From: Tubiluchus corallicola | Taxonomy: Eukaryota; Priapulida; Priapulimorpha; Priapulimorphida; Tubiluchidae | Assembly (NCBI GenBank): GCA_030141605.1 | Contig: JAQGDQ010000994.1 | Location: 1 to 64,000 of the forward strand | DNA length: 64,000 nucleotides | Reading direction: 5' to 3' | Part shown: piece after piece, positions 1 through 64,000 of the stretch | Layout: every line of letters starts with the position of its first letter | Numbering within the stretch: position 1 is the stretch's first letter | The notes under the pieces: generated by a model | Database searches by the model: none | What the model was told of the DNA's origin: nothing | Seen by the model: the letters and a program-made list of their open reading frames with translations, nothing else | Position numbers and translations under genes: made by a program

Positions 1-530
1 CGATAAAATACTGCGTAAACCATTTTCAGTAAAAGTCCCATGCTCGAGCATACAATAAAATACTGCGTAAACCATCTTCAGTAAAAGTTCCATGCTCGAG
101 CATACAATAAAACACTGAATAAACCATCTTCAGTAAAAGTTCCATGCTCGGGCATACAATAAAATACTGCGTAAACCATCTTCAGTAAAAGTTCCATGCT
201 CGGGCGTACAATAAAATACTGCGTAAGCCATTTTCAGTAAAAGTTCCATGCTCGAGCATACAATAAAATACTGCGTAAACCATCTTCAGTAAAAGTTCCA
301 TGCTCGGGCATACAATAAAACACTGAATAAACCATTTTCAGTAAAAGTTCCATGCTCGAGCATACAATAAAATACTGCGTAAACCATCTTCAGTAAAAGT
401 TCCATGCTCTGGCATACAATAAAATACTGCGTAAACCATTTTCAGTAAAAGTTCCATGCTCGAGCATACAATAAAACACTGAATAAACCATTTTCAGTAA
501 AAGTTCCATGCTCGAGCATACGGAATCAAC
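1..530. repeat. 52-bp minisatellite, about 10 copies
   Basis: CATGCTCG recurs at 39, 91, 143, 195 and so on every 52 bp. Units contain AAACCATTTTCAGTAAAAG. Alternating sub-types (AAATACTGCG / AAACACTGAA) suggest multi-unit duplication. Lies before RhoGEF exon 1. Confidence 0.95.
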
Positions 531-697
531 GGTGTAACATGTGTAATAGTGATACTTCCTCGGGGCATTTTTGGCCCGTCGAAACATTCACAGTAAATTG
601 ATACATTAAAAATGTCTATGTTCAATATTCAGATTCGTTATTAATTATTATTGTTATTATTAAAAGTGTTAGTAACAACGTGGTTTTTCCTTTTCAG

Positions 698-827
698 GGC
701 AGCGTCACAAAATAACAATGGAGTTGTTTTGCAGTGAACAGAAGTATTGTTCTAATTTATGGACACTACAGGGAACCTTTATAGAACCTCTGAAAAAGAC
801 GTCTATGTTGAATCAAAAGGAAATTCA
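698..827 (+). CDS. RhoGEF exon 1 of window: DH conserved region 1
   Basis: Acceptor TTTTCAG ends at 697 and donor GTAAGT begins at 828. The exon is 130 bp, entering with two bases of a split codon and leaving in phase 2. It encodes the first DH helix, ending LKKTSMLNQKEI. The preceding exon is outside the window or unrecognised. Confidence 0.85.
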
Positions 828-3800
828 GTAAGTAGTTAGTAATTACACCACAAGATGTCACTACAGAAAGGTAGCCGCCTTCAGAACCACTTATTTGGTT
901 GTTTCTAAGTTCAAAACCCCAAAATACTCTGTAGTGATTATTGTTTCTGGACTGTTATACCAAAATAGGCAACATATGCAATGCGTCTGGCTAGGCAACA
1001 AGTACATTGCATACTAGCTAGGCAACAAATGGAATGCTGTCTGTCTAGGCAACAAGTGCAATGTTGTTTGGCTAGGCAACAAGTGCAGTGCAATCTGGCT
1101 AGGCATCAAGTGCAATGCAGTCTGTCTAGGCAACAAATGCAGTGCAGTCTGTCTTGGCAAAAAGTGCAATGCAATCTGTCTAGGCAACAAATGCAATGCA
1201 ATCTATCTAGGCAACAAATGCAATGCAATCTATCTAGGCAACAAATGCAATGTAATTTATCTAGGCAACAAATGCAATGCAGTCTGGCTAGGCAAAAAGT
1301 GCAATGCAATCTGGCTAGGCAAAAAGTGCAATGCAGTCTGGCTAGGCAAAAAGTGCAATGCAATCTGGCTAGGCAAAAAGTGCAATGCAATCTGGCTAGG
1401 CAAAAAGTGCAGTGCAATCTGTCTAGGCAACAAATGCAATGCAATCTATCTAGGCAACAAATGCAATGCAATCTGGCTAGGCAACAACTGCAGTACAGTC
1501 TGGCTAGGCAAAAAGTGCAATGCAGTATGTTTAGGCAACAAATGCAATGCAATCTGGCTAGGCATCAAGTGCAATGCAGTCTGTCTAGGCAACAAATGCA
1601 GTGTAGTCTGTCTTGGCAAAAAGTGCAATGCAATCTGTCTAGGCAACAAATGCAATGCAATCTATCTAGGCAACAAATGCAATGCAATCTATCTAGGCAA
1701 CAAATGCCATGCAATTTATCTAGGCAACAAATGCAATGCAGTCTGGCTAGGCAAAAAGTGCAATGCAATCTGGCTAGGCAAAAAGTGCAATGCAGTCTGG
1801 CTAGGCAAAAAGTGCAATGCAATCTGGCTAGGCAAAAAGTGCAATGCAATCTGGCTAGGCAAAAAGTGCAGTGCAATCTGTCTAGGCAACAAATGCTAGA
1901 TGCAATCTATCTAGGCAACAAGTGCAATGCAATCTGTCTAGGCAACAAATGCAATGCAATCTATCTAGGCAACAAATGCAATGCAATCTATCTAGGCAAC
2001 AAGTGCAATGCAATCTGTCTAGGCAACAAATGCAATGCAATCTATCTAGGCAACAAATGCAATGCAATCTATCTAGGCAACACGTGCAATGCAATCTGTC
2101 TAGGCAACAAATGCAATGCAATCTACCTAGGCAACAAATGCAATGCAATCTACCTAGGCAACAAATGCAATGCAATCTACCTAGGCGACAAATGCAATGC
2201 AATCTACCTAGGCAACAAATGCAATGCAATCTACCTAGGCGACAAATGCAATGCAATCTACCTAGGCAACAAATGCAATGCAATCTACCTAGGCAACAAA
2301 TGCAATGCAATCTACCTAGGCGACAAATGCAATGCAATCTACCTAGGCGACAAATGCAATGCAATCTACCTGGGCAACAAATGCAATGCAATCTGCCTGG
2401 GCAGCAAATGCAATGCAGTCTGCTAGGCAACAAATGCAATGCAATCTACCTAGGCAACAAATGCAATGCAATCTATCTAGGCAACAAGTGCAATGCAATC
2501 TGTCTAGGCAACAAATGCAATGCAATCTACCTAGGCGACAAATGCAATGCAATTTACCTAGGCAACAAATGCAATGCAATCTACCTAGGCGACAAATGCA
2601 ATGCAATCTACCTAGGCAACAAATGCAATGCAATCTACCTAGGCAACAAATGCAATGCAATCTACCTAGGCGACAAATGCAATGCAATCTGTATTAAAAC
2701 TTTGTATTGCTGTTTTGCAATAGTCACAGTTAATACAATGCAGCTGCCATACCTTTATTAGCCCCCACAACGTCTTCTAAATGACCGTTTTTGTGGGCTT
2801 TAAAGTTCAAAATTTTCTGGGGGAGGCTGACAGCCCCCCCCCCCTGTTGTGTTGTAGATGTGCTTTGAAACTTGACCTCATAATAGGCCCTATTGTCATA
2901 GATACCTTACGTGTATCTGCTATGGCAGGGTATTTTTGCACATTTAAGCTTTGATTAACTGTCCATTTTTCAGAATAATGTTTCCAAGGGAATTGTACAC
3001 GCTGTACGAGGAACACTGCAAATTCTTGCATCAGCTAGAAAATAGCATTCTTAGTTCTCAGCTTACCCTGGGTACATGCTTGTCGGAGCATTTGCACAGT
3101 GATCACGTGAGTACATACTTGTCAGAGCATTTTCATATTGACCACATGAGTACATGCTTGTCAGAGCATTTTCATATTGACCACATGAGTACATGCTTGT
3201 CGGAGCATTTTCATATTGACCACATGAGTATACGCTTGACAGAGCATTTGCACAGTGACCACGTGAGTACATACTTGTCAGAGCATTTTCATATTGACCA
3301 CATGAGTACATGCTTGTCAGAGCATTTTCATATTGACCACATGAGTACATGCTTGTCGGAGCATTTTCATATTGACCACATGAGTATACGCTTGACAGAG
3401 CATTTGCACAGTGACCACGTGAGTACATACTTGTCAGAGCATTTTCATATTGACCACATGAGTACATGCTTGTCAGAGCATTTTCATATTGACCACATGA
3501 GTACAGGCTTGACAGAGAATTTTCATATTGACCACATGAGTACATGCTTGTCGGAGCATTTTCATATTGACCACATGAGTACATGCTTGTCAGAGCATTT
3601 TCATATTGACCACATGAGTACATGCTTGACAGAGAATTTTCATATTGACCACATGAGTACATGCTTGTCAGAGCATTTTCATATTGACCACATGAGTACA
3701 GGCTTGACAGAGAATTTTCATATTGACCACATGAGTACATGCTTGACAGAGAATTTTCATATTGACCACATGAGTACATGCTTGACAGAGAATATTCATA

Positions 3801-6800
3801 TTGACCACATGAGTACATGCTTGTCAGAATAGCTTGATGAAAAACTGTAAGATTTTGCCTAACAAAATCTGAATAATCACTGATAATAGAGTGAACCGGT
3901 TCGATACTCGACCTGGGCTGCTTCTTTCACCCTAAGATTCAAGCTGTTTACTTCCTAGAGGGGCAAATATACAGCAGTACGTGGCTAAGATGCCCTCTGC
4001 TGGTTTAGTGCCTCGAGGTGAGGGACAAACATCAAAGCTTCGAATAAAATTCAAGCCTAAAATTGTATTTCGAATAAGTCAGCACTTCAACTATGTATGT
4101 TCTTTATCATTAAAGTGTTTGCAATATCACGCAATCAGCTCAATTTAACTGCCATTTTTGTGCTCATTTTTTAAACAAATTATTAGTGTTTTTACTGCAG
4201 AGCAAAATCCAAAACGGTCTTTTTGAAACCGCTTTTTATTAAAGATTCGAAAATCTTTGAAAAAACTCGATTCAAATTCGCTTCACGTTAGAAATCTCTA
4301 AATTCGATTTGAATCGAGTTCAAAAGTCACAAATTCGAGTAGATTTGAGTTTATTTTTTGGTAGCAAATGCTCACCTCTGCTGAACAAGAAAATAATGAA
4401 ATTTTATAAAAATGCAAGGGCCAGGTGTTGTTGTTTTCTAGCAGGTCTTAAAGTTAGGGGGAGCAAGCACGTAAAAGAGGCGCCGTGACACGTGAAGCAA
4501 TTATATGTTTGTCTATGCCACAACAGATAGTATCAGCGTGTGACAAGAATATATTATAATAATTAGATTTTCAGCAAGTTGATCCTTGGTTCAATGAATG
4601 ACAATTGAGTTGTTAAATGCACTCTTATCTCAAAAACACCAGAGGCAAGTTGGTAATAACTCCAAAAAATTTTCCAAAGTCATGCAATTAAAAAAGAAAT
4701 AAAAAAGATTCAACTTTTATCGCAAGTATGAACTGAATAGTTAGGATATTTGCTGAAAAGGCGAAAATTTTGAAAAATTAGCTACGTCACTGTTTCCTAG
4801 TAAAACCCTGGAAGGATCTACGTCACTGTTTCCTAGTAAAACCCTGGAAAGATCAAGTCTTTTTTTTGTACATCGAATTACTGAAAGTCTATAGTTCACA
4901 CGTAAAAAATTTCACTATGGTTCAGAAGCCTGTAGGCAAGGGTTAAACTCTAGACAGTGTTAACTGTCTTGTTTCTGTTGCAGAGCGAACTACTCAATGT
5001 CTACGGTTCATACATAGAAGATTTCACTATGGCTCAGAAGAAGATGAAACTTTGCTTCCACGAGGTTCAGGATTTCCGACGATTCATTCGGGTGGGTAAC
5101 ACTCAAATTGACAATTAGTGAAGTCAGCATTTGGTGGAGGGGGGTTGAAAACTGGGTAGATGTCGCTGCCAAATCCTTTTGAGTCAAGGTGATTAGTTGA
5201 GTGTTTATGGGGTCTACCTCAGTACAACGTAGAACTCGGTCAGTAAATGGATTGGTGACAACCGAGTTGGAATAATTTAGTCACAATAAGCCTTTTCACA
5301 GTTTCGTTGTGCGCGCACGCAGTTGCTGTAGATCACAGGCCGCAGCAACGCGCCTTAACTACAACCATCATGTACATGTGGGTAAAGCAAGGTCGTCTGC
5401 CACATCAGTTCAGTAACTTCAGTTGTTTTATATGGATATACAAGGGGCCCGCGGGCCGCAATTTGCACACCCCAGACGTAAGTGGATCCTTGTTACAACT
5501 GAAACTCACTATTTACTCGCTTGAGAAGCAAGAAATGCAAAAAAGTTCTACTAAAACTCTAACTCAATGTACAAAAATGCATCATAACAAACACAAAATT
5601 GTAGTTACATTCAGTTATGCTTCACTAGATCTTTTCGCCGTATGAAAGTCGCACACAGAGCAAAATAATTCCACCCACATAAGCCTTTTCACAGTTTCAA
5701 TGTGCGCATGTGCTGTTGCTGTAGATCAAAGGCTAAGTGTACCACAGGTCTTAACTACAACCGTCACGTGACATGTGGGTAAAGTAAAACTGTTTGCCTC
5801 ATCAGCTCAGTAACTTCAGTTGTTTTACATAGAATTTACTTAATTATTCATTAGTCTGTGCGTAGAGTGATTTACTAGCAGGACCGTGGTTGGGAACAAG
5901 AAAAAATGAACTAGGTAAAGTTCTAGATAGCTGTTAAAACGGTTACTATTACAACAGCATGGGCTGCGAGGCATTGTCAAATGTACACAAATGCGTTGTC
6001 TGATACACTTGACCTTTGACCTTTTCAGAATCATCAATCGCTGGAACTGCGAAAAGGCTTACTCGTTCTGAACTGTTTTAACTACCATATCGTCTATGAG
6101 TACACTGTCTCATCTTACTGAATTATTCTTGACAAATGGGCAGATTCGCGTCCTGCCACTAGTATCACCCTGCCATTTGTTGTCAGATCAAAGTGTGCCG
6201 AACTGCATAAGCAAGTCACACGCAAATGCCAAACAAAAATGATAATTGCTGTGTGAAACTTTATGAGCATCCTGGCCTGTATTGACCAAAGTGCGATACA
6301 GTTTGAGCGAAATGCAAACTGCTGTTTGTATGATTTTTCCTGATAAATGTGTCAGATAAACTGTGTATGTTGCTTAAAGCAAAATCTTAGTCTGTCAGGA
6401 AGTTGAACTAATTTTAATATTTGGGAAAAAATGTTAGAAAGTTTCAACAATGAAATTGTGATAAGCGCCTCGTGTAATTAGTAAAATAAATTTAAAGTCG
6501 TGATTACTTCGCGCTTGGACGCGCTCGTTTTCGCAAAAAACTGTGTCATATACACACTTATTCTACCAGATGTTTCAGTAATCTTTTTTTGGCTTATAGA
6601 GCGAACTCTATAAACTAAGTACCCCCCCCCCGTACCTACTGTATGCTCGCAAGTTTACATGTGTATCTGAAAGTCAACAAATGTCTGTAAATAAATTACA
6701 TTTACACAATTAATGTATACCTACTTACACATTTTACGGTATAATCGTGTGGGTTAAAGCTATGTAAGCTCTTTAATCTTGGACATAATTGATCAAATGA

Positions 6801-9800
6801 CTAATTTTTACATAAACATGGTTAAATACAATGCTTGAATACTGAACTTCTGAGTAAACTGTAGAAATTTCTCAACGCGTACCTTCATCTCAGCTTGCCT
6901 TCCCAGCATTCACGCTGCCTAGCAGACACCAGCTTACGTCATTTTTTCAAATATGGCGGCAGCGCTGTTCGTTTGGCGGGAGATAAAAAAATATTTGAAT
7001 TTCTTTAACATTTTTAAGCAAAGTATTCTATGCCCATATATTGTGTGGTGATTTCAATATTTTTCGTTATACATTAAAATGTGATAATTGCTGTTCGAGG
7101 ATTGATTTTTCCTTTAATCGGGCTCCAGTGCTATATAGCACGCGTAACTCGAGTTTTGGTGTTTACAGAAATCTCTAAAACAAGCGAACAGCGATCACCA
7201 CGATCTGTCCGCTTTCTTACTGAGTCCAGTGGAGCGAATTCCGCAATATGCTTTATTGTTGGAGGTAAGTCGTTACTTGTGTTAGGAGGATTGGAGAAAA
7301 CATACAGGAAGCCATCAGTAGAGTTAGACATTTTAGATAACTACTGGATCATTATTAAAGGAAAACGGGACGATTTTTCATATCGTACCCCATTTTGAAG
7401 TGGTGTAAAAAGTGTACATTTTAATACATATAATGATGCAAAGTGTTTCAGATAATTAAATAATAGGTTCAAAACTTAATTGAGAGCATGCAAGCCCAAC
7501 TATTGATGACATCAGAACTGAACATAATTTTCTACAGCACAAGCATTCCACGAGTGTGTTGCACTTGTTTGCAAAAGCGAAAATTCAAGTACATTGCTAC
7601 TGTACAACGTTCAGTGTAATATAGATTGCTCCTCAAACTTTAAGATTAAAGTTCATATTTCTGAGATGTATGATTTAGTACCCATCTAAGTCGCAAATGG
7701 GGAAATATGCATGTAACAGCAAAGAACTACCCGTGCAAATGTGAAATTACCAGTCTGTGATAATAATTGTTTCATGTAAGTCATTCTTGAAAAAATAGTA
7801 TGTTTCCTTTCCATGTTTTATAGGGTAAATTGTTTTCAACTATTGTTTAAGATTGGGTCTGTTTTTCCTTTAAAATTAATGCGTGAAACTATTTCCTTTT
7901 ATTCCCTTTTAATTGAGAAGACAGTTTTCTAAACTTCACTCTAATTATTTTCAGGAATGTTACCGAAACGAAATTTTTGTTTCGGTTTGCCAATAATTGC
8001 GCTTTCTGTTTCGGTGGCAATCTACCGTGCTGACGACTGTAAGGTTTCTGGGTCTCCAGGCCCAATCAACCTAAATATCAGACCTGTTTGAATTTACTTG
8101 AGCAAAATCACGTTTAATTTTTAATTTATGAAAACATACGCAACAAATTTGTTTATTTCTAATGAAGTATTATAATCTTTGAATATTAATCATTAAGGAA
8201 ACTTAAATCCAAAAACATTTTGACACATTTTCACACTCTATCAAACTTGAGGTTCTATACTATAAACCTTTGTTCTATTTATTTATAGAACGTTTATCGG
8301 TAATTTTGCATCACAGCAAAAAAAGCAAACAAACAAGAAACAGAATTTCTTTTTTAGCCTTTTCTTTTTTCAGTTTTAATAGTTGTTGATTTTACAAAAA
8401 TGTTTCGGTATTTGGTTCTTACGTTTCATAAATTTCGGTTTGTAAATTCAGTTTCGATAACATCCCTGACCATTTTCAAACTTGAAAGTCTGTAATGTGT
8501 GCGTAATGTGCACATAATGTGCGTAATATGCGTATTGTGGGTAATATGCGTATTGTGGGTAATGTGCGTACTGTGGGTAATGTACATAATGTGTGTAATG
8601 TGTGCATAATGTGTATATTGTGGGTAATGTGCATAATGTGCGTACTGTGGGTAATGTACATAATGTGTGTAATGTGTGTATAATGTGTATATTGTGGGTA
8701 ATGTGCATAATGTGTGTATTGTGGGTAATGTGCGTAATGTGTGTATTGTGGGTAATGTGCGTAATGTGGGTAATGTGCGTAATGTGTGTATTGTGCGTAA
8801 TGTGTGTATTGTGGGTAATGTGCGTATTGTGGGTAATGTGCGTACTGTGGGTAATGTACATAATGTGTGTAATGTGTGCATAATGTGTGTATTGTGGGTA
8901 ATGTGCGTAATGTGTGTATTGTGGGTAATGTGCGTATTGTGGGTAATGTGCATAATGTGTGGGTAATGTGCGTATTGTGGGTAATGTGTGTATTGTGGGT
9001 AATGTGCGTATTGTGGGTAATGTGTATAATGTGCGTAATGTGTGTATTGTGGGTAATGTGCGTATTGTGGGTAATGTGCGTATTGTGGGTAATGTGCATA
9101 ATGTGTGTAATGTGTGCGTAATGTGTGTATTGTGGGTAATGTGCGTAATGTGTGTATTGTGGGTAATGTGCGTATTGTGGGTAATGTGCATAATGTGTGG
9201 GTAATGTGCGTATTGTGGGTAATGTGTGTATTGTGGGTAATGTGCGTATTGTGGGTAATGTGTATAATGTGCGTAATGTGTGTATTGTGGGTAATGTGCG
9301 TATTGTGGGTAATGTGCGTATTGTGGGTAATGTGCATAATGTGTGTAATGTGTGCGTAATGTGTGTATTGTGGGTAATGTGCGTATTGTGGGTAATGTGC
9401 ATATTGTGCATATTGTGCGTAATGTGTGTATTGTGCATAATGTGCTTGTATTGTGCGTAATGTGTGTATTGTGCATATTGTGCGTAATGTATGTACTTTT
9501 AACATCTTTAGAAGCTGCTGCGTTTCACCAATCATGATCATTCTGATTACGAATTGTTGCAATCAACGCAAGACTGTCTGAAAGAATTCTTGCTGAGAAT
9601 GAATTCACTAATGGATCGGTGCTGTCAGCTCATGCCGGTGCCTACTCACGGTACTCCGCACCCTATAAGGTAGGTGTTACTAAAACTGTTTGAGGTGTGT
9701 TGATGGATTAAACACATATCGGGTGGCACAGAAAAAACGTGCCAAAGCTTACCCTGCAATAACATTAGAAGGAAGCCCTTTGCAACATTGAAATTTCAAA

Positions 9801-12800
9801 TTTCAGAGCTTTTTGCTGCGAAAAGTTATGAGATGATAGCTTTAGTAATTTTCAAGTTATGGCTGAATTTCTTTTGCATATTAAAAATTTATATGCCAAT
9901 CTTGCCAGAACAATGTCATCTATACTCATCATCTGAAAAATAGCCACGTTGATTTATTTAAAGCGCTCAATAGATGGCAGCAAAATAATAAAAAAACAAA
10001 CAGCTTAAATCATGGGCTTTAACGTAGTAAATAAAGCACTGATGAAGACCTGCTGCCAAGGAAAAATGGTACTTCATCCTATGAACCGGAGTATCTTGAA
10101 TTCCCAGAAAAAGCACGTATGACCAGCATTTGATGGAGAAGAAAAGAGGAAAATTGTTGAGTAGTGGGAGCAAGTACACCTTGAGAAATGAGAAACTTTG
10201 TCACCTGTTGGAAGAAATGTCTTCGTCAAGTTTGCAGTGAAAATGGCGGACACACGAACAGTACTTGCTGTAACATTGTGATGCACAAACATTTTTCCCG
10301 CATTTATTTTTTTGATTTGCTGATTTAAAACTTTTGTGTCTTAGGAAAGTTCCTAGGGAATCACCTAGAATTTTTGTGTTTACACATAAACCGTCCCATA
10401 TATACGATGTCCCTTATAGCCGACGTTGAGTCAGACCGAGGGTGTGTCTAGACCTGTACTTTCCTGTATTTTTACCCATATTTTTATGGATTATTGCTAC
10501 ACATTCAGTGCAAACGGTATGTAGGAAGCTCTTCAATGATGCGAGATGTATGTGAGACGGCGGAAACCGAGCTGTTTGAAGGCCGGGTTTGCACAAAATT
10601 GAGGTTAAAAATCAATCAATTTCACTTTGATCATAGGGTCCCTTATATACAAGGTAATTTACCTGGGTTTCTATTACGTGGGACCTGAAGATATCGTCCC
10701 TTATAACCGAAAGTCCGTGATATCCGAGTTCCTTATATACGAAGATTTTTACATAGGAAAAACGTTATGAAAAATCGGGATCAGTGTTGGTGGTCCCTTA
10801 TAAGTGAGTACCTTATACCCGAGGTTGACAGTAGTCATATTATATACTACAGAATAGTATATAATACTAGTATACATAGTATATAATACTAGTATACATA
10901 ATATATAATACTAGTATATATAGTATATAATACTAGTATACATAGTATACAATACTAGTATACATAGTGTATAATACTGGTATATATAGTATATAATATT
11001 AGTATACATAGTATATAATACTAGTATATATAGTATATAAGTACTATAAGTATATTAGTATATACTAATAGTATTTAATACTCGTATTGCATGCGAGTAT
11101 TTCAGTCGATTAAACGTGGGAATGTTTAAAATCAAGAGCTAGAACACAACAGAAGAAAACAAATACAAATTTAAATTAAGCAAATTAAGACAGTTTGTCC
11201 TTTATAATAATAAAAAGTTGAGGAGGATACAAGCAGGCTGCAAGAGATGGAACCAAGATGGCTGCAAGAGATGCAACCAAGATGGCTGCAAGAGATGGAA
11301 CCAAGATGGCTGCAAGAGATGGAACCAAGATGGCTGCAAGAGATGGAACCAAGATGGCTGCAAGAGATGGAACCAAGATGGCTGCAAGAGATGCAACCAA
11401 GATGGCTGCAAGAGATGGAACCAAGATGGCTGCAAGAGATGGAACCAAGATGGCTGCAAGAGATGGAACCAAGATGGCTGCAAGAGATGGAACCAAGATA
11501 TAAAAATTTTCTTTTATCTTACAGCACCATCTGCATTTCGTTTCTCAGTAAATTGCTATGTACCATTATTTTAGAATAGATCTATCGAAAATTGGGCTAA
11601 ATGAACAGAGAGGCAGTATCTTTTACTGTCATCCTAAATAAAATTTAATGATTTTACGCAAAATAACAAAAGGATAGCCTTGTCTTGCAAGCTTGATGAT
11701 GTTCACTACGATATTGAATCGATTTTAAAGGCACATTGATGATCAGTCTATAAAATTTCATTGCGATTTGAAAAAATAAAAACAATAGACGTAGATGTGT
11801 ATGCCATTTATTGCATTTAAATACACACGTCTCGATAAAAAATTTCAGAATTCGTTGTGAGAAATTTGTGAAGTTTAAAAACACCTATTTTCAGAAAGCA
11901 AAGAGTTCATGAGAACGTCATGCAAAAGGAAAGGTTAAATAAAATCAATAAACGTGATCACATCAAGGGAAAAAGTTTGGATTACATTGAGCCACAAATG
12001 GTGTCATTTTCACCAGACACGAGTCATTTGTTCAGGTGAGTGTAAATCATTCTACACAGACTAATGCATAATTAAGTAAAGTCCACCTAAAACTTGATGG
12101 ATACTGAACTGATGTGGCAAACGGCTTTGCGCTTCCCACATGTCATGTGATTATTGTAATTAAGACGCATTGCTGTGATACACTTGACCTTTGACACTCA
12201 ACGAAACTGCGAAAGGGCTTATGAAAAGCACTCAAAATGAAGCAACAATTTTACTAGAGTCTTAAATTTAAGATCCTAGGAACCTTACTCTAAAATTTGA
12301 AATGTTTGATGACCTGCGTGATAGAGTTTAACTTTTCAAAACAATTTGATAAAAGTGGCTAGAACACAAGTTGTCTACAAGTTGCAGTGTAGCATGGCTT
12401 TTCGAATTTTGGAAATGTCTAATGTGGTTACTTTATTTAGGTACACAGGCAGCAGCAACAATTCTACAAGTAGTGATGATGATGATGATGACAACAGTGG
12501 CATCAATGCTGCTGAACCAGATGTAGTGAATAAGCAAAAACTGGCATCCAAGAACGCTGTATATCCCGTGCACAGTACAAAGGACGGCGAAAAACCTCTG
12601 TCTTCCGGGAAACCCGGATTGTTTCTCCCAAACGACAACAAGGATAAGAGCAGCAGTGGTTACTTGGCATGGAAGCTTTCACCGAAGAAAGGGTTAGCGT
12701 TCTTGCAACATTCCAGAAAGCATAAAAGCTTTGATAAACCACGAGACGATCTGGATGTATTTGCACACAAAACAGACAACCAGGAAAAATTCCACAGCCT

Positions 12801-14493
12801 CCCGCGCAGCGCATCCAGTAAGGGCAGCAGGAAACATGAAACGCCATTCCAGAACTTGTTCGGAAGTTTCAAACACAGTTTCAGATCAAAAACGAAGCCG
12901 GAAGAACCGCTGAATAACGCGTCGACGCAAACTTTGAAATCGGTGGATAACATATCGGCCAGCGAACCGCCGCCGTCGCATAAAAAAAAACCGCACAGCG
13001 TCCTGCGTAAGCAACATAGCGTACCAACCGGCTGGAACGAAAATAAATCCCCGAAGAAAGCTGCAAAGGTCAAAAGGCAGAAGTCGCTCGACGCTTGTCC
13101 AGACAAGCCTGGCAAAGGATCATTGAAGAAGTCAATACGGAAATTGTTCTTCAAAAAGAGGTAATGTTATCATTTTATAACTAGTCGTGACATGCATGTA
13201 CACGAAATTCATGTTAACTAGCATATTAGATTTTGTGAAGCAAACTTGTCCTAAGAACAGGAAATGTGACAAAATCAGGAATGATCCTCGATTTGAACCA
13301 CGAAATTCATGTTAACTCGCATATTAGATTTTGTGAACCAAACTTGTCTTAAAAACAGGAAATGTGACAAAACCGGGAATGATCCTCGATTTGAACCATG
13401 AAATTCATGTTAACTAGCATATTAGATTTTGTGAACCAAACTTGTCCTAAGAACAGGAAATGTGACAAAATCAGGAATGATCCTCGATTTGAACCACGAA
13501 ATTCATGTTAACTCGCATATTAGCTTTTGTGAACCAAACTTGTCCTAAGAACAGGAAATGTGACAAAATCAGGAATGATCCTCGATTTGAACCATGGACC
13601 TTTGTGAAGCGTTCTAGTGCAATGCTGCCTTGTTCAGATCGTGTAAATCTAGTTGAATAAGGAGACCACGTTTCTAACCACGCAAATAGGCGACAAGAGC
13701 AAAATGAAAAATAATATGTATTTTTGGTTGTTCAGCAATTTTGTAAAATATGCATTGTTTATATTTACATTGTAAAATATACAATGTTACAAATAATCCA
13801 TCTCTTCTTAGTCAAAGTCACAGTGAAAATGAAAGTCGATTGTTTAGTCATAACCGCTCTGCATGTGCAGCTGCTAAAGTAGATTTTAGTCTGTTAAGTA
13901 AACGTGAATCACTGTTGTACGCTTGTGTCATTCTACAGACATGCAAGTGAGCTGACTGTCCCATGTTTAATTGTCATTATAGTAATTAAGGTGAAGCGTT
14001 TATGTACTGTACTTTCCCAAATGCATATACTGGCCACTCAAGCATAGTAAAACCACCGTTTATTAAGACCACTCATCGCCGGTCCCCTGATGGTTTTATT
14101 AAGCAGCAAATACTGAGCTACGTTACTAGAATGGCGTACCAAAGTTACGGCATTGTGTGTCATTCGTCACAAATAAAGGTCAATGAATAATGGAGGTTAG
14201 ATGCAACATTTTTCCCTTCTTGTAAAGGCTTCTAATGTGACAAGATTCTCGTTACCGGATGCTGTTTCAAGCAGCAATCTCGTTACCGGATGCTGCTCTA
14301 CTGCAAATACGTATTTATTTTCAGGAAGAATAGATCAAGAGTTGTGGAGCTGAAAGGCGACGGTTGCCATAGCGACGAGAGTCTGAGCGGCGGCAGCTCG
14401 TTAGAAGTTCTGCATGTGAAAACGCAAAGTCAAAACAATGACGACGAACAGTTGAGCGGAAACGAAACTGCTGAACCACACTCACCCAGATGA
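698..14493 (+). CDS. RhoGEF (Dbl-homology domain protein), 3' eight exons; gene starts left of window
   Basis: Exons: 698-827, 2974-3106, 4984-5091, 7169-7264, 9512-9669, 11895-12035, 12441-13160, 14325-14493, all phase-consistent. The first five encode a DH domain, the catalytic fold that loads GTP on Rho-family GTPases. CR1 is in exon 1 (ITMELFCSEQKYCSNLW), the next helix in exon 2 (ELYTLYEEHCKFLHQLE), and CR3 in exon 4 (LSAFLLSPVERIPQYALLLE). The C-terminal region is low complexity: an acidic run of six Asp, then a basic Ser/Lys-rich tail (KKSIRKLFFKK near the exon 7 end). No PH domain follows the DH domain, which is unusual for Dbl proteins; human ARHGEF33 is one DH-only relative, but I cannot assign orthology. 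The usual Q and R of the CR3 motif are E and Q here. The true N-terminus lies outside the window. DH call firm; subfamily unknown. Confidence 0.88.
979..2692. repeat. 27-bp minisatellite, about 63 copies, RhoGEF intron 1
   Basis: The unit is GGCAACAAATGCAATGCAAT plus CTATCTA. Because 27 is a multiple of three, all frames give long repetitive reading frames with no sign of coding. Sub-types (CTATCTA, CTACCTA, CTGTCTA; AAAAAGTGC) form blocks. Confidence 0.95.
2974..3106 (+). CDS. RhoGEF exon 2: second DH helix; 5' splice site duplicated downstream
   Basis: Acceptor TTTTTCAG ends at 2973. The best donor is GTGAGT at 3107, which ends the exon after the residues CLSEHLHSDH in phase 0 and fits exon 3. 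The reading frame stays open to 3832 through a 39-bp tandem repeat that copies this exon end. Two further GTGAGT donors, at 3263 and 3419, would lengthen the exon by exactly 52 or 104 codons. Confidence 0.85.
3072..3830. repeat. 39-bp minisatellite made from the RhoGEF exon 2 5' splice site
   Basis: Nineteen or so units of TGCTTGTCAGAGCATTTTCA plus TATTGACCACATGAGTACA. The first unit is the real exon end plus donor. GTGAGT is kept at 3107, 3263 and 3419 (exactly 156 bp apart) and is ATGAGT in other units, so a 4-unit higher-order block exists. Confidence 0.95.
4984..5091 (+). CDS. RhoGEF exon 3 (DH domain)
   Basis: Acceptor TTGCAG ends at 4983 and donor GTGGGT begins at 5092. The exon is 36 codons, phase 0 at both ends. 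It begins SELLNVYGSYIEDF and ends FHEVQDFRRFIR, the mid-DH helices. Confidence 0.85.
5284..6062 (+). mobile_element. composite repeat containing an AAGCCTTTTCACAG-ended TIR element
   Basis: 5683-6062 is a full element with inverted ends AAGCCTTTTCACAGTTTC and GGAACTGCGAAAAGGCTT. 5284-5440 is the left part of another copy. The middle block 5490-5680 also accompanies the element at 34451-35005. No coding frame. In RhoGEF intron 3. Confidence 0.75.
6930..6985 (+). promoter_or_regulatory. candidate internal promoter cluster in RhoGEF intron 3
   Basis: TTACGTCA (CRE-like, 6934), ATGGCGGC (YY1-like, 6953) and TTTGGCGGGAG (E2F-like, 6972) lie within 50 bp, about 190 bp before the DH CR3 exon. The local GC rise contrasts with AT-rich surroundings. 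Confidence 0.3.
7169..7264 (+). CDS. RhoGEF exon 4: DH conserved region 3
   Basis: Acceptor TTTACAG ends at 7168 and donor GTAAGT begins at 7265. The exon is 32 codons, phase 0 at both ends. It carries LLSPVERIPQY, the counterpart of the usual LLxPVQRxPRY motif. The longer open frame around it (7081-7398) is not the exon. Confidence 0.9.
8493..9500. repeat. short-unit TGTGGGTAATGTGCGTA array with 238-bp higher-order repeat
   Basis: Irregular units of TGTGGGTAATGTGCGTAT type. The blocks at 8876-9113 and 9114-9351 are almost identical, a recent 238-bp duplication. RhoGEF intron 4, ending just before the exon 5 acceptor. Confidence 0.93.
9512..9669 (+). CDS. RhoGEF exon 5: C-terminal DH helix
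   Basis: Acceptor ATCTTTAG ends at 9511 and donor GTAGGT begins at 9670, leaving phase 2. It encodes KLLRFTNHDHSDYELLQ followed by a helix typical of the DH end. The 8.5-9.5 kb tandem array runs to within about 12 bp of the acceptor. Confidence 0.9.
10390..10833 (+). mobile_element. pogo/Tigger-like MITE, partial second copy
   Basis: Matches the 54972-55428 element over most of its length (CCCTTATAGCCGA, the GATTATTGCTACACATTCAG segment, and the right end with GAGGTTGACAGTA). The left inverted end is lost or diverged. Immediately followed by a TA-rich palindromic array. In RhoGEF intron 5. Confidence 0.8.
10846..11085. repeat. 22-bp AT-rich near-palindromic array
   Basis: About ten units of ATAGTATATAATACTAGTAT plus AC. 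The core ATACTAGTAT is self-complementary. Begins right after the Tigger-like element end. Confidence 0.9.
11221..11500. repeat. 24-bp minisatellite, about 11 copies, YY1-like motif
   Basis: Unit GGAACCAAGATGGCTGCAAG plus AGAT. Each unit contains CAAGATGGCTGC, close to the YY1 consensus. RhoGEF intron 5. Confidence 0.93.
11895..12035 (+). CDS. RhoGEF exon 6 (basic linker)
   Basis: Acceptor ATTTTCAG ends at 11894 and donor GTGAGT begins at 12036. It is 141 bp, entering with one base and leaving in phase 2. It encodes RVHENVMQKERLNKINKR and then SLDYIEPQMVSFSPDTSH. There is no PH-domain pattern. Confidence 0.85.
12049..12222 (-). mobile_element. partial TIR element (same family)
   Basis: Shares ACACAGACTAATGCATAATT, the CTGATGTGGCAAACGGCTTT segment, TTGACCTTTGAC and the end GAAACTGCGAAAGGGCTTA. 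Fills much of RhoGEF intron 6. Confidence 0.7.
12441..13160 (+). CDS. RhoGEF exon 7: acidic then basic low-complexity tail
   Basis: Acceptor TTATTTAG ends at 12440. The 720-bp exon begins YTGSSNNSTSSDDDDDD and is Ser/Lys/His-rich, with basic clusters such as KKAAKVKRQKS near the end. Donor GTAATG at 13161 joins exon 8 in phase 2. If unspliced, an in-frame TAA at 13162-13164 would end the protein here, so a shorter isoform is possible. GC content is higher than in the flanks, as expected for coding sequence. Confidence 0.85.
13199..13597. repeat. 98-bp tandem repeat, 4 copies, RhoGEF intron 7
   Basis: CGAAATTCATGTTAACT recurs at about 13202, 13301, 13399 and 13499 with few differences, ending GATCCTCGATTTGAACCA. 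Confidence 0.92.
14325..14493 (+). CDS. RhoGEF exon 8: terminal coding exon
   Basis: Acceptor TTTTCAG ends at 14324. One base completes an Arg codon, then 55 codons (KNRSRVVELKGDGCHSDESL onwards) reach TGA at 14491-14493. The 3' UTR begins at once with a CAGCAG-rich tandem repeat. Confidence 0.8.
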
Positions 14494-14507
14494 GAAAAGT
14501 AATTAAG

Positions 14508-14925
14508 CAGCAGCACAAGGTTGAATGTTGATTAATCAGCAGCAGCACAAGGTTGAATGTTGATCAATCAGCAGCATCACAATGTTGAATGTTGATTAAT
14601 CAGCAGCAGCACAAGGTTGAATGTTTATTAATAAGCAGAATCACAATGTTAAATGTTGATTAATCAGCAGCAGCAGCACAGGGTTGAATGTTGATGAATC
14701 AGCAGCAGCACAGGGTTGAATGTTGATGAATCAGCAGCAGCACAAACTTGAATGTTGATGAATCAGCAGCAGCATAAAGTTGAAAGTTGATAAATCAACA
14801 GCAGCACAAAGTTGAGTGTTGATGAATCAACAGCAGCACATAGTTGAATGTTGGTTAAGCAGCAGCAACAGCAGCAGCACAAAGTTGAATGTTGATTAAT
14901 CAGCAGCAGCACCAGGTTGAAATCT
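14508..14925. repeat. about 32-bp CAGCAG-containing array in the RhoGEF 3' UTR
   Basis: About 12 units of AATCAGCAGCAGCACAAGGT plus TGAATGTTGATT, starting 15 bp after the stop codon. Confidence 0.9.
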
Positions 14926-14951
14926 AGATGATGATGAAACATGTCAACGAT

Positions 14952-14957
14952 AATAAA
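14952..14957 (+). terminator. candidate poly(A) signal of the RhoGEF gene
   Basis: AATAAA lies 460 bp after the stop codon, just past the 3' UTR repeat, and is followed by a T/GT-rich stretch. Position and hexamer only; other AATAAA sites occur downstream, for example near 17398. Confidence 0.4.
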
Positions 14958-14959
14958 TG

Positions 14960-17450
14960 TTTCTTAAGTGTTAATTAAAATAGGCTGCAGCACGCCGCCA
15001 TGTTCTCACAACTGTTTCATTTATGTAAGTTTTCTCCATTTACAAACTTTCAAACATAGAGTGACATTTGCATAGCATCCCTGTGTGGATGCGTTTTGAG
15101 GGGATGTGAAATCAGTAAAATTGTTTTATATTATTTTCAATGCACCCGCTCTTGCTTTCTTTTTCTGCAGCTGTTTCCTATTGATCTTTTTCCGCAGGTG
15201 GAAAACGCATCCGCATCCGGATGCTACATAAACGCCACTTAACGTGGCAACCAACTGACCTTGAACGGAAATGAATAAAATGGCGACTGCATAATTGTTG
15301 CTGGGCGATTAATGTTTTTTAGTTTTTACTATCTTGTGTTCCCCGGGAACTTTTTGTTGCCCTCGAACTTGCCACGGCAGCAAGGAGCAGATAAGATTTA
15401 TGGAATAGGTGCTTCTCCTTCCATTTGCCAAGCATTACATATAATATGTATGGAGTAGTTTATTATTTATATCTTTTAGTTGTTATCAATGCAATTGCTA
15501 CCCAATAATTTGTATGTAAATGACTGTATCTGTTGCTTGGTTATGTGATATTTCAAATAGTTGGAAAGTTCGTAATTTTTACAGCGAAAGAAGTTATTGA
15601 CACTTGCCAACGTAAGTATTACAACTTATTTAAAGTAATCAAGCATTGTTTAAAATTTCACGTACGAGCAAGTCACTTTTTACTACGGCAGCAATTTTTT
15701 CTAGTAAGCCTTTTCACATTCCAGAGATTGATGATGATCGTGAAAAGGTCAAAGGTTAATTGTACCAGACAACGCATTTCTGTACACTTGACAACGCGTC
15801 GCAGCTCATGCTATTGTAATAGTAACGGTTTTAACAGCTGGCTAGAACCTTACCTAGTTCATTTTTTCTTGTTTCCAAGCAAGATTCTGCTAGTAAATCA
15901 TTCTATGCAGAGACTAATGCATAATTAGGTAAAGCGCATGTAAAACATCAAGGAACGTTCCTGAGCTGATGTGACAGACGGCTTTGCTTTACCCACATAT
16001 CACGTGGCAGTTGTACTAAGACGCTTTGTCGTTGTACATTTAACCTTTGACCTACAGCAACTGCATGTGCGCACATCGAAACTGTGAAAAGGCTGATTGC
16101 ATAAATCCGGTGCCTTTTGTTCTTGTAGTGAACAAAAAGCGATCGAATTTGTCGTCATGAATGAACTTCAAAATAATTCTGTTCGCTGTTCGCTAAAACC
16201 TAACGTGGTCACTCTGATTTCTTTTCACTCGAATAGAATTTAATCTGAGATTTTTATTGTTTGTTTTCACCAGTTTATGGTGCTCATGCGTCAGGAGAAA
16301 ATCTTTCACAATTTTTGTATGCAATCGAGTTTTATTGCTGCAATTTGACTGTCTGTTAAACGTGTTGAGTTTTCCTTTAATCTGCTGTTAAATGAAATTG
16401 AAATTTTCTACTTAAATTTATACTTATCGTGTTTACTTAATCTTTGAGATACATTGCTATTGTTATAATTTTCTCTTGTAATTGTGAATTCTTGCAAAAC
16501 TTCCATGCACTTTATGTACCTTAATGTTATAAATAATGAATTTATTAAAATTACAAGCTCATGGGCTTGTATATTTTACGGTGCTCTTCGCTCTGCTAGC
16601 AAATTAGGAAAAATTTGATACAGATTTTTTTTTTAAATTTACGTACGATTCCTTGTCGCTTGTTATAAATCATGTACGCAGATAAACGTATTCGCAAATG
16701 GTAAAAGGTTTGTTTTTATGTTAACAGAGTTAGCCATTTTACCTTGTTAGTTTTAAGCTACAATCGATTTTACTGTGTCCTATGCAAAATTACATAGAAC
16801 TGCAACGTTGCTAGACGGTTAAGTTTTAATATAGATTTTTTTTAGTTCTACTGGACTGCAGATATCATTTCTCCGAGACGTGTGCTGCAATCTAGCGGAC
16901 AAAAATTTATGCACATTTGCGAGAGCGTATTTTAACCATTAGTAACTCTGTGCCTACGTGTTTTCAATGGTGCTTATAATTTTCCTCGTTTGTATTTATT
17001 TTTGTACCCAAATACGCATTTTAAATCTTGTTAAATTGCTCTATTTTTATTGTGATACAGAAAAATCTATGTATTTAAGCAGCGGTCGATCATCTAAGTT
17101 TTGTTTTGAAGGAAGATAAAATTGTAACCTGCTCAGAAGTGTTATCGTTTCAGAAAAATGTGTTCATAATTATTACAACGTTTAGACGTGTAAATGTTAT
17201 CAATACTTCTACCTAATTTTTTCAATTTCTGAAACGAAATCGTTGACTATTTTGAGGAAATACAGAACAGCCATGAAAGTTGAATAATCATCTAGTACTA
17301 TTTTTGTAAAGTGGCATATAAAATTATAACTATGCAGCTTAAGAAATATTCCTTGTATTTTAGGTATCAATGTAAATACAAGTTAAAATTTCACTTCAAT
17401 AAACATTGTCAAAATATTAACTATAAGCATTTTGCTTTTTGTGTTCGCAG
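14960..17450. other. AT-rich intergenic DNA
   Basis: Apart from the TIR element at 15712-16093 and scattered AATAAA hexamers, I see no gene. It could be extended 3' UTR of the RhoGEF gene. Confidence 0.4.
15712..16093 (-). mobile_element. complete TIR element (same family), opposite orientation
   Basis: Ends AAGCCTTTTCACA and TGTGAAAAGGCTGA. Internal sequence is the reverse complement of 5683-6062. About 380 bp, non-coding, downstream of the RhoGEF gene. Confidence 0.78.
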
Positions 17451-17589
17451 CGTGTAGAGTAAGACCCGCTTAACGACACTGACTCAGAAAAATGTGATGT
17501 TAAGTGAAACATTGAAAAAACCATGACAAAAGTTCAATGTCACTAAACGCTACTAAACAGGGAGCCATTATGCCAGAGCTTACTGTGCC

Positions 17590-18265
17590 TTGAATCATTT
17601 GAGAAATCTGTTACGTGTCCTCTCGTGAATGTGTCAAACTTGGGAGGTGTTTAAATCACCGAGGCTCCTGTATCTTGGGGGGTCTAAGAATTTGAAAAAC
17701 AATCTGTTACGTGTCCTCTCATGAACATGTCAAATTTGGGAGGTGTTTAAATCACCGAGGCTCCTGTATCTTGGGGGGTCTAAGAATTTGAAAAACAATC
17801 TGTTACGTGTCCTCTCGTGAACATGTCAAATTTGGGAGGTGTTTAAATCACCGAGGCTCCTGTATCTTGGGGGGTCTAAGAATTTGAAAAACAATCTGTT
17901 ACGTGTCCTCTCATGAACGTGTCAAATTTGGGAGGTGTTTAAATCACCGAGGCTCCTGTATCTTGGGGGGTCTAAGAATTTGAAAAACAATCTGTTACGT
18001 GTCCTCTCATGAACATGTCAAATTTGGGAGGTGTTTAAATCACCGAGGCTCCTGTATCTCGGGGGGTCTAAGAATTTGAAAAACAATCTGTTACGTGTGC
18101 TCTCGTGAACATGTCAAATTTGGGAGGTGTTTAAATCACCGAGGCTCCTGTATCTTGGGGGGTCTAAGAATTTGAAAAACAATCTGTTACGTGTCCTCTC
18201 GTGAACGTGTCAAACTTGGGAGGCGTTTAAATCACGGAGGCTCCTGTATCTCGGGGGTCTAAGAA
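17590..18265. repeat. 96-bp tandem repeat, about 7 copies
   Basis: AATCTGTTACGTGTCCTCTC recurs at 17701, 17797, 17893 and so on, with GAGGCTCCTGTATCTTGGGG inside. Very low divergence. Intergenic. Confidence 0.95.
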
Positions 18266-19150
18266 TTTTGACAAACATTTTCAAAGTGAAGTTTGCACCA
18301 AAATGACAAGAAATCAAAAATATGCTTCTATTCCATTGTTCTGTTTACATTAAATACTAAAACATGACCATACGAATCTAATCTTAATTTTAAAGTATTC
18401 AAATATTGACTTGCAAAAAAACAAAACATGTTTAACCCTTTCATACATGTTTTCTGCCTTTAAAATTAATAAAATTTTAAAACTGACAGTTATTTGATCT
18501 GTTAATAGTTATTTTGATTTAAGCCAATAACAATAGACTAAAAATGGTAATAAAATGGCAAACTAGAAAATCTACACAGCACAAAAAACTGCTCAAGGTA
18601 CAGTACTTTAGAGACGACTTTGTACAGATCAGCATAGCGTGCATACTAAATGTCTTAAATACTTTAAAAAATTATCAGCAGTTGCAAAATGAAGCACATT
18701 TTTTGCTTTTGTTGTTTTTAAAAAAGTCGGGACTGAAAGGGTTAATTTGATTTTCATTTCTTAGCGAATAAGAGGAATACTGCAAAGATGGATAAATATG
18801 TAGACAAATTACTTAGCATAAATATACAGAGAAAACAAATAAACTACATTCTAAAAAAATATCACAGTCTGAGAAACACAGGTGAATATGAATTTGGTTC
18901 CTTTTGTCAAAATTTGAAGCTTCTTTGGCAAACAGATTCAATCGGGGACGAAGTTCCCAATATCTGTGCCACCTAGCGGAGATTTTAAGAACTAGCACCC
19001 GTGGAGATCAACCTAATTCTCCTTCTCAATGTTTGAAGATTCTTTGGCGAGTAGATTTGGATCGGAATCGAATTTCGCGATTTCGGCGCCGCCTAGTCGA
19101 GATTTCAGGAACTCGACTTCGAAAGAGAGCGTCTTTTTCTCCTGAACAAG

Positions 19151-19285
19151 ATGATTTTGGTAATTGAGCAACTCGGTTATCTGAAATCACGAGCAAGAAA
19201 GTTCAAGTTTAGTTTAGAAACAAGCAAATCTGTCAGAAGTTTGACTACAGAGAATTTGGGTCACGCTGTACAAATTCTTCAGTAA
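19151..19285 (+). other. open stretch of 44 codons, possible orphan exon
   Basis: ATG at 19151 opens MILVIEQLGYLKSRARKF and ends with HAVQILQ then TAA. Alternatively it splices at GTAAGT (19282). Amino-acid content looks protein-like, but I recognise no family and see no good upstream acceptor. Confidence 0.25.
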
Positions 19286-20851
19286 GTATTGCAGCTCAAA
19301 TGTATGTTATGGAGGTAAGGTACACCTTTTGTTTATCTTTAATATTATGCAACAATGAACGCTAATCCTAAAGAATTCTAAGATACACTTGTTTTCAACT
19401 TTTTTCTTCATGACTAAGCATACATGTTTATCCACTTTTGCTAGCTACAAGCGAAAAATTAATTATTTTTTCTTCCTTTAGCTTTAGCCCTAATCATAAT
19501 ATTAATCTTAAATACGTAATGGTTAAATTATTATTTAAAGATAATCACGTGTGTCTCTTCTTTCCCATTATTGGACATTATTTTATTATAAACTAACACA
19601 TTCGTATAATAATTCAATGTTCATTCGTCTTAAATGCAAAATCTGATAATTTTTAATTACCTGGTACATGTGCATTAATTAATTAATTAATTATATTAGT
19701 AACAATTCTGAGAGGGTGGCTGACCTCGATAACTTATAGTTCTTTCGCCACCCTTTCACCACTAATCAATAATTACTTTTGCACTTTGTAATATTATTGT
19801 ATGTTGTATAGATTTATAAATCTCTTAGTTATGTATTTTGCTATTTTAAAAATGGTGATAAACTAATAAACTTACTTACTTACTTACTTATTGCACTATT
19901 ACGATTGTCGTTGTACAAATGACCATGAAACGTAGAAAGCCCAGTGGTCATTTCGTCCTTGTGACCGGTCTAAGGGTAAATTTAAGCACCAGAAATTTTG
20001 GCATTTTTTAGTGTCAAAATCAAAATGTCAAAAAAAATTAAGACAATTTTGGCTATTACTGAACTTTCTTATGCTGTTATTACAGGCCACTGGTTGGTTG
20101 GCATCCTTCTGTCTCGGAAAACAATGGAGTGTCCGCCAAGAGAGTCAGCTATTGATCACATTGATGGAGCTGCAGCGTCGACTGTAGCTGAGCAATCCAA
20201 TCCTTGAACCACTGGAGTGGCCTCTCCAGTGCGTGCGCCTAGGCAAGGTGTATGGAGATCCTGAGTTGCCCAGATAACAGGAACCCCCTCTCTTCCTCCC
20301 TGGTGTAGTCTAAAGGAAAGCGGAGCGATACGTTTGGCACCAGGTTGGCTGCAGGAGCTGCCGGAATCAGTGAGCATGCTGCACTGGTCCACCTTCGGGA
20401 CTCCACTCAAACAGGACACTATGCTTTTCGTAAACATAAATATGCTCTTTTGTTTTCACAAGAAATGCTCAATAGCACCGAAAAGTAGTGGCGGTTTGTA
20501 GCTAAGGTTCGGGGGGGGGGGGGGGGGGGGTTGTTTACCATTGTTTTAATATTGTGTAAAACAGTGTTGAAGTTCACTTACAGTCACTTGGGGATGTGAG
20601 GCAGCCATGATTAATTTATTTAAATTTTCTGTAGAAATAAAAGAACTGAAAAAACTTCGAATTAAACAGAAAAGTTGGAAGCATGACGATAATCTAATTC
20701 TACACTTTGTCACATTCAAACATTCAAAAATATGGTACATGGTTTTTAAGCACAACACGCTGAGTAAAAAAGAAACGCTACTTTACACTTGCACAACAGG
20801 GTCGGTACTGCAAGAGCGGCAGTGCTTTCTCTACCTAGTGTGCAGCTTTAA

Positions 20852-20993
20852 TCAATTATGCTGAGTTATTTGAATCAATTATCAACAGTTTTTATATACA
20901 TTTCAATAGGAGCGGCTCGTACCAGACGTTTTTGAGTCAATTAGGCAACTGATGCTTTTAACCGCGAGTCTAATAAATGGCACCTGCTGTATC
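20852..20993 (+). repeat. interspersed repeat, copy 1
   Basis: Shared with 22811-22955: TCAATTATGC(A/T)GAGTTATTTGA, GTTTTTATATAC, TAGGAGCGGC(C/T)CGTAC and GACGTTTTTGAG. Class unknown; the copy at 22.6-22.9 kb is preceded by pogo-like GGTTTGCCGGACCTCGC. Confidence 0.6.
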
Positions 20994-21169
20994 TTCCCTT
21001 AAAGTAGCAAGAAAGAGGCGTAAGATAACAAGTGACTTACAAAGAGTTAAGAGGCTGCAGCGTTGAGCCCAAATCGGATCCAACCAAACTGACCGATACC
21101 AACACAGGTGTGATCAATAAAATAAATAAAAAACCAGTAAATAAAAAATAGAAAAAGATAAGATTTTAC

Positions 21170-21344
21170 CCGCTGCACTGATACGTCAGCTTCGTCTTCA
21201 AGTTCCTGAACTTGCCGTTTGAGCTGTTCTTCAACGGCAGCATGATTGCCTATTGAAGCTTCCATAACGTGCTGCCGCCTTGTGGTCTTTTCTAGCTTTT
21301 CCATAACAGAAGCATTGTGCGATTGGGAGACTTTTAATCTACGT
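21170..21344 (-). CDS. SDCCAG8: SDCCAG8 exon 13
   Basis: Acceptor AATTGTCAG precedes 21344 and donor GTAAAA follows 21170. It encodes [20 protein letters not shown], then [19 protein letters not shown]. Read-through past the donor would end at a stop near 21047, so a retained-intron terminus is possible; the expected last exon was not found. Confidence 0.82.
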
Positions 21345-24300
21345 CTGACAATTAAATTGTTGGTTCGTTAATGCTAATTAATCATAGCAATTAATTTACA
21401 CTGTGTGTGTGTGCATGCGTGTGTGTGTGTGCGTGCATGCGTGTGTATGTGTGCGTGTGTGCATGCGTGTGTGTGTGCATGCGTGTGTATGTGTGCGTGT
21501 GTGCATGCATGCATGTGTGCGTGCGTGTTTGTTTCAAAAATATCGCTTTTGAATACATGACATATGGATGCTTTTTTTTGCTATCATTTGATACAAAAAG
21601 CAAGTAAATCATTAAAAATTTAATAAAACTTATAATTTATGAGTTATTTAAATAAGAGGATCAAAGACAGACAAACTCCCTGAACAAGGATAAGCAAACT
21701 GTTTGATCAAAGGTAAACAAACTCGCTGAACAAACATAAACAAACTCTTTAAACAAAGGTAAACAAACTCCTTGAACAAAGGTAAACAAACTCTTTAAAC
21801 AAAGGTAAACAAACTCGCTGAACAAAAATAAACAAACTCTTTAAACAAAGGTAAACAAACTCCTTGAACAAAGGTAAACAAACTCTTTAAACAAAGGTAA
21901 ACAAACTCTTTAAACAAAGGTAAACAAACTCCTTGAACAAAGGTAAACAAACTCTTTAAACAAAGGTAAACAAACTTGCTGAACAAAAATAAACAAACTC
22001 TTTAAACAAAGGTAAACAAACTCCTTGAACAAAGGTAAACAAACTCCTTGAACAAAGGTAAACAAACTTTCTAAACAAATGTAAGCAGACTCCCTAAACA
22101 AAGATAAACAAAGTTCCTGGACAAAGGTAAACAAAGTACCTGAACAAAGGTAAACAAAGTCCCTAAATAAAGGTAAGCAAACTACATGAACAAAGGTAAA
22201 CAAACTACGTGAACAAAGGTAAACAAACTACGTGAACAAAGGTAGACAGTCTCCCTGGACAAAGGAAAACAAAGTCCGTGAACAAAGGTAAAGAAAATTC
22301 TGGAACAAAAGTAAACAAACAATAACAAACTTACCTATGCTTAGCACTTGACTGTTCAAATCGCTCTAATATTGACTGACATTCAATCTTTAATTTTTCG
22401 ATCAGTGAATTCTGGTCCGTAATCACATCATTCAAATCCATTTTTGTGGACGCTAAAAACAAGCAATCAGCCCATCACCTTCATACAATTTTCTGCTGTA
22501 CAACTAAGAGACACAATGCTACCTCAGCATCATCAACAAGCAATTTTTCGGATGCTAAAGTAGATTGAGGTTACTGCTGCACTACTGAATATTCTTAACA
22601 TGAATGACTACACTCATATCTCGGTTTGCCGGACCTCGCTTTTACGGATATCGGAAGAATCAAACAAAATCTGGGCCGTTAGAAAGTCCTGCATAGTACG
22701 GACACAGTCCGTTGTTTCGTGAGCTGACCGATAGTTGGCAGGCCGTCACTTTGTTTACATTATTACATCAGTGTAATCAGGTGTATATCTCTACATATAA
22801 AAGTATAGAGTCAATTATGCAGAGTTATTTGAGCCAATTGCTGACAGTTTTTATATACTTTCACATAGGAGCGGCCCGTACTGGACGTTTTTGAGACAAT
22901 TAGATGATTGATTCTACATTACCATGAATTTAACACATGGCACTTACTGTATTAGCTTAGTATCGGTAAATACAGACAATCGTTAAGTTGAGACCGATAT
23001 TTCTCCGTTTTTGTCTGGCAGACTGAGATAGGAGTGGATATGAAACTGTGATTTTAAAGCTGAATATCCACAGTGGTGCGGTAGCCCTACTCTTTGCTAA
23101 GATTTGCAACAAAGATTCACGTGCAAAAAAATGACACACAGACACACTACCCTACTACTACTTGAACTGATAGATAAAGGTACTTAAAAGATAGTTGATA
23201 ATGATTCCTGTGTGTTCAAGCCTGAGTGTATCAGTATGGTACCCTTACAAGGCAGCAAATATTATTTTTGACATGTGGTAAAAATGAGAAAGTGGAAAAC
23301 GAAAATAGTAGACTGTCTGTCTACACTGTCTGTCTACACTTAACACTCAAACCTGATGAACATTCAAGCTAACAAACATTTAGCCTCACAAACAATTAGA
23401 CAAGTAGTCAAACCAACATTTAACCTCACAAACAATTAGACAAGTAGTGAAACAAACATATAGCCTAACGAACAATTAGACAAGTAGTCAAACCAACATT
23501 TAACCTAACGAACAATTAGACAAGTAGTGAAACAAACATATAGCCTAACGAACAATTAGACAAGTAGTCAAACCAACATTTAACCTAACGAACAATTAGA
23601 CAAGTAGTGAAACAAACATATAGCCTAACGAACAATTAGACAAGTAGTGAAACAAACATTTAACCTAACGAACAATTAGACAAGTAGTGAAACAAACATT
23701 TAACCTAACGAACAATTAGACAAGTAGTGAAACAAACATTTAACCTCACAAACAATTAGACAAGTAGTGAAACAAACATTTAACCTAACGAACAATTAGA
23801 CAAGTAGTGAAACAAACATTTAACCTCACAAACAATTAGACAAGTAGTGAAACAAACATATAGCCTAACGAACAATTAGACAAGTAGTCAAACCAACATT
23901 TAACCTAACGAACAATTAGACAAGTAGTGAAACAAACATATAGCCTAACGAACAATTAGACAAGTAGTCAAACCAACATTTAACCTCACAAACAATTAGA
24001 CAAGTAGTGAAACAAACATATAGCCTAACGAACAATTAGACAAGTAGTCAAACCAACATTTAACCTAACGAACAATTAGACAAGTAGTGAAACAAACATT
24101 TAGCCTCACAAACAATTAGACAAGTAGTCAAACCAACATTTAACCTCACAAACAATTAGACAAGTAGTGAAACAAACATATAGCCTAACGAACAATTAGA
24201 CAAGTAGTCAAACCAACATTTAACCTCATAAACAATTAGACAAGTAGTGAAACAAACATTTAGCCTCACAAACAATTAGACAAGTAGTCAAACCAACATT

Positions 24301-27300
24301 TAACCTCACAAACAATTAGACAAGTAGTGAAACAAACATATAGCCTAACGAACAATTAGACAAGTAGTCAAACCAACATTTAACCTAACGAACAATTAGA
24401 CAAGTAGTGAAACAAACATTTAACCTAACGAACAATTAGACAAGTAGTGAAACAAACATTTAACCTCACAAACAATTAGACAAGTAGTCAAACCAACATT
24501 TAACCTAACGAACAATTAGACAAGTAGTGAAACAAACATATAGCCTAACGAACAATTAGACAAGTAGTCAAACCAACATTTAACCTAACGAACAATTAGA
24601 CAAGTAGTGAAACAAACATTTAACCTCACAAACAATTAGACAAGTAGTGAAACAAACATATAGCCTAACGAACAATTAGACAAGTAGTCAAACCAACATT
24701 TAACCTCACAAACAATTAGACAAGTAGTGAAACAAACATATAGCCTAACGAACAATTAGACAAGTAGTCAAACCAACATTTAACCTAACGAACAATTAGA
24801 CAAGTAGTGAAACAAACATTTAGCCTCACAAACAATTAGACAAGTAGTCAAACCAACATTTAACCTCATAAACAATTAGACAAGTAGTCAAACAAACATA
24901 TAGCCTAACGAAAATTAGACAAGTAGTCAAACAAACATATACCCTAACGAACAATTAGACAAGTAGTCAAACAACCATTTAACCTAACGAACAATTAGAC
25001 AAGTAGTCAAACCACCATTTAACCCAACGAACAATTAGACAAGCAGTCAAACAAACATTTAACCTAACGAACAATTAGACAAGTAGTCAAACAACATTTA
25101 ACCTAACGAACAATTAGACAAGTAGTCAAACCACCATTTAACCTAACGAACAATTAGACAAGTAGTCAAACCACCATTTAACCTAACGAACAATTAGACA
25201 AGTAGTCAAACAACCATTTAACCTAACGAACAATTAGACAAGTAGTCAAACCACCATTTAACCTAACGAACAATTAGACAAGTAGTCAAACAACATTTAA
25301 CCTCACAAACAATTAGACAAGTAGTCAAACAAACATATAGCCTAACGAACAATTAGACAATTAGTCAAGCCACCATTTAGCCTAACGAACAATTAGACAA
25401 TTAGTCAAGCCACCATTTAACCTAACGAACAATTAGACAAGTAGTCAAACCACCATTTAACCTCACCAACAATTAGACAAGTAGTCAAACCACCATTTAA
25501 CCTAACAAACAATTAGACAAGTAGTCAAACAAACATATAGCCTAACGAACAATTAGACAAGTAGTCAAACCAACATTACTCACAAACACTTAGTCAAATA
25601 AACATTTAGCCTCACAAACAATTAGACAAGTAATCAAACAAACATATAGCCTAACAAACAATTAGACAAGTAGTCAAACAAACATATAGCCTAACAAACA
25701 ATTAGACAAGTAGTCAAACAAACATATAGCCTAACAAACAACTAGACAAGTAGTCAAACCAACATTTAACCTCACAAACATTCAGCATCACATACAATTA
25801 CGCTGTTCAAGCTGTTCTATTACAGTCCTAAAGTCTGCTAGCCGTTGTTCATATTTCTGTGAGACAGTTGACAAGGTGTCTTGATTACGGTGCTCACTCT
25901 GCTCCATGTGTTTCTTAAGAGCAGCCACCTAAGAGGAATGATACAGAAAAATATTTTTACTTATTACTAAATAATTGTTTATATGGACGTTATTGCACGT
26001 GATTTTTGTATTAGGAAAAATGGCATTAAATCGTACCTACTGAAATTGTGAAAGAACCAGTAAAAACACGTGACCTCTAAGAAACTAATTAATCAAATTT
26101 TGAGGTGTTTGACACTTTTTACTAACTGATATCACTCGTCATACACAGATTAAAATGTTTGCATGGGCATTTTCCTCATTAGCAAACGCAATGGCCGACT
26201 TGTGAGAATCTAGTATAGTAGTGGAGTGGTTGAATGTTTATAGTCTCAAAAATGACTGTAGATTGTTCCAGGACTGGACAGTTTCAAAAAATATGAAAGC
26301 TACAAAATGTTCCTTGCATGTCAATATTTTTGGGATCTTTGGTGGATTACTGATCAAATAATGCGAATCAATCATTTGTTATTTTGTTTAAAGTTGCTCA
26401 ATGCTTCGTCTTTTATACACTCATGCTAGCTTTATTGAATTGTGGAAATAGCTATAAAATTATTCAAGATTTTTAAAAAAATGTGACATTTCGTTTGTAA
26501 ACGTTTTCACTGAATATGCATTTCTGAAAGTGAACCGATTTCCCGGAGACTCCAATATGAATGGAAACTGTCGGAAGTGTCACCACTCGTGCTTTTTGTC
26601 ACTAAAGTCACCACCACTAAGTCACTTTCAACTTCGTCCTTTTTCTCCTTTCTTTTTCAAAACCAGCATCCAAGGAAATGTCTACAAAACACTAATGTTT
26701 GTGGCAAGACTGGAGCCTAGTTTCTTATCAAGACAAACTCTAAGATGAGCCAAGAACATCCCTCTACGATGTAAACAGCCAGAATCTGCATGTAAACGAA
26801 GCCGCCCAGAGTCAGCACGGAAGTCACTCATCCATCAACTGATCGACTTCAGTGCTGATTATCTTCGGTTGAGAAGAGCAGAAAACATGAACGTAAATGA
26901 TTTAAATATGCAGAAGATGAAACCAGAGAAATAAACACTTGCCTCCCTTTCCAATCTACTGGCTTCTTCCGTTGCTCTGATGCTACTTTCTCTCACTTTC
27001 AATGCATCCTTTTCCGACACCTCCAACTGGCTTCGCAAATTTTGAATGATGATACTGAGCTTCTCTCTCTCCTAAATAACAGCAATTTATACACATCATC
27101 CCAATTTCATTGGAACAGCAATGGGAATATGATGAACAAATCGTCAGTTTTTGCTGATAACGGCAACGGTTCTTTAGCACTGTGTGAACATGTACAGTTG
27201 TTCACACACGACAACCTTCCAAATATGATTTACAAACTGTACCAACTATTGCCTTTCGATTGTCACTTCATAAAAATAAAATGTGTTAAATTTATGTGGG

Positions 27301-30084
27301 AATAAAAAGAAATCAAATTTGAAGCAAAACTAGAAAGCATGAATAATTTGTGAACTTGATTTTGCACGTATAAATACTATATGAAATGACCAGACGGTTT
27401 AGTCCAGTGGTAACGCACCCGCTTTCCATCTGGGAGGTCGTGAGTTCGAACCAGCGGCCGGGTAATACCAAAGACTTTAAAAATGGTACCTGCTGATGCC
27501 CTGTCTGACACATGGTATTTAGGGTAAAAGTGGGGTAATAATAGTCTCTGTTATGTAGTTGTAGATTGTTATTTACAGTCGGCGATACTAGCTCTTTGAG
27601 CTAATGTTAATTGTTGACCCAAAAGCCGACTTTAAATAAAGATTATTATGATGATTATTATTATTTTATTATTATTATTATTATTATGGAAAGTAACTTT
27701 GTCTTATATTAGTAAATAAAAGGCCTATGTAACTCCAACAGACACTGAAGTTTTTTAACGTCTTATCATGATTATGCAAAGAATTCATAGTTATTATTAA
27801 ACAAAAGAGACTTATCAGTTAAATAACTTAGCCTTCTCTAGCGAATTTCGAATGCGTGCATTGCAGTAAAGATCGCCATGTTTCCCATCTTTGACGCGAG
27901 TGAGCGAGAATGACATAAGAAGTCAGAAAACATCTTTGGCTACCAATGTTTGTTTACCGATCTTTGGTGAGCTCGTGACTGTACTCATGACGTCATTCGT
28001 CTCGTGACTGTACTCATGACGTCATTCGTCTCGTGACTGTACTCATGACGTCATTCGTCTCGTGACTGTACTCATGACGTCCTTCGTCTCGCGACTGTAC
28101 TCATGACGTCGTTCGTCTCGTGACTGTACTCATGACGTCCTTTGTCTCGCGACTGTACTCATGACGTCGTTCGTCTCGCGACTGTACTCATGACGTCATT
28201 CGTCTCGCGACTGTACTCATGACGTCGTTCGTCTCGCGACTGTACTCATGACGTCATTCGTCTCGCGACTGTACTCATGACGTCATTCGTCTCGCGACTG
28301 TACTCATGACGTCGTTCGTCTCGCGACTGTACTCATGACGTCATTCGTCTCGCGACTGTACTCATGACGTCGTTCGTCTCGTGACTGTACTCATGACGTC
28401 ATTCGTCTCGTGACTGTACTCATGACGTCATTCGTCTCGTGACTGTACTCATGACGTCATTCGTCTCGTGACTGTACTCATGACGTCATTCGTCTCGCGA
28501 CTGTACTCATGACGTCGTTCGTCTCGTGACTGTACTCATGACGTCGTTCGTCTCGCGACTGTACTCATGACGTCATTCGTCTCGTGACTGTACTCATGAC
28601 GTCATTCGTCTCGCGACTGTACTCATGACGTCATTCGTCTCGCGACTGTACTCATGACGTCATTCGTCTCGCGACTGTACTCATGACGTCATTCGTCTCG
28701 CGACTGTACTCATGACGTCGTTCGTCTCGTGACTGTACTCATGCCATCATTCGTAATGGGTTAAGAAACATGGGTTCTTTTTTTCGCACAAATTTAACAC
28801 CAAATTTTAACACACACATAGAAAATCAGAAGAAACAAGTTTTACAGAAAGTTTATAATAAAATAAATTTTATATTCGTAATGAGGGTGGGATTTTACGT
28901 TGCAAAAGTTTATATTATAGTGAAGGTTCAGTTTGACTTGACAATGAAAATGCTGAACTTTTCTACATATAACCACTATTCCAGCAGCTGAGACACTTAC
29001 CTGCATTGCGATGTTCTCTGCTTCCTTAGCCAAATGTTTCTCTTTGGTCACTTCCTGTAACGCCAGCGTCCTTTCCCGTTGTGCTTGCACAATCTCACTC
29101 TTCACTCTTTCAGCATCCTGTAAAATTCAATGATGCGATGTGAGCTATAGTTTAAACTAAGATCTCTAACGAAACCAGTACTTAACTGGCCGTATTCTCC
29201 AACTATTGGCTTCATTCATCTGAATGTTGACTCACTTCTGATGGTAAAAAGTCTTAGATTGTCATTATTAGTCGCTGTCCATCATGGTTAATTATTTTCG
29301 TTATTTAACAAAAAAAATGTAATAAAGTTTTCACTTTGATTTTTAATTAAGTTTCTCAACATGTTTAACAATGTAGCAGGAGTAATAGATTTCCTGATAA
29401 ATTCTGGTTAGCACACGTACACTATAAACCTACAATCAAATATGTCTGCTTGAAGAGAATGAAATAAAATTGAATGAAACAGAATAGAATAGAGAGCAAT
29501 AGAAGGGGAGAAAGGAAGAGAGGGTAGAGAAAAGAGAAAGGAAGGGAGATGAGGGGAGGAGAGAGTGGAGAATGGAGAGGAGAGAAGTGAAGAGCAGAGC
29601 AGGGAAGGGAAGGGAAGGGAAGAACAGAGCAGAACAGTGAAGCAAAGGGAGGGGAGGGGAGGCGAGGAGAGGAGAGGAGAGGAAAGGAGAGAAGAGAAGA
29701 GAAAAGAGAGAAGAGAAGAGAAAAGGAGGGGAGGGGAGAGGAGAAGGGAAGGGAAGAGCAGAGCAGGGCAGGGAAGGGAAGGGAAGGGAAGGGAAGGGAA
29801 GAGAAGAGAAGAGAAGAGAAGAGAAAAGGAGAGAAGAGAAGAGAAGAGAAGAGAAGAGAAGAGAAGAGAAGAGAAGAGAAGAGAAGAGAAGAGAAGAGAA
29901 GAGAAGAGAAGAGAAGAGAAGAGAAGAGAAGAGAAGAGAAGAGAAGAGAAGAGAAGAGAAGAGGAGAGAAGAGAAGAGAAGAGAAGAGAAGAGAAGAGAA
30001 GAGAAGAGAAGAGAAGAGAAGAGAAGAGAAGAGAAGAGAAGAGAAGAGAAGAGAAGAGAAGAAGAGAAGAGGAGAGAGAGAAAG

Positions 30085-30150
<66 letters not shown>

Positions 30151-33100
30151 AAGAGAAGAGAAGAGAAGAGAAGAGAAGAGAAGAGAAGAGAAGAGAAGAG
30201 AAGAGAAGAGAAGAGAAGAGAAGAGAAGAGAAGAGAAGAGAAGAGAAGAGAAGAGAAGAGAAGAGAGAAGAGAAGAGAAGAGAAGAGAAAAGAGAAGAGA
30301 AGAGAAGAGAGAAGGGAAGGGAAGCGAAGGGAAGGGAAGGGAAGAGAAAAAATAATAGAACTAAACAGAGTAAAATACAAAAGAATGGAATAAAATACAT
30401 GTAAAATAGAAATTTATTTTATCTAGACAGATAAAAACATAATTTCCGTTGCAAAGCAAAAGGAAAATAGTTGATTATATTACAAACACAACATATCAAA
30501 CACTTACAGTGAAATTTAAGCATTTTAAATATAAAGAGGTATTAACATAAACGATTGTATATTTTACCCGAGACAAGTTTTCTTGAGATCGTCTGATGGA
30601 GTCTTTTGATTGTTCCAGCTGTTTTAAGAAACTGACCTTCTCACGACTGACCTTGTCCAGTTGACACTGAGCTGCAGCCAGAGCAGCGTTTGACTCAGAC
30701 AGCTAGTAAACAAAAATCAATCATTTATAAACTAACTTTCTTTGTGTCTGCTTGTCAAGTTGAAAATGCAGCATTTCACTCACATAGCTAGCACAAAAAA
30801 TCAATAAATTCTTCAATAAATGACTTTCTAGGGACCGACTTTGTCTAGTTGACACTGTGTAGCAACCAAAGCAGCATTTGACTCAGAAACTGGGAAGTAT
30901 AGCTCAATGGTAGCGTGCTTGCTTTCCACCTGGGAGGTCGCGGGTTCAACTCCTGACCGAGTCATACCAAAGACGTGAAAAATGGAACTGCTGGTACTTC
31001 GACCAAGCACGGGGGTTTATCGATTTACCATGCAGATAATAATAATTGGGACCACCTTGGAAATAAGTATCGAGTTACTTAAGGTGTTATCTCTGGACTC
31101 AACAAAATTATTAATATTATTGTTGTTGTTTCAGTTGTCGTTGTCATCATAATTATTATTATTATTACTACTACTATTACTATTACTATTACTATTACTA
31201 TTACTATTACTATTACTATTATTATTATTATTATTATCATCATCATCATCAACATCGTCATCATCATCATCATCATCATCATTATTATATCTAGTAAAAA
31301 AACAATTATTAATGGGCCAATATAAATGTGTATATAAAAAGTAAAATGAATTAATTCAGTTTAAATAGCCCTTGGTTAACACATGAGTAAAGAATTATAA
31401 GCAGACCTGTCCAACAGTAAATGTCTAACATGGAAGACACTTTTCTACATACGCACAGTTCAACGTTGAAAAATAACATCAACCCACAAACGTAAAAACT
31501 ACTACAATAAACTTCGTCGTGATGATTAATATTAACGCGTTTTCTGTTGTGAAGTCTTGTTTTTCATGAGCATGAAAAGAACAAAGTAAAAGAGATACTG
31601 GCACAAATAAAATTTAAGCACTTATTTAAATTGTAAAACTGCCTGAAATGATTACAATCACTGTTCCTTCTACCATTCTTTTCCATAAATTCCTGCACTG
31701 ATTCGTTGAGGGACTTATCACATGTTCCTTTGGGGTTAAATCTTGAATGTGTGTCAGTTTGCCCAATGTAAGTGAAACTACAATCCATACAACAGCTTCA
31801 TTGACAAACAACAGTAGAATATAACAACAGCTTCATTTACAAATAATAGTAGAATATAACAACAGCTTCATTTACAAACAATAGTAGAATATAACAAGAG
31901 CTTCATTTACAAACAATAGTAGAATATAACAACAGCTTCATTTACAAACAACAGTAGAATATAATAGCTTCATTTACAAACAATAGTAGAATATAACAAC
32001 AGCTTCATTTACAAACAATAATAGAATATAACAACAGCTTCATTTACAAACAATAGTAGAATATAACAACAGCTTCATTTACAAACAATAATAGAATATA
32101 ACAACAGCTTCATTTACAAACAATAGTAGAATATAACAACAGCTTCATTTACAAACAATAGTAGAATATAACAACAGCTTCATTTACAAACAATAGTAGA
32201 CTATAACAACAGCTTCATTTGCAAACAATAGTAGACTATAACAACAGCTGATACCGAATCATCAATTCCAATTTCTGTTTTACAAAAATGGCTGTGTAGG
32301 ATATAAGAAAGCACAAAATGAGACAAATAAAAAGATTAAGGTTACCCGTAATTCAATTTGCTCCACTTCCCGCTTTCCCTCCTGCCGGACCAACTCCCGC
32401 TCGTGCTCCACGTGCACCTCCATCTCTTGAATCATGGCACCCATTCTCTCCCGTAATCTTTCCATTTCTGATCTCACCTGGTCCTTTTCCATCAATGCCT
32501 TTGCACAACAGAAAAACTGAGTTTGAATAGCGCAAAACAAAATACAACATACATAATACATGCAACAAAATACAACATACATAATAGATGCAACAAAATA
32601 CATAATACATACTACATGCAACAAAACACAACATACATAATACATGCAACAAAATACAACATACATAATACATGCAACAAAATACATGATACATAATACA
32701 TGCAACAAAATACATAATACATGATACATGCAACAAAATACATAATACATACAACAAAATACACAATATGTGCAACAAAATACAAAATATATAATACATG
32801 CAACAAAATACATAATACATGCAACAAAATACAAAATACATAATACATGCAACAAAATACATAATACATGCAACGAAATGCATAATACATAGACTCATTC
32901 TAACACGATCACAGCTTTAATCACATCTAACATTTCACGAAGAAAAAATTTTAACTAATGAACATCATAACGAAAATTGTTAGGGAAAAACTTCTGATTC
33001 TCAAAGCTGTGAAAACGTTATTAAGTTATACAACTAGAAATTGACATTGCAGTGCTATGAGCGTAGCAGAAGAAATTAACTCATAAGCCACGATCAACAT

Positions 33101-36100
33101 GGATAAGTCTTAATTATCGGCAAGAAACAACACAAAATGCATTAAACAGATGTGTATCTATGTACCTGATAGTATAGATGTTACAATATAATTCCTCGTG
33201 ACTTGTTAAGGATTGTTTTTTTATTTGATTGTAAAAGCTAACAGGCTTAATACTTGTGGGCAAAGTTTAATTCAGTAACACCTCTCCCACCTGTTTCCAT
33301 GCCCAAGAGAATCATACAGCCTGACCTACCTACCTACCTGTGCTTTTTCAACCTGTGCTTGTTCAACTAACTCTAAGCTTCTGTTCACGTGATGCTGACC
33401 TACCTACCTGTGCTTTTTCAAGCTGTGCTTGTTCAACTAAGTCTAAGCTTCTGTTTACATGATGCTGAGCTACCTACCTGTGCTTTTTCAACCTGTGCTT
33501 GTTCAACTAACTCTAAGCTTCTGTTCACGTGATGCTGACCTACCTACCTGTGCTTTTTCAAGCTGTGCTTGTTCAACTAAGTCTAAGCTTCTGTTTACAT
33601 GATGCTGACCTACCTACCTGTGCTTTTTCAAGCTGTGCTTGTTCAACTAACTCTAAGCTTCTGTTTACATGATGCTGAGCGTTTTCATCGCATTTCTTCA
33701 ACTCTGCAACCGTTGTCCTCAGGCTTGTAACCAGAGCCAGCGCCTCGTCCCTTTCACTAAACAAAATAACGGCAGCCGTTATACAAGGCCTTAAATTATC
33801 AACATCTAAACACTTGTAAGTTAACCAGTGTGGCTGCGCCCAGTCCAGGCAAAGAAACAACAAGAATTAGTATTGAACTGTGCGATAGACCTGCAATTTA
33901 TTAAAATAACAGATCGCAAAAAGTGCTTAAGAACATGCTAAAGGTTATTACTATTTAGACAAAATAAAAAATTAGATTTAAGAAGACTGAAACACAAATT
34001 ATTACTTCATGATTCTAGAGATTTGAAGCAATTCTAGCCAATTTAAACTATTAACTAATTATTAAAGTAGATGGTGACTTACATTTACTGGTGACAACTT
34101 TAGCTTGAAAATACAACTAGTGACTGTTAAATTGTAACAAAATAGACAAAACAATGCAAGTATCACCAAACGGCATGATCAGCATAGCGGCAACAGAAAA
34201 TCTAACTACGTGTAAAAACAACTGTGATTGATAGGTGGCGTATATTACTAAGGCTTAGGTCACGTGACTAAGGCTGGCTTCGTTTTAAACACTTTTAGGA
34301 AATGCATGTTTGTAAAAATACGAAAAAAACAAATAATTATGGAATGCTAGATTAAATTACTTGACACCAACATCCAGTAAATTAAAAAAAAAATAACTCA
34401 GTTTCCATGAGAGAGAAAGAAAAAACAAAGACAAATTCCATTACATAAGTGGAACCTTGTTACAACTGAAACTCGCTACAGTCGACCATCGTTAAACCGG
34501 ACCCCGTTTAACGGATAAGACGGACGTCAACCGTGGTAAAGGAAACTGACCGATTTCCGACCCGGTCACGGCCTACCAACTCACCACGATATACATATAC
34601 TATACTTTTTATTATTTAAACTGTACAATAATTTCTTTATCCTCACAGGTTAACTATTTTAAAGTAATATACAGTATACTATATAGTGCACAGTATATAG
34701 TGCAATGTATGTAGGCCTTATTAAGGTGATTATTCCTGTATAATATAGACCATATATAGGCATATCGGATAAATCGGACAATCAGCTAAACCGGACCCCC
34801 CCCCCAATTAGTCCGGTTTAACGAGGGTTGACTGTATTTACTCGCTTGAGAAACAAGAAATGCAAAAAAGTGCTACTAAAACTCTAATTCAATGTACCAA
34901 AATGCGTCATAACAAACACAAAATTGCAGTTACATTCAGTTACGCTTCACTAGATCTTTCCGCTGTATGAAAGTTGCAAACAGAGCAAAATAAACCCTCC
35001 CAAATAAGCCTTTTCACAGTTTCATTGTGCGCACGTACTGTTGCTATAGATCAAAGGCTAAGTGTACCACAGCAACGCGTTCTTAACTACAACTGCCACC
35101 TGACATGTGGGTAAAGCAAAGCCTTTTGCCACATCGGTTCAGTAACTTCAGTTGTTTTACCTAGATGTTACTTAACTATGCATTAGTCTGTGCATAGAGT
35201 GATTTACTAGCAGGACCTTGTTTGTGAACAAGAAAAATGAACTAGGCAAGATTCTAGCTAGCTGTTAAAACTGTTACTATTAGAGGCGCATAGGCTGTGA
35301 AGGCATTGTCGAGTGTACACAAATGCGTTGGCTGGCTACAGTTAACCTTTGACCTTTTCACGATCATCATCAATCGCTGGAACTTTGAAAAGGCTTGTTA
35401 GATCGTCAATCCCTTGTTTAGGCAATGTGTTACATGCCAATGTCTTAAACGTATGTAAATTTGTCTTAAACAATGTCTAAAGCATACCTAATAAGTTTAG
35501 TTATCTACCTTGTAAGTTTCTCGATTGTCTCTTCATGTTTCGGGAGGGTTATTACAGGTAACGAAGCCTGTTCGTTCGCACACTTGACACAGAGTTTGGC
35601 TTCAAACTGACCTTTGCCAGCTTTCATCAGTGCTAACTCGTAGGATTTCAAGCGAGCCGTCAGACTGATGTTGTCTGATTCCGCTTTATTGTAATCATGT
35701 TTCATTCTCTGTAGCTGCGCTTCCAACCGTTCATTCTTCACAATGTGCAGGTTGCGAATAACTGCCTAAAAATACATGTTTGCATGAGTATAATTGCCTA
35801 AAAATACATGTTTGCATGAGTATAACTGCCTAAAAATGCATGTTTGAATGAGCATAACTGCCTAAAAATGCATGTTTGAATGAGTATAACTGCCTAAAAA
35901 TGCATGTTTGAATGAGTATAACTGTCTAAAAATGCATGTTTGAATGAGCATAACTGTCTAAAAATGCATGTTTGCATGAGTATAACTGCCTAAAAATACA
36001 TGTTTGAATGAGCATAACTGCCTAAAAATGCATGTTTGAATGAGTATAACTGCCTAAAAATGCATGTTTGCACGAGTATAAATGTCTAAAAATACATGTT

Positions 36101-39100
36101 TGCATGAGTATAACTGTCTAAAAATGCAGGTTTGAATGAGTATAACTGCCTAAAAATGCATGTTTGAATGAGTATAACTGCCTAAAAATACATGTTTGCA
36201 TGAGTATAACTGTCTAAAAATGCATGTTTGCATGAGTATAACTGCCTAAAAATGCATGTTTGCATGAGTATAACTGCCTAAAAATGCATGTTTGCATGAG
36301 TATAACTGCCTAAAAATACATGTTTGAATGAGCATAACTGCCTAAAAATGCATGTTTGAATGAGTATAACTGCCTAAAAATGCATGTTTGAATGAGTATA
36401 ACTGTCTAAAAATGCATGTTTGCATGAGTATAACTGTCTAAAAATGCATGTTTGCATGAGTATAACTGCCTAAAAATACATGTTTGCATGAGTATAACTG
36501 CCTAAAAATGCATGTTTGAATGAGAATAACTGCCTAAAAATGCATGTTTGAATGAGTATAACTGCCTAAAAATGCATGTTTGCACGAGTATAACTGTCTA
36601 AAAATACATGTTTGCATGAGTATAACTGTCTAAAAATGCAGGTTTGCATGAGTATAACTGCCTAAAAATACATGTTTGCATGAGTATAACTGCCTAAAAA
36701 TGCATGTTTGAATGAGCATAACTGCCTAAAAATACATGTTTGCATGAGTATAACTGCCTAAAAATACATGTTTGCATGAGTATAACTGTCTAAAAATGCA
36801 GGTTTGCATGAGTATAACTGCCTAAAAATACATGTTTGCATGAGTATAACTGCCTAAAAATGCATGTTTGCACGAGTATAACTGTCTAAAAATGCACGTT
36901 TGCATGAGCATAACTACCTAACAATACATGTTTGCACGAGTATAACTGTCAAAAAATGCATGCTTGCATGAGTATAACTGTCTAAAAATGCAGGTTTGCA
37001 TGAGTATAACTGCCTAAAAATACATGTTTGCATGAGTATAACTGCCTAAAAATGCATGTTTGCACGAGTATAACTGTCTAAAAATGCACGTTTGCATGAG
37101 CATAACTACCTAACAATACATGTTTGCACGAGTATAACTGTCTAAAAATGCACGTTTGCATGAGCATAACTACCTAACAATACATGTTTGCACGAGTATA
37201 ACTGTCTAAAAATGCATGTTAGCATGAGTATAACTGCCTAAAAATGCATCTTAGCATGAGTATAACTGCCTAAAAATGCAGGTTTGCATGAGTATAACTG
37301 CCTAAAAATGCATGTTTGCACGAGTATAACTGTCTAAAAATGCACGTTTGCATGAGCATAACTACCTAACAATACATGTTTGCACGAGTATAACTGTCAA
37401 AAAATGCATGCTTGCATGAGTATAACTGTCTAAAAATGCAGGTTTGCATGAGTATAACTGCTTAAAAATACATGTTTGCATGAGTATAACTGCCTAAAAA
37501 TGCATGTTTGCACGAGTATAACTGTCTAAAAATGCACGTTTGCATGAGCATAACTACCTAACAATACATGTTTGCACGAGTATAACTGTCTAAAAATGCA
37601 CGTTTGCATGAGCATAACTACCTAACAATACATGTTTGCACGAGTATAACTGTCTAAAAATGCATGTTAGCATGAGTATAACTGCCTAAAAATGCAGGTT
37701 TGCATGAGTATAACTGCCTAAAAATACATGTTTGCATGAGCATAACTGCCTAAAAATGCATGTTTGAATGAGCATAACTGCCTAAAAATGCATGTTTGAA
37801 TGAGCATAACTGCCTAAAAATGCATGTTTGAATGAGCATAACTGCCTAAAAATGCATGTTTGAATGAGTATAACTGCCTAAAAATGCATGTTTGAATGAG
37901 TATAACTGCCTAAAAATGCATGTTTGAATGAGCATAACTGCCTAAAAATGCATGTTTGCATGAGTATAACTGCCTAAAAATGCATGTTTGAATGAGTATA
38001 ACTGCCTAAAAATGCATGTTTGAATGAGCATAACTGCCTAAAAATGCATGTTTGAATGAGTATAACTGCCTAAAAATGCATGTTTGCATGAGTATAACTG
38101 CCTAAAAATGCATGTTTGAATGAGCATAACTGCCTAAAAATGCATGTTTGCATGAGTATAACTGCCTAAAAATGCATGTTTGAATGAGTATAACTGCCTA
38201 AAAATGCATGTTTGAATGAGTATAACTGCCTAAAAATGCATGTTTGCATGAGTATAACTGCCTAAAAATGCATGTTTGAATGAGTATAACTGCCTAAAAA
38301 TGCATGTTTGCATGAATATAACTGCCTAAAAATACATGTTTGCATGAATATAACTGCCTAAAAATACATGTTTGCATGAATATAACTGCCTAAAAATACA
38401 TGTTTGCATGAGTATAACTGCCTAAAAATACATGTTTGCATGAGTATAACTGCCTAAAAATACATGTTTGCATGAGTATAACTGCCTAAAAATACATGTT
38501 TGCACGAGTATAACTGCCTAAAAATACATGTTTGCATGAATATAACTGTCTAAAAATACATGTTTGCATGAGTATAACTGCCTAAAAATACATGTTTGCA
38601 TGAGTATAACTGCCTAAAAATGCATGTTTGCACGAGTATAACTGTCTAAAAATGCACGTTTGCATGAGCATAACTACCTAACAATACATGTTTGCACGAG
38701 TATAACTGTCTAAAAATGCATGTTAGCATGAGTATAACTGCCTAACAATGCAGGTTTGCATGAGTATAACTGCCTAAAAATACATGTTTGCATGAGTATA
38801 ACGGCCTAAAAATGCATGTTTGCACGAGTATAACTGTCTAAACATGCACGTTTGCATGAGCATAACTACCTAACAATACATGTTTGCACGAGTATAACTG
38901 TCAAAAAATGCATGCTTGCATGAGTATAACTGTCTAAAAATGCAGGTTTGCACGAGTATAACTGCCTAAAAATACATGTTTGCATGAGTATAACTGCCTA
39001 AAAATGCATGTTTGCACGAGTATAACTGCCTAAAAATACATGTTTGCATGAATATAACTGCCTAAAAATACATGTTTGCATGAGTATAACTGCCTAAAAA

Positions 39101-42100
39101 TGCATGTTTGCATGAGCATAACTGCCTAAAAATACGTGTTTGCATGAGCACAACTGTCTAAAAATACATGTTTGCATGAGCATAACTGCCTAAAAATACG
39201 TGTTTGCATGAGCACAACTGTCTAAAAATACATGTTTGCATGAATACAACTGCCTAAAAATACGTGTCTGCATGAGTACAACTGCCTAAAAATACATGTT
39301 TGCACGAATATAACTGCCTAAAAATGCATGTTTGCATGAATATAACTGTCTAAAAATACATGTTTGCACGAATATAACTGCCTAAAAATGCATGTTACAT
39401 GTTTGCATGAGTATAACAGCCTAAAAATACATGTTTGCATGAGTATGACTGCCTAAAAATACATGTTTGCATGAGTATAACTGCCTAAAAATACATGTTT
39501 GCACGAGTATAACTGCCTAAAAATACATGTTTGCACGAGTATGACTGGCTAAAAATACATGTTTGCATGAATATAACTATCTAAAAATACATGTTTGCAT
39601 GAGTATAACTGCCTAAAAATACATGTTTGCACGACTATGACTGCCTAAAAATACATGTTTGCACAAGTATGACTGGCTAAAAATACATGTTTGCATGAGT
39701 ATAACTGCCTAAAAATACATGTTTGCACAAGTATGACTGGCTAAAAATACATGTTTGCATGAATATAACTATCTAAAAATGCATGTTTGCATGAGTATAA
39801 CTGCTTAACTGTCTATATGAGGAAAACACGAGCGTATGTGAATAATTGCCTGTTAGTACTTATGCTTACGAGAATAACTGCTCAAAAATTTATCTGTGTG
39901 CAAATAACCGCCTGTGATGACATGAACATAACAGAATATTTGCACAAAAATACGTCTAAATGCAAATATGTATTACTTTGCATATATAAATGCGAAGTAA
40001 AAACCTTTTCGAAGAAATATAAATACAAATTTACAACAATTTACGTAAAAAACTGGTAACAAACAGCGTAATAAACAAATATTTTATACCAATTCTTCCT
40101 TCCATTTTGCAGCAGTAAATGCTGCAACAGATGGAGTTGTTTTCTCTGGTCCTTCAAGACCCTGAAAACAAATTAGTTATGAAGCAATTAGCAACTGGCA
40201 GTTACGTAATATTTTGTTTGCTAAAAGGCCCAGGAAAGCTTTCTTTTGGCAAACAAATTTAGACAAATGTGCAGCAAGTTTTAATACAGCATTTCACACT
40301 AAGCAATTACGACATATAATGTGCCTAGGACTGCCTACATAGCAGATGATTATTGAAACCGGGAATTAGTAGTGGGACGTCCCAGAAGTCTCTTCAATAG
40401 AACTCAAAAGCAGTGCCTTTTTAAAGGTTTTTGAAAACTATTCTTAAGAAAACAGATTTTAAAAAATCTTGCCAAATTTTAAAACTGTCAGTTCCACATT
40501 AACTGACAATTAAAAAAATCACAAAATTTACCAATTTAATTTTAAACAAGAAATACCAGTAACCAAAATTAGGGTTTCTTAAGGCAAGATTTGCCAAGGT
40601 TTTACCAAATACTGGTTCGAATATTTCGGAGACAAAGACGAAATTCTGATCAATGTAGGTTAATCATCAACTAAATTGCTTAAGAAATGAATTTTAAATT
40701 TTAATGATTATGACGAAACACCAAAGTTACTCCAAAAATCTTTTATGATTTTAACAAAGCGGACGGACAATTTTACCAATGTACTACATTGTAACGACTT
40801 CAAGCAAAGTTGAGTAATTTAAATCAGTAAAATCCACATAACTTAATTACAAAAGTTTATCAATAAAGACGTTTAAAAATGTTTAAAAAAACATCTTTCC
40901 GACTTGTCGACGTCCCTTCAACGGCCTTCTCCTCCTACACACCTCTCACACTGGTGCACTGCCTCAAGATGATGCATCACTAACTACGACCCTCAAACAA
41001 TTACACATGACTATGTTTCCACGACGACAGATGAGTGAACAGCTGATATAATCAACATGACACAATTTTGATAAGTCTACTAAAATTTTCAGCTGTATCA
41101 AGTTCAAAATTTTGTAATCAACATGTAAAACAAACAGTCTAACTTACCTCGGGTACGTTTATTACTCCTGTTGAACTTACCCCGGGTACGTCTATTACTC
41201 CTGTTGAACTTACCCCGGGTACGTCTATTACTCCTGTTGAACTTACCCCGGGTACGTCTATTACTCCTGTTGAACTTACCCCGGGTACGTCTATTACTCC
41301 TGTTGAACTTACCCCGGGTACGTCTATTACTCCTGTTGAACTTACCCTGGGTACGTCTATTACTCCTGTTGAACCTACCCCGGGTACGTCTATTACTCCC
41401 GTTGACATGTGTGTCTTGATTGTATCCATGAGTTTTCTGTTTTCCGCAACGAGTCCGCTCGTGCCCCTGCCAAGATTCGTTAGTTGCTCCTGGATGAATA
41501 CAAACACACAATAACACAATAGTTATTAAAAAAGTTGGCAAACACAAATTTATTGGTGACGACTGCTTCAGTAAAGTAGAGAACACCCAAGCACCATACG
41601 CGTAAGATGCGGAGTTACAGGTGTGTGTCCGAAGCCTTCTCCAGAAAAGTTTTGAAAAATCAAAGCCAATTTCCTTGTGTTTGGGTTCATTTTGGATGTT
41701 TTAAGCCCAAACATTAAGCTGAACATTTTCACCAAACAGCGATAAAGTAAAAAGTGGTATCATTACAGTACATGCATACTGGCCATTCACATTTCTAAGG
41801 TATCTGAAGTGAGTTATGAAGATCCAAGAGAGGAAGTGAGTGATAACAATTAGATGAGAAATGATGAAAATCATATTAGTCAAGAAAAGAGCTCTGAAAT
41901 GCATTAACATTTTTCTGATATTTGCCACAAAATTTTAGGGAAATGTTTACGTGGAGCACATTCTGGAGTTTGCAAGAAAATGCCCTGTTATGTTAAATGT
42001 AAACAAATTTATGTAAACCTTACAAGTAGGGCTATTTAGAAAGTCCGAGTATAATTTTTATAAGGTATGTGATATTTGGGCATGAGACATTTGGGCACTA

Positions 42101-45100
42101 ACAAAATTTGATATTTTACCCATTTTTTTTACTTTTGCTCATTATATTTTTAATGATTCACTATTTTCCTAACTGTCATAATGTTTAATAGCACAATTAA
42201 AACCAGTTGATTGTCTTTCTGCACTTTCTCCACTTTCAGTATTAGTCTATGTGCAGTTAATGAACAAAGCATGTCAGTATCTATAACAGCGAGATTAAGT
42301 TGTACATTATTAGCAACAGTTTACCGACAGAAAAAGTCAACCAGCATTTCCAGACTGTTCTAAGCAAGCTGGACAATAACCTAATGTTACCATGCAACTA
42401 TTCATCAAGCACTTGGTGTCCTTTGACTTATGTTGTTTATACTAGTGGCCAGGGGCGTATTAAGAAATAGGCTGAGGAGGCTACGGCCTAGGGCGCCAGA
42501 GTTTGAGGGGCGTCACTGTTGTGTTTCTTTCTCTCGGACGACTCGTAGAGAAAACCAGAAAACACTTTGTCAAATTAAACTGGTTTATTGTGTGAGAATT
42601 CTACAACGCACAAGTATGAAGGAACGCGAAATATACCCAGTCAAGTGAGAAGAAAATCTGAGAATCTGAAATTAATCTGAGAATACGAGAATTAAATTTG
42701 AACGGCCAGCTCCGCCTTATATGTCAATGCACATGGACTAAACCAGAACAATCTAGAAACTACTATGCGCATCGCGTATAGAAAGTTCTCGAATCTTCTA
42801 CAAGGTTGCTACAAGAAGATTGTTCTACTATACTATAGAATCTCCACAACAGTCACACTTTAGAAAAAATTCTTATTCTCCTTGGAAAATATGTGTACTT
42901 TCATATTCATGTAAAGGGTGTATTTTATAACACGCCACAGGCACTTACTGAAGCAGCTTTTATATAAGTGCCACATAACAAACAGGTGCAAAGTTTTACA
43001 CAACAAACTAGGAAGCTTGAATATAAGCGCTATGCAAATACATTTTAGTAATAATGACCACATAGAAACTAGGTTAATAGTGTTTTTAATACACCACAAA
43101 TAATTGTTTAATCTCCTCATTACATAGTAATTCACAATAGAGGTGGGAGGGAGAGAATTATCTGCCTCGGTTGCCGTAAAGTCTTGATACGCCCCTGCTA
43201 GCGGCATATTCAAGAAAAGTAGGTCAATTAACAAGAAAAAATGCTTAATACATAACTTTCACTTTCAAGATAAAACTTTTTCATTTCATCTCTTGTGAAA
43301 TGTTCCGCAGCAGAGTTTTTTATACATGGTAAGTGTTATAGTTATTTCTAGTGTCAATTACAGGATCGTATTCAGGAAAATAATTATTTATTTGCTTATA
43401 AAAACTTTAGGTAATTTAAACAAACAAAGAAGTTGTACCTAATCAGCCAACCAGAGACATCGTGTTTCGTAGCGCAAAGCAGAAATTATTTGCTCAGTCA
43501 AGCACAGCCAACTCAGGTGCCTAAATGTTTCATGCGGAAACTGCCAAGCGAAAAATGACCCGACCCCTTTTCAAAAGCCTTGATGACTTTCACAACAGGA
43601 CAGAAATTCACCAGGAACAAAAAGTAGACCCCGAGAGGCTAAGTGAGGGTCATTTCACTGATCTTTCATGAAGCACACAAAAAAATTATAAATTACAAAA
43701 CTAATTCTCAACTAGCAGTCTACACTACGCTTAGACCACATATGGTTTCAACATTTAAAATATTACACCTTGTAAACCATTTCTTACAAACTGTAGTTAA
43801 ATTAAAATGTATTGTAGTTAAATTAGAATGTGTGACTACTGCAGAAAACAGAAAAAAGTTGAACATGATTTGTGAATTGCCAAAAATTTTAAAAATTTCT
43901 AATCTCTGAAAGCAATAAAAACAAGGCAATAATGAAATAGGCAGTACTTATTAAAACAATGACTAATGTTTAAAAGCAACACGTGGGGTACATACCTGTA
44001 ATTCACTATTCTCACTCTCAAGCTGTTGAATATAGGCAGCTTGTTGTTGTAATAATGGTACCAACTCCACTGATGTTGGAATGTCTTTACCGGAAGACTC
44101 CTGCAGATAAAATTAACTTTTTATTCTTCTAGTAAAATTAACATACAATGAATGCGTCAATCTATTACAAAAACAGTTAAGTAGTTTCTAATCAACCAGA
44201 CAGTTTAGTCTAGTGGTAATGCGTCTGCTTTCCATCTCTGAGGTCGTGAGTTCGAACCAGCGACCGGGTCATACCAAAGACCTTAAAAATGGTACCTGCT
44301 GTTGCCCTGCCCGACGCGGGGTATTTAGGGCAAAAGTGGGGTAATAATAGTCTCTGTTATGTAGTTGTAGGTTGTTATTTACAGTTGGCGATAATGGCTC
44401 TTTGAGCTAATGTTAATTGTTGACCCAAAAGCCGACTTTAAATAAAGATTGTTATTATTATTATTAATGAGTATCGCACCTGTGTGATCACCTTAGGTAG
44501 GTACGTGAAAAATAAATGCATAAGCACTCGGTCAAAAATCCCACTCAAACAAAAACTATAGAGAGAAAAACCCCGGGGATGATGACTGTTGTCAGCAACT
44601 TTGGATGCAAATGATTATTTTTTATTTTACTATCCGAGAAAATAAACAGGAGGAGCTAGGCAGGTACATACTTTGCCCCAAGTTTAAATATTATCTCAAA
44701 ATTATCGACACAAGTATGTTCATGAAGTTGTTTGTGTTAAAGCATCTTTCTAAATTGATGTATTGTTACCTAGATAGAAACAAAGAACAGGCGAATTAAA
44801 ATATGTGCATAATTATTAGAAGTAATTTACATGGTTTTTACATAATGATATTTACAATGACGATATGAAAGTAATAGTATTAACACATATTCGTATACAA
44901 GGTATGTATACATATATTGGTCTATTACATCATAAAGACCTAAATACGTTTTTGTATAACTTATTAGTTGATGATAATAAATGTGTCGACAAAACCTATA
45001 ATGTTATTGTGTCCATTATATTACTAGATTAAAACAATAATATAAAATAGTCAGTCATACCGATTGACCTGCGTGCAAGGATATCCTTGATAAGGAGCTG

Positions 45101-45616
45101 GGAGATAACATAACTTATTAAACATGGCCTGATTCACTAACAAGGCAGGACGTCTAAGATGAGCAGATCATCAGGTACATAAGCACATGCAAGCAAGCAG
45201 AATCAGTACGCCCAAAGAAAACACCCATAGTAAGTATCAAAACAGTTTACCCATTCAGTTGTTTAAGCAGACGCTGTGCCAATCCTAACTTCGGTTGCCA
45301 ATCACAACACCGTGACAACTCGGCTGTGTCACTATGTCGCTAAAGTGATAAACATATTATAATTTCAATGCTTATTGCCCATAAGCAAGATATTGTACAA
45401 TATCAGAGTACTACGCAGTTTACTATGCCTGATTACCGAGGTTAAAAATCAATAGTTAGTTGGCAGTGAATAAAAAACTGTTTGATTTGCAAATACCTGA
45501 GGCTGAAGCTCTCCCACCGGTTGTTTACGGGAACCATCTATCTTATGTGTCATTGCTTGTGTTAGCTGTTCTCTGAGCTTTTTTGCGTTTTCAGATAAGC
45601 CGCGGCTGACTGCCAT
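21170..45616 (-). CDS. SDCCAG8: SDCCAG8 orthologue, centrosomal/ciliary coiled-coil protein, 13 exons, 3' end not found
   Basis: Exons in transcript order: 45616-45497, 44100-43996, 41489-41379 (or longer), 40161-40090, 35765-35509, 33756-33618, 32498-32346, 30702-30568, 29117-29001, 27071-26943, 25928-25796, 22452-22335, 21344-21170. All phases match. The protein is almost entirely coiled coil. The order of landmarks follows vertebrate SDCCAG8: [17 protein letters not shown], then LCVKCANEQ with IEKLT and ERDEALALV, then [19 protein letters not shown], then a [20 protein letters not shown] block near the C-terminus. In vertebrates the protein sits at centriole distal appendages/centriolar satellites and acts in ciliogenesis; loss causes ciliopathy. 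A short final exon is expected left of 21170 but I could not find it. Introns span 24 kb, mostly tandem repeats. It starts about 660 bp from the gypsy element and is divergent to CCDC34. Confidence 0.88.
21402..21532. repeat. GT/GC alternating microsatellite
   Basis: Runs of GTGTGTGT mixed with TGCATGCG, alternating purine-pyrimidine. SDCCAG8 intron 12. Confidence 0.95.
21664..22325. repeat. 23-bp minisatellite, about 28 copies, SDCCAG8 intron 12
   Basis: Unit AACAAAGGTAAACAAACTCC plus TTG. Ends about 10 bp from the exon 12 donor, whose GTAAGTTTGTT resembles the unit's complement. Confidence 0.93.
22335..22452 (-). CDS. SDCCAG8: SDCCAG8 exon 12
   Basis: Acceptor GTTTTTAG precedes 22452 and donor GTAAGT follows 22335, leaving phase 2. 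It encodes [18 protein letters not shown] and then [17 protein letters not shown], matching the SQNxFLxKLKEEC region of vertebrate SDCCAG8. Confidence 0.88.
22811..22955 (+). repeat. interspersed repeat, copy 2
   Basis: Second copy of the 20852-20993 repeat, in SDCCAG8 intron 11. Confidence 0.6.
23335..25785. repeat. 40-bp minisatellite, about 61 copies, SDCCAG8 intron 11
   Basis: Unit ACAATTAGACAAGTAGTCAA plus ACCAACATTTAACCTAACGA. Three or so sub-types alternate in regular order, so multi-unit blocks have been copied. It runs up to the exon 11 donor. Confidence 0.96.
25796..25928 (-). CDS. SDCCAG8: SDCCAG8 exon 11
   Basis: Acceptor CTCTTAG precedes 25928. It encodes [20 protein letters not shown], then [20 protein letters not shown]. 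The donor is best placed at GTATGT after 25796, leaving one base, which fits exon 12. The 40-bp array begins about 10 bp beyond the donor. Confidence 0.82.
26943..27071 (-). CDS. SDCCAG8: SDCCAG8 exon 10 with GC-AG donor
   Basis: Acceptor TTATTTAG precedes 27071. It is 43 codons, phase 0: [20 protein letters not shown], then [20 protein letters not shown]. The donor is GCAAGT directly after GAG, the standard non-canonical GC-AG type; no GT site nearby keeps the frame. Confidence 0.85.
27389..27688 (+). mobile_element. tRNA-headed SINE, copy 1
   Basis: A-box-like TTTAGTCCAGTGGTAACGC and B-box GAGTTCGAACC, then a tRNA-unrelated body, ending AATAAAGATTATTATG and an ATT tail. Nearly the same sequence recurs at 44195. 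In SDCCAG8 intron 9. Confidence 0.85.
27971..28755. repeat. 29-bp minisatellite, about 27 copies, carrying CRE palindromes
   Basis: Unit CTCGTGACTGTACTCATGAC plus GTCATTCGT. Around two thirds of units hold TGACGTCA, the full CREB/ATF site; the others have TGACGTCG or TGACGTCC. SDCCAG8 intron 9. Confidence 0.95.
29001..29117 (-). CDS. SDCCAG8: SDCCAG8 exon 9
   Basis: Acceptor TTTTACAG precedes 29117 and donor GTAAGT follows 29001. It is 39 codons, phase 0, encoding [19 protein letters not shown] and KEAENIAMQ. Coiled coil. Confidence 0.88.
29505..30352. repeat. 850-bp polypurine tract (GAGAA)n and (GA)n
   Basis: The plus strand is nearly all G and A: GAGAAGAGAA repeats, an inner (GA)n run at 30088-30146, and GGGAA variants at both edges. 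SDCCAG8 intron 8. Confidence 0.97.
30568..30702 (-). CDS. SDCCAG8: SDCCAG8 exon 8
   Basis: Acceptor TTTACTAG precedes 30702 and donor GTAAAA follows 30568. It is 45 codons, phase 0: [19 protein letters not shown], then [20 protein letters not shown]. It aligns with the vertebrate block LSxNxAxLxAxVEKVxxEK. Two decayed copies of its 5' half lie just upstream (30747-30891). Confidence 0.9.
30747..30891 (-). pseudogene. two decayed duplicates of SDCCAG8 exon 8 (5' half plus acceptor)
   Basis: 30833-30891 reads [18 protein letters not shown], against [18 protein letters not shown] in the real exon, then a stop. 30747-30803 is a more decayed copy that keeps GCTAG and the upstream AAAAATCAA. The SINE at 30892 lies where the acceptor of the outer copy should be. 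Confidence 0.8.
30892..31290 (+). mobile_element. tRNA-headed SINE, diverged copy 3
   Basis: TATAGCTCAATGGTAGCGTG and GCGGGTTCAACTCC are close to true tRNA A and B boxes, followed by GTCATACCAAAGACGTGAAA as in the other copies. It ends in long ATT/ACT/CAT microsatellites (31125-31287). It abuts a decayed duplicate of SDCCAG8 exon 8. Confidence 0.75.
31788..32250. repeat. 35-bp minisatellite, about 13 copies, SDCCAG8 intron 7
   Basis: Unit CAGCTTCATTTACAAACAAT plus AGTAGAATATAACAA, for example cttcattt at 31866 and 31901. Confidence 0.93.
32346..32498 (-). CDS. SDCCAG8: SDCCAG8 exon 7
   Basis: Acceptor TGTGCAAAG precedes 32498 and donor GTAACC follows 32346. It is 51 codons, phase 0: [20 protein letters not shown] and then [21 protein letters not shown] strong charged coiled coil. 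The acceptor lacks a pyrimidine immediately before AG, a weak site. Confidence 0.88.
32540..32893. repeat. ACATAATACATGCAACAAAA array, SDCCAG8 intron 6
   Basis: Variable units of about 23-37 bp built from CATAATACATGCAACAAAAT. Confidence 0.9.
33332..33690. repeat. 70-bp tandem repeat of SDCCAG8 exon 6 end and its donor, 5 copies
   Basis: GATGCTGA occurs at 33391, 33461, 33531, 33601 and 33671. The rightmost unit is the real exon end; each other unit repeats about 50 bp of coding sequence plus GTAGGTAGG. Confidence 0.95.
33618..33756 (-). CDS. SDCCAG8: SDCCAG8 exon 6
   Basis: Acceptor TTGTTTAG precedes 33756 and donor GTAGGTAGG follows 33618. One base plus 46 codons encode [20 protein letters not shown] and then [17 protein letters not shown]. 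The last part of the exon and its donor are repeated four more times at 70-bp spacing in the intron. Confidence 0.9.
34451..35397 (+). mobile_element. composite repeat, second copy, carrying a nested Tigger-like MITE
   Basis: 34451-34478 plus 34837-35005 correspond to 5485-5680, and 35007-35397 is the AAGCCTTTTCACAG-ended element. The Tigger-like insertion at 34479-34834 interrupts it. In SDCCAG8 intron 5. Confidence 0.78.
34479..34834 (+). mobile_element. pogo/Tigger-like MITE inserted in an older repeat
   Basis: 356 bp with inverted ends CAGTCGACCATCGTTAAACC and CAGTCAACCCTCGTTAAACC (reverse complement of the right end), flanked by TA on both sides. The same host repeat without this insertion is present at 5490-5680, with the empty TA at 5510-5511. 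Confidence 0.88.
35509..35765 (-). CDS. SDCCAG8: SDCCAG8 exon 5 (LCVKCANEQ block)
   Basis: The acceptor TATTTTTAG precedes 35765 and the donor GTAGAT follows 35509, leaving phase 2. The exon encodes [20 protein letters not shown] and then [13 protein letters not shown]. The latter matches the cysteine-containing LCLKCA segment of vertebrate SDCCAG8, the strongest single clue to the gene's identity. The first eight bases of the exon are repeated about 125 times upstream in the 32-bp array. Confidence 0.92.
35765..39805. repeat. 32-bp minisatellite, about 125 copies, made from the SDCCAG8 exon 5 acceptor
   Basis: Plus-strand unit GCCTAAAAATGCATGTTTGC plus ATGAGTATAACT. On the minus strand each unit reads TATTTTTAG then GCAGTTAT, identical to the real acceptor and the first eight exon bases. 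Fills 4 kb of intron 4, with block-wise sub-types. Confidence 0.96.
40090..40161 (-). CDS. SDCCAG8: SDCCAG8 exon 4
   Basis: Acceptor TGTTTTCAG precedes 40161 and donor GTATAA follows 40090. It is 24 codons, phase 0, encoding [20 protein letters not shown] and KEEL. It is short and poorly conserved; accepted because sites and phases fit and it lies between two sure exons. Confidence 0.7.
41142..41400. repeat. 33-bp minisatellite of exon end plus donor, 8 copies, SDCCAG8 exon 3
   Basis: Plus-strand unit ACTTACCCCGGGTACGTCTA plus TTACTCCTGTTGA. Each unit holds one donor on the minus strand. Confidence 0.96.
41379..41489 (-). CDS. SDCCAG8: SDCCAG8 exon 3, minimal form; seven further in-frame donors extend it to 41148
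   Basis: The acceptor CATCCAG precedes 41489. The shortest form is 37 codons ([20 protein letters not shown] then [17 protein letters not shown]) and ends at 41379 before GTAGGT. Seven copies of the last 33 bp follow, each ending in GTAAGT, with possible exon ends at 41346, 41313, 41280, 41247, 41214, 41181 and 41148. All are phase 0 and the frame is open throughout, so each step would add 11 residues ([11 protein letters not shown]). Confidence 0.8.
42450..43197 (+). mobile_element. hAT-like non-autonomous DNA transposon
   Basis: Ends are CAGGGGCGTATTAAGA and its complement TCTTGATACGCCCCTG. Flanks are CTAGTGGC (42442-42449) and CTAGCGGC (43198-43205), an 8-bp target duplication with one change. 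The CAGGGGCG start and 8-bp duplication are hAT hallmarks. No transposase frame is present in 748 bp. Lies in SDCCAG8 intron 2. Confidence 0.85.
43996..44100 (-). CDS. SDCCAG8: SDCCAG8 exon 2
   Basis: Acceptor ATCTGCAG precedes 44100 and donor GTATGT follows 43996. It is 35 codons, phase 0, encoding [20 protein letters not shown], the equivalent of the N-terminal coiled-coil start in vertebrate SDCCAG8. Confidence 0.88.
44195..44467 (+). mobile_element. tRNA-headed SINE, copy 2
   Basis: TTTAGTCTAGTGGTAATGCG and GAGTTCGAACC as promoter boxes; body and tail align with copy 1 (AAAGCCGACTTTAAATAAAG then ATT repeats). In SDCCAG8 intron 1. Confidence 0.85.
45497..45616 (-). CDS. SDCCAG8: SDCCAG8 exon 1 (start codon)
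   Basis: ATG at 45616-45614 opens [20 protein letters not shown]. It runs 40 codons to donor GTATTT after 45497, phase 0. Chosen as the start because the frame is clean and the peptide continues smoothly into exon 2. Confidence 0.8.
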
Positions 45617-46274
45617 GGGAAGACGAAATTCTTATCTGATTCAACTCAAGAGCTTTACATAATTTTACAGTTTGAAAAAGAAGTTCCTCAAGTAGCCTTA
45701 AGGGCTTGACCTATCCAATGTAGTTTTAAATTTCCTTATTGCTTACTCCATGGGTCTCACTTCATCACATCACATCAAACAAATCATCACACAGCACCCC
45801 ACCAATTCGCAGCTTTTGATTTTGCACCAAAAAATTCAAAATGAGCAATATACGAAATCTTCAAAATATACGATCCAAGACCCAGAAAGGTTGCTTTTCT
45901 TGGCGCGTCCCTGTTGATTTTTCGAGACTACATTTTGTAAGAGAATTTTTGAATTTCAAGTCTTTGAAGATATTATAGTGCAAACACATTTGGGCCTAGT
46001 TGATATGCTCGTGAATTTTACTGGTCTATAAATGAATCTTTAGTTTGTTTGGCATACTGAATTGTTCAGCGGTGTAAGCTTTATAGAGCCCTTTGGTTTG
46101 GCACTCTCTCATTTTATAGTTTTGATACATATCAGTTAATTCAAATAAATTTTGTTTATTTATCTTACCATATTATCATTGTGCGCAGTCTTAATGCGCA
46201 CAATACAGAGACGAAGCGTCTGGTAACCCTTGGTCATCAGTTTGTGCTTTGCAGCGTCAGTAACATAATGTAAT

Positions 46275-46452
46275 TGTAATGTTATCAATATAGTAGCCTG
46301 GTACAATATAGTTCCCAGTGTTATATGTGTGAACAGGCCTCGAGTATCATTACGCACTTGGATTCGAGCTGTGTGGACGTAATTTGTGTCTTCTGATTAA
46401 GTTTATTAAACTCATTACATATAAATATTGTGTTCTAGTACATAATATTACA
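46275..46452 (+). repeat. 5' LTR of the gypsy element
   Basis: 178 bp, TG...CA ends, with a TATAAAT box at 46420-46426. It matches the 3' LTR except one T/C difference and a missing 4 bp (TTTG). Confidence 0.95.
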
Positions 46453-46803
46453 TGGTGGCAGCCAGTGGAAACGGACTTACACTGCCAAACACCAGGAAGC
46501 TGTGAAAAATACCAGTTTCAAGAAAGTTTAATATCAGAAAGGCATACTAGCTGTCAACGCATGGCGCCACGTTCCCGCTCATCATTAAAGTACTGCGAAA
46601 GCCCCGACGGTCAGATCTGTGCGCAAAAAACAATTGGATTCGGTGACAGTGAACTTGAAGTTTTGATAGAGCAAGCGAGGCCACATCGGTGAGTAAAGCA
46701 GCTGACTTTTATACAGTTCTACAGTGTGCGACGCAATAGCTTACTACGAACTGTGTTGTCTGTGCAATAACTTTAAACGCTACGTATAATTCAACGAAAC
46801 TCA

Positions 46804-48396
46804 GTGCCAAGAAATATGGGAGATTTATCGGGAATAAATCCACCTTGTATGGACTGGAGTTGTCGTGATTTACCGTCGAGTTTGAAAGCGTTTGAGCAAT
46901 ATTGCAGACTGATTTTTCAAGGCCCGCTAGCAACTAAAACTGACGCACAAAAAGCCACGTATATCTTGCTGTGGATAGGCCAAGACGGCCTAAAAATCTT
47001 CAACTCATGGGGTCTGAACGACGATGATAGGGCGAATCCGGACATAATTTTAAACAGATTTCGCAAACACTGTGAGCCTAAATCGAACTTTCGTCTGGCG
47101 AGATATAATCTGCAGAAATTTAAACAGACGGAACACGAGTCTGTAGATGACTTTATGGCGCGCTGCAAACTGCAGGCGCAAAAGTGTAAATTCAGTATCG
47201 CCGAGATGGAAGAAAGACTGATCGAAATTTTAATTATTGGAACGAGAGAGAAAAAGGTTCAAGAGTCTTTGCTCGGTAAGGATGAAAATTTAAAATTAGA
47301 TGAAGCTAAGGACTTGGCTCGAACCAGAGAAGCCACGATCGCTGATATGAAAGAGTTAAACGACTCTGCACACACAAACGTCGACGCTGTCAGTCGCGAC
47401 ACAGCCTATAATGAGACGACAAAAAGTTGCGGCAAATGTGGTCTCAAGCATGGCAGAAAATGCCCAGCATGGGGCAGTCGCTGCCATAAATGCAATGGCA
47501 TGAATCACTGGAAAAATATGTGCAGAACTGATTTGTCCAATAGACAAAGTGGCGACGCGAATAAGAAGCAGATGAGAAAACCAAGACGTCGAAGTCGAGG
47601 TAGAAGCTGCAGGCGTTCATTTTCGCAGCCTAGAGATATACAACGTTCAGTTGAGAACAATGCAGTGCAATTTAATGATGAATCAGATGAACTAACTTTT
47701 CAAAGTGTTCAGTCAGACAATGCACACAGAGATGAAGTTTTTGCAAAAATAGGGATAGCTTTGCCTAACAAGGTAAATGTTAAAACATTTTTAAAAGCTA
47801 AAGTCGATACGGGAGCACAAGGTAATATTTTGCCTATAAGAATATACAGACGCATGTATCCTGAGAGACTTGATGCAAGTGGTTTTCCCAAAGAAATACA
47901 GTCGAGTAAAACAACACTGACTGCATACAATGGTACTCAAATTACACAATATGGTGTGTGCGTAATAAAGTGCAAATACAAGGACAAAGGTCCAGATGCA
48001 ACATTCTATGTAGCAGATGTGGACGGTCCTGCCATATGTGGCCTTCCAACATCACGAGCACTTAAGTTAGTTGAACTGAACTGTGAAATATCCAGGCAGA
48101 CAGCTATCAAAGACAAAGAAGACTTGTTGGAGTTATACCCAGACCGTTTTCAGGGAATTGGCAAATTTGCAGGCGAGTACCACATTATGCTTGATCCGAA
48201 AGTTCCGCCTGTCATTCATGCTCAACGAAAATGTCCAATCCATCTTCGCAAACAGATAAAAGCAGAGCTGGATGAGATGGAAAAACTGGGCGTCATTACA
48301 CCAGTTACCAAACCGACTGATTGGGTGTCTAGTACTGTATACCCACGTAAGTCGGAAGGAAGATTGCGAGTATGCCTTGACCCAACAGAGCAATAA
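46804..48396 (+). pseudogene. gypsy gag-protease and N-terminal reverse transcriptase, truncated by stop
   Basis: 530 codons. Gag-like helical region, then paired zinc knuckles (CGKCGLKHGRKCPAW, CHKCNGMNHWKNMC), an Arg-rich stretch, the aspartic protease motif KVDTGAQGNILP, and the start of reverse transcriptase (EMEKLGVITPV, WVSSTVYPRK, LRVCLDP). It ends at an in-frame TAA where the reverse transcriptase should continue. The likely Gag start is Met at 46804 or 46816. Confidence 0.9.
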
Positions 48397-48656
48397 AGCG
48401 TACCCACCATCATATTCCGACCATGGAAGAACTAACTCACAAGTTCAACGGAAGTACAGTATTCTCAAAGTAGATGCCAGACATGGCTATTGTCAGTGTT
48501 AGAGAAGAATCATCGTATTTGACAACATTCAATAGCCCTTTTGGCCGTTACAGATTTCAAATGGATTTCATTTTAGAAAAATGCCTGACAGAAGGCATAG
48601 TGATGACATTGCGTACATGGTAAAACGAAGCTGAGCACAATGCCAATTTACTCAAC
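48397..48656 (+). pseudogene. decayed central reverse transcriptase
   Basis: No frame is open. Fragments of the palm region are seen in different frames: VDARHGYCQ near 48470, SPFGRYRF near 48540, and a DDI remnant of the catalytic aspartates near 48604. Only about 12 codons separate the last two, against roughly 33-35 in relatives, indicating a deletion. Confidence 0.8.
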
Positions 48657-49736
48657 TTGATGGAAGTAGCAAGAGAGCATGGGCTGGTATTCAACTACGA
48701 GAAATGCAGCATAAAACAAAACAGCATCACATTTTTTGGAATGGTGTTCGATGCAAATGGAGTCCACCCAGACCCAGCAAAGATCAAAGCTATTCAAGTC
48801 ATGAAAGCACCAGAAAGCAGCCAGGAACTGCAAACTTTTCTCGGCATGGCAACATATTTGTCACCGTTCATTCCAAATTTGTCAGCAGTCTCACAACCAT
48901 TGCGGAAGTTACTTAAAAAAGGAACTATTTTTCAATGGTCTCCATCACACAACAAGGTGTTTGAACAAATGAAGCAAATAATTTGCAGAGACGTGACATT
49001 GAGCTATTATGACCCAAACAAACAAAGCATCCTACAAGTAGATGCTTCGATGAAAGGACTTGGAGCTGTTCTCCTGCAGGATAACAAGCCAGTTGCATAT
49101 GCTTCAAAATCATTAAGTGACTGTGAACTGAGATATGCAAACATAGAGCGTGAGATGCTGGCTGTTGTCTTCGGATGTGAAAGATTTCACACATACTTAT
49201 ATGGGAAACAGTTCAAGGTTCAGACTGATCACAAGCCGCTTGAAATGATTCACATGAAGAATTTATCAGCAGCACCTCAGCGATTACAGTGGATGTTACT
49301 AAGAGTCCAGCCATACGACTTTACTATACAGTACATTCCTGGTAAAGAAATGCTGTTAGCCGATGCATTATCGAGATCCCCTACAAGTGACCAGTCGACC
49401 GACATTGAGCTAGATGTGCGAGTTGATCTTGTGCGGTTTTCACAAGAAAAACAAGAGATGCTGCGAAGCAGTACACGAAGCTGTCCTGAACTACGCGCAC
49501 TAAGTGAAATGATTATCACTGGATGGCCAGAATATCATAAACAAGTACCACAAATGCTCCGACCATATTGGCCATATAGAGATGAACTCACTATAGCAGA
49601 TGGCATAATTTTAAAAGGCGACCGCGTGTTAATTCCAAAAAACATGCAGAAGGAGATACTCCATAAACTACACGGAATCACACCAAGGAATCGAAAAAAC
49701 CAAGCTTCGTGCAAAAGATTGTGTGTATTGGAATAA
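48657..49736 (+). pseudogene. gypsy reverse transcriptase thumb, RNase H and start of integrase
   Basis: 359 codons. Contains LVFNYEKCSI, FFGMVFDANGVHPDPAKI and LQTFLGMATYLSPFIP (thumb), LQVDASMKGLGAVLLQ with YANIEREMLAVVF and TDHKPLE (RNase H), and IPGKEMLLADALSR. It runs out of frame inside the integrase zinc-binding region near 49690-49736. Confidence 0.9.
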
Positions 49737-50775
49737 TATCAACAACGATGTTGAAAATATAGTCAGATCGTGTCAAATCTGCCAAGAGTGTCAGCGGTCT
49801 CAGCAAGCAGAGCCACTCATGCAACACGAGATTCCTACTCACCCATGGCAAATCATAGGAACCGATTTGTTCTATCTGAATGGTGAAAACTACCTACTTT
49901 TATGTGACTATTTTTCAAAGTTTCCTATCGTCAAACACATTCATGGAAAATGCACAAGTCAAGCCATTGTTGATCTTACAAAGAGTGTTTTCTCTGAACA
50001 TGGGATACCAGACAAGATCATCAGCGATAATGGCCGGCACTTCGATAGTGAAGCTTACCGTTCATTTACGAAGGAATGGGGTCTTGATCATATCACCTCA
50101 AGTCCTCGATATGCGCAATCAAATGGTTTTATTGAACGACAAGTTCAAACTGTCAAAAATACACTTGCCAAAGCTCACAAAGCTGGAGTAGATCCTGATA
50201 TGGCTATGCTAATTTTACGTGCCACTCCAATTGATCATCGTCTACCTTCACCAGCAGAAATGCTAAACAGACGGAAGCTAAAAACCAATGTTCCTACTAA
50301 GATACCTTATCAATCTCGCGAAAGCTCTGATATTACTGATCACCTTCGACAGAAGCAAGCCAAGCAAAACGGATATTATGACAAGAAAAGGGCTGCTAAC
50401 CATGAGCTACCACCACTGTCACTTGGTCAGCAAGTACGTGTACAAGATCAAGCTACAAACAAGTGGCATCCTGGTATCATTGGGAAATTATGTGAAGAGC
50501 CTCGATCCTACGAAGTGATAATGCCCTCAGGTAACATGATGCGACGTAACAGACGTCATATTCGTGAAGCAAAGAACACTGAAGAATTTCAAGACAACTC
50601 AGCAGAAACACCAAATTCTTCACCAGTTTACAACCCATCAGATTGCCAAACTGTCTCAGCAGGCAAACGACACAAACAAGTACGATTTTCCAATGAAACT
50701 GAGTTCAACCGAGTTCTACATACTAGTCCAACAAGACCAGCAACAGATAGTTCGAAACAGGATATACACAAGTGA
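49723..50775 (+). pseudogene. gypsy integrase, frame-shifted from upstream
   Basis: Holds the CC of the HHCC finger (SCQICQECQ) and the core catalytic D, D and E (GTDLFY, ISDNGRHFDS, NGFIERQVQTVK) with normal spacing. A C-terminal region (KWHPGIIGKL) follows. The two His of the finger are in the previous frame, so a small indel separates them. Confidence 0.9.
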
Positions 50776-51122
50776 CAGAGTACAAGACAAGAGCAGGAGG
50801 AACAGTAATGAAACCTCGGAGACTTGATCTATAGTGTCTCAGATATTTATTTTAAGTTCTTGTTACAACATTATGTATAAGTATATGCATAGTTGTATTA
50901 CACATAATATTTTGAGTAATTACCTTGAGTAAATTTTACTTATATTTGCATTACAGTCGCAGAAGTGACAGAATTAGTATGTTAATTGCAATTTGAGATT
51001 ATACTATCTATGCCAAAATGTTGCAAAGTGAGTCAGTTAGTGTTCTGTTCTAATTCAGAGAATTTCGAGTGTTAAAGTTTCATCAATGATAATTACAATT
51101 TCAAACTTGTGAACAAAGGGGA

Positions 51123-51304
51123 TGTAATGTTATCAATATAGTAGCCTGGTACAATATAGTTCCCAGTGTTATATGTGTGAACAGGCCTCGAGTATCATTA
51201 CGCACTTGGATTCGAGCTGTGTGGACGTAATTTGTGTCTTCTGATTAAGTTCATTAAACTCTTTGATTACATATAAATATTGTGTTCTAGTACATAATAT
51301 TACA
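51123..51304 (+). repeat. 3' LTR of the gypsy element
   Basis: 182 bp, preceded by the polypurine tract 51115-51122 and followed by the second GTAAT copy. Confidence 0.95.
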
Positions 51305-51675
51305 GTAATAATAATTAATACTACATGATATTAATTATTTCATTTTTTTTTTCAAAAATACAACAATTACTGTAAATTTATAATATAAAAAAGATTATGT
51401 ACTGGAAAACTAAAATAACAAACTATAAAGACTACAGTACAATTTAATGTATATGGAGAGAGGAGGGATTTCCATATGTGACCATTGTCAGTTGGCAGCA
51501 ATGCAAATCATCAGTATTTAGAATGATATTACTTGCTAAATTGAATCTGTTGATTATTAATACATTGTGCCTGTTACCTAAAATTTTTGGGACAGAAAGA
51601 CCTGACACTAGTTATCACTGACAGTATCCAAATTCAGGTATCATCTCCTGACTTTACTGCTACTTCAATTTTCAG

Positions 51676-52625
51676 ATGGACGCCACAGGATGATCACTTC
51701 CACAGAGTCGTACATGATTGATAAGCTGGACGCACTAAGTCTTCATTCAGAACCTTTGTCAAGCAGGTCAGACATAATTTCTTGCAGCTTTTCTTCTGCT
51801 ACACGATCTGATGCTGGTGATAGGTCAGACGATAACTTTCAAGATTTGCCGATTGATACCAGTGATGATAGCCATACTGAAAGTGACGTAGAAAGTCGAA
51901 TAACAACAACGATAAGTGAAACTGAAAGCGAAGAGGAAGATAAAGTAGCAAAAACTGACATTGTGAGTCGATGTAAAAACATCCAACCAGTCAAGGAAGT
52001 TGCCCTGTCTTCTTATGAAAAATGGCTCATCAAAAAAGAACAGGTGAGACGGCAAATCTTAAGTGAGCAGGTTTACGAAGAAGAGAAGGCACGGAAAGAA
52101 GAGCATCTGTTGCAAGAGAAAAAAACACAAAAACAAAAACTATCCGAAGCAAGATTTCAAGAATGGTTGAAAGAAAAGGAGAAAAAACTACTGCGCAGGA
52201 AAGAGGTGAAGCAGCGCAAAGAGCAGGCAGCTATCCTCGAAAAAGAGAAACTGAGAAGAGCAAATAGGGAAAAGGCAAAATCGAAATATCAGGAATGGCT
52301 GGAAAAGAAATCCGCAGAGGAGGAAGAACAGAAACAGAAAGAGGAAAAGCAAAAGCGGCTAGAAGAGGAAATGAAACAGAAGAAGCGAATTCAAGCAGAA
52401 GAAGCATTTGAGAAGTGGAAGCAGAGGCACACCGCACGTCAGACTGCATCCATATCGGATTTTGCTTTAGGCCACCCTCCACCTGCATTTTGTAATCCGC
52501 GTCCCTGGATACCTCCAGATATTCCCAAAGCAGAACAAACAAAGAAGAAAAAGGCAAAACAAAAATCATCTCAGAGACAGAAACGGCAGTTTCTCGTGGC
52601 TCGACCCAGAACTGCGTTTCTTTGA
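51676..52625 (+). CDS. CCDC34: CCDC34-like coiled-coil protein, main exon
   Basis: The open frame runs to TGA at 52623-52625. A good acceptor (TTTTCAG) ends at 51675, so a short upstream exon is likely; otherwise ATG at 51690 starts a 311-residue protein. The N-terminal third is Ser/Asp/Glu-rich. Then comes SYEKWLIKKEQVRRQILSEQ, a long Lys/Glu/Gln coiled coil with repeated FQEWL / YQEWLEKK / FEKWK units, then PPPAFCNPRPWIPPDIPKA. The EWL repeats plus the Pro-rich AFxNPxPW box are typical of CCDC34, a protein linked to sperm flagellum formation in mammals. Human CCDC34 is split into several exons; here nearly all of it is one exon. It is divergent from SDCCAG8, with a gypsy element between them. 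Confidence 0.85.
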
Positions 52626-52785
52626 AATTCTGTCATTCTCGTTGCTGTTACTTCAAATGTTCTCAGGCCATATAGTTTTTTACATTTGATGTAATTAAGT
52701 ACATTTTCTCTCAGTAAAATTCCCATTGCCATTGTATTATTAGTTAAATACTCGTAAATCTAATTTTTATAGTTGCTTTAATAAC

Positions 52786-52791
52786 ATTAAA
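52786..52791 (+). terminator. candidate poly(A) signal of CCDC34
   Basis: ATTAAA lies 160 bp after the stop and is followed by a T/GT-rich stretch (TGTGTTTCGTGTTCG), a normal layout for a cleavage site. Confidence 0.45.
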
Positions 52792-52799
52792 AATTTAAT

Positions 52800-54970
52800 T
52801 TTTGTTAATGTGTTTCGTGTTCGCAGTGATGTATTTTGATGCGTTTTTGATACATTTAGCGTTTGTTACCATTAATACAAGCATAAAAGAGTGTTGAAAT
52901 GAGATGCGTCCTGATAAGTTTAAACTCAGAACAAGTAAAGAGTGAATTTGAAGAGGAACTTTTTGCATGCTAACTATAGAGTTCGTATAGTGTAAAAGAA
53001 AACTTGTTTTTATATCCAGTGACCTCTGATGACCTTTGATCTGACCTTTGGGTTGACACGTTTCCCAGAACCATCATTTCATAGAAAATAAGTTCGCAGA
53101 AAGAGGGAGAAACAGAGGAAAACGAGCTATAGAGAGGGAAGGTAAGAGAGACAAATGGGGAGAGATAGAGGAAAAAGAGGGATATTGAAGGAGGGAAACA
53201 GAAAGTAAAGTAGAAGAGATGAAGAGAAAGAGAAGATGAGAGTAAGAGGAAGGAAAGGAGCTAAAGAGGGAGAAAGAAACATAAAGAAATCGAAGGCTTT
53301 ATCTTACTAAAAGACTTAGTAATTAGATTTAGCAGCTAAAAAAGTAACTGTGATTTTTGTGATAAAAATGTGAAATGAGTATTCAAGGAAAAGTATTTTC
53401 TGTGAAAAAAATTTTCTGGCATATTTTTTTCCTGGAAAGCTACTTTTGGGAAATGTTTTCTGTGAAGTTTTTCTGGGAAACGGACCTAAACCATCCGAGA
53501 TGGGCGCCCTATGGTAAAATCAAATTCCAAACGTTCTTACTGTGAGAAGTTCCATGAATGCAGCATAAGTTACCAAATCAGTGCACAAAAAAATTGACAA
53601 ACACCAAAATGTGGGAGATACCAGCTGTTGCCAGTTGCTCGGCTACGGCTTGTGATTTAATGCATAAAAGCATCTGACTCCTCGTGAACTGAGGTGACAT
53701 GTCACTTGCATTGAAGTTATAAGGTCATTCAAATGCCATTGAAATGTCAAACCACAAAATAATACCATTGTATCTTTTCCGTCAGACTAGTAGTATGTCT
53801 CGGATTTTCATTGGTGCTGGAGCCGATCATTTCAAGCTTGTTTAGGCAGCGTGCACTAATATTTTTTATTAAAAATCTATTTGTAGTGTGTTAGGTCACA
53901 AATTACATGAAATTATCAAACGCGACCAGTTTTTTTATGCCATGGTTTTGTTTGCTATGCTTACTGCTTAACCTTTGCGTGTTTGTGCGACTTGTATTAC
54001 GCAAAACAATTTTATCCAAAGAACTCACTGCAAATATCTATAAAACTGAAAATTCTTATTTTCATTAAATTTATTTAACAAAATTAACAGATCAACAAGA
54101 TTCATTGAAAACAAAAAAAACTCAATCAAATAATTATTATTGTTTATAAATAATTATCATCATATTCCGCACATAAACGACATTGCCGTACATTAAGTAC
54201 TGCATATAAACTATTAGAGGTATCACAAAATTTAAAAAACTAAACAATGTGTACATAGGAGACATTGATTAGCTACAACAATACCAGTACATCGCTTGAA
54301 CTAATTTTTTAAACAAAGCAACGTATTTTGAGTTCCACTATTAGACTTAGCTGATTTGACATTACTACTACAGTCCAGCTAATGATGCGAAAGTTGACAC
54401 ATTTTCACAGTTTTGCTATTGTTTTATACACATTTCCTCCTGCAATGATAATAGCCAATTTGCAAGCCTTTGTGAAACATGTGCAGCGTGGTAGCCTTAA
54501 AGGAGCACCAGATCATAACGCTTCCTCTTTCCTATCAACAGATGGCATTACATTATGCACAGTACATTGGTTGCTATTCACTAGCACTGTGTACAGCATC
54601 TGTACTGTCTTCAGTTGTAAATACGTGTATTATTGAACTAACAGAAGCTAATGTACTTTTAGCAACACAACAGGTTGTACAATAATGAAGCTTATGCAAT
54701 ACGTATTCTAACATAAGACAAGTCATCTTATTCTTACTCAAATTGAACAATTAATGCACTGTAGCATTTTGTGAGCAAAGCGAATTAGCATCAACGCTTA
54801 CCGATTAGTAAAAAAATAATATTTTTTAATGATCAGTAAAATTAATTACCGAAAACACAGCAAAAAATAATACATCATTATAAATACTAGAATCTTGAAT
54901 GCCAGTGCTTCATTTAACCGCTGAGACATTTAGTGCTGTTACACTTGAAGATTTTTGCAATAGTGTTAAT
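52800..54970. other. intergenic, no gene seen
   Basis: AT-rich, with a GA-rich stretch at 53092-53282. Short frames around 54380-54690 lack codon structure or any recognisable motif. Confidence 0.5.
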
Positions 54971-54971
54971 A

Positions 54972-55428
54972 CAGTCAACCTCGGATATAACGGACAGCTC
55001 CAGACCGGAAAAACTGTCCCTTATATCCGATGTCCCTTATAGCCGAAGTTGAGTCGGACGTAGGATGTATGTAGACCTGTACTTTTATCCATATTTTTAT
55101 GGATTATTGCTACACATTCAGTGCAAACGGTATGTAGGAAGCTCCTTCAATGATACGAGATGTATGTGACCGCGGAAACCAAGCTGTTCGAAGGCTGAGT
55201 TTTTGTAAAATTGAGGTTAAAAATCGAACAGTTTCGCTTTAATCATAGGGTCCCTTATATGCGAGGTAATTTAACTGGGTTTCTATTACGCGGGACCTGA
55301 AGATATCGTCCCTTATAACCGAAAGTATCTTATATCCGAAGATTTTTACATAGGAAAAACGTTACAAAAAATCGGGACCGGTGTTGGTGGTCCCTTATAA
55401 GCGAGTACCTTATACCCGAGGTTGACTG
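54972..55428 (+). mobile_element. pogo/Tigger-like MITE, second family
   Basis: 457 bp. Left end CAGTCAACCTCGGATATAAC, right end the complement of CAGTCAACCTCGGGTATAAG, flanking TA at 54970-54971 and 55429-55430. Inside are several CCCTTATA(A/T)CCGA-type repeats. No coding frame. Confidence 0.85.
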
Positions 55429-55829
55429 TATGCTTACAATGTTCTGACAGAGTATGACAGTATGACAATGTTATGACAATACGGAATAGACATGTTATTG
55501 TCTATCATAATTAATCTGAACAAAGTGGCTTTGTATTCATTAACTAGGCATTCTAAAATGGCAGACCAACCGACTACAATACTTGCTCATAATACATGTA
55601 AATAAAAAGGCGTTTAATTGTTTAGCAAGATTATAAAAAAACTTGTGTGAGGATTTATGCAGTCAGATAAAAAACTAACATACTACACACTTCAACTACA
55701 TTCTACGAGCCATAATGTGTAAATAACAGTAATATTGCAAAACCGATAAGCCACGTTAGAAGAAATTAAAATATTGCGTCATGGTGTTAGTATCAGTAAA
55801 ACCGAATAAAAATGCTATTGCTAAACAAG

Positions 55830-56440
55830 TGTCACCTATTACCGATTTGTACACAACTGTGTCACTTATTACCGATTTGTACACAACTGTGTCACTGTGT
55901 CACTCATTACCAGTTTGTACACAACTGTGTCACTTATTACCGATTTGTACACAACTGTGTCACCTCATTACCAGTTTGTACACAACTGTGTCACTTATTA
56001 CCGATTTTTACACAACTGTGTCACTTATTACCGGTTTGTACACTACTGTGCCACTTATTACCAGTTTGTACACTACTGTGTCACTTATTACCGATTTGTA
56101 CACAACTGTGTCACCTATTACCGATTTGTACACAACTGTGTCACTTATTACCGATTTTTACACAACTGTGTCACTTATTACCGGTTTGTACACTACTGTG
56201 CCACTTATTACCAGTTTGTACACTACTGTGTCACTTATTACCGATTTGTACACTACTGTGTCACCTATTACCGATTTGTACACAACTGTGTCACTTATTA
56301 CCGGTTTGTACACAACTGTGTCACTTATTACCGGTTTGTACACCACTGTGTCACTTATTACCAGTTTGTACACCACTGTGTTACTCATTACCAATTTGTA
56401 CACCACTGTGTGACTCATTACCAATTTGTACACCACTGTG
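55830..56440. repeat. 30-bp minisatellite, about 20 copies, intergenic
   Basis: Unit GTCACTTATTACCGATTTGT plus ACACAACTGT, between the convergent CCDC34 and ZZEF1 3' ends. The 200-residue frames it creates are an artefact of the 30-bp period. Confidence 0.95.
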
Positions 56441-56815
56441 TGACTTATGACTGGCTGGGACTATTGCTAGGCATCAAAGCTTTCTTTGCAAAGCACATGC
56501 TATATAAAAACCAACAGTGGCTGCAGAAACACTATAGAAAAATCTTATATTTCAGCGTAACTGAAATGACACTTTGTTAGAAAAAGTTAAAAGCTCTCTA
56601 CGGAGCAACAGCTTTAAATTGACAACTTCAATTATATAATACAACTTTACAGTTCACACGTATTAATGCACCATTAAACATTTTTTCACACACAGTCTTT
56701 TCTGAAATGAACTTTTTTCATTGTCTTCATTTTAAAGTAGTTAAATAGTAAACAGTATTTTACAATACAATGCATGTGGCAAAAAAGATTATTTACAATA
56801 CCCTTTACTAGCATT

Positions 56816-59800
56816 TTAACTCTGTTTCTTTTCTAGCTGCTTTTTCTTCTCTTCGTCTACAACAAGTAACTCTGTGGCCGTGTTGCTGTAGCCGATGGCT
56901 ACGCTCACAGCTGCTATGCTAATCAACCCTTCCTTTACCATGTGTTTAATCGCGTCATAGTCTTGAATTGCGACCAAATATTCCCGACTCATTCCCCACT
57001 TGGTGGCCAATGATTCGGCAACAAAGAACAGTTCGGTGAGGGACCGCTTCAGATGGGAAACAATGCCAGTGTTGCAGTCATTGTTCTCTGTGTTCATTTC
57101 GCAGAAGTATACCCATAAGGGTCGGAGCAGGGTCAAATCGACTCTGTCTTTACACTGCTGCTTCCAGCAACCGTCTAATATCCGCAGCACTAACTCAATG
57201 GTTTTCAGTCTGTGGTGACCGGTTTTCTTACACACAAGGTACACCAAACATGACCACACCTCACCAATGGATAACAAACATAGAGTCCTCGGATCGGAAA
57301 GAAGATTCTGTAGGATTTCGTATCCGCTGTCAAACCTGCCCATGTTGCCACCGGTTACGGTAAACTTATATCCCCATGTGTTGCTTTTATCGTCGGGAAA
57401 ATGAGCCCGGAAACTGTAATACAGCGTGTCACCAGGAAGGTAAAAATCTTGAAATGATTCATTGCCCAGAACATGCGAGTTCTGCGTCAAGTTAGAATCA
57501 GTGGCAATCGTCAGTTCTTCACATGGAGAAATGTTACAATGGTTGTCAAACTTTATCATGAGGTAAGATGCCCCGGGTATTGTGACCTTCTCTAAATCAC
57601 GATATTCATTCCAACCCGTATTGTGAGGCGACTCTTTCGTGATAGCCATCAAAGTAGATTCCTCCATGAAATTGCAGGCTGCTTGAGCCATGGGAATGAG
57701 CACTTCGTCACTACAAAGCTTCAGCACCTTACTAACCAGATGTTGGAAATCTTTTCTGCTGTCCGTCTTATGCAGCAAGTCTAGGACACAAGCAACCTGA
57801 AAGTCGTCCGAGCAGCCAAGCAGTTTGCCACTTATAACAGATTCTTCCAGTGGCCAGTCTGCAAGAACTGCTGTTAGGACATAGCGGGAGTAATAAATTG
57901 CTAGTGCCAAATTGACCTTGTACAAGTATGGTCTTGTCAAGACATCTGCGTGACTGTCTAATTCTTGTTTCAGTAACTGAGTGGATTTATAACGTTGTTT
58001 CTTCACTAGTTCATCTTTGGTCTCCATGTCAAACATCTGCATAAGGCACTGGCTCGGCTCGGCTTTCTCTTTTACAACGGCTTCCGCGCGTTTATCGGTG
58101 GTAACTTTTGGCACGATCATCAACATACCAGTGTCGATGGCTTTATCATCCTCGGTGTCCGTATCTTCGGTAAGCTTCTCGCCAAACTCGGTGAAGCGAG
58201 ATCGCCAAGCACACAGATCAGAAGCAGGTGCTGTAATGATTGTTCCGATTAAATTCTTGTAGATCTCAACCACAAGGGCTTCTTTTCCACTTCCTTGTTC
58301 ATACAGCTGCAATATATCACTATACGGCATTCCCATGTGATCATGTAATAACTCACTGCACACCTTAGCCTTAGTATCCATCTGTCTGATGGCTTCGGGA
58401 AGATCTTTGTCAACTGAATCTTTAGCCTTATCAATTTTTTTCTCCGGCTTAAAGACATCGTCAGCTTTGGCATCACTCTCAATGAGGTTGCTTTCTGCTG
58501 TAGCATTTAGCATCAGTGCAAGCACTTCTAACTCCTCCACCATCCATTGTCGACTAAACTGAGTTCCTATTCCCGCTAAGTACAGCAGACCCTGTACTAG
58601 CTGAACGTCGCAAAGTCCAGAAAGTACAGAGTTATCACAGTTCAAGTAGGCGCTGTGTAACGTTTTCAACGTCAGAGCTAGAACCCACACCGACTGCGGC
58701 TCAAGAGTTGCACCGGCTTTCAGCAGCCAGGAAACCGATTTTGCCGTTTCCAGAAGGATTTTCAGATGGTGTGAATCTACGATGTTTATATGTTCTTTAA
58801 CACACTCAATGTACTGATCTTTCACAGTTTTTCGTTTTCTGCTTTTCGAATCCGCCAGTAAACATTTGGTATTGTCGGGAAAATGTTTGACAACTATCGC
58901 TCGCCTATTATCTGCTCCGCTCTCATTATATAACACTTTCGTGCCCGTGGTTAAAATCTCTGGAAAGCCGGCAGCGACAAATAAAGCAAAAATTGACAAT
59001 GGGTCTATCTCATCTCTCAACTTGTTTACACACTTGGTGATGTATTCCATTACCGTTTTTCTCCATTTATCGTTGTTGCTCAATCTTTGTAAGATTGTTA
59101 CTAAGCAACTAGCCCATTCGTGACAACTGCGGGTGAGACACTGCATTCCGAAATGAAACAGGAAATCCACTGCCACGAATGCCGGATCTGCTTCAGACGG
59201 CATTTCCATGTTATCAGCATCGCACACTGAACTACTGCAAACGTCTGGATCGGACCACAACATAAGTCTTCCTAAGATCGCCAGTGCCATAAGGGAAGTC
59301 CTAGAATCATGTGTCGTCTGTCCCTTAGACATTTTGAGCAAAAGCATCAAAAATTCTTTGCTGTTAATGCCACCCAGCAATGAAAACTTTTCCATGTTCA
59401 TCGAGTCGGGTATCATTGATCCCACAAGACCTATAATTCTTTCTTGGGAATGCACAGCAAAAGCTATTTGCTTCTGAATGGCAATGCCAACGTTTGGTAC
59501 ATAGGAGTCACATGAAATCTGTTGTAAGCAGTCCTGGATTAGATCAACACACTGCTGATGCAAGGAACTTGCATTTAAAAGATACTCTGTATCTAAAACG
59601 TCACTTTCTGAGTACAAAACGCTTGTTAGCGTAAGTGTAAATGAAGTAAAAAGTAACCAGACATGCTGGTGAATATACGCTTGTATAATGCACTCTGCTT
59701 GGTTAGTATTTCGTAGTTTTACTAATGGATGATTTACCGTTGCATGCGTCGCGTTATGTCCGGATGGAAACTGTTTGTTTCGTTCGCATCCTAAACACAA

Positions 59801-62205
59801 GTCAAAATCCTCACACTCTGTGCAGTGGACGCGGGTTCCTACAATGAAAGCATGGCAGCCATCACATTTATATGTCATGTCGACGAATTCGTGATCGTCT
59901 TTATGAACCACCTGATCTTCATCTTCTTCTTGTGAGGGCTTTATACCCGAAATGAAACAAGTTGAACACAGATCTAAATCCGGACATTGCAGACATCGGT
60001 AACGTCGACCCGGCAGCGTAATACCGCAACCGTCACAGCAAATTTCTACATCCAATAAATCTGAAAACCTTGCGATGAACATCTGCTTGTCCTTCCGCGA
60101 CACCGGGGTGTTATGCTCGTACCACTTGTCCAAGTTACTTTTGGCTTCGGGAAGCCATTTCATGTACCGCTCGTATTCAGTAAGCTCGGTCTCCTCATTC
60201 AGATCGCACTCGGCCACATCGCGGATCGTTACGGTGCTACGTGCGATGTTCAACAGCAAAGATGGAAAATCGATTTCCTTCAAAAATGCAAGGTCGTAAA
60301 GCTGCCAAGAGTTATCTAGAATATGAACAAGACAGGCCTGAACAAAGTCATACAGAGGAACTAAACTATTGGGCATGTCATCTCTGTCCGTCTTTTCGGT
60401 AGCTGAGATGAGTTTCTGAACGAGCTGATAATAGTTCTTGCGAACGATACTTTCCAAGTCAAAGCCACATCCATCGAGGTTGTCGGCATAGTGGCCGACG
60501 TCGCGAGCTTGAGAACTCAACATCTCTTGTAAGAAAAGAATATTTGGAAGCTGCAGAATGTTACCGCTTTCTCCGAGATCTAAGAAATCGTGCGCAAAAT
60601 TGAGAGCAAAAGCTGTCGCGCTGGCTCGATGCTGCCTCTGCAACAGAACTTGTTCGACTTTCTCGTTTGTCAAGCTGGTGTCCCGAATGAAGCCCAGAAT
60701 CAGCCTAAAGCATGGATTCTTCTCGTGCGCGATAATTTCTTCGGTGCGCAGCCGACTACCGTCATTTGAAAGTCTGGTCTGTCTCTTCATGCTGAACTTA
60801 TTCAACTTGTTGTTTAGTTTGATGTCAACTTTTGAGAGGCCAGAAAATTTCAAAAGAAATTGGGCCTTTTTGATGCATAGGTGGACTGGATCTTCCGATT
60901 CTGGGATGTCCTCGTTATCCGTGGCCCCGGCAAGCTTTAGACGTTGCCTCTGTTCAATAAGATAATTCCTTATTCCCTCTGCAGACACATATGCACTTAT
61001 GAGTTCATCACTTATTACTATATCATCATCATCACTCTGAGTTGAAATTTTATCTATTTCTTCTCTCAGAGACTGAGTGTGCCACAATAAAGCAGCAAAT
61101 ACTGACACCACGGCAGCGTCGACAAGGTCACCGCCGAAGCCAACTCTTCCGCTTCTTTCTTTACAGTCGCTTATCAACTTTGAGGCTTTCTTCGATTTAC
61201 TGCTCAGCATGTCCAAGAGGAAAGCATTAGCCTTGCAGTCGATGGTGCATGCCGCATGTCTTCCAGACAATGACCGCATAAGTCTGCCGACAACGTAACC
61301 ACCACGGAATATGGTGGTCCAGAGGTCGTTGTTCTCCGTGTCATAGTCGACGAGCTGGGTGTGGTCATGAATACAGCAACTAGCCATTGTGCCAAGAAGC
61401 TTTGCACAGACTAACTGCATATCAAACATCCAGCATAGTGGCATGTCGGCATAACCTTTAGCTGTTATCTTAAACTTGTAACCCCACTCATTGTTACTAC
61501 CGTCAGAATGAAACAACAGTTGCAACAAATTGCCTCCAGAAAAGGTATAAGTTAAAGGCCACCGATCCGTGTCTGCTTTTCCGTCAAACTTCTTCTTCAT
61601 GCCTTTTGCATCGGTGAATTCTAAGTAGTCGTACTTGGCTTCCGTTTCGCACCGCGGATCGAACTCGACCACAAAAGAGGAAGCACCTGGACAAACAAAC
61701 GTCTGCTTCATATTCTGATTGTTCTCGTAGTTGTGACTAGACTCCAGTTCCCAATGCCTCAGCACCACGTGCGACTGCTGACACTCGCTCCACTTTTCGC
61801 TGTCGTACTTCCAGAACAACATAGGCAAGCGATTACTGATCTCGCATAGAATCTTCATGATTTTAAACAGATGGTCCATCAGCTTGATCAGAGCATTGGC
61901 TTCGAGCTCCTTGCAAAATAACGATAGTGAGAGAACGAGCTGGCGGATGCTGCGTCCGATAAACGTGGATTCCATCCTCCATACGGTGTCCTCCAGCTTC
62001 ACCACGTCCTCCATCTTGCACAAGGAAGTGAGAACGGATATGGCTCTGAATACCGCCACATCGACGTACTTTGTAAGAAGGGTTTCTGCAGCGTCGATGT
62101 GGCTTCTGATGCCAGATTCCAGCTGAAGCTTGCACCATGACAACACACTGTTTTGCAAAGAGCACAGCAGATTGAGCAGCGACTCTGACAACGCACTCGT
62201 TGTAC
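56816..62205 (-). CDS. ZZEF1: ZZEF1 giant terminal coding exon
   Basis: Acceptor TTTCCAG precedes 62205. The frame is uninterrupted for 5390 bp to TAA and ends EEKKKQLEKKQS. No frameshift or internal stop is seen, and the ZZ cysteines are intact. Confidence 0.9.
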
Positions 62206-63902
62206 CTGGAAAGCAAAAATGTCAGATTAATTAAAATGTGGCCTAATTATACAAAGGACAAGAAAAGGGGCACCTGAAGTAGGTTTCAGAAAAATCGCCT
62301 TAAAAATTATACTACTTAACAATATTTTTATGCATTTATCTTACTCGCACTGAAAGGAATTTTAGTTTGTCTTCATTTTAAATCTCCCGCAATACTTTTC
62401 CGATGTCGCCATTACATGACGTTATGTACCAAACGTAAATCAAGGGAAGAAAAGGCAATGTTAAATTATGTCTCAAAAGACTTTCCGTGCAAATCTATAT
62501 TTCTTAGATTTTTGCTTACCTGCTAGAAAGACTTTATGTAACTACAAAAGAAAATTATTAATTATTTAAAATACTTTCATCAATTGGTAAAATGTTACTG
62601 ACTTACCCTCCAGGGAGCACCACTCGCTAACCAACTATTTTTAATCTTGTTGACAAGGTACAGTAATGTAAAATTTTTCTTAATAATTACTATGACGTGT
62701 TTGCTATGACTGCTCTGACTATTTTTTTCAAACTTCACTCAGTGTTATCTAAACTCATTTCAAATGACTTATCATCAAAATGGCTGCATCTAACAGCCAT
62801 CGCGGGAGTTTAAATTTACTTGTTGTAATGCCGACGCAAGCGCTGTATGCAAAAAGGCAATATATGAGTGGTATAAAATTTTAAGATGAATTTTTTGAGC
62901 TGTATTTAAGTGGGAAGGGTTTTCTTGTGCTCTAAGCGAGTCTAGGAATTACAAGACCCACTAGACCTTAGTTCACGGATAAATATAAATATACTTTAAT
63001 ATTTTAGCGATAATACTCTTTCTTATTTGATAACTTAGCCACTGGGGGGGGGGGGGGGCAAGCCAGCCCAATTCAGCGCCGGTCACAAGCCCGGATAAAT
63101 AGGGAGGGTTAGGGTCAGGAAGGGCATCCGCCTGTAAAAACTGCGCCAAAACCTTCTATGAATGAGTCGGTGAGACTTAAAGGTAAGGTCCACAAAGAAG
63201 TGGTCAGACCCGCTCTAATCTATGGGCTGGAAGCAGCTTCTCTAAAGAAGACGGAAGAGAAGAAAATGGGTGTGGTGGAGATGAGGATGTTGAGATGGAT
63301 GGTGGGAATAACAAGAAGAGATAAAATTAGAAATAATAATATCAGAGGAACAGTAAAAGTAGTGGAAGCCTCGCAAGGTTGCGATGGTATGGACACCTGA
63401 ATAGAAGAGTCGGGTGAAGATCATGTGGGAAGGGAGGTCATGGAAACGGAAGTGCTGGGAAATAGAAGAAGAGGACGACCCAAGCGGAGATGGATTGAAT
63501 GTATTAATGGAAACCTTAGAGAGAAGAACATAAATGAAGAGATGGTCAACTACAGGAATGCGTGGAGAAGACTCATTCACAACGGCGACCCCACATAGGG
63601 AAAAGCTGGGAAGAAGAAGACTCTTTCTTATTTGATCCATTTTTCTAATTTTTCTCACTTTTTTTCTGAAAAATCAAAGTTCTTGAAGAAAATTATTGAA
63701 ATTTCTTACCTTGTTCAGCTAGAGTCGTACACTCGCTGCACGACACAGACAGAAGTTTCTCCATCACGGTGACGTTTGCTTCCACGTTGTAATCCAGCGG
63801 TACCAACACCGGAAGACTGAGAATTCCCTGCGGATCCACAGCACCGAAGAAAGAACATAAAGATTGAAAGACCATACCCATTGACTCAGATACTTTCTCA
63901 TT
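56816..63902 (-). CDS. ZZEF1: ZZEF1-like giant protein, C-terminal two thirds; gene continues right of window
   Basis: Exons 63902-63710 and 62205-56816 join in phase 1; the stop TAA is 56818-56816. The big exon codes about 1795 residues. Numbered from its codon at 62191: a CUB-like beta domain near 152-247 (FSGGNLLQLLFHSDG, NEWGYKFKITAKG), two consecutive ZZ zinc fingers near 719-820 (CDGCGITLPGRRYRCLQC and CDGCHAFIVGTRVHCTEC, each with further Cys/His ligands), and a second CUB-like domain near 1520-1613 (NTWGYKFTVTGG). Paired ZZ fingers in a nearly 3000-residue helical protein fit ZZEF1, whose EF-hand and DOC/APC10 domains would be in exons beyond the window. ZZ fingers bind N-terminal peptides such as histone H3 or SUMO. 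Odd feature: 5.4 kb of coding sequence without an intron. Confidence 0.85.
63060..63625 (+). mobile_element. 3' end of a non-LTR retrotransposon (RTE/BovB-like reverse transcriptase tail)
   Basis: A frame at 63158-63400 reads VVRPALIYGLEAASLKKTEE, then VEMRMLRWMVGITRRDKIRN. After frame changes it continues with a WYGHLNRR box and GNRRRGRPKRRWIECI, ending at TAG near 63597 and a GAAGAAGAAGA tail. This is the conserved C-terminal part of RTE-type polyproteins. Upstream is the common tail-like sequence GGTCAGGAAGGGCATCC. 5'-truncated, with at least two frameshifts, inside a ZZEF1 intron. Confidence 0.85.
63710..63902 (-). CDS. ZZEF1: ZZEF1 penultimate exon
   Basis: Acceptor TTATTTTAG precedes 63902 and donor GTAAGA follows 63710. 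64 codons plus one base: NEKVSESMGMVFQSLCSFFG, then LPVLVPLDYNVEANVTVMEK. The split Gly codon is completed by the first two bases of the giant exon. Confidence 0.85.
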
Positions 63903-64000
63903 CTAAAATAACAGTTACATCATTTGACTACTAATAATTAAACCTTGTAGTCTTTTACATGTTTTACAAAAGGTGTCATACGTGTTCCAAACCCAGGAAG

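Follow-up and report, generated by a model that had tools for sequence, protein, structure and literature searches.

What does a gene do with eight near-identical 5′ splice sites at the end of a single exon? The question is raised by exon 3 of SDCCAG8 in Tubiluchus corallicola, at whose 3′ end a tandem repeat carries one donor per unit. A first-pass annotation had described this exon as an accordion, able to lengthen or shorten the protein by donor choice, and had called a protein whose length is set by a splice-site VNTR something it had not met before. We analyzed the whole 64,000-nt stretch of DNA in which the gene lies (the window, C1557:1-64000), which is part of a 343.5-Mb genome in 2344 contigs.

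An array of donors at the end of SDCCAG8 exon 3

The coding model of SDCCAG8 (Table 1) was assembled from exons recognised by eye; all exon phases match and there is one terminal stop. A 224-aa part of the product matches the Pfam family CCCAP (PF15964) with 77.6 bits against a cut-off of 27 (E 8.9e-22), and the 579-aa model has seven homologs, 26-29% identical to it, in alignments that run across the joined exons and cover 85-99% of the query. The five that are named come from molluscs (Pinctada, Mytilus twice, Batillaria and Babylonia). Exon 3, which starts at 41489 directly after ...TTCATCCAG, gave no match when searched alone against Pfam. With the Pfam match, the in-frame model and the seven homologs behind it, the assignment of this exon to SDCCAG8 proposed in the first-pass annotation stands, and the array at its end, which lies on the minus strand, belongs to that gene. 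We also looked in intron 3 for an exon that the model might lack and rejected the one phase-0 candidate, whose sites are weak and which does not evidently resemble the homologs. Exon 9 ends in GAG/GCAAGT at 26937-26942 and is likely to be followed by a GC-AG intron. Elsewhere the window holds a CCDC34-like frame at 51612-52625 (plus strand; PF13904, E 2.7e-24), a 1801-codon uninterrupted open frame with two ZZ zinc-finger stretches at 56816-62221 (minus strand), which we take to be ZZEF1-like, and, upstream of SDCCAG8 at 46777-50775 (plus strand), retrotransposon-like open frames with RNase H, H2C2 and integrase core domains; a Pfam search with the first of these frames gave no match.

Table 1. 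Features of the SDCCAG8 locus, in window coordinates. A slash marks a splice junction; donors follow transcript order, and the plus-strand coordinate of the G of each GT is given.
Feature	Position	Strand	Remarks
SDCCAG8 coding model	19013..44100	-	12 exons (numbered 2-13), 579 aa + stop, open
Likely exon 1	45497..45616	-	ATG, 40 codons, end CAG/GTATTT, phase 0; found by eye, without homology support
Exon 3 up to first donor	41379..41489	-	37 codons, phase 0 at both ends
Exon 4	35509..35765	-	
Exon 5	33618..33756	-	
33-bp array	41141..41405	-	8 copies, one 5′ splice site per copy; TRF
First donor	41373..41378	-	G at 41378; GGG/GTAGGT; weakest of eight, score 2.94
Second donor	41340..41345	-	G at 41345; AGG/GTAAGT; score 6.30
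Third to seventh donors	41175..41312	-	G at 41312, 41279, 41246, 41213, 41180; all GGG/GTAAGT; score 5.50 each
Eighth donor	41142..41147	-	G at 41147; GAG/GTAAGT; intron-proximal; strongest, score 7.71; least buried in predicted RNA structure
32-bp array	35758..39808	-	about 126 copies, 4 kb; unit ...CTCAT...CATTTTTAG/GCAGTTAT; TRF
70-bp array	33328..33678	-	5 copies, across exon 5 end; ...CTTGAAAAAGCACAG/GTAGGT in first copy

Analysis of 41141-41405 with TRF returned 8.0 copies of period 33 with 97% matches and zero indels, which bears out the eightfold repeat that had been reported, and chance origin of the repeat itself is ruled out beyond doubt. The reading of one GTAGGT and seven perfect GTAAGT donors was likewise correct, the former lying at 41378. 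Spliced to the exon-4 acceptor in the joined model, each of the eight donors gives an open protein, in phase 0 as claimed, and exon 3 does range from 37 to 114 codons, its length being 111 nt when it ends at 41379 and 342 nt when it ends at 41148. The description of the unit needs amendment: it is 33 bp long with the donor included, and not 33 exonic nucleotides plus a donor, since it consists of 26-27 exonic and 6-7 intronic nucleotides taken from the original junction, the exact register being uncertain by one T. Copies 3-7 are identical; copies 1 and 8 have two differences each and copy 2 has one. Unequal exchange commonly homogenizes the interior of an array in this way and may have done so here. 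The five differences, four non-synonymous and one synonymous, are too small a number to reveal coding constraint. When exon 3 and its array were searched against the assembly, nothing except the window itself matched.

That all donors are in phase 0 and open does not amount to eight observations, because the repeat is near-exact and its length is a multiple of 3. For random codons, one 11-codon unit is free of stops with a probability of (61/64)^11 = 0.59, to be multiplied by 1/3 for the length, and two frames per strand are open through the array. We therefore rejected phase and open frame as a sign of function, since a single stop-free unit of 3n nucleotides suffices to produce them.

The stretch affected by donor choice is a linker of SDCCAG8 that is variable in length between species. 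Measured from a conserved K to RLEAQL, it is 24 aa long with the first donor and 35-101 aa with donors 2-8, compared with 53-57 aa in six homologs (P0001-P0006) and 168 aa in the seventh (P0007). The first-donor linker is thus the shortest among the eight sequences compared, and the longer forms fall within the homolog range or just under it.

Other splice-spanning arrays and a second assembled copy

Intron 3 is closed by another minisatellite, with a 32-bp unit, the last copy of which constitutes the exon 4 acceptor and includes the first 8 nt of that exon. Exact TTTTTAG occurs 112 times in this array, the last occurrence being the real acceptor. In the typical unit a CTCAT lies 16 nt before the AG and looks by eye like a branch site; it is present in 85 of the 126 stretches of the array read in register. 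We joined exon 2 and exon 3 with each of the eight donors to each of the 112 exact TTTTTAG acceptors and the remaining model, 896 combinations in all. A full protein came from 8 of the 896, that is, from all eight donors, each with the last acceptor; donors are therefore free to vary and acceptors are fixed. We consider it unlikely that the fuller proposition holds in all its parts, namely that two unrelated splice-site minisatellites bracket intron 3, that stop codons and frame would leave exactly eight proteins from the 896 tested pairs, in 11-residue linker steps between two coiled-coil stretches, and that these lengths would vary between individuals with copy number.

A third array repeats the end of exon 5 and its donor, CAG/GTAGGT, five times with a frame-breaking period of 70. 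Only the first of these five donors (33617) is productive; the remaining four run into a stop after 218 codons. The protein survives only if this first donor is used, which shows that in SDCCAG8 a functioning donor can be the foremost in a run of near-equal ones. A run of donors, then, need not be an accordion, and this array is the best argument against the accordion view.

Contig C2095 carries the same region a second time, between the start of exon 8 and intron 3. Outside the arrays it aligns with the window in seven collinear blocks of 287-923 bp that are 94.7-98.3% identical, and exons 4-7, compared over 684 positions, are free of indels and show five differences, of which three are synonymous and two are not. 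Copy numbers in C2095 are 57 for the 32-bp array (L003 7090-8918; 126 in the window) and 6 for the 70-bp array (L003 4964-5375; 5 in the window). Thus two of the three splice-spanning arrays of SDCCAG8 differ in copy number between the two assembled copies, which makes copy-number variation in the 33-bp array plausible as well; copy-number polymorphism is usual for minisatellites. In C2095 the exon-5 donors are spaced by 70, 70, 64, 70 and 67 bp, so indels are present in the later 70-bp copies and absent from exon 5 itself. No collinear match between C2095 and the window was found past the far edge of the 32-bp array, and a search for exon 3 in C2095:1-30000 did not find it. C2095 may be the other haplotype, wrongly joined, or a partial duplicate. 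Within L003 7090-9260, homology with the window ends at the far edge of the 32-bp array, as a wrong join or a rearrangement would have it. Some 356 bp of intron 4 (34479-34834) are present in the window and absent from C2095 (L003 around 6167); the sequence beside them matches other places in the window, so this may be a mobile repeat.

Minisatellites with a period of 15-120 and at least 3 copies make up 25% of the window, and arrays of period 12 or more account for 13.4% of 200 kb sampled at the starts of 20 contigs, 10 kb from each (12,768 of these bases are N, and contig starts may be biased). We surveyed the units of 61 arrays in 284 kb, comprising the window, the 20 contig starts and C2095:10001-30000, with C2095:1-10000 left out. 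Donor-like units with a score of at least 5 number 3 of 61 against 1.8 expected, and 29 of 100 shuffles reach as many, so the idea that minisatellites here are generally prone to carry donors was rejected; the two top-scoring donor units among the 61 are the two that lie on real exon ends. On a home-made score, acceptor-like units reach 8 or more in 7 of 61 (2.5 expected, 0 of 100 shuffles) and 6 or more in 15 of 61 (10.0 expected, 6 of 100 shuffles). We do not rely on this excess, since the real acceptor array at 35758-39808 falls outside the best 12 of that score. Two further intronic minisatellites of SDCCAG8 have many units with T-rich stretches ending in AG (by eye); one, at 21671-22320, starts at nucleotide 15 of the intron that follows exon 11, and the other, at 23371-25780, at nucleotide 16 of the intron that follows exon 10. 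The intron before exon 2 contains a dispersed repeat of about 270 bp (44195-44466); with 40 of 1824 candidates scored, it was found in at least 39 other places, over 263-282 bp at 93-95% identity, along with one short match.

The placement of arrays in SDCCAG8 was compared with chance using 11 hand-picked arrays, a set obtained by merging overlapping TRF rows and dropping the short ones at 23312, 27642 and 43792. Three of the 11 span a splice site. In 2000 random placements with an exon overlap of up to 65 nt, the mean was 1.34 and P = 0.14; with an overlap of up to 400 nt, the mean was 3.96 and three or more were reached with P = 0.91. Five of the 11 arrays lie no more than 30 nt from a splice site (P = 0.02 with 65 nt and 0.39 with 400 nt). 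A clear excess of splice-spanning arrays was rejected, and SDCCAG8 is a fair sample of a repeat-ridden genome.

Donor choice and the origin of the array

Donors were scored on an approximate scale of metazoan donor frequencies, on which the one GC donor carried no penalty. The ten other donors of SDCCAG8 score between 0.11 and 8.63, and because even the weakest array donor outscores five of them, no array donor is disqualified. In the predicted RNA fold, the mean unpaired probability is 0.39-0.40 for the last donor versus 0.20-0.28 for the other seven, and adjacent 33-bp copies pair around CCCGGG (by eye). The 390-nt stretch folds with z = -2.49, and 1 of 100 shuffles folds as well. According to PMC5585400, SRSF1 favors intron-proximal and hnRNP A1 intron-distal 5′ splice sites, and after SRSF1 knock-down 1445 human genes showed activation of the intron-distal site and 427 that of the intron-proximal site. 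Strength, accessibility and nearness to the intron together suggest that the last donor is the principal one; since SRSF1 and hnRNP A1 pull in opposite directions, other outcomes are possible.

The interpretation given in the first-pass annotation is thus supported in part: gene, exon, donors and phase are as it described them, and alternative donor use is a prediction. Based on these results we favor, with a confidence that we would call about even, an interpretation of the 33-bp array as a tolerated by-product of minisatellite formation, spliced mainly at its last donor and giving shorter in-frame proteins as minor forms. The founding event was probably one 33-bp tandem duplication across the boundary of exon 3 and intron 3, as suggested by a unit that holds the exon end and the first intron nucleotides. 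The duplication would then have expanded to an eight-copy minisatellite within a genome rich in such arrays. Every copy would bear a usable-looking phase-0 5′ splice site, any of which U1 snRNP could bind. The last, intron-proximal donor would be used most and would produce a 114-codon exon with a repeated 11-residue stretch, and the other donors would supply the shorter minor forms. Two things would make such an array tolerable: its 33-bp unit is divisible by 3, and the SDCCAG8 linker varies in length. It would have been born as a repeat by-product, presumably neutral, and not as an evolved length switch; with the minisatellite coverage found in the window and in the contig-start sample, no special cause is needed.

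Use of the first donor (41378) alone, with copies 2-8 as an ordinary intronic minisatellite and the protein unaffected, appears somewhat unlikely. The exon-5 array is just such a case, in which one of five donors, the first, is productive and in which C2095 shows indels in the later copies and none in the exon. The first exon-3 donor, on the other hand, is the weakest of the eight and the sole one that is not GTAAGT, with seven stronger sites within 231 nt downstream, and the linker that it gives would be shorter than in all seven homologs. The converse, a long constant exon made from the last donor only, whose length would vary by copy number alone as in a coding VNTR, would agree with the strength and accessibility of that donor and with the tendency of SRSF1 to favor intron-proximal sites (PMC5585400). 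Six GTAAGT donors lie upstream of it and score 5.5-6.3 against its 7.71, which makes exclusive use improbable, and we give this alternative little credence.

We also regard as highly unlikely a selected and regulated accordion, in which donor choice would make the coiled-coil linker longer or shorter according to tissue or stage, and in which heritable length variation would follow from copy number. All eight donors are indeed in frame and sit at a length-variable linker, but any stop-free unit of 3n nucleotides gives that phase and openness. The two other splice-spanning arrays of the gene yield unproductive products, so nothing suggests design, and neither the count of donor motifs nor that of the three splice-spanning arrays rises clearly above chance. 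An assembly error, be it a wrong copy number or an array joined to the wrong sequence, would be in keeping with the agreement of C2095 and the window up to the 32-bp array only, which means that one of the two is wrongly joined or rearranged there. The order of exons 2, 3 and 4 in the window is open and the homologs cover 85-99% of the model, so it is C2095 that lacks exon 3; moreover, the 33-bp copies are not all identical (five of eight are) and the array edges are unique sequence. We consider an error of this kind extremely unlikely.

Under the favored interpretation of a tolerated by-product with minor forms, as under any in which several donors are used, the array would offer eight near-identical, evenly spaced 5′ splice sites in a naturally occurring series, weak first and strong last, and with it a ready test of position versus strength among competing donors. 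The five exon-5 donors spaced by 70 bp, of which the first alone gives protein, would serve as a matched control in the same gene. With donor and acceptor arrays around intron 3 and this control two exons further along, the locus is better suited to such a test than the 33-bp array by itself. In genomes of which at least a tenth is minisatellite, many splice-site arrays are to be expected, which bears on annotation and on heritable variation in protein length.

Comparison with known systems

The accordion exon is not of a new kind: a minisatellite with multiple splice donors was reportedly described in 1995 by Turri, Cuin and Porter (NAR 23:1854) in the human gene 6-16/IFI6, and UBC offers a relative. 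In IFI6, as described in PMC4526556, two downstream repeat units act as donors and give rise to three mRNAs, and minisatellite units are placed, as in SDCCAG8, as 5′ splice sites of one exon. Several donors are thus reported in use in IFI6, whereas in SDCCAG8 such use is predicted. As we interpret this description, donor use in IFI6 is at the upstream end of the array, which counts against a preference for the last donor in SDCCAG8.

The human UBC gene is described by Duan et al. 2024 (PMC10809524) as a tandem array of dual-specific sites that is spliced to a variable number of monomers. Like the SDCCAG8 array, it is a tandem coding repeat in which every unit bears a splice site, and splicing there alters the number of units in the protein, as donor choice would in SDCCAG8. 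Each AGGT of UBC, according to the same authors, serves as a 5′ or a 3′ site and whole monomers are spliced out, whereas the acceptor of SDCCAG8 lies elsewhere; AG/GT is present in one of eight SDCCAG8 copies, and a dual-specific array of the UBC type was rejected. Competition between adjacent donors of one exon is also seen at RBM10 exon 10, with two donors one codon apart, and at DOK7 intron 4, with two donors 11 nt apart; unlike SDCCAG8, each is described with two sites and no repeat array. A tandem duplication that bears on splice sites is likewise known from potato RdRp, for which PMC4974935 reports intron gain by this route; in SDCCAG8 the donor of an existing intron has been multiplied, and we infer no new intron.

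By its anatomy, an array at an exon boundary with a consensus-like donor in 8 of 8 copies and isoforms in frame with all 8, the SDCCAG8 array would be placed with IFI6, in a class of donor minisatellites that is already known. It differs from IFI6 in its unit of 33 bp, compared with 12 bp, in the up to 77 extra residues that it could encode, in the gene and phylum that carry it, and in an intron that also ends in an array of acceptor-like units.
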